Source: Symbiodinium sp. CCMP2592 (lineage: Eukaryota > Sar > Dinophyceae > Suessiales > Symbiodiniaceae). Taken from it: DNA of 64,000 nt. Where the stretch lies: the NCBI GenBank assembly GCA_905221615.1, contig CAJNDT010000136.1:1297880-1361879 (forward strand), in the 5' to 3' direction. The translations under genes were made by a program, and so were the position numbers. Of this stretch, positions 1 through 64,000 are shown piece by piece (position 1 is the stretch's first letter; each line of letters opens with the position of its first letter). The notes below the pieces were generated by a model, which saw nothing but the letters and a program-made list of their open reading frames with translations, made no database searches and was not told where the DNA came from.

Positions 1-126
1 GAGGTGGTTCGTTTGCTCATTGATGCTGGGGCTGACAAGGAAGAGATGGACAGGGAGGGCCAAACAGCTTTGCTACGAGCAGCTGTTGAAGGCCACGTAG
101 AGGTCACCCAGCTGCTTGCAAAGTAA
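1..126 (+). CDS. Ankyrin-repeat protein, C-terminal exon (partial)
   Basis: The window opens inside an open frame of 41 codons ending with TAA at 124-126. It reads as about one and a third ankyrin repeats: VVRLLIDAGAD followed by GQTALLRAAVEGHVEV and a terminal QLLAK. The spacing of the TALLxAAxxGHxEV helix-turn-helix and the LLIDAGAD finger is canonical for the family. Ankyrin repeats are protein-binding scaffolds and are abundant in dinoflagellate genomes; partner and location cannot be told from this fragment. The 5' part lies outside the window, and no splice acceptor is needed before base 1 because the frame is already open. It may be the last exon of a larger ankyrin gene or part of a retrocopied fragment. 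I am confident of the family and less sure that the gene is intact. Confidence 0.75.
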   Translation, partial: EVVRLLIDAGADKEEMDREGQTALLRAAVEGHVEVTQLLAK

Positions 127-775
127 AGCAGCTCGTCTGACGCCTGCCGCGGCTGCCACGAAGAATTCAAAAGCCACCACAGAAGCTTTGCATCAAGCTC
201 CTCTTCACTGAATCATAAGCGCGGTATCTTCCCTCTTTCGAGCTGCGACGGCCGAACACCCAGAAACTCCCATACCATCTAATACCCCCAAACCCTCCAT
301 CTTGATAGAATCCTGCCGAAACCGGGAATACAGACTCGCAAGGTATCTGCGGCTTTAGGGCTTTCGGGATTTAGACGGGGGTCTTGGGCTGTAAGGGGTT
401 TTCGGGTTCTAGAACCCTTACTGCAAGGATGGTTCATGGTACCAATGTTTCCTGGTTTGAAACCTTCAACTGTGATGTGGTTCCAAGCCCAGGTTTGATC
501 GGAAAACACTGGAAACTCCTCCCAAATCCCATGCCCTCGTAAAAAGGTAAGTCCTTTGGCTTCAGTTTAAGTAGGAAATGTCAAGACATGCTAGCTAGCA
601 TCACCCCTCCCCCATCACCATCAAAGAACCTGCAAAGCCCATCCTCACCATCTAAGCGCCTGCTGCTGAATGTGTTGGCAAGGGTCCCGGCTTCGAGCAC
701 TCATGCCCATGCCGAACCCTTTTACCGAATACTCCGGGGCACATGGAGCTGTGTTCAAGGACATGGCCTCGCAAA

Positions 776-1015
776 CCGGCCCTAACCCTGTAACGAGCAA
801 CTGGGCTGAACTTTTAAAGCCCAAAAACCCACAAACCCTCAAGCCCTGCAGCCCTACAACCCTAAGACTTTACATTAAAACCCTAAATGCAATCAAAGAC
901 ACCAAAACCCTGACGCCCCAGAGCCCTGATACCCCAAAGCCCTTCAACCCTCAAAGCCCTAAAACCCTAAACCCTGATACAACCCGAACCGTCACGAAAG
1001 CCTTAAACGCCATTA
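776..1015. repeat. Degenerate telomere-like C-rich tract
   Basis: This is a run of imperfect units built on CAAAACCCT, CAAAGCCCT and CCCTAAA with one strand polarity, for example AGCCCTAAAACCCTAAACCCTGA near 955-980. It looks like a decayed array of the CCCTAAA telomere-type repeat rather than coding DNA, although it gives a long open frame because its units lack stops in one frame. Confidence 0.5.
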
Positions 1016-1920
1016 CACCAAAGCCCTTGATTCGTTACGAGCGCCATGTCCAAGACTGCGACGACTGGCGGAGAGCCACCAGAAAACGATGAGGCCCAGA
1101 GTCCTAAAGGGCATTGAGATTTATTGAGTTTTCGTTTTGTTTGAGATATGCAGTGGGGCTTTTGGAAAGGACAGCTATATCATAGTAGGTTCGTGCACTG
1201 CAATAGTAATTTATGCCCCTGTAATGCAGGGGCGCTGTTACAAACTGTCCAGGCCCCTATATTGTGCAGATTCAGGGTCTTGGGTGCTTTTTGATACGGC
1301 TTCGGAGCTTCGCGGATGCCTGTCATAGTCATAGTCTACCGGTAACAACGGATCTACAGGGATGCGTGACGTTGTGTAGGGTAGGGACTTGGCATTTCAG
1401 GCTGTGTAAGCAGCGTTTTTGAATCATGGTCGTCTTGCAGTTTGCCTGCAGGTAGCAGAGTATAGTAGATGTTCAGAGCATATTTTGTTCTTTTTTGGTA
1501 GATTGCAGGCCCGAGCAGTAGCGAGCCTCTTAGCAGGCGAACCTCTGAACCTCCCACATGAGATGTTCTTTCCAACATCGAAACCTCTTGCGAAGTGCGT
1601 CTCAAGGAGTTGCGAAAGAGCGCGAGAACCAAGCATGAGGGTGGGGCCCAGAAAGGAAACCGCACATTGAACACCGACACTTGCTGGTCCTGAACGCCCC
1701 CAAAACCGAAAAGGCCTAGACCCAAAAATCAAACTCTAGAATCTGAAAAAGTGCAAATCACTTAGTGCCCCGAGGCCACCGCGACGGCTCCTACGCCTAA
1801 GGCGAAGGAGTCCAAAGTGAAAAAGACGCCGAAGGTTGGGGTCGGGGATTTAGGTTTTTGTTCGGGAGGGCTTGGGGTTTTTGTGTTCAGGAGCTTCGGG
1901 GTTCATGCAGATGTCTGAGC

Positions 1921-1951
1921 TATACATACATATATATATATATATATATAC
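1921..1951. repeat. TA microsatellite
   Basis: An alternating TA tract of about ten dinucleotides flanked by TACATACA. It is simple sequence with no coding content. Confidence 0.9.
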
Positions 1952-2654
1952 TTGTACATCTAGATACACACACATAGTCCCTACATAACCGTACTAAATG
2001 GTAGCCAAGTTAATGGGGTTGCTATGCTACTGGTGGCAGCTTCAGGGGCTTCGAGAGCAAGTTGGGCATCGCTGTGGGAGTAGTTGCTTTTACGGGGGAG
2101 AGCCTGAATCGCAACCTACTTGACATACCCTTCTGCAGGGCTCCTTTATACTTGGGGTGTAAGTCTGCCAAAAGGCCTGAGCTCCTTGTGTGATTGCGCG
2201 GGCCGTGAGTACCAATTCAAGCTGTCCTCATCCCGATGTTTGGTTGTCGAACTCGGGTGAGTGCTAAGGTTGACGGCCCTCTCCGCAGTAGATTTATGCC
2301 CTTGATTAAAAGCCCCGCTCCTACTCTTACACAAGACTCTTGGCCTGTTGATCTTTGCAAGCCTTGGAATCCCTTATCAACCCCCTTCCCCCCACTCGAA
2401 ACTCCTAAATCCTGAAACCCTTGAGCCCCACCCCAAAGCTTTAAACTCACGTAGTTCAGCACTCTTAGTCCTTTGTAATGCCCTTATAGTACCTTTGTTA
2501 CCTTTATAGTGCCCTAAAAAAGTGCCCTTATAGCCCCCTTTCTGAGAACCCCGTCTTTACACGCGCGAAACCGAGGCTCGGACCGAGGCCGATAGCGGTC
2601 TTGCCAACACGGTGCAGGCGCAGGCGAAGCAGCTGGCGGCGCAGGCCAGCGACG

Positions 2655-2680
2655 TTTTAGGGTTTAGGGTTTAGGGTTTT
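2655..2680. repeat. Short interstitial TTTAGGG tract
   Basis: Three near-perfect TTTAGGG units, the telomere-type heptamer, stand within otherwise non-repetitive GC-rich DNA. Confidence 0.8.
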
Positions 2681-2920
2681 GCCCCTGTTAGGGGTTGTGT
2701 GGAGGGCCCCTGGACCTTCAGGGTTGATAGATTTTGGGACGTAGAGGCTTCAGAGTCCTGGGATTCAGGGTGTGTGGCTGGGAGATGTTGTGGGTTCCTG
2801 TGGAATTTCGATGAAAGTTGAAATACTTCGAATTCAACGCGCAGCTTGAAGCAGAGTTTCAGGAAATGAGGGAATGAGATGTAGCAATAGTAAGAGCTGT
2901 ATGAACCTGCCCTTACTTAC

Positions 2921-3047
2921 TGAACCCTCATAGAACCCTTGTAGACCCTTGTAGAACCCTTATAGATCCCTTGTAGAACCCTTATAGAGCCTTTATAGAT
3001 CCCTTACAGAACCCTTGTAGAACCCTTGTAGAGCCCTTATAGAGCCC
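2921..3047. repeat. Minisatellite of AACCCTTGTAG / AACCCTTATAG units
   Basis: About ten tandem imperfect units of 11-13 bp alternate between AACCCTTGTAG, AACCCTTATAGA and AGCCCTTATAG. A looser relative of the same unit (CCCTTATAG, CCTTTATAG) occurs at about 2480-2540. It resembles a diverged telomere-like heptamer that has expanded as a longer unit. Confidence 0.85.
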
Positions 3048-3827
3048 AAAGAGGCTCCTCATCTTGACCTTTTCAGAAGCCCCATTGAGGCGGAGGCCGG
3101 AGCAAAGAATTTTGAAACGGACGGCCTCCGCCATGTACTATAGGGGCCTTACAAATTACCTATACTATGTTGGTGGTTGCTTCTTATAGGTATAGTATAA
3201 TGAACCCCAAAACTCTATTGCAAAAATTGAGGCCCCAATGTTAGAGAATTTCTCTTCTGGAGACAAGACAAAGGATGCAGCAGTGCTGAAAGTAGGTATC
3301 TACTGCGTTCCAAAGCCACCTAAATTGTCATAAGCCTCGACAGAGCCTACTGAAACTTTTGCCGTTCCTCGCACCTTTCCGCTTTGGGAAGCATGAAGGC
3401 TGAGCAGCTGGAGGCGCAGAGCCAACAGCTCTCAACACAGGCACCTTGGGCTTAGGGTTTCGGGTTTAGGGTTAACCTTGGGCCTTGTTAACGATGCTAG
3501 CTTCAATAAAGCATGAGGCTTTCCTGGTTAACTTGCGCCAAGTTCCTCACACCCAATACACCCCCCTGTACAAACCATAAAGCTTCCTGAACCTGCTGAA
3601 ACAAAAACCAAACGACGGCAACTTACAAGGGAGGTTGCTGAAGGGCGTTGTGCTCCCCTGAACCTCATGCTAGCCTTGAGTTGTGGAACTTGAAGACGAG
3701 TTCCTTACCCAAGTATGTACCCTGGGCTTCGTATAGCAATCCCGTTAGGGAGCGATTTAGCCTTTTTCCCATGACAGCGTTCTACTCTAAAGACGATACT
3801 ATGCCCTTAAGCCATGTTCCATTAAAG

Positions 3828-3900
3828 GCCGAGCTTCTGTCCCGACAAGATCTCCGCATGCAGCAGCTAGAGCAGCGCTTGGAGCGACTACTGGAGCAAG
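3828..3900 (+). CDS. Exon: coiled coil of the multipass protein
   Basis: The acceptor is AAAG|GCC and the donor GCAAG|GTTGCT. The exon gives 24 codons plus one base (phase 1) and encodes a leucine/arginine heptad-like coiled coil. The next acceptor, CACCAG|GT at 4027, supplies the two bases needed to complete a Gly codon. Confidence 0.6.
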
Positions 3901-6489
3901 GTTGCTGGAGGGCAAATCGGGGACTTAGGTGCCTTAGGACTTTGGAGGGTTTACGGTTTAAGGCTCGAAGGTTTAGGGGCTTAGAACGAGCCATGCTGGT
4001 TTTGAGGCCTCTGCGTCTTGCACCAGGTGCTCGTAGCGTCGTCGCGGAGGTCATGGAAGATGTTCAGGCGAATGACGTGGTGGAGGTGAAGCTTGTTGCT
4101 GCCCCGCCGGCCGATGAGGACGAGATGCACGATGGTGTAGCTCTGTACGAGTTTGATCAGTCGATATGGGATGCTGCTCTCCTCCTCTTCTTCAACAATG
4201 CTACGACGCCGGTGGACAGGGCGGTCTTGATTGTTGGCTTTCTCCTGAACTTGGCTTTGCAAATAGCCCTGCTGCTTACGGTCACGATGATACTGCTGGA
4301 GAATCCATACACGCATCAAACCGTCAAGGAAATGCTGACTTGGCGGGTTGGAGCTCACACGGCCGCAAATTTCGATGACACTGCCGGCAAGAGCCTTTTG
4401 AGGCGACTCTGCAACCAGGAGCTCTGGTCTTACGAGCAAGCAGAGTTCAAGCTAATGTACGACTACTTGTACCAGGCTGGCAGCTATTTTTTTCAGTATT
4501 AATACCTTCATATGTTATTGACCCTTATTATCATGTTTGTTACTATCTAGAGGCGACGACGATGACGATTGTTGTTATTGTTGTTATGACATCGGAAACT
4601 TTCGCAAGGTATTGGCCCCGCTTGAAAGCCACATTCCGACCGAATCGTCAACTCGAGTCTCAACGGCTTTGTCCCTATATCCTAAACCCTACAGACCCTA
4701 AGAGATGGAACCTCAACCGTTTTCCCAAGTCCGACTGGAGGAACTTGACCAAGAAGCCCTGTGAGGACCAGGAAAGTTCTTGTTCATGGTATTCCTACAT
4801 GTGGAAAAGGGGCGAGGAGGGGGTTTGTTAAGCGTTAGTATACCCAACAAACCGCGTTTCAATTACGCAACCCCACCCCCTCCACCCCCCCCCCCCGCGC
4901 GGCAGTATCTGAAAGCGTATCCCCACAGCTCGTGACTTTCAACTCTCCGCCTGAAGGGCCATGAACCTACTGAGTAGAGTATCAGCCAGGGTGCTTAGCC
5001 GCATACGCAGTATCGAACAAAGGGACCCCACCGACCCTCATGAAGCCTTAGGGCCTTGAACCCTTGAACAGGCCCCTTAACCCAGAGGTCGTTCCAGGTT
5101 ATATCTTGAGCTCTCTGGCCATCATCATGTGGATCCTCACTGTGATGGTCGAGCTCCTTGAACACTATAGTTACTGTTGCTATTGCTATTGTTTGTCGTA
5201 CAATGCTGATGATGGTGATGATAATGATGATGGCGGCTTTACTAGCAGTAGTCATAGTAATAATGGTAGTTGTTGTTGTTGCTGTTGTTGTTGTTGGTGG
5301 TGGTGGTGTTGGTGTTGTATGCTTCTCGAACTGATAAATCCGTAATAGACATCACCGTCTTGCGTCGAGAGCACTCCCGAAGGAAGCCTCCCGAAGTCAT
5401 AGGAGATGGACGGGCTTGTCATGGAGAAGGGACATCCGCAAGGGCTTATCATGGCAGATAACGTAAACCCTAGACACGATTCCCTGCAGCTTGCATCATG
5501 GATCTGGTTCAAGCCCAGGTTCCGGCGCTGTACAGAGCAGGCCCTTGCAGTCATCCACCTCCCTGCAATCTCCCCGCAACAGTCCGCGGCTGTCCACCAC
5601 CGAGCCGCTTAGGCTTCGATTTGTTTGGTGCTGTCTCATGGCTCAGGGCCTTCAAAATTCAGGGATTCCCACCTTTCGTGAAAAAATGCAGGAAGGCTGT
5701 TTGCGGACTGGAGCTGCCAGGTTTGGGGTTTGCTTAGGTTTTCATCTTAAAACCAGGATTTCCCCTTGATCAAAACCTGAACCGAAGACCCCCCCCGAAA
5801 AGAAGCACCCAAAGCACCATGCACGAGAAAAGCAGCCACGACTGTGTATGTTTCAGATAACTCCAGTGGTATTCTACAACTAGGTAGGTAGAACTTGGGA
5901 GAGCCATTGAAGCCCTGAACTTCAAAAAACGGGCTCTGAATTCTAAATGTAACTTCAGGGTACGCCTGGATAGGCTAGGGTGAGATACAGAGGTTAGGGA
6001 TTGCATTTCGTGCAGTTCGTACTCGGGTCCTTGTTTAGAGCCTATAGCGAGCGATCCAGTCCGCCCTGCAAAGGATGGAAGGATAGCCATACAAGGCATA
6101 CAGCCCACGAAGCGATGTCTGGCGCTGATCATGCTAAGCCTCCCGCGGATCGCCGTGATGCTCTGGATGGCCTTGTTCGGCTGCCAATACCTGGCAGCTT
6201 GTCTCAGGGTGTGAGGGCCCAAGAGACCGCAACAGACCCCAAACATAGGATTGACCACTGTTCAGCATGTTGACAGGTTGTTCACTGTGTGCCATCGATA
6301 TGGGTTTGGTGAACATGGACAAGCCTATCCTCGTCACGAAGAAAAACCCCAAGACTGTGTTCTGCATATGAACCAACCTGCAAGCTTGCCCTCATCTCAG
6401 GCACAGACGGTCAGCCTTGAGAATATTGTGCTGAACGCAGTGGGCCTGGCATTCATAATGGACGTGGATGAGCTAATCGAAGCTGGGCT
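3828..6489 (+). CDS. Multipass membrane protein, five internal exons (gene partial at both ends)
   Basis: Five exons join in phase: 3828-3900, 4027-4479, 5098-5169, 6096-6196 and 6401-about 6489. The first encodes a coiled coil (LSRQDLRMQQLEQRLERLLE). The second has an acidic stretch, a WDAALLLF segment and a first membrane helix (VLIVGFLLNLALQIALLL), then a soluble loop ending MYDYLYQAG. The third is a helix (LSSLAIIMWILTVMVEL), the fourth another (MLSLPRIAVMLWMALFG), and the fifth carries ENIVLNAVGLAFIMDVDEL. That last motif (LxLNAVALxF followed by DEL) recurs in a large set of dinoflagellate channel-like membrane proteins as I remember them; the biochemical function is unknown to me. Two introns use GC donors. 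Start codon, stop codon and the loop between exons 3 and 4 are not resolved. Confidence 0.65.
4027..4479 (+). CDS. Exon: acidic region, first membrane helix and loop
   Basis: This is the largest exon of the gene, 150 codons plus two flanking partial codons. It runs from ARSVVAEVMEDV through one clear membrane helix to LMYDYLYQAG. The unspliced frame would stop at 4500 after SYFFQY. A GC donor at 4480 instead joins GCT G to the acceptor at 5098 and continues straight into the next membrane helix, so the GC-AG reading is preferred. Confidence 0.65.
5098..5169 (+). CDS. Exon: second membrane helix
   Basis: The acceptor GTTCCAG|GT completes Gly, then YILSSLAIIMWILTVMVELLEHY forms a hydrophobic helix with a Trp and a terminal Glu. 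The donor is TATA|GTTACT (phase 1), which fits the acceptor at 6096. Confidence 0.55.
5205..5318. repeat. Trinucleotide-rich tract (TGA, GTT, GGT)
   Basis: A compound trinucleotide microsatellite lies inside the intron after exon 3: TGATGG units, then GTT and GGT runs. It generates open frames of poly-Cys, poly-Gln and poly-Trp type, which are artefacts. Confidence 0.85.
6096..6196 (+). CDS. Exon: third membrane helix
   Basis: The acceptor ACAAG|GC is followed by IQPTKRCLALIMLSLPRIAV and a strongly hydrophobic end, MLWMALFGCQYLA. The exon ends in phase 0 at a GC donor (CTGGCA|GCTTGT) and joins the acceptor CTCAG|GCA at 6401. It is 33 codons plus two bases. Confidence 0.6.
6401..6489 (+). CDS. 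Exon: LNAVGLAF...DEL motif
   Basis: Starting in phase 0 this exon reads AQTVSLENIVLNAVGLAF and then IMDVDELIEAGL. The 3' boundary is uncertain: a GC donor at 6487 or a GT donor at 6490 both fit. Exons further downstream were not recognised before the next gene. Confidence 0.55.
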
Positions 6490-8222
6490 GTGTCTGGGGT
6501 TCAGTCGGGTAGGGTCGCTCTTAGGCTGAGGAAGATCGGCATTCGTTTCGCTGGTCCTGCAGGACTTGAATTTGGTTTAGAAGTGGCTTCTCGCTACTTT
6601 CCGGCCTCGACTGCACCATACCTCCCTATTCAGTCAGCTCGGCCTCAATCACACACACATCCTGTACTGCCATAACCTACTCTTCACAGGCTCAAGCTCG
6701 AAAACCTGTCACAGACTCGAGTGTAGGTCTTTGGTGCTTTGGGCCTTTCGAGTTCGGGCTGAGAGCTCCCACCAAGTCCAAAAAGGGGTGCTGCAATGCC
6801 AGCGTGTTTCAGCCTCGCTCGTTATTGAGACTCTTGAATTCACTTCTCAATGTCCTCGATAGAAGTTTCCATTCTGCGAGAGACCAGTACAGTGGCGGCC
6901 TTGGTAGATCGAGGCCTTCTCCCCTGGAATCTCCCAGGTGGTCTCGACTCATCAGGTTGTCTGCTCAACATTCGCAAGTCGATTTTCCAACATCGAACCA
7001 TCATCGACAAGCGGCAAGACATTGTAAAGCGCACATGTACATAATGGTTACAGCGAGAGAGACGGAGGGAGGGAGAGGCAGAGACAGAGACAGATAGATG
7101 CCCGTTAAACTTGCGACGAGCCTGGAACTTAGGCACACGTGCTCCTGACGGAACAGCTGCGATCTATGCTCCCTCGAATTGAACCGATGCGATGTGGACA
7201 GAACCTTGATGTCTGTTAGCCTTTTAGGGGATTTCAGGGATATTCCTGACTTTCGGATGTGGATCCGTGAGATACTTCTTCATCAGGGTTAATTGATTTT
7301 AAGATGGCTTGTGGTTTTTTTTGGAGACGTTTTTGGTGATGTTTTCTACTGTAGATTCGCTCGAACGGCTTGGAGTGTTCTGAGAGGTGTGCAAGGACCT
7401 GAAGAACAAGCATTTCCCTTCTTAGAGCACCTCTGCAGCGTTGCCATTGCACACTTGCTCTCCCTTCCTCCGGAGCCAGCAATTCTTTCGAGAGAAGTTG
7501 AGAGTTCATTGAACCCTATTCCTTCGACCCTGCAATGATACATAATACGTCCTGCATACTATATAATGTATCATATCAAATTCTACACCGTGGCCTTTCG
7601 CCTCTTCAGGTCTTAGGGACTCCAACGGAGCTCCCCCACTTCTTCCCCGCTTGCGGCTTCAGGTCCTCCGGGAAGTCGGTATCCATCTGCCCTCCCGTGA
7701 AAGACGTGACTCGCTACGTCATCACCACTGGCACCTTTGGCGGCAGTTTCCCCCCCGCGTGTTTTCTGAAGCGATGCATGCAACGATACACTCAAAATTG
7801 TTGTTGTCCAGATGGAGCACAACAAGTGCAGGCGGCTTCTGCTGATGCTCGTTGCTCAAGATCATGTCGGAGACCACCGGTTATTGTGGAAAAAACCTTG
7901 AGCTCGATAAGCCTGAAGCCTACGACTTAAGCCCTCACTGGACGATGCCGGAAAACGGCTCCCTAAACCCTAAATCTTCAGCGCAGTTTTCTGCAAGTCT
8001 TATGCACGGCGTGCGCCCACAGAGACAAAAAGAAGTTTTAGATATTTCCGATACAGCCAACCAGCAGGATCAATGTTATGTTAATTCGTATTCCTGTTTT
8101 TATTGGGGCTCTCAATACGGTACACTTATGTCGACAAGGGCAGTTAAACAACGTACCCCTAGAATGATTCGGGCCCCTAGTTGAGGTTCTCGTATAACTT
8201 GAAGCAAGCCCACACCTGGGCC
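6490..8222. other. No exon confidently placed
   Basis: This stretch should contain the rest of the multipass gene and then intergenic DNA. An open frame at 7535-7930 and a short hydrophobic string near 7830 are possible but unsupported. There is a GAGAGACGGAGGGA-type purine run near 7050-7095. Confidence 0.4.
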
Positions 8223-9734
8223 ATGCGATGGCTCTCCGGTTTGCTTGCTGCAAGCCTGGCGTCACTCCAGGCTGCTCAGGAAGGGGCCGTCTCTTGCATG
8301 ATGCGTCAGCGCCTGGTTTGCACAAACAAGCAGCAGCTGCAGCAGCAAGAGTCCTTGTAGGGCTGAGCTCTGCAGTCGGCATTATCTCAGCCTCAGCAGT
8401 GTTGCTACTGGGTTCTGAGACATTCGTGTTTACCTAGTTCAAGCCGAGCTCAGGTGCCTTCCACAAGACACATCCGTCGCTGGAGGCATCGGAGGACAGA
8501 GGCTATGCTACACCCTGGCCAGTGGAGGGAAGGAGATGAAGGAAGCGTTTGCTAGATGTGTCGATCCACTCTTCCCGGCCTGCAGCCCCTGCCAGACCTC
8601 GCCTCCCTGCGAAAGCTTCTGTGAGGCAGAAGTCTTTATTGAGCCTGGGTCACCCAATTGGTAGTATCCTTTCACCCGCTTCTTTGTGCTGGTTTTTTCG
8701 CAAAATTCAGGGGGGAAAGCACACATTTCTCTTCCCAGGAGCAGCCTCTTGGGTCCATGTGCCACCTGGACAACGAGTGCGGAGGCGATCCTTTGGCCGC
8801 CTGCCACTTCGGCATCTGCCGCCGCGTGCTTTGGGCGGGGCAGAAGTGCGAAGAGGACCACTTGGAGGTTACAAGTAGGGTAGCTCTTATTGTAACTCCT
8901 ATCGGCGGACTTATAAACCCCACTTAGAAATGCCCATGAAACTCCAAAAAGGGCCTGGGCCGCGACATCTGCATCTATGGCGGCGAGAGATGTGTCAATG
9001 GACGGTGCCTGGGTTTCGGGACCAACGTGCCTTGTTGGGATGGCTATCAAGAAGGACGAGACCTGGATTGTCAGAAGGGTTGGTACTGCCTGAGAGCCGT
9101 CTGCGTACCACAGCTCCCACGCTCCCACAGCTGCCGCGGAGAGCATCCGCACGAGTGCCTGCAGGGCCACCTTTGTAATTTGGCAACGACTCCGAGTCTT
9201 TGTGTTATGGAGTACTCTTTGGAGCCCGGCGCTGCCAGCAGCGATGGCCGCCTCTGCAAATCCTCACATTTGGACACTCGAACCATGGAATGCGCGGAGG
9301 TGCCACTCTACGACAGCAGCGGTGGCGAGTGCACGTCGCCAGCCAGCTGCGTGCGCGCTGATGGCACAACGGGCGAGTGCAAGTGCAAGCGCTGGTGGGA
9401 CGGCGTGAGTTTGCCAGGCTACTGTGAGCTCTTGGTTCCTGACCTGCAAAGGCCTTCCTTTGCTGAGTTCAGGCGCTACGCTTTGCAAGGCTGCCATCAC
9501 GACTGGCCCGAGGCGCGCTGTGCTGCGGAGCTTGACAAGCTTGGTCTACTGGAGCTGGTGAATCGTGAGAGACAAGCAACGGCAGACCCAACCCGCAATG
9601 TCCCCGAGTGTGCCCAGGATATCATTCCTCTGGTGGTGGTGGTCTCCGCTTCTCCTCCTGTTCCGGGCCTCCTGCCGCCTCCACTGCTCGGCCTCCTGCT
9701 GCCGATTGCTTGCTCTTGCTTTCTTGCCAGTTAA
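8223..9734 (+). CDS. Secreted or surface-anchored Cys-rich protein (four exons, complete)
   Basis: Exons 8223-8356, 8454-8648, 8711-8867 and 8952-9734 join in phase to 1,269 nt, or 422 aa plus TAA. The ATG at 8223 opens a classic signal peptide (MRWLSGLLAASLASLQAA). The body is Cys-rich with regular pairs, for example MCHLDNECGG..CHFGICRR, CIYGGERCVNGRC and GECKCKRWW, a pattern like Dickkopf-N or EGF-type small disulfide modules. The end (DIIPLVVVVSAS then LLPPPLLGLLLPIACSCF) is hydrophobic, suggesting a GPI signal or a C-terminal helix. Introns are short (62-97 nt) with GT-AG borders. An alternative donor for exon 2 at 8661 keeps the frame and adds four residues. Ligand and role are unknown. 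Confidence 0.75.
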
Positions 9735-10451
9735 ACACCACTGATCCAGGTGTCTTGCTGGGACTCCGGAGATTTGAACCGAGGGCCTGCGACCTTTTGT
9801 TCGGATCCTCCGGGAGCAGTTCCCAGAGTAGAGCAGCTGTGAGCTGGACTGGGGGCGAGACCCTGCGACGGAAGCCACCAACTTGCACCACCATCGAGAC
9901 AAGGTCAGCGTCAGACTGCTCAGAAGGACGAGAGCTCGACTGTCTCAGAAACCGCCCCCGGGCACGGCGGGCGATCTCGGTCGGAAGCGCAGCTCAGGGC
10001 ATCGATCCCTTGCTGGAATCGGCTTTAGGAAAGCAGCGGCCAAGCGAAGCATCGAACCAGTGCTTGAAGTGGGATCCGAACCTGCCCCGGGAATGAAAAC
10101 GATCGCAAGCCATCAAGACCCCACGCCCAAGTGACTCCTAAAACCCGAAACCCCAAGGCTTAAAACCCAAATCTAACATGCTTGACACGATAAAGGACCT
10201 GAGCCCACAACCCTAACGACTCAAAAGCAACTATCTTCACCTGGACCCCCGAACTACCTTTTCTTGGTCCCTTGAAACAGGAAGAAGCCCTTTAACCAAT
10301 CTTCCAACCAACTCCTAAGATGCCCAGTACTTCCCTGATTCCCTTTTTGTAGTCCTAGGTTCCAATACAGTACCAAAAAGGGAGCCCTTTTTATTCCCAG
10401 GTTACTTGGCATCCTAGACACCCTAAGACCCTAAAGACCTAAAGCCCCAAA

Positions 10452-10505
10452 TTCTTTGGGGTAGTATAGTCCCGACATAATCCCCATCTAACCAAAAAGG
10501 TTAAC
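10452..10505. repeat. Dispersed repeat, copy 1
   Basis: The core TTCTTTGGGGTAGTATAGTC, then AACCAAAAAGGTTAA, recurs 240 bp downstream at 10692-10745 in the same orientation with about 80% identity by eye. Confidence 0.7.
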
Positions 10506-10691
10506 CAAGTAGGACTCTCTTCAGGTTTGATCATCTTGGCCTTCAACCTTTGGCTTGTCCCTTTTGACGCGAACGTGCGGGGTGCTGCCATGGCTCTGTG
10601 CGGCGGCTTCCAGGAGAGCCCTCAGAACTTCGGGGAGCCCTTGGTTTCGGTTTTGAACTAATCCTAGTAGTGGAGTATACGGAACCTTTAA

Positions 10692-10745
10692 CCCTCTTTG
10701 GGTAGTATAGCCCCTATAGAATCCCTATATAACCAAAAGGTTAAG
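10692..10745. repeat. Dispersed repeat, copy 2
   Basis: This copy reads CTCTTTGGGTAGTATAGCCC and ends AACCAAAAGGTTAAG. It is the partner of 10452-10505; both carry the palindromic end AACC-A(n)-GGTTAA. Confidence 0.7.
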
Positions 10746-11309
10746 CTTTAGTTCTTGATACCTAATTGAAAGGGCTCTATAAGGGTGACTAAGCATTCCA
10801 GGGGTTACGGTAGGGTTTGGGGAGTTTAGGGCCTCGGGGCTGACCGGCTCTAGGGCCTCGGTGTTTTTGGGGTTCAGGTTTAAATTGGCTTAAAGGCTAA
10901 AAGAAAGCGTTCTTAAGAGGAGTGCTCAATGGGTTGTACAGAACGGGTGGGATTCCCTGCAGAACGTCGTTTCGTGCAACATTTTGTGGCCTGCTGCTTA
11001 CAGTCAATGGTAATTTCAGGCAAAAGGCAGCAAGCGTCCTTATGCTGTGGTACAGGATCCCTCGATGTCCCCAGATGTTAAGAGCCCCCGAAATCTTCGC
11101 TCTCGAGGACTTCAGCTTTGAAGGCGGTGTTGCGGAGAATGCCCCGATCATTCTTATGCCGTCCTCCTTCGGGCAAGACGCATGGGTCACTGACTGCACC
11201 CCGACCTAGTAGTAAAGTAGTACAGTAACCTCTTGCGGGGATTATCTTCCCCATATAAAACCAATGTACTCCCAAAGGTTCACTTTGCTCCCCCGGGTCA
11301 CCTCACATT

Positions 11310-11413
11310 TGGGGGGTTGGGGGGTACTTTATTTTGGGATCCTTATAATAAGGATCCTACTCTTTGTGAATTTAGGGTACTATATTAGGGTCCCCTATCT
11401 TCGGAAACTCCCA
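11310..11413. mobile_element. Small inverted-repeat element, family B copy 1
   Basis: The sequence GGGTACTTTATTTTGGGATC, then CCTTATAATAAGG and GGGTCCCCTATCTTCGGAAA, matches the reverse complement of 18952-19070 over its whole length. Its right end abuts the splice acceptor at 11421-11422. No coding capacity: the frame across it only translates the repeat. Confidence 0.7.
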
Positions 11414-11422
11414 CTTGTTGAG

Positions 11423-11511
11423 GTGGAGGAACGACGACCAACGGCACGGTCCAAGACGACTACTTGCAGCGCTACTACGGAGTGCGGTACAACGCCACTC
11501 AGCCTTCAACA
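11423..11511 (+). CDS. Exon of an unassigned protein
   Basis: The acceptor GTTGAG|GT is followed in phase 1 by GGTTTNGTVQDDYLQRYYGV and RYNATQPST, then a GC donor of good consensus (ACA|GCAAGC). The two NGT/NAT sequons suggest a luminal or extracellular segment. No family is recognised and the neighbouring exons of this gene are not placed. Confidence 0.4.
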
Positions 11512-13633
11512 GCAAGCTTTCTGTGTTCAGTGTATAAGTGAAGCGTGCCGTGGGACATATATTGTCTCGACTACATAAGTACACACAAGACCTACTGAGG
11601 AATGCCGGGATATGTTCTAATGCTGTTCTAGGCTGATACCAGGAGTTCAACAGGGCGGTTGGATCATAAAAGGGGGTGGCAGACGACTAAAGTACTAAAT
11701 ATCGAAGATGCTAGACGCGAAGGATCATGCAAGTTACAAATAGGATCACAAGCACAGGGCGCGCAAGGCAAGTATGGACCTTATAGGAAAGGCTGCAAAC
11801 ACAGAAAGCCCGATTAGGCTTGCAGCCATATGTAAACCTTACTTACTAATCAAGCAATGAGCTTTGGGACAGCTGTTGGGTCATAGCACTGCAAAACAGG
11901 CAAGCGTGAAGAACAGAATCAAGAGTGCGACTGGGGATGATTACCAGAAGCTGCGGATGAAGAATGTGCTGCAGTTTGCTTATGCAGCCTGGTCGCAGCT
12001 TCAGGTTGAAGGCCAGACCGATAAACTTCCCACATAGCGAAACTGATGTCCACTTCTCGGGAAATGACGCGATTTGATTGGCATGCGTGCCAGGGTTAAA
12101 GGTGAATTATGAAGGCTTTTTGAAAGGGAAGGGCAACAGTTCCCTCTGTTGAAGCCAGTATTCGGGTGGACTTCGCCGCACATCTGGGGTCATCTCTATT
12201 CCTCGAGCAGCTCTTCGACTCAGTGCAAGCCACATGAAGCTTCCAAGCCGTTAGCGACCATCCAAAGCCCTAAAAAGCTATCGTAAGTCGCAACCCAAAG
12301 AGACGAAGCCGAATCGAAGCCACTGTCACCTAGATGCCTGTTCTCGAAAGTTCGTGCTGCGTTCCATGCTTCCTGAGCTTTGTTCCTGGATGTGAAGGCA
12401 CCTCTACCCACAATCTAATGCAATGGAAGAGCGCTCTGCATTGACGAAGGAAAGCGCACATTGATTCCCCCAGTCTCCCGGCTCCACCATGAAGCTGTAG
12501 CGAAGACTTAGCCGAGTCACGACCCCCCGACAACCCGAAAGCCAAGGCCCAAAGCCCCAAAGCTTGAAGCTAAGTCTTAAACTTTACCAAGACGACCAAG
12601 AAGACTCCAGAAAGCCCAGAAAAAAGGCACTGCAACTGAAACCCCAAAGCCAAGGCGAATTCTCCCGACTTCGGCGGCGATGCGCACAGCTGTGGGTCGG
12701 ACTCGGCCCTCGGACCTCAAGACAAAGACTCGAAGCTACGAGCCTTCGGCCGCCTCGGGTTTCGGGAGGGTCGAGGCTAATTGTAGAGGCCTCAAATTTG
12801 GGGGTGTTCCTCTTGATAATTAATATCTGATGGACCCCGCAAACCCTATTCCTAATCATTATGCCCGCTACTTTAGGTTTCCGGGTTCTTGCGCCGGGTT
12901 GTGTGTGCCTTTCCGTGGGTGTCTTTATGCAGGGGGAATTCAAGAGAGAGGTCAGCCAATGTATATCGATAACTTTCCCCTCCCCAGTCTCTGAAGCGTA
13001 CGAACAGACACCGCGGGGCACCGATCTAAACTGCTTACGGCGATCCTTCGTTGCCCCATCCTATCCCAAGGAACCATGGAAAAATGTGATTTAGAGGCTC
13101 CTCAAGTCGGGGCAAAGGGGTCCCCTTGGATGCAGGGTTTTTCCTATGTCGCTCAGCATGTCCTGATGTTGAGGCTAAAAATGAAGCAGTCTTCACCGTA
13201 AGGCCCCAAGCCCCTAGTCCCTAAATCCTGAATCTGAAGCTTCAAGAAACAATGTTGACTCTTCTTCCTAGGGGTTGTAGGGATTTGGGAGTTTAGGGCT
13301 TCAGGATTTGGGGGTTATGGGTCTCATGGTTGAGGGTTCTCGGGTTTAAGTGGCTGGGTTTCTTTCCGTTTTACGGGCTTTTGCTGTCGTGAACGTTGCA
13401 GTGAACTGCTGCTGCACTTGTTTAGAGCCAACCTCAACCCAGAATGCTACAACACGTGCCGAAGCCCACAATGCCAACGAGTATGCCAACTTGTGAAAAT
13501 TGGAAAGCCAGCCTCTACTTGAGCAGCCCCACATACTCAACACCATAAAAGGCCGTAAAGCCTTAACCCTAAACCAAGCGATAAACTAGAACCCATCCAG
13601 CAGCCCTTGTTACCTTAGCCCGTACAGGGAACT

Positions 13634-13705
13634 CCAGAAAGTTGGAATATGATACCCCATAATTTACCATAAAGGGCTTAGGATAATCATATTCCAACTT
13701 TCTGG
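13634..13705. mobile_element. Hairpin element with 20-bp perfect inverted repeats
   Basis: CCAGAAAGTTGGAATATGAT at 13634-13653 is the exact reverse complement of 13686-13705, with a 32-bp loop. Its size and structure suit a miniature inverted-repeat element; no target duplication is evident. Confidence 0.75.
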
Positions 13706-13818
13706 CTTTTACCTTAGGTTCCACGCCTAACCCCCCGTCCGTCCCGCTCAGGAGCGTGCGTGAAGCTCCCGCCGAGCCTCAGCACAGCCCTGCAAGCTGA
13801 GAACGTTGCCCGGCTCCA

Positions 13819-13899
13819 GGGTTTTTAGGGTTTTTAGGGTTTTAGGGTTCTGAGGTTTAGGGGTTTAGGGTTTTAGGGTTTAGGGTTTTTAGGGTTTTG
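13819..13899. repeat. Interstitial TTTAGGG-like array
   Basis: Roughly ten imperfect GGGTTTTTA/GGGTTTA units in the G-rich polarity. Confidence 0.85.
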
Positions 13900-14089
13900 A
13901 CTCGACCAGGTTTTGGGTTTCTTTTAGTCCGTATAAGGAACCTCAAGGAAGAAGATTGCTAATTGAGAAATGACATATTCATGCCAGGGATCCTTACGTT
14001 TTTGATTCAGGCTGCTGGGTGTTGAACACGTCTTGGGTTTTCCGCCTGCAAAAGTCCTGCTCCAGCTATGGAGCCGCGGTCCCTGTTGC

Positions 14090-14162
14090 AATATAGGGGC
14101 CTAAATAACTACCAACACTAGTTTTGGGTGGGCTCCTTATAAATTATTAAGGCCCCTATATT
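14090..14162. mobile_element. Hairpin element with AATATAGGGGCCT ends
   Basis: The arms AATATAGGGGCCTAAATAA and its near-complement TTATTAAGGCCCCTATATT match at 17 of 19 positions around a 35-bp loop. The terminal TATAGGGGCC word also occurs at about 3140, 1253 (as its complement) and in part near 30190. Confidence 0.7.
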
Positions 14163-14440
14163 GGGCCCTGAGGCTTGAGTTTCAGCTGCGCTTCAGTTGC
14201 AGTCACAGCCAGAACGGTTCAAAACCTCTGGTTGAGAGTTTGGGTGTTGAGTTCAGGATTTGGGGTGCAAGGTTTAGGGAGGTTCGGGAGATGCAGGATC
14301 ACAGGCTGGTACTGATTTGGGCTGCGAAGTCAGGACACTTTGGTAATCTTGGGTAGGGTCTTCGGAGGTGCTGGCTGGACGCAAGTTGACACAAGTACCC
14401 GACTCTTTGCCGGGAATTCATGTGAGGGCTGCATGTTTAG

Positions 14441-14783
14441 GCTGCAGTCTAAGGGTTTCCAAGCACAGCCAACTTTGCAAGGGTGTGTGCTTGGATACAG
14501 ATTCTCTCCATGTTTTGTCAAATGCTACCGAGGTCACGCACAAGAGCGTCCCAGAGAACTGTCCTCGGTTCAATGCCACGGATGGGTGCGTCAGCCTCAC
14601 GAACCCCGAGGCTTGTTTGTGGTCTTGGCTGGCTAAGAAATGCGACGGCGCACCATCCGGCGAGATTCAATGGCAAGCCTGCGACAGCCAATCAGACCTG
14701 AACACGAAGTGTGATACCTGGGAGTACGTGTTCAAAAAGGCCCACCCTGAGATCAATTGCATCGCCAGAGACCCGGCGATCCA
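14441..14783 (+). CDS. Exon of a Cys-rich extracellular-type protein
   Basis: The acceptor GTTTAG|GC leads into 113 codons with regular cysteines: CKGVCLDTD, NCPRFNATDGC, ACLWSWLAKKCDG, QACDSQSD, KCDTWEYVFKKAH and INC. It has N-glycosylation sequons (SNAT, NAT). The donor CCA|GTACTA leaves phase 2. No named family is recognised. The composition suggests a secreted or surface protein and the frame differs from flanking DNA in having no low-complexity runs. Start codon and downstream joins are unresolved; the exon at 14909 is a likely neighbour but its phase does not match directly, so a donor or a small exon is missing. Confidence 0.5.
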
Positions 14784-14908
14784 GTACTAAGCATCCCACT
14801 GTGCCCACGTACCCCCACGAACCCCAACAACGATTGCGACGCTGAACCCGTAAACATCATAAGCCTCCAAACTTGCTGTAAACTACCCAAAACCCTAAGA
14901 CGGCCAAG

Positions 14909-15060
14909 GATACCACTGCACTTCCGCCAACTTCAACTGCCTGGCTCTGCGAGCGCAGTATCTTGTGAAACCCTCGAGCTGGAACACTTTCTCGGCAGAC
15001 AACTCGGATTTTGTCAACGCCTTTCGGATCCTTGGCATGAAGATTTCGGATTTAGCACAG
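14909..15060 (+). CDS. Probable exon following the Cys-rich exon
   Basis: After GCCAAG|GA the frame reads GYHCTSANFNCLALRAQYLV and KPSSWNTFSADNSDFVNAF. The CTSANFNC cysteine pair fits the previous exon. The 3' boundary is a guess: the frame stays open to 15156 but loses protein character. Confidence 0.4.
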
Positions 15061-17045
15061 GAAATTCGACAACTCCCAGAGCTCTTTTGCACTTTTCACT
15101 TGGAGGTTTCCTTGTCAAAACCGATATCTGGAAGAGACCGGAGAAACGGAGACTAGTGCTTGGGTTGCAGGCTGTCCCAAAGAAGCGAATCCAAGGTACG
15201 TTCTGGTGGATTGGAGTGGCATAGACCAGTCGCATGCAGCTCTGACCTATTTGGAAGACCTTTCGCACATGCTGAACTCCAATAAACTACACACGCCCAT
15301 TTCTAGACCGCCCAAAAGCATTTAACCCTGGGTCTGTCGACTGTGCGTCCATTGCATTGGGATCGAAGAGTTCCGCGGGTCTGATTGGGTTCACTAGGCT
15401 GTTTTAGGGAGGTTTCGGGGTGACCGACCATGGGATCTTGCAAGTATGTCGTGCTTGAGCGTGAGAAATCTTCTGGCATCACTGCCTCACATTGCGACAT
15501 TCCTGGAATGAGGTACTCACATTAAGCTTTCTTGGGTTACATCTTCGAGGTCCCCAGGGCACTTATGTAACCCTACGATACCGCATGCTCATGCTTGCCA
15601 AGTCCCTTGAACCTTCCAGTGGCTCGGTGTTGGAGAAGTGTTTCGTGTTTGCGCTTTGCCACACCCGGGATGCTGGGTACAAAAGTGTAGCCTTGATGAA
15701 AAAATTCAGCGATAACAACGGGCACCGCAATTCTAGCGACAAGGCAGAGACAGAAGGCTAGGTGACTAGCACGTAACTCTCTAGAGCCGAATCCGTATAA
15801 CCTTTTGGGGTTTAGGAAACATAACCCCACTGCAACTGGAAATGGTGACCTTTCCCGTACGTAAACTGTCATGACGGTTGCTCCCACTACTGGGGTCCCC
15901 ACCGGGCCCACTCTCTGCCGTGCAAATCTTTGGTCGTGGGAGCTGGCAAGCCAAACTTCAAGTTTAGCTGGGAGGATGCATGCGGGGGGTCACTATGAAG
16001 GGGAAGAGGAGGGGAAAGAGTGAACTTCCGACGGCTTCGCCTGCATTCAAAAAACCTTATTCTGGTGGTTCTTGAAAGGGCTTGAGCCAAGCACAAAGTC
16101 CTATGAAGCCCTCCAGAAACCGCAGAGCTCTTCAAGAGGTGACCGTGCACATGAGCGAAGCGGGATCCAGCCATCCGAGCGGAACAGCCTTGGCGACACT
16201 GCGCCCAGCCACCTAATGGGGCTTTGGGGTCATTGGGTTTGGGTGGGCCTAAACTGGGATTTTCAAGGGTTTTGGATGGGTTTCAGAGCAGCGAGGTTTG
16301 AGGCTTGAAGTTCTGCAGGCTCCATAAATAGGTGTCTAGGGTTAGGGGGTTTTGCGTTGGGGGAGTCTGAGGATTGTTACATCATCTCCTCCCAGAACAC
16401 GGAATACACTGCGCAGGATCCATAAGACTTAGACTCTTATTGCTGCATATGATAGACTCTACAGAGAGGTGCCTCAGAGGAGGCCCCCCCGTAAGGCCTT
16501 TTCTATCGAAGGGCATGCGGTGATGTAAACGGGCGGTAATCGTGGAACGGTTTACAAGATGAACAGAGCATGTGCAAGCTCGCATTTGATCTGGTCAGCA
16601 GTAGCAGCAAGGTTTCTCTGATTTGCTAAAAAACCGTGAGATGCTTGAAGTATTAAGCCTGATGAGAGCGGCCACTGGTCAGTCGAGATGTGCAGTACGC
16701 TTTCAGTTTAGATGCTGCACGGTACCCGAAACTCCTGAACCCTGAACCCTTCAGGCCCTCGACCTCTAAGCCCCAGCCTCATATCTCAAGAGGGGAGAGC
16801 TATGCTGGAACGAAGGGCGTGCGATTTCTCCGGCATATAAAGCCTTTATAGCCCGAGCCCAGCGTAGGCCGTCGCGCTCGCGAAGTTTTGCCGAGGTCTA
16901 ATCTAAGTCGTCAGTCCCCAGACATCATCGTCTACAGACAGGCTCAGAGTTATTCTGGGTTCCTGAAGCGACTCGACCCCCGGAGCTTGGGCAAGATGGC
17001 AATCATTGGTAGTGTTGCGGCTGGGAGTTTACAGCTGGCGAGAAG
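15061..17045. other. No exon confidently placed
   Basis: The stretch contains an ideal donor-like CCAAG|GTACGT near 15194 and several short frames, none convincing, plus G-rich telomere-like stretches near 16210-16370. Confidence 0.4.
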
Positions 17046-17168
17046 GGACTGTTTTGCAGTGCCGGTGGCCCAAAAAACCTTCAAAGGCGGGCGAACTTGA
17101 GTTCATGTGCAAGCCGAGGTGCCTACGCAACATGCCTCTGGAGTACAAGCCCGAACCAAACGTGACAG
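17046..17168 (+). CDS. Possible exon, basic and Cys-containing
   Basis: From AGAAG|GG the frame reads TVLQCRWPKKPSKAG and ELEFMCKPRCLRNMPLEYKP, ending near a GC donor (GACAG|GCGCTG). CKPRC and an NVT sequon are compatible with an extracellular protein. No family is recognised and boundaries are tentative. Confidence 0.3.
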
Positions 17169-17796
17169 GCGCTGACTGCCGAAGCGAAAAGCCCGAATGT
17201 CCCAGTTTTCTGGAATCTTTGCCCTCAACCCTAAACCGTTTTGGGGACTTCAGGATCCACTGCTTTCTCCGTACTTTTAGCTTCTGATGGCTCTTTTCGG
17301 GGGGTAGCCCTAGCCCCCTCCATGCTTTGGAGAACCAGAAGAGTGCATCGTAAGAGGAGAGGCAATACGGTATATATAGTACATCAGTATAAACACGGAG
17401 AAGCATGAGTTTCCTATCGCTCCACCCGCCCAGGCGCACACGCGCACACACAGAGAGACTCCCAGGAGAATCAAACCTGATAAGTCTGTCCGGCGACTCA
17501 AGAATCCGCTCAGCGGTTGAAGCCTTGCAGAGGAAGATGCTCAGCTTTGAACTACTTAAACTATAGTTCCGACACAACATCGGCGCCTCCCTGCAGGATC
17601 ATTCCTTCGTGTGTCAATGACATTAAAGGACACGTAGCCCCCAGATCTTAGAGGCTCTATGAGACCTTGAGATGAACTCTATATCCTTATAAGGCTCCCC
17701 TGCTTCTCTCCTCCCGATCCCTAAAGCCCCTCACGGCAAGCAGCCCTCGTACCCTTACAGAAGAGCCCTCTTGTTGGATCCCTACTCTGAGCCCAG

Positions 17797-17898
17797 CTGC
17801 ACGTGGTTTCGGGAGGCTCGAGCCAGCTACTGGCGGCCATTCGCCAGAGTGACTCGTACAACCAGATCCTCGTCCGAAGCTGTGGAGCTCGGTTTGGG
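17797..17898 (+). CDS. Possible exon interrupted by an inverted-repeat element
   Basis: After GCCCAG the frame reads LHVVSGGSSQLLAAIRQSDS and YNQILVRSCGARFG, then runs without pause into the inverted-repeat element at 17900. The coding character ends exactly at the element. Either the exon is disrupted by the insertion or its donor lies at the junction; I cannot tell. Confidence 0.35.
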
Positions 17899-17899
17899 G

Positions 17900-17978
17900 A
17901 TAAATCCTGCATTACCTTAAGGACCCTAGACTATGGGAGTAATGGTATCTTCCTTATTAGGGGTAATGCAGGATTTAT
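17900..17978. mobile_element. Miniature inverted-repeat element, 17-bp perfect arms
   Basis: ATAAATCCTGCATTACC at 17900-17916 is the exact reverse complement of 17962-17978. The element is 79 bp, with a TTAAGG/CCTTATTA-type interior, and sits directly after protein-like sequence. Confidence 0.8.
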
Positions 17979-18108
17979 ATCATCAACCGTAGAACTCCTT
18001 AAGGTTTGAAGGGATGCTTGGATTTAGTTTAGGGCATAGGCCTTTTTGTCGAGAGGCCGCAAGACACTCTCAAGACTACACCATAGTTGGCGGATTTGGG
18101 ATTCGAAG

Positions 18109-18172
18109 GGTCCGCCGGAAGAGACCAGAGGAACACGAGGATCTTTACTTCGGTGATCAGAAGCTCCAAACC
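18109..18172 (+). CDS. Possible short cytosolic exon
   Basis: ATTCGAAG|G acceptor, then VRRKRPEEHEDLYFGDQKLQ and T, ending at a strong donor ACC|GTAAGA. It is basic then acidic, as in a juxtamembrane cytosolic segment. No family is recognised. Confidence 0.4.
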
Positions 18173-18245
18173 GTAAGATACCTTGATGGTATAAACCCCC
18201 CGAATTCCTCGTCTGATTCTTAAAAGCTCTTCTCGGAGTCCTTAT

Positions 18246-18312
18246 ATAGGGGTACCTTTCTTTTGGGGTGTTCCGATACTATATGAGGGTCCCCGAGTTT
18301 TCGGAAACTCCC
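18246..18312. mobile_element. Family B element, diverged copy 3
   Basis: ATAGGGGTACCTTTCTTTTG and GAGTTTTCGGAAACTCCC correspond to the left and right ends of the family B copy at 11310, with the central palindrome lost. Confidence 0.5.
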
Positions 18313-18449
18313 GTAGGTACCCCTATAGTACTTTGAAGGAACCCTTACAGCTACCCCTGTATGAAGCCACCCGCGCCGAGGAGCAACGGCATTGAGAGCC
18401 TCCAAGTCTTGTCGGACGAGATGGAGTTCCCTGGACTGTTTGCCCCAAT

Positions 18450-18584
18450 ACCTAAACCCCTAAATCCCTAAACCCCTAAACCCCAACCGCTAAACCCTAA
18501 ACCCCTAAATCCCTAAACCCCTGAACCCTCAACCCCTAAACCCCTGAACCCTAAACCCCTAAACCCCTGAACCCTAAACCCTAT
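18450..18584. repeat. Interstitial CCCTAAA telomere-type array
   Basis: About 18 units alternate between CCCTAAA and CCCCTAAA with occasional CCCTGAA. It is the cleanest telomere-type array in the window and is internal, not terminal. Confidence 0.9.
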
Positions 18585-18951
18585 AAAGATGGGGGCTCCT
18601 TTAAAGGGGAGCCATCGGGCTTCTTTTAAGGCAGCTAGTCGGGGTCCGGAAATATTTGGCAAAGGAAGAAGTTTGTATTACTAAGCCCGACACTCCCAAA
18701 CCCAACCCCGGCTTCCTTGGCCGGAGCCTTGGGCTTAGGGTTTAGGCTTTAGGGATATCCCTACCTTATTGGGCTTCATTATAAGGGGTTTTTTTGGGTG
18801 ATATCCCTATCGTTTTTGTTGCTTGGGCTCTCTTGGAGTGCCTTGGAGTCGTTAGCTTGCCGCACAGAAGGCTCCACGATCTGGAGATCTCCTGCTTAGG
18901 CATCCTGCTGCGGTTTCGGAAGTAGGTCAAGACGTTCACTACAAAGGATAT

Positions 18952-19070
18952 GGGGAGTTTCCAAAAATAGGGGACCCGAATATAGTCCCCTGCATAATAG
19001 GATCCTTATCCTTATTATAAGGACCCCAAAATAAGGTACCCCTTGTTTTTGGACACTCCCATATAGGGAA
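18952..19070. mobile_element. Small inverted-repeat element, family B copy 2
   Basis: The ends GGGAGTTTCCAAAAATAGGG and, on the other strand, GGGAGTGTCCAAAAACAAGG are imperfect terminal inverted repeats around a CCTTATTATAAGG palindrome. It lies in the opposite orientation to the copy at 11310. Confidence 0.75.
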
Positions 19071-19632
19071 TGCCTGAAACATGCTGCACGGTAGGTTGGC
19101 CAGTCCCCCTCTGTACCTATCACACTGTAGACATGGAACACTAGGAGTCGCCATATGGGGACCGATGGACCTTCTACTTTTCCGGAGCCCCCAAGGTATC
19201 TGAGCACCAACGATCTGAACACGCAGCCATGGAAGTGTGATCCCTCTTTGGCTGTGGACTGAGCCGGGGGGCTGTTCCTAATCCGGGTCCCTCTTCGGGA
19301 GTGCCTTTGATTTTTGCTTTCGAAAATCTGTGCATAAAGTTGGAACTGCCCCCCATGCTTGCTTTATTCGCTGCCCGGCAGGGGATACTGCAATCTCCCT
19401 GAGGCCAGATCCTCGAAGGCTTGGTAGGGTGAATACGGGATGGTATGGGTAATAATTCTGGCAATGCCGCAATGCCAACTTCAACTTCTTCTTTTGTGTT
19501 GTCTGATCGTCGGAAAGCACTTGAAGAATGGCTACTACGAGAAATCCTTGAAGACGAACAGAGGCACAGGGGAAGTTCATCGTAGTCTTGGATTCCGACC
19601 CTGACACGAACAAGCATCAGACCATGCAGAGA

Positions 19633-19790
19633 TGTGTATAATATACACATATATCATATATGTATATATGTAGATATACACATACATGTGTATATATAAT
19701 TATGTGTATATATACATATACATCTACGTCTACATCTACATCTACATCTACATCTACATATATATATATATATATATATTACGGTTATAT
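19633..19790. repeat. Compound TA / TCTACA microsatellite
   Basis: TA-rich tract followed by about seven TCTACA hexamers and a long TA run. Confidence 0.9.
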
Positions 19791-21491
19791 GTGTATACAC
19801 ATTGATTAATTTGCAAATTCATAATTGCATGTGTACAATTGTCATGCGGGCTTCCTGTTCTTGCTGGGGCCTCGGGGACGCCTCGCTCTGCAGAAAACTC
19901 TTTAACAGCGCGTCGTCAGAAGACGACGCAGCTGAAACTGAAGGCGATGGTGGCGAAAAGTGATCCGGCAAGCATCGTTCCATCATGAACACGACAAAGA
20001 TGATAAGTAGCAAGCGTTTAAGCTTTAAGGCGGCAATCTTTGAAGGTGCAACGGCTGTCCGGCGTTAGAATGATAAGATCCGGACCGCAAGCCTCTTCCT
20101 TGAAGTCTACATCCAGAAGTCTCGCCGACTAAGCTTGCTTGCATCGGGGCTTAGAATCCACATCCACAGAGTCAGGATAAATTTGCATTGACACCGTAAA
20201 GCCTGATGTCGACGGGGGCGACGGGTCATCGGACAGGACGTGTTGCATTAACTGGGTTTTCAAGCCTTGCGAGGTATGTAAAACATGTAGTTTCATATGG
20301 AGCCCGGAGTATGACTTGCTCAGGCTCAAGCCGACTAATACGTAGTCAGGATTTTCAGATGCTGCGGCATATCGAGAGCCAGGACGGGTATGCTCTGGGA
20401 GAAGAGGGTTGGGTGAGTGGGGCTTCACCCGGGACTTTCCCTATAGGTCTGAGGATACTTTGCTTGAGGGCTTGAGTGCACCACGTTAAAAAGTTTTTGG
20501 GCCCATTGGAAGCTTCATGGGTTTTATTTTTCAGAACATCAACATTAGGATTTGAGCGCCGCTGCTGCTGCTGCCACTGCCCGGTGCCGTTCTTGCTGCA
20601 GCAGCTGCATGTGTTTTTGCTTTTGCTGTTGCGATTTATGGAATATCTTTCCTGGCAGCCGGATCTTAAGCCAAAGACCTTGAACCCGAAACTGCCTCTT
20701 CGGTCCTTGGGCTCTTCCACAAGTCATTAACACGCTCGAAGCTATGCCACGTAGCTGTGCTGCTGGCAGGCTTGATGCTGATCTAAGAGAGGTTTGCGTT
20801 CGACGACGGCTTGGTGCTCAGACGTTTTGAAGTCAACGTTTCAAAAAGTCACTCGAGGGGAGCTTCACGAGTTTGCAAAGTCCTTTCCTGTAGAGTCCAG
20901 CAAAAGATCAAAAGCACCATGCACCGAAAGCTCCAATCTGCTACAGTAACTAATTAGCTCAAACAATATATAGCATAGCATAATGAACTAGCATAACGAT
21001 AATAAGCGGCGTAATAAATACCATTATAAGATACTACTACCGAGTTGCGTTGCGAATACCAGCTCCGGCTCTCCTCCGCCCTGAACTTTTGGTAGCTCGG
21101 GCTTAGGCCTAGGCCCATTCAGAAACTTAAAGCCCACAACGGGTACTACTGGGGTATGCAGCCGCCGGCCTTTAGCAAGTTGGGGTTGGTACAGTCCCTA
21201 GACATCCGAAAAGCTGAAGCTTTAGTCCCCGAAGAAATTGCAAAAGTAAGTGGAGGTACATTTCGATTGGGAACAGAGATGTTGGAAAAGGGGCATCATC
21301 TGAAGTCCATCGCTCAAGGTACCAGCCTAGTCCACGCACGGAAGTTCCTCTCGCCAGCTCCTTTTTAGTCTCTGGACTTCATGACTCGTCTTTCCGGGTG
21401 CTTGGTTCTTTGTTTGCAGTCGCCCGTCGTTGGACTCATCTTGTAAGTGTCGCTCCAAGGCCAAGACTGCAACATCCTGTGAAAACCCCCC

Positions 21492-21608
21492 AGTACCCAG
21501 ACCTTCCAAAATCCCTTAATGCAAGAATGTCCCGTAAATCATTTGAAGATTCCTCGTATAGTTTAAGGTATATTCCTTAATCAAGGGATTTTGGAAGGTC
21601 TGGGTACT
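21492..21608. mobile_element. 117-bp element with 26-bp perfect terminal inverted repeats
   Basis: The arm 21492-21517 (begins AGTACCCAGACCTTCC) is the exact reverse complement of 21583-21608, with 26 of 26 matches. The interior is AT-rich with no reading frame. It is the clearest miniature inverted-repeat transposable element in the window and appears recent, judging from arm identity. Confidence 0.85.
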
Positions 21609-22382
21609 CCTAGATCCAACGGCCGGCAGATACGCTCCACGGGTCGATTTCCGTGTCCGACGATGCGCCTGCAACCAACGTAAAACCAAGCCCAATCCAA
21701 TGTGCATATGTCATGCATGACAAGGCCTACCATGCTCCGGACAACAGCTTGCTTGGCAGCATCATGGCTAAGATCAAGGCCTCTTCCCCAAGCTCGGTTT
21801 GGGGTTCATAGCGCTAAGCGCTTCAGGTTAGGCGGTCGCAAACCTTTCCAGGACGTCTGGAACGCCCCGGCGGGTTGGCGAAAAGCTTGCAAAGCCCCAT
21901 GTAGAGGTGCTTAAACTGTCAGATTGGGCTTGGGAGGGTTGCAGTCTGGTCGCATTATTTAGAAGAACCCGAAGGATGTCAATGTACGAGGTGACAGACA
22001 AGGCGACATCTGGACTGAGCCGGGCGCTTCAACCCCTTGTTTCCAACGTACCAACCCAACATCCTGCTACAGTCATGTCCGTCATAAACTCCATTGAATG
22101 GTACTGTGTCGGACGATGCCATTGTATTAAGAATCGGGACTGGAATCACGCGGCCCCTCCCAGTGGATCCAAAATCTGAAGTGTGGCCGAAAGCCGAGGT
22201 ACTTTGGAGATGTGCCACAGCCATTTTGAATGACGACTGCACCTCCTGGAAGGCAGACGCCTATCGATGGCAGGAGGCTGCAGGCCTTACGATCCCGTCA
22301 CTTGGAGATTGGAAAATCAGTTTGCTTCGCTTGTGGGCGGGGGCTCTTCCTTCTTAAAGGAACTCTTTTTACACCTCGCTAG

Positions 22383-23138
22383 CATCACTTCATGTTGCTG
22401 CGGGAGATCGGTGCAATTAAGGTATGTCGATGCGGGCATCGACGCACCTTGGCACAGAGACCTGTGGCCCTCAGAGGCATTTGCAAGCATCGTTTTTGTT
22501 GAAGTCCTGTTGCGCATGGCATGTGCTCGTTTTGGCGAAGCTGCACATTGAAGCTAGAGGTTCCTGGCGTGAGGTGGCACCAAGTCGTAGACCCGCCTTC
22601 TCAGCTGTTGCCCCAGAGCTTCTGCATTCTCTGCGGTGCAACCGACCTGGCGCCCCAGCCAAACAAAACTCCCAAAGCAATAGAACTCCAGAAATCTTGG
22701 ACGAGCCCACAAGCTCTGAAAGCCCAAAACCCTAAACCTGGTAAGGAGAAACACAGCCCGTTCATCGTGCTCAATGCCACACATGCCAAGGTCCGGGGCA
22801 TGTCAGGGTTGTTGCCGATGGTAGCTTATCACAATGAGGACTTCGAAGGGGCCATGAGTTTTTGCTAACGCCTCTAGTTTGGGCTTGGTTGCCTTGGCCT
22901 GATATTGGGCAGCTATTTCAACTCCCCGGAATCTCACGTGCTTCCATGTGCCTTTGCAGCGGGCAGTGGTAGCAGCATCAGCAAGCCAGTGACTGTCGTG
23001 AGCACGACAATGACAACGAGGATGCCCATCATGATTGTAGCACTGGCCACTATATACTGCAGCATACTGGGGTTCTACTGTCAAGAGTCAGAGCAGCGGT
23101 ATTCTCTGAACCTGAGCACCCCCAACCGCGAATGCTAG
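22383..23138 (+). CDS. Candidate gene 3' end with C-terminal membrane helix (three exons)
   Basis: Three pieces look coding. 22383-22421 reads HHFMLLREIGAIK before a strong donor AAG|GTATGT. 22757-about 22847 reads PFIVLNATHAKVRGMSGLLP and MVAYHNEDFEG after CACAG. 22960-23138 reads GSGSSISKPVTVVSTTMTTR, a hydrophobic helix MPIMIVALATIYCSILGFYC and a short tail ending at TAG. The last would be a type I-like C-terminal anchor. Membership of one gene is inferred from order and strand, not from matched phases. No family is recognised. Confidence 0.35.
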
Positions 23139-23234
23139 GCCAAGCAAAAAGCTCAACCCTAAACACTTTAGGAGTGACACTGCCAGACCCTGATGATTAA
23201 AATCCTCCAAAACCGCCTTAATTGTTACCAAATC

Positions 23235-23261
23235 TATTTTTTTTTTTTGGGGGGGGGGGTT
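23235..23261. repeat. Homopolymer T then G tract
   Basis: A run of T directly followed by a run of G, ahead of CCTTATTATAAATT; the latter may be a decayed family B end. Confidence 0.6.
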
Positions 23262-23761
23262 CCTTATTATAAATTCTCATATAATGGGCCCCAAAACCCG
23301 CACACTTCCCCTACCCCCAAAAACCCTAAGCCTCAAGCCTCAGGTCGTGGTGGGCAAAGGAGCCGTGACCGGGGATCCGAACGACCTGGTCCATCCGATC
23401 CTTGGGATTCAGGACTTCTTTGTTTCAGGGGCCTTCGGGCTTAGAGGCTTTTTGGGTTCAGGGTTTTAAGGGTTTAGGGTTTAGGATTTTGAGTTTAGGA
23501 TTTGGGTTTTTGGGGCTTGAGAGTTTAGGTGGTTTCGGAGCTTTGTTTTGGGGTGGTTGAAGCGGTCCTCTAAGGATTCCCTAGGGACTGAACAGAGTGT
23601 CGGGTCTCGTGGGAGCCCCGTTCAGCGCCGAAGTATGGGGGCGTTCGGGCTTAAGGTTTGAGGTTCTAGGTTTGATCGTGTTGCTTTGAGGGTTGAGTTG
23701 GTAGTGTTGTCCCTGACTCTGTTACGTATGATTGTACGAAAGGGTGGCAGGGTAGATCTAG

Positions 23762-24106
23762 GCAGTTCATCTGGGCGATGCCCACATCACGGTGCCACTG
23801 AAAGGCTCGGTACTGAATCATGCACTTGCTATGGACATGAAAAGCGCTGTTCTCTCACAAAGTGTGCATGTAGGTGCAAGCAAGTCCATAAAGCCATGGT
23901 CAGCTCTTCCCCCATGTCAGGGTGCGCTGTGTGGCTACATAGCTTCTACTGGAAGGCAGGTAGTATGGGAGAGTCTGGATTCTTGGCCAAGGATGGTGGA
24001 TGATCCCGACGTCATCCACTTCATCCAGCTCATTTGGGTGGAAGACCAATCTGGTCCTGGAGCTGCAAGTGGGGACTTCTTTAACTTGAGGGCTTCTCTT
24101 TCCTAG
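23762..24106 (+). CDS. C-terminal exon of an unassigned soluble protein
   Basis: After GATCTAG the frame reads AVHLGDAHITVPLKGSVLNH, ALAMDMKSAVLSQSVHVGAS, PPCQGALCGYIASTGRQVVW and VIHFIQLIWVEDQSG, ending at TAG (24104-24106), 114 codons without low-complexity runs. Codon usage and hydrophobic patterning look like a folded beta-rich domain with two close cysteines. No family is recognised. A GT donor inside (near 23921) could split it in two. The upstream exon is not placed. Confidence 0.5.
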   Translation, partial: AVHLGDAHITVPLKGSVLNHALAMDMKSAVLSQSVHVGASKSIKPWSALPPCQGALCGYIASTGRQVVWESLDSWPRMVDDPDVIHFIQLIWVEDQSGPGAASGDFFNLRASLS

Positions 24107-25528
24107 GGGTCTTCATGGTGAGGATAGCTGAGACTCAAGTTGTTGGCGACCGGTGCAGCCTGAAAGCCCATGCCTTGGCACCCATGGAGTTGCAAAGGTC
24201 CCCCTCAGGAAGCGATGGTGGACTCGAGGGTTTGCAGGTAGCTGGGTGGGTTTGTGTCTGAATTCTTGGGGCTTCGGGTTGCGGGCTTCCGAGCGCAGAC
24301 CCGCATCGAGGCAATCTGGTCTCGATGCGTCATTTGTCTCCCGCAGAGCCAGCTCCCGCCACGAACCTCGCCTGAAGAGCCAAGATCAAAGCAGTGGAAC
24401 TATTGGCGCCGTGGTAGGGATTGTTCGTGGAAGTAGTAGAATCGTAGCCTGAGTCCTTCGTTTTTTCTCGGAGAGGTGGTAGTCTTTCGTGCTGATAGCA
24501 CAAGGGAGGCGCAGGGAGCCGCACGCTGGGCTTACGGCTGCCGGCCTTCCGCCCTGAGCGCGCCCCTCCGCTGAGGATGTACTTCGAGATCCCGACGGGG
24601 ACGACAAGCCTTCGAGCCTTCGAGCTCTGTGCCTTGGGCCTTGGTCTTGCTGCTATTGGTGCTCTTTTTTGCTTTGTTTTCTTGCGATTGTGCTGTTCTC
24701 TTTCGGACTCTTTGTGGTGTTTCGAGTACTGCACGATTGTTCTGCAATGTCGAACGCGCCTGAACGATGCCAGGCAATCTGCATGGCCTCTACCGCAGTC
24801 CCGCCGTGTCCGTCGCCTCCGGACAGACCTCCGCCTCCGCCCCTGCTGCCTGCTCTGTACAACAGTGCACAGAAGGGACATCGGCAACTCACCTGCAAGA
24901 GCATTCACTCCTTTGTCTTGTTTTTTGCAGCATTTGCAAATGCTTCTGCCAATGCCCATGCAGATGTAGACATTGCACACACACTCTGCAGGGACACTGC
25001 TGAAAATAGGCTGCGACCCTGGCGAATATTTTCCCCGAAGCCACATCCTGTGCGTTTAGGCCAAAACTCTAGACTGAAGACCTGAGACCTTCACCGTGCT
25101 TCTGAAGGTGCTTCATATTCAGAGCATGGAGGCACTTAACATGGGGCGAAAACCACTGCGATCACAACTACTGTTGCCAATACCCCATAGTTTTATGAGC
25201 GTCGTGGCTAGCTAGCTTTGTTGTTGCTTGGTACTCAAGTGCTGCTTCTCTTGCCAGCAGGGCTGTTGGAAACAACGTGTCACTGGGTCCTGCCGTGGAG
25301 TAGAGGAAAATCTACACACAGATATTACAGTATAGTATAATAGTAGACCTCAGGTTGACGAAGGGCGGCTTTTAGCCAACGCCCAAAGCCCGAACACCCT
25401 GCGAGAACCCAAAAACCGGCGCGGGGTGACTGCTCTCGTGAAGTCACCAGCAAATCATGCTAGTAACTCCACGCACAACCCTGTTCAAACCATTTCAGTT
25501 CTCAAGCGCGACTTCTTTGCGTGGCAAG
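24107..25528. other. No gene confidently supported
   Basis: A 24577-24969 + frame has a hydrophobic stretch (LGLGLAAIGALFCFVFLRL), and a long - frame (24330-25046) overlaps it; neither has splice or family support. It may hide a membrane exon near 24575-24720. Confidence 0.35.
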
Positions 25529-27514
25529 GTCTCCAACTGCCAGGCCTTTGCTGGCGAGCTGATGCGAAGAGAGGACTATCAGCCCAAGACGGACCCCACA
25601 GGCACAGTTCAGGGTGTCTTTTGCAGCCGACGGCGCGAGCTAGTCTCCAGGGTCCCGTACCATTGTCCGAATCCCGAAACGGCACCGCCGCCTGAGGCAA
25701 GCACACGCCTTTCCTGATGGTGAACGGTACGACTGCAACCATCGTGGTCGGTGTCGGCGGCACCCCAGGCCCCTGGCTTGAGACACCAGCTTTGGGTTCT
25801 TGATTTCGGTGCCTTAGGGGTTGTGGGACTCTGGCACGAAGCATAGCAGCCTGGAAGCGGGCACACTTCACTCAAAGCACCGGGCAAGCGGTTGGGGATG
25901 AACCTTAAACAGCCCCGAAGCCTGAAGACTGAAATCTCCAAACACAAACCGAAACATAAAAAGAAACTCCAAACCCAACAGCCCCAGGCCTCAAACGACC
26001 ATCTCCTCCTTACAAGCCGAGTATGTAATACTGAGCCTTCTTAGCGTAGTAGGCGCTGTAGGTAGATTCAATGGTTCAAGCTTGAACTTGAAATTCCTAT
26101 AAGCCTCGACCCTGAAAGTTCCCAAGCCCAACATCCCAACGAGACATAGAGAAGCCCCAGCCCTTCAAGTGGCCCGAACCTAGACCCTAAACAGGATCTT
26201 CATTGTACACTTTTAATCAAGAGCCCCTCCGTGATTTTTTAGAGAACCCCTTGGCTGAGCCAAGGAAACGAAGGCGGCTTGGTTCACCCCATGACTCCGT
26301 CGGAGGACAAAGACTTCGCTCACTGGATTTCACACATCTACGTGCCGAGTCTTTGCATGGGGTCTAGGCCTTTAGAAAGGGCTTTGTTGAGCTTGGGCTG
26401 GCAGCTTAGAGTTGCGGGTGCTTTTGGGCGATCAGGGCTAGAGCTCACCTGCATCCCCTACTTGTCAACAACCCCCCGAACCCTGAACCGTCTGCACCCT
26501 TTCTGTTCTCAATCATGCCAAGAAGACCCTCGCTGCAAAGGCAGTGGACGACTTGGGGAATTTGGTGGCGATGTGTGAGCTTTTGCCAACAGACCCAGCT
26601 CCCAGACCGCTATTCAGACCTGCAGGCAGACCGGTAAGATGCAGGGTTCGGAGTTTAGGGTTGGGGAGTCCGGGCATATTTTTTGTTTTGTGTCTGGATG
26701 TTTGCGTTGACTGGCGTTTCGGAGCTTCAGGGACAAGTTATTCGAGAGTTCAGTGGCTTGGACTAACTATCTCTTGAAGAATCTATGAGCCGACTTGGGG
26801 GCCTCAGCGCAACCTGGGAGTTTGCTTAGCCGAGTAGACAAAAGGCCTTGAAGGAAACGCCAAGCTCGTGGAACGAACCAACTTCAAGACCCGATGCTCA
26901 GGTTCCCGCGTCCTGCACTTTCCAGGCGCAAGCAGCAGTGAGATTCGGCGGTGAAGAGCAGGGTGTTGGCGGGCGGCCATCTGTGGTTGCTGCTGCAGCG
27001 ACATTGATCATGTCATCATTCTCATCATCTTCTTCTGCTCCCCACCAGCACCACAACCACCATTGAGGCTTGCAGGCGACTCAGATTGTCAGCTCGTGCT
27101 GAAGACTACAGCGTTTGGGGTTAGGCTGTAACCGTTAAAGCGTCTGGTTCTAGCAAAACGAGATCAAGATTGTTGACGTCCTCGCTGTGGCAGGTGCCCG
27201 AGAACATCCCGTTTCTGAGGCAAGAGCTGCATCCAATGTCTGAACACAGTCCGGCACATAGGTTCTCAGCGGGTAGCTGTGCCACGGTACGATGTAGGTT
27301 GCTCGAGAACTAGGGGGTCTCCGGTTATAAGAGTCAAACGCAGGTGCTCACCCTAAGCTCCTCGGGAAGGCCCTATGAGTTCTGCAACGTGCACGGGTTG
27401 TACATCGGCGACCTCGTGCAGGCCGGTTTGAAGCCAAATCGTCATCTCTTCGGTGCCACGGGACATGTCGACGCGGAGAGACAAGCGGCGTTGCTTCAAC
27501 GTCGCAGAAGCATG
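25529..27514 (+). CDS. Three phase-0 exons of one unassigned gene (partial)
   Basis: 25529-25696 (56 codons) reads VSNCQAFAGELMRREDYQPK and GVFCSRRRELVSRVPYHCPN, ending at a GC donor (GAG|GCAAGC). 26526-26633 (36 codons) reads TLAAKAVDDLGNLVAMCELL before a strong CCG|GTAAGA donor. 27344-27514 (57 codons) runs from CGCAG|GTG through PYEFCNVHGLYIGDLVQAGL and GHVDAERQAALLQRRRS to ATG|GTAGGA. All three begin and end in phase 0, so they can be joined in any combination without breaking the frame, which makes one gene plausible though not proven. Cysteines in the first exon suggest a disulfide-bonded domain. No family is recognised; start and stop are not seen. Confidence 0.45.
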
Positions 27515-30500
27515 GTAGGACCCACAGGCAAAGGATCGACGACTGCCGGCTTTAAGCAAGGATCTGGTGACCGTGGAAATCGAAGAGACGACCTGACGGC
27601 TTCAACCGTTTTCAACAGTTTTCGGCTGCAGAAGCTTAGCCGCTGGAGCGCCGAAGCGGCAGCCCGCAGCAACAGCCACTCCGCTGTGGGATCCAAACGC
27701 CAAGACGCAGCTTTTCCCAGCACCGTGCAGCCCCCCGCAGGAGGCTTCCTAGACAGACTCTGTTTGTTTGTCTGTCTGGGCGGTGCTAGAAGGCCGAATC
27801 CGCACACCTGATGCTTGCTGCCTGGCACCGCGTTGGAGGCCCGTCAACATTGCCCCGCCGCGAAAGGGCTTCAGGCTTGAGATGAAGAATTGATGATTGC
27901 ACGATGGACGTAGCAACGCGTGGGTCCTGTCCTACGGTTCAGTCAAGTCATCACTGCTGCTGCTGCCGTTTGCGTAAGATTGCCGCGGTTGCGGTTCCGG
28001 CGATGGCGGTGGCGGCGGCTACGTTTAGCTGTTTTCGTCCCGTGCAAAAAGTTTCGGAAAAGGTCATGATCGCCCTCTTAAGGTTTGCATCGGAGGCATG
28101 GTGTGTCGCCACCCAACCGTCGTCGCAGGGGCTCACCGGACTATGCACGCAACGTTTCTCTGCCGACGTCATATCTTGGGCTGAACTTAAGCCAATTTCG
28201 ACCATTCTCCGACCGAGGTTGCGGCAAGCACAGAAATTCATGCGTGATGTTTCCGCCAACACCCCACACTGCACCGTGCCACGACGAACGAACTGGTTTT
28301 CATCTGTTACGATAACGTGTAGTCCTTGCTGCACTCTTGGAAAGACCTGTGGCCGCAGATGCCTCTCTCTCTCTGTCCCTTACTCTCTCAGTCGCGGTGT
28401 CCTTGGGCGAACTCGTGGCTGCTTTCCGAGCACTCACAGCTCTTGCTGTTGCACTGTAGATGATTGTGGACCTTAATTGCACTTGGCAGTGTCCGCAACG
28501 GCGACCGCAAGTGCAGTCCTCAGATCTTGCGCGCCGCAGGCCCGCCGCTCTTCCATTTCCTTCCTCACACAGTAGACATATGCATGGTTCGCCGGAACAG
28601 AACCGCTGTCGCCGCAGTCTGCAGTCAGGGAACCGGCTCGCTCTCGCCATGTTCGCTTGCGCCCTGACCAGGGCCGTGCAGTGTGGCCAAAGACCAGCAC
28701 CTCGCCGATCGAAGCGATAACTATACGGGTAGTTCATCGCCGCCAGCCACTGGTCGTTCGTTCCGGGCAGCTGCAACTCCGACCCGCCTGGCTCCCCAGA
28801 ATGTCCCAGAACGGGAACACACACTCCAGAAATTCTTCTGGAACGGACAGGGAGCTTCCAGCGAACTTCGGCGAGCACCACGTGCAGTAACTGCACACCT
28901 GCGAGTGGGAGCTTGAACAGGCAGACGGCGACAGCTCGCTTCGCGGCAACCGCCAGCAGACCCAAACATCACACAACCCAAGCGCTACTGCTGCAGCCCG
29001 GAACCCTATTTGCTGCCCACATGCACTTCAGAGGCCCGGTGCTGCGAGAGCAACGCGCATTGCCGCGCGGGCACCGCCTGCCTTTGCTCTTCAACCCGAG
29101 CTGTTGCGGCGCCGCGCCCCTCACAAGCTCAGACACCGCAAGCACATGTATGGGCGAAACACTTGGATGACACGACCTGGCCCTCGGCTCCAACGGCATT
29201 CTTCGCGCCACGCATCCCAGCCATGCAAGACGACTATGCCGCTTTTGGCTAAGAGGCCTGTGCTTGGGCAACCGAAGGCATGGTCGCCGGAAAGGTCCAT
29301 GGCCCATGGCTTCACCACGTCCTGGACAGCGGCTGAATGGGCTTGAGCAAACGGCGAATCAACGCAAGTTCCCTGGCTTGTGCAAGAGGCGACTTTGTGA
29401 ATCCTACGCATCCCTGCGCACTGATTCGTTGAATGCGCTCATGAGTGTGCGGGCGCGCCAATGTTTCGCACGCTTATGACATCAGCCGGTGTCATCCATT
29501 TTTGGATCGTGAAGGATGTTGATACAAAAGTTTGGGCAACAAGGTCGACTAGGTGTGCTTTCGCGGTGCGATCCGTTTCAGTCCCACGTCATGCTGGATG
29601 TTGTTGGGTTGGCGTGCCCCCGGCCCACAGACGTAGCGAGCCTCCTATCCCACTCCGGGTTTGCTGCCTTTGCGGGTGATGAGATGCACGCTGCTGCTCG
29701 CGCATGCTGGGTCCTTCGCCGCACGTGCCATCACGATTTTGCCGACACGGCATGACGTCGCCATCCCTAGTTCCCAGTTCCTTGCTTCGGCAGCTGCCCT
29801 TGCCCTTTCATTTTCCCCTGCCGCCGCCAGTGCTGTTGCTGCGGTTCGCGTGATCCGTTTGGTGACCACCCCTGTGTTTGCGCCACCTCGCCGGTTTTGG
29901 CTATACGAGCCATGCATGCCGCTTGACATCAAACATTGCCGTTCCCAGCCCGTGTCGAGAGCTTGTGCGTAGTTTGCGAGCCATGCGCTGGTGCCGGGTA
30001 TGAACGCTCTCACAGCTCGCAGTTGACGTTGCCGTTATCGAAACCCATCCGCGTGCCGCCGCACAACGGAAGCAGCGCGACGTTTACCTCGGGGTTCGAG
30101 GAGTGACAAAAAACCCGGTGAAACGAGAAAGAAACCTGCTTCCTTTCCGTCGTTATTTTCGTTTCGTTGTAACTGTTCTTTGCTCACACATTTGCATAAT
30201 AGGGGCTTACAAAAATCAAAACACGACGTGGGAAAACTTGACAAATGCACTACATAGTCACTATGTACATTGACAGTGTAGTCTTGGGGTTGATTCCGAG
30301 AAAGTGGAAAAGATCGTGACTGTAACAAAAACTGTTGGTAATCCCGAATATTCTGTTGGTGTTTTTATGCTACTGTTGTTTTGTTCCATGTATTTGCTAT
30401 GGATTATTGGAAGCATGATATTAGCGGAATGCGAACAACAAACAAAAGGTGCTCAGTTTTTTCCACGTAACACGTGCAAAAACAGAGCCCCGACCACTGC

Positions 30501-30890
30501 ACGAGGTCCTGGCAGGCAGCCCCTCAGCCCAGCCGCTTCCTTGCCCATGCCTGGAGCTTCCGTTGACCTGCCACTGTAGGCCGCAGTTGGCACCATACCT
30601 GGACCACGTGCGACTTGCAGTCGCAAAAAGCGTGCGAGAAAAGCCACCCATTCGAAAGACAATCTTGGTCCGTAGAAGATCAAGCTTCCCACACGATGCG
30701 ATAGGAGGAAATCAATTACGCCAGTTACAACACGATTCTGGATTCTGGTTGAGCTCGTGGTGTGGTGTAGCTGTGCAGAGAAAGAAACATGCGCTGCCTG
30801 CACTGTTCTCCTTTCCCTTATTTTATCTTTTTCGCTACAGCAGTGGTCGGGGAGATCGGTGAAGGAAGCTTCAAACATTAAAAGAAAAGC
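27515..30890. other. GC-rich stretch, no gene confidently supported
   Basis: Several overlapping open frames occur on both strands (for example 27904-28476 + and 28300-28965 -, the latter with several Cys pairs). None shows a family motif or coherent splice structure. The compositional shift relative to the flanks suggests old inserted elements. Confidence 0.35.
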
Positions 30891-32388
30891 ATGACACTTC
30901 TTCATTACCGCACCATCGTCCTTAGCTTCCCTGATTTGTCTCTGGCTGAAGCTCTATGGGCGGCAAGATGTGTGGACGATTTGTGGGCTGCAGCTGGAGA
31001 AGCGCAGTTCGGAAGGCAAGATGCTGTATTGGTTTCAGCGATGGATTTGGACGCTTCTCGTATTCGTGAATTTCTTGGCCTTCGTCACGGTACTCTGTTT
31101 ACTGACGAGCGTGATGCGTTCACAACCACATGGCCTCAAGATGTGATTTGCAAGCTGCATGATTTGGTGGGGTTGGCCGGTGAGGATTTGGTTTTGAGCT
31201 GGAGCGTCATACAGAACACAACACTCTCCGTAGCGGGCACCGGCGGAAGTGAGCCTGGAATTAGGCATGCCTGAAGGGCAGTTGTTGTCGCCAGTTTTTG
31301 TTGTAGTGGGAGCGGTTTCTCGGCGTTCAAGCTTGGCAACCTCACCCTGCTTACTGGGACTGGATCCTCCTGAAGAAGCAGTTTATGCATACCTGCAAAC
31401 CAGGGATCAATCAGATTCAGTTGTGCCTGATTTCATGTTGTGTCGTCAAGTGGCTTACATGGCAATGGAGAGTTCTATGTCGTGGCCTCAGGCTATGGGG
31501 TCAGTGAGCTCCGATGCCGATCGCTTGTTGTTGTTGGACCTTGCTAGCCCAACTCGCATTTCGCTTTCACAGTACCTCGATGAGCCCAAAGAAGACAGAG
31601 TACATTGCCAGAGGATTCCAAAACAGATTGCCGCTGGATTGCGGCTACGGAGCAGCACGAATTTGTGAACGGCATGACTGTCTAGGCATTCCAATAGATG
31701 ATGATGTCAGCATGACTGGCTTGCTTCTGCAAGTCGAGAAAAGTGGGGACAGTGGACGGTCCCGTACACTTACTGCTCTTCGTATGTTGCAGCTCCCTCC
31801 TTTCGCTGCGATCACGACCTTGCAGAGCCGAATCTTGCCCAACGCATGTTTCGGCACAGAATTCCTTGTTGTCCGATCTGACTGGAAGACCCGCTTGGAC
31901 GCCGTGCAGGAGAGATGGCTATCAACCTTTTTTGAGTTGCCTTTCCGGGCCCCTCGTATTGCTTTGCTTTCTGCAGCAGGCCGGCCATGGCGGTTAAGTA
32001 CGACTGTCACATTGCAAGCAATTATACTTTTGGCGAGGCTGCAACGCAGTGGTCGAGAGTCTGAGATATTCAAGGTTCACAATCTGGCCTTCTCCTGTCC
32101 TGTGAGTTGGTCTGCAGCAGTTCAAGACCTCAAACATACTTGAATGTTCCTGATTGGCTGATTTACTGCGACGGTAATGTGCTGCCAGGCCGGGCTCGGA
32201 AGAAACTGTTGACAAAGTACAAAGCTCTTGTGACAAAACTGTTGGAACAAGTAAAGCAATCCTGGAAATCCGATGAAGTGGCCCGTGTTGGGTCGCATCG
32301 CATTCCTCCACTGTGCAGCGCACACACGTGGCAGCAGCTGAATGATTGGACGCAGCAGAACTTGCCTGACAAGTCAACGGAGCTGTGA
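30891..32388 (+). pseudogene. Decayed non-LTR retrotransposon reverse transcriptase
   Basis: The recognisable part starts near 31575: SPKKTEYIARGFQNR, then CLGIPIDDDVSM, LRMLQLPPFAAITTLQSRIL, NACFGTEFLV, RWLSTFFELPFRAPRIALLS and GRPWRLSTTVTLQAIILLAR. This is the palm-end and thumb region of a LINE-type reverse transcriptase, where N/SPKKTEY follows the catalytic strand and LGIxID opens the thumb. The frame changes near 31570 and again near 32125, where it resumes as YLNVPDWLIYCDGNVLPGRA through to a stop at 32386-32388. I could not find the catalytic YADD block upstream; frames from 30891 to 31570 may be its remains. A pyrimidine microsatellite follows directly. The element would have supplied retrotransposition enzyme; this copy is broken. 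Confidence 0.6.
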
Positions 32389-32441
32389 AAGACTTCTTTG
32401 TCGCGTTTTTCTGTGTTGTTCCCTCTCCGTTTCTGCCTTTT

Positions 32442-32536
32442 GCTCTCTCTCTCTCTCTCTCTGTCTCTCTTTCTCTCTCTGTCTGTCTCTGTCGCTCTCT
32501 CTCTCTCTTTTTCTCTCTCTCTCTCTCTCTCTCTCT
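32442..32536. repeat. TC-rich microsatellite
   Basis: Nearly pure CT dinucleotides with GT interruptions, 50 bp after the end of the reverse-transcriptase frame. Frames across it encode Leu/Ser or Arg/Glu repeats and are artefacts. Confidence 0.9.
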
Positions 32537-35500
32537 GTCCTTGTGTTTTGGGGCGTTTCGGTTTTCAGGGTGGTGTGATTCAAGGGCTTTTGGCGAACTG
32601 GCTAGCAGGTCATTGTCCCTGCTGCCGTTGCCGTTTGGTTGCCGGGTTCCAGTCTTCCCGTGCTTATTGTATTCGTACCTGCGGGCGCCAATTATTCTGG
32701 AGATCATTGGGAGCTTGTATTCTATTGTGGTATACTGATTCTACGTTTTTGAACTCATGCCTTTCCTGAGAGCGCTGGTAGTTGCAGCGATTGCCGCCAT
32801 GGGTGTCTGTGGAGGTGGGTCTGTCTTTGCTGATGCGCCTTCAGACGCACAGCGGGGCTTTCCCTGCTCTGGGGGTCGCCAATGGGTCTATGGCAGTAGG
32901 AAGATATCGCAAGGTGGTATCTTGCTGACCGGGCAGCAATACTGGAACCATTGACTTGCGCTGATTTTTTTTCTCCGGCTTAGTGTAGAGTGACGGAAGC
33001 TTGTCTTGGCCCATTGAGATAAGCCCGCTGAGACGTTTGGACTTGGCGGCAAAGAATGCAAAGCATAGACTTTCACTTCGTAGTATGATTTAAACGCTCA
33101 CCTCGTTTATGTGGGTACGTTGTAATGAATTTAATGGAGCATCAAGCTTGCGACATTCGTTTCAAATCACTTTGTTGCTGTGTTTCCCATGAAAGTCGCA
33201 CCCGTCATTCGTTCCTTTGATGATGCAATGGTGGGCGTTGGAGTGCCGGACGCGGTTTGCGCCGCGGCCCTCCCCGTCTCGGTCGGATTTTGTTCGCAGG
33301 CAACCTACTGTCCTTGCCCCTTACTGGCACGGCCAATGTTAACGGGTTACCACCTCTCAGCGACATCCTCGCCGACTCGCCTTCCGAGCCCCCGCTCGCG
33401 AGCCGTGTGGTGTGACTGTGCACTGCGCGTGTCGTCTTGGCCGCGACTCTTGCCCTGGCTTTGGGCTTGCGCACCGGTCCGGACGTCAGCAAAACATTCC
33501 GTTGGAAAAAATGAGGAAAGGAACCGACTGCAGACCAAATGACTTAGACGTAGTCGATAAAATCTTGGAAGGTAAATCAGCTGGTGTTTTTAGTTCGGAC
33601 ATACTGTACGTCCTAACCACGCGGAAGCGTCCACATGAGGGCTCGCGACACCGTGGTGCAGGCAGTACAGGAAGGATGCGGCATAGCTTCCAATGATGGC
33701 AAGACTCGGGTGCACAGCCATGCCGGAGGTGAGTCGCCACCAGGAATCGCGGACCTGGGCGCTGACGTGTGGCGGGGCAACAAAGTCAAAGTCCTCCGGG
33801 TGCGGCCTGGTGGTTTTAGGCCGCCCACATTTCATAGCGGCAGTGACTGCAAGCCGGATGCGCGCTCAGCGGTAGCTTTTGAAGCCAACTACCTTAAAAG
33901 TTACTTCGCCTCCCGGACCCGCAACGTGCGTGGTTCATCTCGCTATTCGCGCATCGCCGCGTGCCAACCACGCACTGCACACAGTGCCGACGCTGGACAT
34001 AGCCGGCTACGCACAGGCCCACGACGACGCCGTGGGGGAGGCCCTGCAAGTCTGCCTCGGCGAGGTCTCGTTTATCCGGCGCCCGCTGCGTATTGAATGA
34101 GCGGCGTGGGCTGATGCACTCCCTGTCCTTGGCGAGCGGCTTCCGGCTCGGGCCGAGGCATGCGTCCGCCAGAAGCGGAGGAAACGCATGCGACGTGCCT
34201 CCGCGTCGCGGCGGTTGCGTGCGACTTCATTCCATCCCAATGTAATCTGAGAAAAGCGAAATGAATCCAGAAGCCCAAAATAAGCAACGTGATGCGAAGG
34301 TAAACCAATGTGAGCGAGATTGAGCGAATCTCGTGCCTACTAACCCATTACCCAAGTGTCCAATTTGGTTTTGCCGCTGGGTTCTTCCATGCAAGACCTG
34401 TGCGGGCGGCGAGGTGTCCAGCGCGAATGCCAGCGCTGAGCGGAATTGCATCAAGAGGGAATGCTGGGAGCCCAGCTGGTGCAGAAGTTTTACGAGAGCC
34501 TCATGTTGTTTCAAGCTCACACTGTTCATGTTGGTTGGCATAATGGGTGAACCTGTCTGCTTGCTGCTGGTAGGCGCACCGGGTGGATCTGTTTGCAGAG
34601 AGATCCGAGGTGTTGTGTTGTTCGGGGTTCGGGGTGGTACATCCACGGCATGAGAACATGTGCTGTTCGCGACCACGTAGCTGCATGAGGCACGGCTAGC
34701 CAACCATCCCTCGGCGCTGAGCCCTTGCGCAGCAAAGCCGTGGATGCTCTGCTTCAACAGCAGCAAGACACTGCAAACAGGACCGGTGTGGCAGCGTGTA
34801 GCATTGCTGATGATGCACAACTTTGCTTTCTCATGCCGTGGAATGCGCAAGTTACCGGTGGTGTTACCCACAGAAGCCAGAACAGTACATCACGCAAACA
34901 CAAGTTGTTCAAAGTGCATTTTGGAGTTATTGTAGTTTGCTCACATGACTTAGCAGTGAGTTGTTGGTCAGTGCAGCACACAAAGAGCCGCGAAGCCTGT
35001 TGTCGTTGCTAACCTCGGTTCCCATACCAATCAGTGGTTGTAAGGTCAGCGTGTGGGGCCGTGCGCTTCGTGCAGGATCAGTTCCATCAACATGTGCTTG
35101 CAGCACAAAGCACTCTACTATGTTGCCAAGAGCGTCATCGATGAGGATTTGCAGGCCTGTGCGGTGGAATCGTGTCATTAGCGACAACGATGGGTCAGCT
35201 GATTAGGAGATTCCCTGCCAGTGTTCCCAGCCAAGAAGAAGCCGAATGCCCCCTGCATAACCGCGGCTAAATGTGTTGAGTCTGTTCCTTGTGCCGCTCA
35301 CCACACCTGCATGCTGCAGTGGTTATGCTTGCACGAACGCTTTCATGCATATGTTTCGATTTGGTTTATTTCCAAATGTTGCGAAAAGGCAGACATTGAC
35401 CGCCTCACCGAAGAAGGCGACGCAGAGAGCGCGGCTTGGATTCTTCAACCGGTGATTGTTTTGCCACTTTGGTTTAAACTTTGCAATTTGGGGCACAAGA

Positions 35501-38500
35501 AAGCTCCCGTGTCGACCCACACGTCAGGATATCGCACGCCGCATCAACACCTTTCCGGAATTGTTTGCCAAGCTCAACGCTTTGGGCGGGAGATGGGCAG
35601 CACGTGACGTCGTTATCGAGCACACGCTCCAGGACATCGTTGTTCAATACGTGTTGCTTGCACTTCAATGAAGCTTGCAGGTTTTGCAGCGCATCGAGGT
35701 TCGAGTGGGATGGGTGGCCCTGTATGGTCGAGAGCCTAAATCTTTCCGGCCTGCACACGCCATGTGCGTAATGTATGCATGTAGGCAGGGTAAATCCCAG
35801 CTTTTTGCCAGGATGCCAACGGAACCCAGCCCAGCTTGCGGCTGGACCTCATCAATGAGGCGGAGACGCGATTCAAGCAGACGGTCCTCGGACGAGGCTT
35901 GAAAGCTTCTAGTCGTGATCCCAAACCAAGCGAGAGGGAGGTTCGCTTGATTTCATGAGGTACAAGACGGGTAGAGCTTTGGATTGCCATTGCGACTGTC
36001 GCACCGAATGCCAGTTTTCGCTTTGTGCCAATTTGCTCCGGTGATGACCAGGCAACGAGACTTTTGCCGAGGGAATCAACCAGCCCATTGTGGATGTTTC
36101 AAAGGCCCGTGTATTTTTGCATTTGTGTGAAATTATTTGGTGGTCTTCGTGGCAGCCTCAAGATTGGGACTTCCATTGAAGCCTTGATGACCTAGAGCTG
36201 TTTCTTGCAAAGTGTGTGGTTCATTTTGTTCCGTGAGACGGAAGTGTCATGGATATTACTGAAGTTGTTTTGGTTGGATTGTTCGGCCACGACGTAAATT
36301 CTGGACTCCTTTGCGAGCACCTTCGGGATCAGTGCGGGAAGTTTCGCATTTCCTTGCACATCAGGGACTCGAGTTCAGGTTTGTTCTTCTTGGTTCAATA
36401 CAATCAGTGCAAACCTCTGCTCAGATCGAAATTCCATCGTGCTGGCATCACTTCGCAGCGACTGTTGGAAGGAAGTCTCACTATGCGAACATGCCCGACT
36501 CGATGTAAAAGATGTGCGCAAAAATTCAAGCGCTTTTACTGGAAGCTTGTTTGGACACGGCTGTCATAATGAACAACCCCTTTGTCCAGGACCTGCTGAT
36601 CATCGACGCGACCTTCGGGATGGACTGGGGTTATACGACCTACAGAGCACTAGGCCAAACTCGGTTGGGCGGTCAAGCGCTGGGAACGGGTTCGTTGTTT
36701 CCGCAAGCACTCTGCCAACCACCGGCAAGGATAGGACATTAAAGAGCCATGTTGAAGCACAAGATCCCACCCCGAATCCCGATACAAAGTTCAATCGCAA
36801 GCCTGGTTCGCATGACTCTCACGAATACTGTGCGAACTGGTATGAGTCTGGTATGCACAAGCAGTGTTTGGGTTCATGGGGTCGCTGGTCCTGCAGGCTG
36901 TACTTGCCTGTGTGACTGTCTCGTTGCTGTCAGGCCCACACTATACCATCTTCTACTCACTCGACTTTGTCCAGCAGTATGTCAACGTATCATTGTGCTG
37001 CAAAACGCTTGGCTGCTTGACTGACCGTGGCCTCTGTACGCAACCTCAGACTTTGCACCACGCCAACATCAAAATGAACTGGCTACTGTCACACGCGGGC
37101 AATTTAAATGAAAAAACATATCTGACAGCAACGAATGTCATGCCCATAGAATGCCGAGCCTCGTGATATTTTACTACCATAGCGAGCTGAGGCTGGATGG
37201 GCATGGGCTGGCTCGATCCAGCACGCGAAGGTGGCCCACTCATGCAGGACACGGACATGGTCGTGGCTGGGCAAGAGGAGTGGATTCTGTGCGTTTTCGT
37301 GTCGGTCACGACGGGGCTATGAATGGGTTTGTTCGATTCTTTCGTAAGCATTGACACGAAGAGGCAAATATCAGACTTGCAAGTTTCAGCGTAGCTTTAG
37401 GCAAGTTGCTTTGATCAATGTGTAACATGGCCGTCGGAGACCGAACTCGGTATTGAGTTTTGTCGAACTGCTCCACCGTTCCCCAGGTTGCTTATGTCAA
37501 GGATGGCCAAGCAGGGATTGAGGATCGCTTCGCCCGCTGGATTGAAGAACCGCTCAAGGACGGTCTAGTCGAGCCTAAGCCTTGCTGTACAGTAATTTGG
37601 GATAAGCCCCATCCCCACTTGCTTTCCAAGTGTCAATTTTTTCAGGTCGTTCCACGAGCCAATAACCGATACCCTGAAGTCGCATCCTTGAGCGCTAGTT
37701 GTGCTAGAAGACCCTAGTGAGCCCTGGTCTCTGAGCATAGTTCCAGAAGCTTCAGGAACAGTTTGCACCAATGAGCAAACACAAATAATATAAATACAGG
37801 TTTTGGCATACATACATACATACCTGTCTGTATCTATGTATTCATGCATCTATGCATGTATGTGTATACATATGTATACGCACATACATATAGACATAGA
37901 TATCTATATATATATATATATATACTTATCTATATGTATATACAAATACAGAGATAATACATGAATAAATGTCAGCTATCAAAGATGATGGGTAAGCCGG
38001 AGTTGGGCATGCATCGCACTTCTGAATGCAGGGCTTAGTTTCGAGCAGTTTAACTCTGTTGCTGCATGAGATATTTAGGATACACAGGTTCCTCGAAATG
38101 GGAGCTTAAGGTGCGGCGTCCCTTTCAGGGGTGTTTTCAAGCAGGTATTCAATGGAAGCCGTGCACCCTGTTTCCTGCGACTGATGTAGCCTTCAAACCT
38201 CTAAACCCAAACCCTAGACTATAGACCTGTAAAATTTTTCCATCGGTGCAAGGATCGTTGGCGAAATCTTTTCGGCCTTGAAGCCTCGAGCCTTAAACCC
38301 TCAAACTGAGGGCGTCATTTCCGAACCCGGAGCCGTAGACACATATGTTGCGAAGGACGAGCTGCTGCAAGGACAGCGATCCGACGACTTGGGGAAACTT
38401 TGCGAGAACTGCGAAGGTCCGCGCTCTTTTGTGCCTACGATAGGGGGTCTTCTCACAGCATTTGATGCGAGAGCGCTTGCGGAGAGTACAGAATTCAGAC

Positions 38501-39049
38501 CTCGAACGCTTCCAACAAACAGCTCTTCGATCCTTTGTGCTGGACGGATGCAGCAAGTGAGCCGGCCAAGGAATCCGTTGAACGGTGCCAACGATCTTGA
38601 GCTCGTTCCAGGAGCACAAGACGTCGCACTTCGCGTTTGGGAACGATGTAGCAATGTAGCATGAACCTCTGAGTATAGACCCGCATCACTCCGGCCATAA
38701 GAGAGTAGGCTCTCGACTACAATCCTCAGTGAAAGAGCGAAAGTAACAGTCATGAGTCGACATTACGACCCCAGCACCCTGACACCTGGGTTGGCTTCTT
38801 TTTCTTGTCAAAGGCTGTCTTTCAGTTCAATTCCTCAGGGCTTTTATGAATCTTGCAGAATGGCTAATTTTTAGGCTGCGCGCTTGAGCATACAGCAAAT
38901 CAAAGAATCACTAGACCCTTCGAGCCCGAGCCGCTAAAACTCTCACGGGATAAGCGGAGTATGGCTGTACTGACCATGATAAAAGATAGCGCCTTCGTGT
39001 TTTGTGACGTTCCTTTGAGATTCGCAGTTTGGCATCTTTTGCTCGTCAG
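32537..39049. other. No gene confidently supported
   Basis: GC-rich piece at about 33.2-34.2 kb, mixed frames at 35.2-35.8 kb and 36.2-37.2 kb (one with a hydrophobic run GSLVLQAVLACVTVSLLSG at 36870-36926), a microsatellite at 37.8 kb and an open frame at 38278-38664. The last part may hold 5' exons of the receptor gene. Confidence 0.35.
37808..37950. repeat. CATA/TA microsatellite
   Basis: CATACATACATAC repeats grading into TATC and TA runs. Confidence 0.85.
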
Positions 39050-39114
39050 GAGTGTTGGGCACATCTGGAAAAGAGTGGTGCCCTGATGATGCGTGCAATC
39101 CGGGATTCAGCCTG
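39050..39114 (+). CDS. Receptor ectodomain exon (tentative first)
   Basis: After [27 protein letters not shown], a short Cys-Pro-Gly motif like those in the later ectodomain exons. A GT donor at 39115 leaves phase 0. This could belong to the receptor or to an upstream gene. Confidence 0.35.
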
Positions 39115-42100
39115 GTGCCTGGGATGCACATATGACCAACTACCTATTAGTAGAGCTGCAAAACCCTACAAGAAGGCCCAAGTCCTCGGACCCGACACCC
39201 CGGAACCGCGAACCCGAGACTGGCGACAAGGGCTCAGGGCCCCCCTGCCCCAAGCAACATGTCCGAGGTTCAGGGTCGCTAGGTGTACGAGTATAAGGAC
39301 ATACCGGTAAGAGGCTCCAGAATGATCCAGAATGGTGGAACATCACACACAGTCTGATAAAGTCGTCCCTGGGCACGGGTTTTCGAGACCCTGGCAGCCT
39401 AGGTCGATGCTGCAAACGGGTTTAGTCTACTTCCGCAGCTGCCCTACGCTTCAGGGTTCGACTCGACTCGGGGGGGATGGTAAAGGTCTGCGCTCTTTGA
39501 GCCAATCGACTTGGCAAGCGCGTTGCAGACCAGGTTATGCATTCGGATCCCCTTGCTCTTATGGCCGACTTAGTAAGTCCCCTGATCCTTCAAGCACTTG
39601 GGTCCTCTGGTTGATCCTGGCCAACATCAGTGACACGAAGTTGAGGTGCAATTCCGACGGAAGTTTATGACGGAAGACGTCTCTGATATCGTTCTACCAG
39701 CGCCTTGGCCTGATTTCTGATGCTTTCAGCTTTTGAGCTTTTGACCCAGAGCCTCTTACGTCTGAGTTGCTGTTGGGATCCAGGCGCCTTGCTTTTGGGA
39801 CGGTGCTTTTGGATCCTGGACTGTGCTACCCTCTGGCTAGTGGCTATGTTTTGTACATGAAGAGGAGCTATCAGGTAAACGTCATCAGTGTGTATCTAGA
39901 GAAGATAGATGTAGGCAGTGTGCATAGGACAGCTCTGCAGAACTTGGTTAGCCGTCCTTGGCCCGACAGAAGATGAGTAGTTGTTTGCTGTCGGTTTGGG
40001 TAGAGCCTTGCGGAAGCTTTAGCTGAGCGCTGCAAGAACGCATGGGCTCACCAGGTCAAGGCCTCCAAGATCGGGATCATCTTCTCTTTCGCCAAGACCG
40101 ATCCTTTCGAGAGCTACTTGGAGCAGCATCTGCCGACCTCCACCGGATATATTGACATTGCCTGGAATTTGGTCTGCGACCCGGGCCTCTACTTCGACAT
40201 CACGGTCACGGAGCCTCGGCAGCCAACGCCCGCAGTCATTTTGGATGGGGGGTTTAGAGCTTTGAAGCGGTGGGTTCTACGACAGCAAGCTTGGAAGACG
40301 TGGGCAAGCCATGCTTGGGTCAAGGGCTTCTACACCGTTGCAGGTACCTTCCACAGCTAGCAACTAGAGCTTTCCGGACTTGCATACGGCAGCAGCAGAA
40401 ATGGAAGCAGAAAGCTGCTTACAAGCTATTGCAAGCCATGGAAGCAGAAACCAGTTGGTTTCATGTTGCACAGGCCACGCTTGAAACTCAACCCAATGTG
40501 GGACAAGTCTTAGCACATACACAAAAACGTGTACATATATATATATATATATACACACATACATATATATATATATATATATGTGTATAGATATATTTTT
40601 TCATACTATGTATGTTTGCATGCACCTCTATACATGCACGCGCAGTTTGCTGCTCGGGTATGTTGACAGTGAGACTTGCCCCCCTGACTTGAGGAGTGCA
40701 AGCCTTGTGAGAAGGGCTTCTTCCGACCTGCGACTCAGCCAATGGGAGAAAGTTTTCGCTTTTTTGTGTCGAACTCGAGCTTCCAACCCTTGATATGTAC
40801 AATTAGAACTTTTCTGACCTGGCTATTGACCACGAAAGGCCAACACCTCGGTGTTTACCTGCCTCAGGGCACCGCCGGGGACCTTCCAGAGCCTTGGCAA
40901 CACAAGCGCAATTTGGGAGTTCAAGGTGAAGGGTAGTGGGGTCTAGGGCTCAGGGTGCAAGGCAGGGTTCAGGGCTGACTCGAGTTTTCATATCCCAAAA
41001 GGCAAGACGCCTGTCCTCCTAAAGTCGGCCAGGGTCGGCTCCAGTTAGCTCCAACTTATGGTTGTTCGGGAGTCTATCATTTTTGCAGCAGGGCGACGTG
41101 AAACACGGTTGCTGCCAGTCCTGGGGTGCCAACAGAATCCTGGCAAGGGGACATGTTCAAACAGGATCATATATCCATTCATGCAGCAGTACAACTAACG
41201 TCCAGCACGAAATCCTGACCTGCCGTAAGGAGCATCCGCTTTTGATTCTGTAGCAAGACGGGAAGCCTATATCCAACTTAGCTTTTTCCTGTTGTGTCAT
41301 GTTCTGCGTGGAGCAGCCACCGCAACGCCAGCCAAGTGAAACTCACCAAGAGATGCGAAGCTGTACACCCTGCAAGCGTTTCACCCTAATTGTAAACTCG
41401 AAAGGATTTCCGTGCAGTACGACCCAGTCAGCCGACCGGGTGGGATCCAACTCATGCTCCGCAAGCATGCAGCTCTAAGACCCCAAATTCCCCAAGCTCG
41501 GGATTATGGGAGAATTCATAAATTCAACAACGAGCCGAGGAATGAGACGGGGCAGGCAAGCGCCAAGCCGTGTAAGCGGGGCTTCACGACTTTCACTGCG
41601 GGAGCCACGCAGGAGTTCGCTTCTTGCCATGATCTGAAAACTGAGGCAGGGAGATGAAGAACCAAGTGATGTAAGAGGTTTCAGTAAGACACTTTAGCTT
41701 GTTTAGACCCAAGACAACGAACAAGCTTCACATTGTCGTGACTTGCTGCAATGCGGAGGTCAGCAGAAGTGGCCACATGATTGCTGTTATAGGCGTGGTT
41801 ATCATTCGGATATGTGTCAACAGTACCGTTTCGAGCTACTCAGTGCATACCGGAGATCCTGCGACCTTGTGCCACAACCTCTAACTCTAAACGGAAGTCG
41901 CTTTCATTTCAATCAGCGGAACGGGTTGCAACCACAACTCGTAAGCCCTTCTCCCGAAGCAAAAAGGCCGAAGCCCCCAAGCCCCGAAGGACGGCAGAAT
42001 CCAGTAACAGTAAACCCCAAGCCCAAGCCTGAATTGGAGCCTGCGAAGCTTTTCACCCTTTTGCCAAATCGAGGCTTGCGTTTGCCCGGGTCCTTCTCTC

Positions 42101-45100
42101 ACAGTACCCAGTGGGAGGCGCGAGAAGCCGATACGGCCAAGGGCGGGTTTGTGTCAAGGGTGGACAGGATCCGGTTTGGTATGTGGGCGGTTTCCGTCGT
42201 TCAGGGTTTGGGCAGCTATGAGGGCTTCGGCTTGCCACGTTTCGAGTTGGGATTTCTGATTTATAGTTCTGGTCTGTGGCGTTTCAAGGTGCTTCGATGG
42301 GAGCTCCTTGTTTTCCTAGTCAGATTGGTGAGAGGCTTGCATGTTCCCGGCCTCATCAGACTTTTACGACCTTTCCCTATTCCGCCAGCGCTTCTGGACA
42401 GGCGTCCCTCAAACGCCCAAAATCAGAAGCCAGAATCAAAGCTTCAGGTACCACGTTGATATCTGCGGAGGTGCCTGGGCTGTCATAATATCTGCATGTT
42501 TGCATGCGACCCGGCCTTCCGAAACAAATAGAAACAAATGAGACGTAGAACACTTACAAGCTGAAAGACGGTCGGGAGGGAGGCTGAAAACTCGGCAAGC
42601 CTGAACTCCTAGTGTTGCCCTGCCAACCCAGAAAGCTGAAAGTCAAACAAACGTACATGTCTAGAACCGACATCCTAGACTCAAACCCGAGATTCTCCAG
42701 AAACGCATCTACCCCGCACCTTCAACATGATTCCGCGAGTTCATAAATTCCATGGTCAGTGTCGCTGTTTGTGAGCCCACCCTGTACGGAAAAGAGAGCT
42801 TGACCGGCCCTTGTTGCGGCTTGTCCTCACAGGTCTTTCCGAAGCCTACCGGGTTCCTGGCTCAGGTACTCCCAGAACAGATGCCCGGGGCGCTCTGAGG
42901 GCTTGTGCTCAGCTCGGGGATTGCGTCGAATGCCCAGAAGCCACCCGGGCTCAACCCGGGTTTGCAGGGGGCGTACGGTTGTTTGAGATTCTGGGTTTCG
43001 GGGAGAGCTTGGAGCCATACCGTGAAACGATGGGGCATTGCAGTTCGACCGGGGCGCCACTTGGCTAGCAGCTGTGCAGATGCTGAGTCGTCGAAAGCAT
43101 GAGGAAATTAAGTTTGCACGAAAGGGAGCATGTGCAGCCTGGCAGATGCTTTTAAAGCGCATTAACCTTGGTGGCCTGAGGGCATGATCTGCGAGGGCGC
43201 CAGAGACGTCGCGAATGCAGGGCTCCAAGACATGAGTCAAAGAGCCAGCGGTGGACATTTAACGTTTGCCAGTAGCTATTTGCCAGTCTGATTCCCACAC
43301 TCAATACATTCGGAACCACGGCAAGTACAGCACGTACCTATGTGTTACTATGATAATGTACGCCAATACATCACGCAGAGAAGTACAAAGATAGATAGAC
43401 AGTGTCTACATATGTGTGACCCATCTGTGTCTATGCGTGTTTGTGTGACGGCCCCGGGTCTGGCGCGCTGCAGGCATCGGAGCCAGCTGTGAGAGAACGC
43501 GTCGCAGCATTCTGCTCTTCGTACGCCTTCGCTGACACGGAGGACCCACCAGTCGAGACAAGAGCCTCCCTGTGTACAATAGACACTGAGGGCAGAATCA
43601 GAAAGCTCAGCTGACAGCTTCTGAAAGCCGTTGCGACCAGCAGGGAAGCTTGCCTTTTCAGCTGATGTCTTGGCTTTCAGAAATCAACCCGTGCAAAGAA
43701 CAAATTTTGGTGCACGAGACAAAGAAGCCCTTGGTTTGGAGAACTTAGGTCCACGTCCATGCTTGTGCTGTCAGGCCTGCACCTCCAGAGTGTACTGCGA
43801 GGCCAATCTCGAGGACGCGGAAAGAGACGTCGGTTGGTTGTATTTTTTCTCCCGACGGCTGAAGCTTCACGAAGCCAGAAGGCCTCAAGCCATAAAGCCT
43901 GAAGATTGCGAAATGCAGTTCGATCATGTGCACCACGGGACTTCAAGGTTAAGATCATCATCATGCATCTGGGATGCTGGTGAGTTTTGGGCTTGGGCTT
44001 TGGTCGCTCATTGAGTGAAGGCTTTCAGTTCACGCTTTAGAAAAGCACATTTGTCAGCGTCGAGCCTGGGCCAGGAAATCGTAGGCTTTTCTGCGCGGGC
44101 TTTCAGGACGCAGCTTGCGACCACGCACCGCCGAAGCTGCTTCCAGGCCCAGGATTTCAGACCTTCCTACGTTCAGGTCTGCGAATCCTTGCTGACGTTT
44201 GGTGCATGGGGATTACTGTAGCGGCTGCATGAACCCCGCAACGCCCAGAAGCTCCAGAATCCCGTTCGCAGAGTGAGCAGGCATGCCATGTGAACACGAC
44301 CCCTTGTCAGGGAAAATCCCTTGATGAAGGTGTGGGGTGGTTGATGGTGACCAGGTAACTGGGGTACAGCCAAAGCCCGGGTCAAGCACCTTCTCTTCTC
44401 CACAGGCTACTGGTCCAGCCCAGACGACCCATTGTCAGTGTTTCTCGAACTGCAGAGAAGCCTTTCTCTTGAGTACCAGACCCGCGGTGTCTTCCCGCAC
44501 TGCGAGTGCGAGTGCTGTTCTTAGCCAGGAGGGTTCGAACGTGTTTTCGTTCAACGGCAGGAGGATGCGAAAGCTGCTTGCAGAACACTTACTCTTTCCA
44601 CACCTAGCATGCTGCTGCACCTGCTCCTCAGTGAACAATGGCAGGCCTCGTAGCCGGCAGCCCTCATGCCGAGACAAACTGGATGCAAAACCATCGGAAC
44701 CAAGGTACACCTGTGCGAGCGAGTTCCATTGTCGTGGTGGCCCGCCGGGTGAGGTCTGCGCAAGTGGGCGTCGGGTGCACCAGCAGAAGTTAAGTGGCAC
44801 AGTTCAAGCTTTCTGGAGATATCAGGTTTCAGCTTAGAGATGCATCCTTTATGCAACCGGCAAAGGGCTGATGCATGAATCAATCTTCTTTGCGCAGCAT
44901 GGAAGTTTAATCTGAAGGTCGTTGAAGCCCCCACCGTGGAAGTCCGATCCCAGCTTTCACGTGTTTTCAGAGAAGTCTAGTCCGGTCTCGAGACAAGTGC
45001 GGAGAACGGACAGGTTTTTTGTCGAACGAAGTGTTGTTCCAGGAGGTCTGAACTTGAATTTCTGGGTGGGGTGCCTCGACAGAGCGGGCCCTTCCCTGGA

Positions 45101-46721
45101 CTGAGGATGTCGCCTGCGGCCTTTGCAAGGTCAACTACCACGGCGGCGACCAAGGAACCTGCCGGATCCTTACCTCCGCTCTGACAAATCCTGTGGACGT
45201 GAGTTTGTCAGGCAATTTTTCCGAAGTCTCCAGACCCCCAACGTACAAGGCTGAAGAGCATGAACGTAGCCACTCTCAGGCATCCCATGCGAATCTACGG
45301 ACATGGTGCCCGGGATTCTCGCCTTGACTGCATGCGTCCTCGTGGCCATCGCTGTGTCCATCAGAATGCACCCGGGCTGCCTACATGTCTTGGGGTGCTG
45401 CAATTGCTCGAAACCCCTGCCAGCTTGATGGGGAAACCACACGGATGTGTCGTGCGACACTGCCTGCTTGGTGCTTCTTTCCTAAATTCGGTAGAGCTAC
45501 CCATCATCTAATCGACCGAAGCTCTGAGAATTCAGTAGGGATAAGTGGCAAGCGGGAAACAGTTAAAACTGGTGAGCATCCTCATCACCATTGCTGAACA
45601 GATGCTGGTCGTCAAGAGACTGTCGAGATATGGTTTGGCTCGCGGCACATACCTCAGCGTCCTCCATTGGTTCATGCACAGGGGCCTCGTGCCGCGTTTT
45701 CGCATTGACAAATCAGACCTTACAGCGAATGAATGCATGCCTTTGGCCTTTGTCTCCGGCATTATGCCCCGAGGAGGTGAAGGTGAGTGGCTGTACGTGG
45801 TGAGGCCTTGGCACTTTACCGGACGAATCAATGCCCGCAACTGTTAAACCGTGAGTATCGATTGCAACTAGAAGATAGGGCTCGGAGACTTCAATCCCTT
45901 CATCGACAAGTGAGAAGTGAGGCGATCACACCTTACGAAGAATTCCAAAGCGGTGCTGTCCTTGGGGATCATCCTCTCTCAAGCGGGAGTGCCTTCGCAC
46001 GAAGAGTCTTTGCAGGGCGATTCTGTCGTTGTGAGCTGGTTTGTTTCTTGGAGAAGTAAGTAGCGCTGAAGTTGGTGTCATGTCTCTCTGAGGGAGTGCC
46101 CCTAGTGGTTCTCATGAGCTCCCGCAAACCCTGGTTTACATGTTCTGAGGGCAGCCTTCTTTGTAGTGTAAGCCGACTTTGGCTGGATCATTTCGCAGAA
46201 AGGTCCATTGCACTTAAAAAAACCTGACTGCGTCTTGTTGGTTGTGGGGTCTTTGAGGCTCTCTGGCTTCAGTCAACGACAGCCCGACTACTCCTGCCTT
46301 CTACCGATGAGTTCGTCGGTTTACGGTTGACATGACTTGCGCAGTCTATGCTGAGGATTGGCAACAGATCAACAGTAGCGCAAGCCCACCCAGAATGAAG
46401 CACCCAGGGCTCACGCCAGTCGCAAGCACGTGATTCATGCTGTGTCCTGCTCTATGGCCCAGGTCTTGGTACAGACACTTGGAATCCTGTCTGCAGTTGC
46501 TACGAATTTGCATCTGCCGGGCACCTGATTTCGAGGGTTCGTCGTCTAGTGTTGCATGTGATGCTGAACGAAGTACCGGCACTGAGAACTCATTGACAGG
46601 AAGTCGATGCCGTCTATGGCTGGGTCGTCCGTGGTTATCTGTAGGAAGCATTTGCTGCACACAGTCATATAGGCACTTTCTATTGATGGAAGCTAAATTC
46701 AACAAGACCCCCTTCATTGCC

Positions 46722-46764
<43 letters not shown>

Positions 46765-49700
46765 CGTCCCCCTGCCACATTCAATCACAAGCTCGCACAC
46801 ATATGTTTTCATATTGTGTGAAACTTCCCGAAAGAGATGGTTGGAGTCGAGGGTTTGTGCAATGCAGTCACGACGGACATGTCAGCAGTATGCGTGTCAG
46901 CGGCTGAGCACAGAGTCCTCAAATTGCAGCGGACTTGTAGTGGTTTCCAGGTCGGTTAACAGCTCCTGCTCAAGCCCGTGCTTCGTTGCAGAAGCAACTT
47001 CGAAAGCACACCCCGCGGACACAAGCACACGCAAGAAGCTGCTTCAAGGATGTAGCACCTGAAGCACTCAACCCCCAGCAGCAAACTCCGGGATGCCTTT
47101 CTGGGTGGAAGTGAGGCGTCTTCTCAGACCTGACCATGGTTTGGGAAGAGCCTGTGAAGACCCTCCTGGAGCTGATGCAGCTGGTGAACCTGGACCTTTC
47201 CATCCTCAGAATCCAATGCATGGCACCTCGGCTCGGGTTCGAGGCGAAACCTAAAAGCCCTTACTCTCAGCTGTCCAGCATCAATAATAAGAGCATCTTC
47301 GTGTTTTGCAACGATTAATTAGCTGAGGGCTGGCGGCGTTCTCCAGCCCCTGGAGTTGGGTAGAGCTTACCTCTTCGGGCTCAGGAGAGGTTTGGCTTTG
47401 AGGACGCAAAGGGCTCCTGAATCGTTCAGGCTTAAGTCTGGCTGTTCAGAGCCGTCATCTCGTTTCCAAGGAGGTGCATGTTTCGATCACTCCAACAAAA
47501 CTAGGTTCAGCACAACCTTACATCTACCAACATAGAGCACCTTCTATCTGCTTTTCTGGGGGTTGCAGGGGGCTGAAACGTTCGATGTTGGCATCTAGCA
47601 GGCTTGGGACTGACAGTGACATTTGTCTTGGGATGTTGCGATCTTCGAGCAATGGTGTTTGTTGGAGTTGCGGTAGTTCAGGACTTTCGTTGCAGAGCTG
47701 GATCTGCAAAACTTCCTGTGATACTTTTCTCTCAGGTGGGGAACGAGGACCCGGCGCTCTCCGTGCTGATGACGCTTGGCACGAAAAAGAGAACCCACGA
47801 CGAGGGAGGAAGGGTCAGGACGAAAAGCGCAACACAACGCGCTCTTCCCGTCGAGATTACGCGACACCCGAACACGTACGATGCAACAGTGACATGCAGG
47901 TTTCTTATTCTGTCTCATTTCCCACGATTCAGGATTCTGCTTACGCTACCGCTGCTCTGCATGCTCGGCGGTCTCATGGGCTGGATGCTGTCCCGCTACA
48001 AGGGCGAGTCCTTCAGCTGGCCACGCTATCTGCCTCTTGGCGCAGGCTCTGCAGGATGTGTCGATTGTGTATTTATCAGTATGAAGCTTTGTTCCTCTTG
48101 AAAGCTGGAGATTCCTAGCTTGAAGCAACACAGGAATGTGGTGGGACTCTTGGTGATGTTTGGCTACCTCGCTGTGTGCATGGCCTTGTCTCGCCCGATC
48201 CACTGCGTGTCGAACCCCAACGGCACCCAGAGCATGAAATCTTTCCCTGCCCAAGTTTGCTGGACAGCGTCTTGGTCACTGTTGAAGATCATTTTTGCAT
48301 CTTTGAGTGTTGAACACCACATACAGAATCCCAAATTTCAACTGCCGCAAGGCCAGTTGTAACATCAGCACCCAGGATTCTCACACACCGGCAGCGATTG
48401 AAGCGATTGTCGGATTGACGGTTTTTGGATTGGGCTTTCTTGCCTACATCATGCAGGTCGGGAGCTTGGAGAGATTAATGTTTCCTATGTTATTGTTACT
48501 AGTATCAGAAGTAATACTATGATCATAGTTGTTATTGTTTCTCATTTTGCTCAATACATACAGGATTCCTGTGCAGTGTAGATGTCCTCAAAGAAGGGTC
48601 CTTGCATCGCGCATCCTGCCGTGTGGCGGTAGCGTTTAAAGTTCAGGGCAAAAAAATGGGTCATAGTCCTCAGAGTCCTCAGAGGAGTGAGTTTCAGAGA
48701 TGGACTACGCAAGAAGACCAGGATCCTCATCGTAGGGCCCGCCCCTACTTTGAGACGCTTGAAATTCCTGTAACCCCCGGCACCACAAGCTCTAAAGGCC
48801 TTTGGTCTCACAGATGCACAAGGAGGCATCAAGCGGAAGTAGGTCAGCTTGAAAATTGCCCATCGTCCTAGATAGCAGTGCCAAACCGCTTATTGCTTGA
48901 GGTGGTTTGGCGATATCCATCTCTGGTGGACACTGGCCACGGGTTGAAGCTGTTGACACAGTATCACTTCTTGCTCCTCATCTTCACTACACCTCAAAAT
49001 TTGCTGCTTTTTTGCGACGAAAGTCGACGTTTTTGTGCCGCGAGTCCGTAAGCATCGAGCACAATTTAGGGTTCGGAGCTTCCGCCCAAGGCCGCCTTCG
49101 GTCCCTGCACCTTGTTCCGGGTTCAAGAGCCGGCTTAGTGATATCGAACTGAGACTGTGAAGATGGCTCAGCTTAAACAGCTCAGTGAACTTCCGATGCG
49201 AGTGTTTCCTACTCTAGCTTCGGCTTTCTGCGGGGCTGCGTTGCTGGAGAGGCTGGAGACTCATGAAGAGTCACGGAAGGGGTCGCCATGCGGCGACGGT
49301 CATCCTTCACTAACCTGAAACACTGGAACAGGAGAAGAACTGAGGGGTTCAACGGAACTCGCGGTTGAGGTCTGCTTGGTTTGGGGTCTTAGTGCTATGG
49401 TAGTGAGGCAGGATGTATCGCTGCGCTACTCTCATATGTGTTGTTATATGGCCCTTTTTCATGAATAAGGAGCTTTGATTGGAACGGTCCTGAACCAGTC
49501 CTTGGCGCGGGGACTGTTTGCTTCGACTCCAATTGCCTCGCCGAGGTTCAACCGCTTTGGGAGCCACGCCTACTATTGGGGCCACCTGGCCAACAGCATC
49601 TTAAGTATCTTAAGTTTCTGAATGGTTGGAATGTAGACGCAGGGGGTGGGTGGGCGGGTGGGTGCGTAAGAATCTGCATGTCATTCATGTGCAAAGGCTT

Positions 49701-51303
49701 AGACTTTGAGCTATATGCGTTCTCGCATATTTAAGTAGTGTAGGCATATCACAAGCTGATGCGTGTACATAAACTCTCAGACACAGGGCAAACAGGCTTC
49801 AGGCTTTGTTTTGCCTTTTGTCTGTAGGCTCTGCGGGAGGTCTCGACATGGCTGTCCCCAGAGATAAGGGATTGGAGATCATCATGCTAAACGCTTGGGG
49901 TCTCGGAGTCATCGTCATCTTAAGGGGTTCTCGGCACCCAGCATGCTCAGCTTTCACATTACTCCTTGCTGCTAGTCGCCTGAGTGTCACGGCTGCGGTG
50001 GCAGTATCTCGCAAGGCTTGCATATTGGTACACAAAACACGCATGTGTATTGAAAATGGAGCGACTGCATCGTTCCGTTTGGACAGATCGACAGACCAAG
50101 TGTCGTTTTTGGACAAGGCCCAGATATCTACTACTTCTGACCAGTCCTCGCAATATCCTGCAGCCCATACGCACTTCTCAACAGCGGCCTTGCGCTCAGG
50201 TCCTTACTTCATACTGCAAAAGCTCCTTGTGGCGATTGTGCCGATCGTTTTTGCAGACAGCGCCATCGTGCAGATCATGCTTCTGTCCCTGCTGATGGCG
50301 ACCTCGTTTGCAGAAGCGACCGCAATCCCTCTTCCTGTCCTATTTCAGAGGGTGATGAGCTAGGATCGTATTCTGTTGCTTTCGAGAAGCCGGGCCTGTA
50401 ATCGTTGCATCCGCTCCCATCATCGGGTTTACGTCAACTCGAGGGCTCCTCGATTGTGGACCCTCTAAGAGCGTGCGGTTCTTGTGCAATCCCGTTGCTT
50501 TTCTGTGAAGTCGGAAGGACGGGGTAAAGCTAAAGCCTCCATTACAAGGGTGCCAGCTCGTCTCCCGGTCGTGTCTTGTCTTGCTTTGTGGATCTTTCGG
50601 ATTTGGGCTCGGTCACGTGTGTCTTTGCGATGCTGGAGCGGTACTGAGGTGATATACTTAGCGACGTGCTGCCACGTCAAGCCATGGGCAACAGTCCTGG
50701 CCAATCTGGCGGACGTCTTCCTGAACATGGGGCTGATGCTTCAAGACGCTTGTTGGGACGCTTTCTTCGTTGTTTGGTGAAGAGAAAGAACGCCGATGCC
50801 CTCCAAAGCCTCGTTTCCAACCAAGAAGACCGTCTACACAAGCACCAATCGTATACATGCCCCCCCCCCCTACGAGTCAATTTATACACCGAAGCAACGT
50901 TTAGGCTGATGCTACTGATAGCTGCCTTCCTTTCAGATTCTGCCGGCCGCGACAGCAGGACTCTGGCTTTAGGGTTTCTAGTGAGGATCGAAGGGTTTGC
51001 AATTAAAGGGGCTCACGAGATGCTACACGGTTCTATGGGGCATTCCTTTCGGTTGAGAGCTTAGGTAGGAGAGGCAAAGGAAGAGAGAGCGAGAGACAGG
51101 GTGTAAGGGTTGAGCCATTAGAGTATGGCTTGAGGTTTAGGCTTGAGGGTATGACGTGTTGCTTGGGTTGGGGGCATAGTGGCTTCTTGACACGAGCATC
51201 CATTGCGCGAGGCTGTGCTATCTAGACATGTGCGGTACTTACACTTACTACCCATACATGCATACATACATAACAGGAGCAGAGATCAATGCACATACGT
51301 ACG

Positions 51304-51351
<48 letters not shown>

Positions 51352-54300
51352 CATGTGTATATATGTGTATATAATATGCACAACTCAGCACTCAGAGTCG
51401 ACTCCAGCGCCGATCCGGCACTTTCGCTTTGGCCAGGAGCAGGCTGAGCGTGATCCTCGTCATCATGCTCCTGAAAATCTGCCTTGGCATCTCCTCCTTG
51501 GCGGGCTACGCAGTGTACCAGAAGCTCTTCCCGGGCACCTCGCCGAAAACGCGCGGCGCTACCGAGAGATGCCAACGTCAGGCGACACCCCGACTCAGAT
51601 TGCTGTGAAAACTGCCGAGCCGAGCCCGAGATGTGCCTACAAAAACCGAGGCCCAGGGCTCCTGCATGGCCCGAGCTTGTCACTAAAATTGCCGCAGTGG
51701 TGATATGGGCATTGCTGCAAGTTCCTAGATCTCGACTTACTATGGCGGTTCAAGCTTTTGGGCCGCCGATATGCAGGGCCTCAGGTCTAGTGCTGCATCT
51801 TACTCATGTCTGCGTGGTTGCAGCACATCACCTCAGCAGCAGCTCCTTGGTGCATGAACACATGTAACCTTGCCTTACACAAAGGCCCGAGACTTTCAAG
51901 CCAAGAAAGCTCCAGACCCGGATCGCCTGCTCGCTTCGTGTTAAGCTGCGCCGAAGCCTACGAATGCTCCAACTAGCACTTCGGAGACTTTGAAATATTC
52001 CTCATGGCCATACACCAAAACTGCAGAGAACCCGACTACTACAACCTCGCAAACGAGATGAATTCAAAGTTTGGCCCGCCGGAATATTGCCAACCGTCAA
52101 GGCAAGATGTACGACTACTTCCTCTGCCATCACAAAGCAGGTTGGGAGCCTGCCGAAGCCCTCGAGAAAGCTGGGCTTTCGGGTTCACGCTGTAGGGCTG
52201 CTTCGAGTCACAGCCCCACACCCAGAGACTTAAAAAGCTCGTAATTGCGGGACGCTTTCATACGGCTCCTTTTACCAATGAAGTAAAGCTGGCACATGTC
52301 GGCATTGAGAATTTCGATCCTTCCATCCTCAGGTCACCTCAGGGCAATGGCATGGAGAGCTGCGAAAGCCCCTGAACCCTGGAATCCCAAACCCGGCACC
52401 TAAAGAGCAAAGCCCACCTGGCCCCTGCTTGGGAGCTGCTTCGAGCTGTAATAGGCGAACACGCAAGTTTAGTTTGGGTCGCTGTTGACAGAAGGTCTAG
52501 CGGTCCCTATTCTGCTCATTTCGGTCCGTATACCTTATATCTGTAAACGAATATGCCGCGCTTTAGAGGGCCTGACGGAAGCCACATTCTGAACTCTAAC
52601 TATGAAGGCCCCGAACAGGTTTTTCAGTTCCAGCTTCGGAGCAGCATCAGAGTGTGGGACCAAGAGAGCCCAAGACATACATTCGCATGCAGCATGTTTA
52701 GATATATATATATATACACATACATGTAGATCATGGCGAAGTTATACCCTTTCGTTGAGCTGTGCGCCTAGTATTGGTGTATCTCTAGAAAATACGAGCG
52801 GGCAACGAGGAGTATCCTGTATGTAGAAAGATATTAGGCTCGCTGGGCAGTTTCGAGACGGCGACCGCTAGTGTCGAGGGACGCATTCGAAACGGTTGCT
52901 TACGCTTAAGCATGTCAACGGATACGGTCTATGTCCCAGTCCGAGAACCCTACTCCCTTAGTTGAGGCTTTAGACACAGGCCGCTGTGCAGCGGAGCCCA
53001 AGCCTGCTAGGGACCGTCAGTCCTTGCAGCAAATCCAAAGTACACGAACTGCTTCCGATCTTAAGCTCGTGCGAGGATTAAGTCATTACTGAAACTGTGC
53101 TTGCTTGGCGGCACTTGGCACGACATGTTCCAGCGTCTGCCTGAGGTCTGGTGAAAAAGGGGGGAGGGTTTGCAGGCAGCTCGAGCTGCAGGCATATGTT
53201 TCCTAAGCCCCTTTGTAGACGCCCTTGATTCCAGTATCAAGACTTTTCCTAGCAGGTGCAGGAACACTTTGCCGATGGTTGAAGACTGAGATGCTGAAAC
53301 AGCCTCTCGTCGCAAAGCTTAGAGCCTGGGCGAAATCTGTTGGGTTTCCGGACTAGCGTGGGCAAAAGGAGAGGCTGCGACTTCCTCAGGGAATCTAGAC
53401 ATTCTAGGGTTTCAAACACCGAGCAAGGGCAAGGTTGCCTTTTCTGAGCTTCAGCTTCTACCCTAAACCCGAATTAAGTATCTTCCAGACAGAAGCAAGC
53501 GATGTCAGGTCAAAAAACAGAGCAAAGGTCTTCCTGGACTCTGAGCCTTGCCTGCACAGGGGTTTCGAACTGTTGCCCCGTCGTCCAAGAATTCGTGCGG
53601 GTTTGTAGATTCTGCGTTGGTGCGAGTATGAGGAGACATGCGTCCATTGGCACTTCGCCTTAAGTTTTTGCGTGGTCGAGCGTCCTGACATGGTCCTTGG
53701 CATTCCTTCGCTGGCATAGGTCCTCTGAGCCCGAAAGTGGTGCGCGAAACCTTAGACCTCGAATTGCTGGGAGCCAAGGATGAACTTGAGGGATTGGCAG
53801 AAACTTGGCTAAAAGATGGTTTAAGTTTAAGCTTTCCCGAGAGCTTTCTGTTTGGTGCTCGACGATGCCGGCCTTCTCACGTCAGACTTTCTTCTCAATC
53901 ACCGAACATGTTTGGCACCACAACGAAGGACATCGGTGACATTGTCAAAAGTCAGACTGGCACACTGGTCATTGTTGCGACGAAATCCGTGCTGTCCCGA
54001 CCCTGGTGTGCCGTGGAAATCACCAGCGGGGTCAACAACAAGATCGACATTGTGATGGTGCCTCGGCAGTTGTAACAATGAGAAGGCGAGACAAGACCAA
54101 AAAGCTGCGGAGACAGAAACAATAGCATGTAAGGGCCTTATTCTGGTATGGGCAGTCAGCACACCCGGAAGTCCGGATCAGAGGATGAAACGGTTCAGGA
54201 ACTGGCATCGAGATCGCATGATGTAGCAAAGATGTCGCGTTTCTTTAGATATTCCAGGTAGAGTGCAACAACTTCAGCCACTACGACGAGGAAGGCTTTA

Positions 54301-56850
54301 GGGCCTTGCGTGAAGGCGCTGGAAACAAAGTCAGAATCGCGTTCGGTTTGAGGCTGCGAGGACGAGACTCAACCGAGGGCAGCTCACCACTGCAACGTAG
54401 GGTTGGCTGTTGCGTAGCAGCGTGTCCTTATCCATGGCTTTCAGGGCAGATCTGTATGTAACGGAGGAATGGCTGCGACAAAGCTATGTGTGCGATAAGG
54501 TCATGCTTCCTGTTGGACGTTTAGTCTGACTTTTCGTACCTGTGAACATTGATCATCGTGAAGAGTGCAGTGGGTGGCACTGGCTGCTGCCTAGAATAAG
54601 TTAAGCCAAGTCCCGAAGCGCCTTTCTTCACGAGTTGTTGAACAGTAGATAGCAGGGACTCCAAACGTAAAACTTCGTCCTGCACGGTGCTTCCAATTCG
54701 AGATATTGGCACAGCTTGTTGCAGGCTGGGGCAGTGCCGACATCATGATATTCGCGCAGAACGCAATCGATCCCGGAGTGGTGGAGGACACCACATGTTC
54801 CTGCCAGGTGAAGGAAACGCCCGCTGATTACAATTCCCTGCATCCACACAAAATGCTGAATGTGAAGCACTGCCTCGCGGCACTACACAGATGCATGCAG
54901 AGAGAGAGAGAGAGACAGCCTTTAGTCAAACGTCTTGAACCCGAGAATGCCTTATTCAACTCTGAAGGAGTGCTATCGGCGACTACAGTCTGTGACCAGG
55001 ATACCTTTCGATGCCAACGGGACCCTGCGCTGCCTGCCAAATTGTCAGAGGTTTTTGGGGTGAAAACTTTTACTTGAGCCTAAGCAAGGAGCTAAGAGCT
55101 TTGAAGCCAGGTCGGAAGTGCTCTGAGTGAGGTTGCCATATACTCACTAGAGCGGTGATGAAATGGCTGGAGCTTCGACTTTTGTGAACATTCCACGATA
55201 CCGCCCCAAGCCGATTGTCAAGGCACCATGGTTCAGAGCCTTCTTCGGAATTCGCTCGGGGGCGAGGTCACCCAGCAACCCTAAGCCCCGAAGCATAACT
55301 CCGTCGAAAAGCTGCGGCAGAGCTTCTATCAGAGCTATCATATCTCCAGAAGATGTCCCGCCGTGAGACGATGCGCGTGCTCGCGCTTGGGGATTCGAAG
55401 TCTCCACACTCTTTGCACAATTGCCCCCCCCCCCCCCGGCCCGGGGCCGGGACGCCGGGACGCCGGGCCCGGGGGTTTGAAGCGCATCGGCCTGCAGGGT
55501 TTAGGGAGCCTCGGGTTTAAAACTTAGCAGAAAGAAGTAAGACGGAAGCCCTTGGCAGACTCCCGATCTATCTCAGTCCACTGGCCGCCTGACTTGGGGG
55601 GGGTTTCCAAGGCATCACTTTTCACTCAGCCGCCTCTCGTCCCAAGCTATGGAAGAAGTTGAGGGATGCGTCGTTCCGACCGAGGAAAGCACCAAGAAGC
55701 TGTGGCCACCATCTTGAAGATGCCCGGCTGATGTTTCCGGTTGCAGAGAATGCTTCCGCCGCAACTGATTGTCCAGGTCGAAAGAAGTAGGACGGCAATG
55801 TAGCAAAATCCGGAGTTAGCGGGGAGACAACACACAGCCTCAATACCTGAACTCCAATGAGTCTCTCGTCCTGAAGCTGCATCTGCGTCGGGTTGGGGTT
55901 TCGAATGGTTTTTCGTCCCCGAAGAGGGCTCAGTTCTCTGGAAGTGTCTCTCAGGCACAATCTCCCAAAGGCGGACGAGGCAGAGTCCATGCTTTCCATG
56001 CTTGGAACCGCACGCAAGTGCAAAGACAAGTGGCAGGTAGAGACCGGGGTTCGAGTGGGAAATGTTTTCAGGGATCCTGCATGCTGCTCCGTGCTTGTTA
56101 AGCTCTACGTATATTTGGGTTTGAGGGGGGGTCAAGGGATGCGAGCACATTCAAGATCGTGAACGGGGTGCCCCTCCGACCTGGTGTTGGTGCCCTGTCC
56201 TCTTTCCGAAAGATGCTTATCTAAGCGAAGTAATTGGATTTGGGCTTGCATTTTCCGGTACTCATCACACCCGGGTCCGGAATGTGATTTCTGAAGTACA
56301 AACCTTCTGACTCGAAAGCTTCGCACGGGGACAGCCCAGAGAATTGCCCGACCAGAGGGTACTACGACCCCTCAGGCCCCGAACACTTCGTGTTTAGCAT
56401 TTCCTGACTGCACATAGCAGGCGTAGAGCCAAAAGACAAAATGTCTCCAGGAGGCCGACAAGCAGGCCGATATCGTCATCCTCGGTGCTGTGAGCAGCTC
56501 CGAAGGCAAATTCACTTGCCAGGCGCTGTGGATAGTGAATTGTGAGGCTGTTGAAGGTTTGGAGGATGCTTCGAGGTTCCGGCAAGGCGTGGTAGAATTG
56601 GCAACGAACGTTGCTTTGACCAGTGTCTTTCGGTTGGAATTCTGCCGAACATGTATGCAGGCTATAAGTGTATATAAGAGGCCTTACAGATGAGAGTTGT
56701 TGTTGTCAGAGTTTGGCGGAGAACCTCCAAAGCCCCAGGAACTGTATCTCTAAGCGATGAGTCCACCTTCTTGAGGAGGGCGAAGGCTTAAGGACAAAGA
56801 AGCCCAGGGACACATGTGTGTATACATATATACATCTACATATACATATA

Positions 56851-56887
<37 letters not shown>

Positions 56888-56963
56888 GTATGTATGTATG
56901 TGTATATATATATATATACACATATGTATGTATGTATGTATGTATGTATGTGTATATATATAT

Positions 56964-57012
<49 letters not shown>

Positions 57013-58861
57013 TATCGCGTTTGTTTCATGCCCGATTCTCATCCCCCAACTTGTTGTTTCTGGAGGTTTTGGCTGAGAATGTCATCCACCGGACTACAAG
57101 AAATGCAGTGTTGGTGTGCAGTCCAGAAGATGCGGTTCAAGCCAGTGCGAACCGCGACGCAACAATGAGGGTTGCCGGTGCTTGGCATGTGCGAGGAAGA
57201 TACTGGAGGGCAGGTTGTGTGACTCGACATAGTTGCCGCTCATAGTGAACTCAGTAAACGTAGCTTGCGTTGAAGGTCTTCCGCATGCGGAATGTACTTC
57301 TTGTATGCTGGAAGAAGCGCCCGGAAATCCTTTGCTGTCACTTTACCCCTGTATGCCATGGGCAATGATCCAATGCAACTTGAGGATTCCACAAAACTGA
57401 TTTGCTTTAACAGTCTTTCTCAGAGGCCTAGCGGCCGAGCGGCTGTGCTTGGTCAAAAGTTTTTCTGGACGGTCAAGACAGCCGAGGACAGCACAGTACA
57501 TGTTGGTGGTGTTGAGCGGCGGGATCCTGCAGGATGAGACATTCCTGGCCATGCTCGAGGCTGACAAGTCCTCGATCCCTAGATCACATCGAGATTCCTG
57601 TTCAGATCACTGCGGTTGTGAACTACCGGGCATTCGGGCTTGGGGAGTTCTACCCTAACTTTCGTGCCAGAAGGTTGGGGGCAAATTCCTGTTCCCTTCC
57701 TCACTGAACCTCATGCCAAGGGTTCCCAAAAAGGAATCAGAAGCAGCAACCCGAAGCGCATGCGCACATCTACTTCGCGCGCCACCCACACCCCAAACCC
57801 CAAAAAAATTGCCCCTCAAGATCATGAACTCGGGTGCGAACCCAATCCGTTGAGCCAACAGGCTGTGGACACCGCTTTCACCGACCAACTGGAGATTGTG
57901 AGCGCTATTGCGGACCAGAGCTTTGAGTTCCCCTCCGCGAACTATTTCCAGGCGGCCCACAAAAGCCAACGAAGATATCGGCCAGAGAAGCAGCAGGAGT
58001 GGGAGGAGGAGAAAGAGCAGAAGTAGCAGTCGTCGTAGTAATTTAGTAGTAGTGGTTGTGGTGTCGTTGCCGCCGGGATCCAACATGCCCACATGTATTT
58101 ACAAGATTGGCACGTGTAGAAGTGATGGTGACGATGATTGGGGCTGAGTGGCTTGATCGCAGCTGACCGGGCCAAGTGGTGAGGATCGGAGTTTCGAATT
58201 GTGCCAGCAGCTGGCGAAACTGGGAGAGAGAGAGAGAGAGAGAGAGTCGGGGATTCATCCTTGTGATGATTATCCGGGTTGTTGCTCGGCGATTGATTGG
58301 ACAGTGCGGTCGAAGGGGAAGCTGCTTCCTGCATAGCCCCCCACAGAACCACAAAGCAGTGGCAAGCGCAGCGACAAAGAGAGATGGAACTGGACATGGC
58401 GATGACGGTTATGAAGAAGCAGATATGATTCCCCAACACCCGCGAGCCCCTTTCTCATCTTGGGTACACCTGCCCGCCGCCCCTCCAGCTGGAGCTCGGG
58501 TCGCAAGAAACAGATAACAACCCCGTCCAGTAGTTCGGGTATGGAGTTGAGCTGTGTTTTTTCTTTAGTCGGCATCGTGCCCAGACTTCGAGAGCTTGGG
58601 TGTCGCTCAACCCTGGAGCTTGGCTTTGGGGCGCAGGGCATGCTGCTCTACGGCTTACTGGTTTCAATCCTCTAAGGGCCTGCATAATAGAAGGGTCGTA
58701 CGGGTCCCTCTCTTCAAGGATACTGCTCAGGGAGTCTAGTGCCTCACTTCTTAGTGTGAGGTATCTTGAATTGCGGAAAGTCGACGTCCCCTTTGCTTTT
58801 CCAGGCGCTCGTGGACAAGGGCTCGAAGAACCTGGAGCAGTCAGCCTCCTCCCCAGCTTAA
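39050..58861 (+). CDS. Giant receptor: GCC2/GCC3-like ectodomain, multipass core, tandem TIR-like tail
   Basis: More than twenty short + strand exons build one coherent protein. Order: extracellular exons (about 39.05-43.8 kb) with CKPCEKGFF and [10 protein letters not shown]-type ephrin-receptor-like motifs; a final Cys module ([41 protein letters not shown]); a first membrane helix at 45.28 kb; then helices and the [11 protein letters not shown] loop (47.1-48.5 kb), further helices (50.2-51.5 kb), and a cytoplasmic tail with two TIR-like domains (52.07-54.29 and 56.45-57.95 kb). The likely role is signal sensing at a membrane. The architecture matches a dinoflagellate family as I remember it, with no assigned function. 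Many adjoining exons match in phase; several gaps (41.7-43.7, 45.6-47.1, 48.5-50.2, 54.3-56.4 kb) certainly hide more exons. Start codon not found; the stop at 58859-58861 is tentative. Confidence 0.7.
40004..40234 (+). CDS. Receptor ectodomain exon
   Basis: 77 codons after [67 protein letters not shown]. This is a folded-domain-like segment with two cysteines. The next exon is unclear: the nearest acceptor would give a 23-nt intron, which I do not trust, and the frame also stays open to 40357. Confidence 0.55.
40530..40592. repeat. TA/CA microsatellite
   Basis: Long TA runs with ACACAC interruptions inside a receptor intron. Confidence 0.9.
40694..40751 (+). CDS. Receptor exon: ephrin-receptor-like Cys motif
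   Basis: TTGAG|GAG acceptor, then [20 protein letters not shown]-x-P-C-x-x-G-F is the core of GCC2/GCC3-type repeats. The donor GAAA|GTTTTC (phase 1) is one option. Confidence 0.5.
40868..40925 (+). CDS. Receptor exon: APPGTFQ motif
   Basis: CTCAG|G acceptor, then [19 protein letters not shown], 19 codons, ending at AAG|GTGAAG in phase 0. It matches the (C)PxGTFQ half of a GCC2/GCC3 repeat. Confidence 0.55.
41540..41645 (+). CDS. Receptor exon: [13 protein letters not shown] motif
   Basis: CGAG|G acceptor, then 35 codons: [20 protein letters not shown] and [15 protein letters not shown], ending at a GC donor (GAG|GCAGGG). This is another C-x-x-G-F-T...GAT...C module of the ectodomain. Confidence 0.6.
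43749..43801 (+). CDS. Receptor exon: Cys-rich
   Basis: CTTAG|GT acceptor, then [17 protein letters not shown], 17 codons with six cysteines, ending at a GC donor (GAG|GCC) in phase 0. Confidence 0.45.
44406..44439 (+). CDS. Receptor exon: GYW...DDPLSV
   Basis: CACAG|GC completes a codon, then [10 protein letters not shown] plus GT. With the donor at 44440 it joins 44705 to give [15 protein letters not shown], the usual form of this segment in the family as I remember it. Phase 2 matches on both sides. Confidence 0.65.
44705..44774 (+). CDS. Receptor exon: [15 protein letters not shown]
   Basis: CCAAG|G acceptor, then [20 protein letters not shown] and GRR, ending in phase 0 at CGG|GTGCAC. 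CxGGxPGxxCAxGR precedes the last extracellular Cys module. Confidence 0.7.
45106..45202 (+). CDS. Receptor exon: last extracellular Cys module
   Basis: CTGAG|GAT acceptor in phase 0, then [20 protein letters not shown] and [12 protein letters not shown]. Two donors overlap: GAC|GTGAGT at 45199, and A|GTTTGT at 45203, which alone gives phase 1 and an open reading into the next exon, so 45202 is preferred. Confidence 0.7.
45280..45353 (+). CDS. Receptor exon: first membrane helix
   Basis: TCTCAG|GC joins in phase to give [12 protein letters not shown] and the helix [16 protein letters not shown] donor after GCT (45354) leaves phase 0. The open frame continues a little (VSIRMHPGC), so the end is not certain. 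Confidence 0.6.
45563..45607 (+). CDS. Receptor exon: membrane helix
   Basis: After [20 protein letters not shown], matching the phase-0 end of the previous exon. The enclosing frame stays open to 45847 with protein-like character ([20 protein letters not shown]), so the true 3' boundary could be later. Confidence 0.45.
46722..46762. repeat. GA microsatellite
   Basis: About twenty GA dinucleotides within a receptor intron. Confidence 0.95.
47128..47222 (+). CDS. Receptor exon: membrane-proximal helix
   Basis: TCTCAG|AC acceptor, then [20 protein letters not shown] and [11 protein letters not shown], ending at a GC donor (ATG|GCACCT) in phase 0. The [18 protein letters not shown] pattern is typical of the helix pair in this receptor family. 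Confidence 0.6.
47604..48045 (+). CDS. Receptor exon(s): membrane helices
   Basis: One frame is open throughout: [20 protein letters not shown], a hydrophilic loop ([20 protein letters not shown]), then [20 protein letters not shown] and [18 protein letters not shown] possible 33-nt intron (47900-47932, GT..CAG) is in frame either way. The second half is the firmer part. The start before 47604 and the donor near 48046 are unresolved. Confidence 0.5.
48134..48266 (+). CDS. Receptor exon: helix and [11 protein letters not shown] loop
   Basis: [20 protein letters not shown] forms a helix followed by [20 protein letters not shown] and VCWT. The Cys-x(n)-NPNGTxSM-x(n)-VCW loop is a signature of this family. 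The acceptor could be 48119 instead, adding LKQHR. The GC donor TGGACA|GCGTCT matches the next exon in phase 0. Confidence 0.7.
48376..48456 (+). CDS. Receptor exon: membrane helix
   Basis: CCCAG|GAT in phase 0, then [20 protein letters not shown] and FLAYIMQ, 27 codons, ending at CAG|GTCGGG. It joins directly to VCWT of the previous exon. Confidence 0.7.
50200..50309 (+). CDS. Receptor exon: membrane helices
   Basis: GCTCAG|GT, then [20 protein letters not shown] and [16 protein letters not shown], 36 codons, ending at a GC donor (TTT|GCAGAA) in phase 0. Confidence 0.65.
50649..50747 (+). CDS. Receptor exon: membrane helix
   Basis: ACTGAG|GTG in phase 0, then [20 protein letters not shown] and [13 protein letters not shown]. 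The KPWxxxLANLxD pattern precedes the last helices in this family. A GC (50748) or GA (50745) donor fits. Confidence 0.65.
51301..51375. repeat. CATA/TA microsatellite
   Basis: TACATACATA grading into TA runs inside a receptor intron. Confidence 0.9.
51437..51534 (+). CDS. Receptor exon: last membrane helix
   Basis: GGCCAG|G, then [20 protein letters not shown] and [15 protein letters not shown] donor at 51535 leaves phase 1. At least one more exon should lie between this and 52070 because the phases differ. Confidence 0.55.
52070..52140 (+). CDS. Receptor exon: start of TIR-like domain 1
   Basis: TCAAAG|T, then [20 protein letters not shown] and HKA, ending at GCAG|GTTGGG in phase 1. [10 protein letters not shown] corresponds to the first beta strand and box 1 (YDxFlSh) of TIR domains. 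Confidence 0.7.
53066..53096 (+). CDS. Receptor exon: TIR-like helix A
   Basis: CTTAAG|CT completes Ala and reads RARIKSLLK plus CT, giving [15 protein letters not shown] across the junction. Donor CT|GTGCTT, phase 2, matches the next exon. Confidence 0.6.
53509..53542 (+). CDS. Receptor exon: KVFLDS strand
   Basis: GTCAG|G, then [11 protein letters not shown], 11 codons. The following bases are GAGCCT, so the donor would be GA, a rare non-canonical type reported in dinoflagellates. With it, the domain reads KVFLDSDELEGL, the expected box 2 region. Confidence 0.55.
53779..53796 (+). CDS. Receptor micro-exon, 18 nt (DELEGL)
   Basis: CCAAG|GATGAACTTGAGGGATTG|GCAGAA: six codons in phase 0 with an AG|G acceptor and a GC donor. 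Without it VFLDS would join DIGDIV and the loop would be about six residues shorter than I expect for this domain family. Confidence 0.45.
53929..54057 (+). CDS. Receptor exon: TIR-like core with SRPWCAVE
   Basis: CGAAG|GAC, then 43 codons: [34 protein letters not shown] and NNKIDIVM, ending at ATG|GTGCCT in phase 0. [10 protein letters not shown] is the buried strand and S-x-P-W-C-x-x-E is TIR box 3. In NAD-cleaving TIR domains the Glu of this W(C)xxE motif is catalytic; whether it acts here is inference. Confidence 0.75.
54258..54294 (+). CDS. Receptor exon: end of TIR-like domain 1
   Basis: TTCCAG|GTA in phase 0, then [12 protein letters not shown], giving [16 protein letters not shown] across the junction. 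A GC donor at 54295 leaves phase 1. Confidence 0.5.
54295..56450. other. Receptor intronic region, exons probably missed
   Basis: The linker between the two TIR-like domains should lie here. A frame at about 55958-56030 ([20 protein letters not shown]) is the best candidate. A C-then-GGCC-rich homopolymer block sits at 55424-55475. Confidence 0.35.
56451..56534 (+). CDS. Receptor exon: start of TIR-like domain 2
   Basis: CTCCAG|GAG, then [20 protein letters not shown] and FTCQALWI, 28 codons, ending at ATA|GTGAAT in phase 0. Confidence 0.55.
56815..57010. repeat. Long TA/TATG microsatellite
   Basis: TA runs with TGTATG blocks, about 195 bp, inside a receptor intron. Confidence 0.95.
57066..57144 (+). 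CDS. Receptor exon: TIR-like domain 2
   Basis: CTGGAG|GTT in phase 0, then [20 protein letters not shown] and EDAVQA, joining FTCQALWI to VLAENVI as one amphipathic helix. Donor GCCA|GTGCGA, phase 1. Confidence 0.6.
57492..57559 (+). CDS. Receptor exon: TIR-like domain 2, LVVLSGGIL strand
   Basis: GGACAG|CA completes Thr, then [20 protein letters not shown] and LE, 22 codons, ending at a GC donor (GAG|GCTGAC) in phase 0. It is equivalent to [10 protein letters not shown]...SRPWC of domain 1 but has no WCxxE. Confidence 0.6.
57862..57951 (+). CDS. Receptor exon: TIR-like domain 2, end
   Basis: AACAG|GCT in phase 0, then [20 protein letters not shown] and [10 protein letters not shown], 30 codons, ending at a GC donor (CAG|GCGGCC). 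LEIV-x(n)-ADxSFEFPSxxxF is a characteristic end of this domain as I remember it. Confidence 0.65.
58219..58247. repeat. GA microsatellite
   Basis: A short run of GA dinucleotides. Confidence 0.9.
58805..58861 (+). CDS. Possible terminal exon of the receptor
   Basis: TTTCCAG|GCG in phase 0, then [18 protein letters not shown] and TAA at 58859-58861. Phase and acceptor fit the preceding exon; the sequence itself is too short to be diagnostic. Confidence 0.3.
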   Translation, partial: ALVDKGSKNLEQSASSPA

Positions 58862-60069
58862 GGAGAGCCCAAAGCCCCTAAACCCAATACCCATGCGAGC
58901 ATTGAAATCCTAAACCCAGTGGCTTTCACTAGAATGGGTTTTTCGTGGCAGGGGCCTTCTGTATCTGTATTATCATTGAGATTCGACAGTATCCAAGGTA
59001 TGGTCCTCTGGCAGGAAGGGGCAAAAACGGAATAGCGACAGCAACCGGTACTAAAGAATTTCAGCCCTCGTTCCAGGAGGTGTCCGATGATAACATCGGT
59101 GTTTAAGCGGGTGTGGCTCCCCTGAAAAATCGTACGGTTACAGTAAGTTTTGGCCGGCACATGGGTTCATAATGGGTTTCACATCAGCTTCGAGTGTTGA
59201 TCAAACGCTCGCCCCGATGCCTGAGGTCCGACGAGTGGTAAACATCCTGGCCCTGCCATTTAGCCCACAAGTCTCGAGCAAGGCCGGCTTGAGACATGGG
59301 AACTTCCAAGTCAGTGCTTTAGGGGTGTGGGGCTGGGCTGTGGGGTCTAGAGCCTCTGTGTTTGAGGAATTTCTTTGCGCAAGGTTTCAAGGTTGATTGC
59401 TGGGTGCTGAAGATGGCTAGCTGCTATCATTGTCGTCATGTGCTCTTGAAATCCAAGCTCGACTCGATATCTCCACCTAGGTTTGAGAGACAACTCTACT
59501 TCTCTGATCTTGCTGAACCAAGACGATGTAGTGAGCCACTCTGAGTATCGCCGGTCCCATAGTGGCCGGTGCTCTTCACATTGGCTTTTTCTCATCAACA
59601 AGCCTGGCGCTTCTACAACTTCGACTTACTACAACAACGGTGACGACAGCCAGCATGGTTCGCAATATCGCATGTGCGCCGCTGAAGCCACTTGCCTTGC
59701 AGCATGCTTGCAAGAATCAGTCAGGTGCTCAGTGCACAGGCAGATGAGCTTTGCCGGCGATTCCGCTTCAAGGATGGGCTTTGCGCGTGTCAACGTTGCG
59801 AATTTTCACGGGTCTAAACACAACCCGAACCCCCGAAGGACGCAACCTGTTAACATTTTGGGTTGGGGATTCGCGATTTCGGCTTGAGGGGTCAGGATAC
59901 GCTGTAAGCTTTGGCGGGCATTTGGTTTTGGGTTTGAACTTCGGGGCTTTGCTGAAAGAATGAGAAAACGTCAACTGCCGTGCACAAGGGTCTGGGTCAG
60001 GGGCTTTGCTGAATGTCGAGCCTTGATTTCGATCATTTCGATCCATCCTAAAGTGCTGATTGCAACCAG
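58862..60069. other. No gene confidently supported
   Basis: Open frames at 59172-59396 and 59483-59887 have some protein character (the latter RMCAAEATCLAACLQES) but no verified boundaries. Confidence 0.35.
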
Positions 60070-60138
60070 GGGCGGGCAAAAAGCGCGCACACACGCATGT
60101 GGCACATGAACCTGCTTCTCGTAGAGGTTCCGGTAGAC
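60070..60138 (+). CDS. Possible exon with ideal splice sites
   Basis: AACCAG|GGG, then GRAKSAHTRMWHMNLLLVEV and PVD, 23 codons in phase 0, ending at a consensus donor GAC|GTGAGT. No family is recognised. Confidence 0.35.
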
Positions 60139-60539
60139 GTGAGTGAAAGCATTAAGTATGTTTTCCTGAGCAACTTAACCTTCTTATAGAAAGAAGAGCT
60201 TGACAAGTTTGGAAGCCTGATTTTGAAAGCTTGATCTTGTTGGCGAGGCATCGCATCTTCGTATGTAGGGGTATGCACGAACGTCTTTGTGTGTGTGTGT
60301 ACATGTAAACGTATATGCTTCCCAACACAGTGTACTACAGGGATTCTTGTGATGTCGAGGAGGGTGCCTAAGTTTCATCCTATTTCATTCTGCGGCTGCT
60401 GTTTTCATGCTGGCCTCCGGCTGTCTTCCTTCATTTAGGACCTGTGGGGGTGGACACTGCTCCAATTCAGACCAGTCGCTCGAGTTAGAATGAGGAATTC
60501 GAGACCATTTGGAACTGAGAAGCACACCGATCGAAATTA

Positions 60540-62480
60540 CCGTGGTGAGAACCAGAGAAAGAAAACTCATCAAAAAAGGCTGGAGGATTTGACAAAGCAG
60601 AGAGATTAAATAAAAGGAACAAGCCAGTCGAAATTGCTAGAAAATTTGAAAAGCAAAAGCGAACTGCTTCAAAGTGATTGCAGCATTCTCAACAAGAGAG
60701 TTTTGGAGAAGACCACTTCAAAGACAAGTTGAGAATCAGCAAGAAACAGCTCGTAAGAGACTATTCAGGTTAAGCCCGACCAACGGGACCGTGCAAAATT
60801 TGGAAACAGGCACCAACTCTTGGAAGGAGATTCGAAACCAGTCGAAAGAAACTAGAAACCTTCGATATCGGAGCAATGATTCGAAAAAACTAGAGACTTT
60901 GAGAAAGAGAAGCCAACCAGCCGCAAAGGACCAGACAGTTTCAAAGACGGAAGAATCCACTCGAGAATGTTTTGGGAGGTTGGTTGACAATGAGCACAAC
61001 TTGAGGAGAAATGCACCTGAAAAGAATTAGAAGTTTAAAGACTGCAGAAACTGTGTGAGACTTTGACAATGAGTGAAGTTAGAGCAAGGCGGAAAGCCGG
61101 TCGAAAGAGATTCGGAGAAGGCGCAAACCGCTCGAGAAGAGATTGGAAAATCCGAGCGCTTGAAAGACGCCAGAAAGTCTGGCAAAGAAGAGGAAACCCT
61201 GCCGAAAGGGATTACAACATTGATAACATCATGAGCGGGCTGCTTGAAAGATACCAGAGAATCTTGTCAAGATAAGGTTTTCAGGAGCAGGAACGAGCTG
61301 GTCGAAGGCTATTACAACATTGTATCGAAAGGGGAGTGAACCAAGCAAGTAGAAAGTTTCTAGGGAATGTGCAAAACGTTCGAATGTGATGCAAAACCAC
61401 CGAAGGTAGGAAAGCAAGCAAGCAGCTTGAAAGAGATTTTGGGATTTGGAAAAGCAGTGATAATATCGAGGTAGTGGAGCAATCTGATCCAAAGTTCCAG
61501 AATCACAATCGAAGCCGCTCGAAATAGAGGAGCATATCAATGGAAAATTCAGAGAAAAAATGGCCAGTCAAAGATTGGAAAGACTCCAAGTGCTTGAAAG
61601 AGACTGGAGAACTAAGTGCTTGAAATAGACTAGAGAACTTCACGAAAAGGAGCAGTTTGGAAAGAGGAGCAAACGAGTAGACACTTGAGAGATATGCAAA
61701 CCAGTCGAAACCGAGTAGAAGATGTTCATCAAAACGAGAAAGAAGCCAACCGTTTAAAGATATTTGGCAGTTTGACAGAAAGGAACAGGTTGAGCAAGCC
61801 AGTCGCATGCGATTAGAAGTTTGTGAAACAGAACCAACCGGCCGAAAGAGACGCAAGAGCCTAACAAAGAGGAAAATGTAGCAAGAAGGATCAAACCAAT
61901 CGAAAACATCACACAATCGCAAACACAGGAGCAAGCGTTCGAAAAGGAGTTAAAAATAGTAGAAAGTTGTGAACATCCAGTTGATAAGGGTCTCAACAAC
62001 TTCGGAAAAGACGCGAACCGCCCGAGTGGGATGTTGAACTAACCAGTCGAAAGCGGGTGGATAAGTTGAGACACAGGGGCGAACCGCTCAAAGCAGCTTA
62101 GAGAACTAGAAGCAAACTTGCTCGCAGGATTCGGTTTGTTTTTCAAGAGCCCAAACAGTTTGAACATGGATAGAAGCTCAGAAAGTTGTTTGCTATGGGA
62201 GTATAACGTTTGAGAAACCGGAGCAAACATTCCGAAGGGATTAGAGAACTTGACAGACAAGAGAATACGAGAAACAGCAGCAAAGCAGACGAAATTGAAG
62301 AATCCGACATAAAGAAGAGAATATGAGAAAGAGAACTTGTTCGAAGCCGATTAGAGAACATGACAAACATTGAGCAATCTCAGCAAACGGTACTTGATAT
62401 TGTACACGAAAACAAGCAAGCCGCTCGAAGGAAACCCAGGAACTTGACACGAACAGAGTTGGAGAAAAGATGAGCTATCG
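60540..62480. repeat. Purine-rich degenerate tandem repeat field
   Basis: A motif close to CAG/CGC-TCGAAAGAGA, followed by a short variable purine stretch (often TTAGAGAACTTG or AGGAGCAAAC), recurs about every 25-50 bp, for example near 60841, 61100, 61131, 61160, 61202, 61242, 61292, 61425, 61595, 61855 and 62050. Both strands have open frames only because the units are purine-biased. I could not define a fixed period by eye. Confidence 0.6.
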
Positions 62481-63619
62481 GCTTGAAACAGACGAGATTG
62501 CTTTGTTCTGTAAACGGACACAGCGCTCGGCAGAGGCCAGCGGTTTCTGTCTCCCTTCGTCCCCTCATTTGGCACCGCCGGAGTGTGTTCCCCCCAGCAC
62601 TTCACTATGTTGCTTACTTCAGCATTTTACTGTAGGGGTTCAGCTGCAAAATTCCCTAAACAATGAGGTGTCGGGCTTCTTGTTACTATGAATGATGTGT
62701 TTCGCGCTGCGCGTGGGTGGCCATTGCCAGTGTATTCGATGCTTGTCTCCTGCGATTCTTGTAAGAGCGACATATTAACGTAGACATAGTGCAGATGCAG
62801 ATGCAGACCGTTGATTTGAATTTGCGGCCTTGTTCGCTGGCCGTAATGCAATGACTCATCCTGCTTGAGAGGACGAATCCGTCAGAAGAACCAGCCTACT
62901 TCAACATCCTGTGGTCCCGCATGTGCGTCAAGACGCGCACGCGGCGGAGAAGAAAGAGGAGGCCGAGCTTTCCGTATGTGCAAGAAGCGTGGAGCCAGTC
63001 GGTTTACGGATCTAAGCGTTGCTGCAGGGGGGGGTCATTCCGACGAAATCCGTTCGTTGTGCTGCACCGAGCTCTTAAACAGAAAGTCTCCAAAGCCTTG
63101 GCCCCAAACACCAAGAACCGGCCACGAATCCCAAGAAGATTTGATGCTTTGTGAGCTTCAGAAGCTTCGGGCCCGAACATGATGGCTTTAGTCGCCGTCG
63201 CCAAGGCTCGCGATGCGACTCTGGGGTCGCTCAAGGGCTAAGAATCGCGACCGGGAATCCTGATGAAGCCTGTGCATCAGCCAGGCTCCAGAGGTTCCAG
63301 CGACCACACTGATGCTCAGCTGCACTTCGCCATGCTTGAAACTTCCGCACTTCAGCCAAGTCTTCCAGCCCGAACGGATGCGATTGCAGTGTTTTTGCAC
63401 TCAATTTCTTGTATATTCGATAGTTTGGGTCTTGCAGTGTTTAGAACCGTCTGGTGCTGAACCTTAATTTTGGGCAAGCTGCTTTGGATCGTTGTTTTTC
63501 GATGCACTGCAGGTTTCATGAAAGCAGCATGCCGCCACTGTAAAGGGGAATTGCTATAGCGCCACAGTTTCATCAAGAACCGAACAGGGCAGGACGACTG
63601 AAGAACTCATCCGAGGAAG
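62481..63619. other. No gene confidently supported
   Basis: A frame at about 62885-63030 (EPAYFNILWSRMCVK, then a very basic run) and a short frame MMALVAVAKARDATLGSLK at 63179-63235 may be exons of the gene that continues at 63620, but boundaries are not visible. Confidence 0.3.
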
Positions 63620-63835
63620 GACGCCTACGGCATTGTCGTGTCAGACCATGTTTTGACGATGGACATGTGAGCTTCTTTGCACATGAATGACCTTGTTGCA
63701 TAGTTTGCACACAAACCAAGAAAAATTTGCCTGCAACATAGTACACCTACGGTTGGGGCTTCCACCATCACGGTCCTGTGTGCCACCGTGGATGAGAGCG
63801 GGCTTCTCCTAATGGACAGGCCTGATGACTTTTAA
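63620..63835 (+). CDS. Two phase-matched exons of an unassigned gene (5' partial)
   Basis: 63620-63666 follows GGAAG and reads DAYGIVVSDHVLTMD plus AT before a GTGAGC donor. 63742-63835 follows CATAG and completes Ile, then TPTVGASTITVLCATVDESG and LLLMDRPDDF with TAA at 63833-63835. The 75-nt intron and the phase-2 match support the join. The product is a soluble alpha/beta-like segment with no recognised family. The stop may be real or may be bypassed by a GC donor near 63818. Confidence 0.45.
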
Positions 63836-64000
63836 AGTTTTCTGCCGAGCCGTCGTGTGGCTGTCTGTAGGATAGAAAACATCGCCGCTTTCGGCTGTCC
63901 TTTGACGTGCACGTACTGGGTCATCTGCGCTAACCTGCTAGAAGGATCACGGATCTCCGTAAGTCGTCCGCAAGTATGGCAACATAGCATAATCTTGGCA

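Follow-up and report, generated by a model that had tools for sequence, protein, structure and literature searches.

The window (the whole 64-kb stretch of dinoflagellate DNA analysed here) contains a single gene that spans at least 25 kb, occupying 34.4-59.8 kb and very likely starting at 24.0 kb. Its product almost certainly consists of extracellular DOMON-like and Cys-rich modules, nine helices, a cytoplasmic TIR domain and a second conserved domain. As a whole, these parts are best explained by a one-gene receptor with ligand-driven TIR clustering and NAD cleavage, a reading considered somewhat probable, and the gene is filed as a TIR receptor whose body plan is new. The parts are listed below (all on the + strand); exons under ~20 bases, together with the unsure stretches 50905-50973, 47736-47770 and 54134-54151, were omitted, and exon ends are accurate to a few bases only, several very short exons being alignment artefacts.

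23992..27430, +: upstream ectodomain block with repeats HWIxxIYV ... CNxHGLYIGD, colinear with C3190:631514-634827
34402..40231, +: ectodomain exons (spliced alignment to paralog C3190)
34402-34474, 35076-35163, 35528-35650, 35812-35929, 36590-36668, 36934-37035, 37192-37274, +: chief ectodomain exons, first set
37487-37558, 38356-38393, 38571-38611, 39050-39114, 39646-39718, 40055-40231, +: chief ectodomain exons, second set
36934-39718, +: DOMON-like part (similarity found in the C3190 equivalent)
40694..45160, +: Cys-rich GCC2/GCC3-like modules (spliced alignment to C3190)
40694-40729, 40839-40896, 41540-41645, 42074-42117, 42900-42948, 43181-43210, +: Cys-rich exons, first set
43474-43551, 43775-43832, 44114-44152, 44406-44439, 44645-44774, 45106-45160, +: Cys-rich exons, second set
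45280-45355, +: helix 1 (aligned with helix 56-81 of the L011 model)
45922-45986, +: helix 2 (aligned with helix 86-112 of the L011 model)
47116..47222, +: amphipathic segment of 23 residues between helices 2 and 3
47933-48031, +: helix 3
48134-48266, +: helix 4, closing with the family signature (11 residues)
48376-48456, +: helix 5
48902-48972, 49546-49604, +: loop exons after helix 5
50200-50317, +: helices 6-7
50639-50737, +: PW motif and helix 8
51449..51555, +: helix 9, the last membrane helix, with in-frame splice to the TIR domain
52102-52140, 53256-53301, 53509-53542, 53779-53799, 53929-54051, 54258-54315, +: TIR exons (52102..54315)
53929..54051, +: TIR box 3 exon, SRPWCAVE
54725..54796, +: end of the TIR domain, 22 residues (C3190 and spliced alignments)
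56463-56527, 57487-57562, 57862-57954, 59226-59286, 59740-59769, +: C-terminal domain (56463..59769, spliced alignment)

Spliced alignment and extent of the gene

From 34402 to 59769, the paralog C3190 (L027) matches the window one exon after another; 59769 is also the downstream limit of the conserved exons in the spliced alignment. Many weak C3190 rows (E 0.001-0.05) fall away from the diagonal, and colinearity rests on the strong rows and the spliced scores. Alignment of the core (44703-54789, within 44000-56000) to a paralogous protein yielded a spliced score of 1229 over 24 exons, compared with 183 for the reverse complement, 179-197.5 for three stretches from elsewhere in the window and no more than 193.5 for 20 dinucleotide shuffles (24 control runs, best 197.5). 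The N part (34402-44774, searched at 31.0-45.1 kb) scored 1526 over 32 exons and the C part (54264-59769, searched at 54.1-64.0 kb) 398 over 11 exons, against 14 controls each of at most 237.25 and 111.2, one control stretch in either set overlapping another part of the gene. With spliced scores far above the shuffle, reverse-complement and stretch controls, chance motif matches were rejected. The best matches of the long-frame paralogs to the window also fall in order, from 45094 to 54060.

An earlier note, made from the letters of this DNA, had placed the start of the gene at 39050, which is wrong, since conserved exons reach up to 34402 and very likely to about 23992. The upstream alignment (22235-27430) scored 480 over 19 exons against three controls of 166, 188 and 195, its stretch before 23992 appearing padded and two stops lying at weak joins. 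The upstream block probably belongs to the same gene, as C3190 has 242 bases between it and the conserved block that follows; the corresponding gap in the window is 7 kb.

The peptides quoted in the earlier note proved real, being encoded on the + strand on spliced exons that score far above controls: CKPCEKGFF at 40694-40729, APPGTFQ at 40839-40896, a 13-residue peptide at 41540-41645, one of 14 residues at 44645-44774, one of 11 residues at 45106-45160, one of 10 residues at 52102-52140, and a further 10 residues together with SRPWCAVE at 53929-54051. Its joining of KVFLDS (53509-53542) to DELEGL (53779-53799), both on spliced exons, was likewise correct.

The spliced window core has no stops, and the C3190 copy has two, of which one lies in the core, where the join is weak, and the other in the N part. 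The 23 core introns were counted with 12 GC, 6 GT and 5 GA splice donors, the only three donor types that the spliced-alignment program admits. The GC and GA donors, the richness of the genes in introns and the size of the genome make a dinoflagellate the likely source. Long TA- and GA-rich microsatellites lie in the introns of the gene near 40540, 46730, 51310 and 56830. Window and C3190 share 59% identity over 380 codons in 15 of the 20 exons given, with dN of 0.34, dS of 1.81 (near saturation) and dN/dS of ~0.19, which indicates at the codon level that the gene is under purifying selection. Self-comparison revealed no tandem paralogs within the window, and the spliced-leader pattern had no matches within its 64 kb.

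Ectodomain

The repeats of the upstream block read HWISHIYV and CNVHGLYIGD at 23992-27430 and are kept in C3190, where the upstream repeat gives a weak Desulfoferrodox match (E 0.028, below cutoff). DOMON (PF03351) was found in the C3190 equivalent of the DOMON-like part at E 3.1e-5 and 24.6 bits, below the curated cutoff of 32.7; the window's own spliced letters gave no DOMON match, and a PDB search with this part returned nothing credible. The earlier note had described a Cys-rich GCC2/GCC3-like ectodomain, and this description is supported. Ephrin_rec_like (PF07699, GCC2/GCC3) matched the window protein below cutoff (E 0.041, 14.1 bits versus 23.1) and ten paralog open reading frames above it, two of them in the first ten-frame Pfam scan described below, seven in the second and one in a separate scan. 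The ectodomain is the most divergent part among the paralogs, and that of the window is unlike those of the paralogs scanned.

Membrane domain

A first structure model of the whole L011 protein was poor outside the TIR domain (pLDDT 53), and a second model was used, which displays nine long helices, the ninth continuing straight into the TIR domain. The window protein, identical to L011 at 167 of 511 aligned residues (33%), shows eight hydrophobic stretches at matching places, one of which could hold helices 6 and 7; the nine helices of the model correct the 'at least seven hydrophobic helices' noted earlier. As the number of helices is odd, the TIR domain is predicted to lie opposite the ectodomain, in the cytosol. 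The amphipathic segment at 47116-47222 is 66% identical to C3190 and 48% to L025 (E 8e-5), and G192, C212 and P216 of the signature PFxCxxNPNG are invariant in 24 paralog rows.

The Pfam family TRP (PF06011) was matched above cutoff in L035 (35.9 bits versus 28.5) and at E<0.1 in 5 of the 24 membrane-part rows, with no match to the window protein in the Pfam scan. A PDB search with the membrane-part sequence profile gave nothing at E<=1, and the result lists of a structure search with the transmembrane fold were filled by TIR rows.

TIR domain and C-terminal domain

A TIR profile built from the window and ten paralogs matched SARM1 at E 1.3e-7, the nearest sequences being SARM1 and TIR-1, each titled NAD(+) hydrolase; a PDB search with the single window TIR gave no match. 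TIR_2 matches 10 of the 11 TIR rows at E<0.1, the window row alone falling below every cutoff, and exceeds its curated cutoff in L022 (36.8 versus 28). The W-x3-E of the box 3 exon was aligned with SARM1 W638 and E642; it is kept in most members examined, and the window and 16 of the 17 members examined retain the active-site glutamate aligned to E642. A flavodoxin-like TIR fold, which the earlier note had proposed as a check on the tail, was predicted in the 33%-identical paralog L011 rather than in the window protein itself. Together, sequence homology and the predicted fold of the paralog support assignment of the tail to the TIR superfamily.

The domain after the TIR is conserved and also occurs in paralogs. 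It is perhaps a degenerate second TIR, part of it aligning with the TIR in hhalign at a probability of 17% and E 0.0015; a PDB search with this domain gave no match at E<=5.

Paralogous family

The genome searched comprises 1.098 Gb in 5383 contigs. The hand-spliced window TIR retrieved at least 30 rows at E<=0.001, three of them window exons and the remaining 27 spread over 22 further contigs, these row counts being lower bounds for large families and the receptor body having been checked for some rows only. Long open frames with TIR matches occur in L009 (1439 aa), L010 (1426), L011 (1114), L015 (650) and L012 (640), and such uninterrupted-frame paralogs are suited to experimental testing. 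L009 (1438-5754, +) and L010 (3173-7450, -) are uninterrupted near-copies of 1439 and 1426 aa.

The first Pfam scan covered ten frames (L009, L011, L012, L014, L015, L017, L020, L022, L023 and L025, with L010 left out). It identified PBP_like_2 (E 8.3e-19) and Ephrin_rec_like (E 2.2e-10) in L009, and Ephrin_rec_like (E 4.4e-15) with the end of ANF_receptor (E 1.1e-6) in L011. L012, L014, L015 and L020 gave TIR_2 matches under the cutoff, and the matches listed for L009, L011, L017, L023 and L025 include no TIR family. In the second scan, also of ten frames, ANF_receptor was matched in the ectodomain of L025 (E 2.8e-44) and in L028 (E 5.1e-17), NCD3G fell below cutoff in L035 (E 1.3e-4), and three frames (L024, L036 and L021) had nothing above cutoff. 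L009, in which a PstS-like phosphate-binding ectodomain appears fused to the TIR receptor, is a possible candidate phosphate sensor.

The same receptor body also occurs with a tail of ~140 aa and without TIR in L031, L034 and L035. L031 (C1890), an uninterrupted relative of 1126 aa, joins an OpuAC-like ectodomain (E 0.0046, under the cutoff) to Ephrin_rec_like repeats and the membrane body. An unrooted tree of the membrane part was calculated for 24 rows (23 paralogs and the window, L028 being omitted as short); it pairs the window with C3190 at 100/100 support, and a single 100/100 branch separates 21 TIR rows from the three TIR-less rows.

Proposed mechanism and alternative explanations

In the favoured explanation, a ligand bound outside would alter how the membrane domain packs or clusters, and this rearrangement would bring TIR domains together. 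The assembled TIR would then cleave NAD(P)+ or make a messenger of the cyclic ADP-ribose type, so that the receptor would be its own enzyme. An enzymatic output is predicted because the glutamate is kept, and the chances of an NAD-consuming output are put at about even. The ectodomains are the most variable part, as they should be in a set of sensors directed at various solutes or microbial molecules. Some of them resemble solute-binding proteins: L009 carries PBP_like_2, and L025 and L028 carry ANF_receptor. In bacteria, plants and animals, TIR domains couple sensing to signalling or cell death, and they are also associated with NAD breakdown. The innate-recognition role suggested in the earlier note did not gain support; an immune rather than general chemosensory role, proposed solely from the company that TIR domains keep, is possible but less likely than not. 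More tentatively still, the family may form a new class of receptor-enzyme in which an interchangeable outer domain acts through a TRP/Flc-like nine-helix body on an NAD-cleaving TIR, adaptor-free. If this is true, it would imply NAD-derived messengers in a unicellular alga and a eukaryotic transmembrane counterpart of the bacterial TIR defence enzymes.

The protein could instead be primarily a ligand-gated TRP/Flc-like channel or a solute sensor (for phosphate, osmolyte or amino acid) whose TIR is a metabolic NAD modulator with no immune role. This explanation is a serious possibility, though not a probable one: it draws on the TRP matches that some paralogs give in their membrane domain, on the PBP_like_2, ANF_receptor and weak OpuAC ectodomains, and on the branch in which the same body ends in a ~140 aa tail instead of a TIR, but most rows show a weak TRP match or none. 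It is rather unlikely that the TIR is a non-enzymatic docking module that polymerises on activation and recruits TIR or kinase proteins, as in the Toll/IL-1 receptors, against which stand the NAD(+) hydrolase titles of the nearest sequences, SARM1 and TIR-1, and the W-x3-E kept in most members examined. Two adjoining genes, one for a GCC2/GCC3 membrane protein and the other, beyond ~52 kb, for a TIR protein, are highly improbable, as is a decayed copy, and both readings were rejected: core introns reach ~1.1 kb, with longer ones outside the core, and the window lacks an uninterrupted frame across the parts, but C3190 has the same order and an in-frame junction, single-frame paralogs contain both halves, and a decayed copy is at odds with the dN/dS of ~0.19 and the absence of stops in the spliced core.

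Comparison with known systems

The favoured receptor shares TIR homology with the NAD+ hydrolases SARM1 and TIR-1, of which SARM1, a soluble protein, carries ARM and SAM domains and has neither an ectodomain nor membrane helices. Toll-like and IL-1 receptors are likewise transmembrane proteins with a cytoplasmic TIR, but they have a single membrane helix and an ectodomain of the LRR or Ig type, whereas the window family has nine helices and ectodomains that are Cys-rich/DOMON-like or solute-binding. No LRR is among the Pfam matches listed for the window protein, and the earlier note's architecture, a Cys-rich ectodomain, multipass part and TIR tail in one gene and not the LRR single-pass Toll design, is borne out; its concern that two genes might be involved was answered in favour of one, judging from C3190 colinearity and the single-frame paralogs holding both halves. 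The membrane domain may resemble that of the fungal TRP-like/flavin-carrier family (PF06011), which is matched above cutoff in L035 and not matched in the window protein; PF06011 is not known to be described together with a TIR or solute-binding domain. Class C GPCRs and receptor guanylate cyclases also combine a Venus-flytrap-type ectodomain with a Cys-rich linker, as do some paralogs, but in contrast to class C GPCRs the window family has nine helices and a TIR output; 7tm_3 is not among the Pfam matches listed for the window, the scanned paralogs and the membrane-part rows, and ANF_receptor had no match in the window gene in the Pfam scan.

Automatically named entries for such proteins may already exist in UniProt, and the use of TIR domains by single-celled algae is little studied. 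No paper on dinoflagellate TIR receptors of this design was found in the literature searched. The available part of a 2026 atlas of eukaryotic TIRs reports a small number of SARM1-like TIRs from several lineages, dinoflagellates among them, lists several clades of eukaryote-only TIRs as uncharacterised, and describes no multipass receptor architecture of this kind (PMC13142454); coral TIRs are treated in the part available of another study (PMC4083563). Receptors with such a built-in SARM1-like TIR would let dinoflagellates, coral symbionts included, turn the sensing of an outside ligand directly into NAD-based signalling.

Elsewhere in the window, a Cys-rich open frame of 263 aa at 8940-9731 (+) has a weak Dickkopf_N match (E 0.049, below cutoff), and self-comparison identified an imperfect palindrome of 117 bases at 21492-21608.
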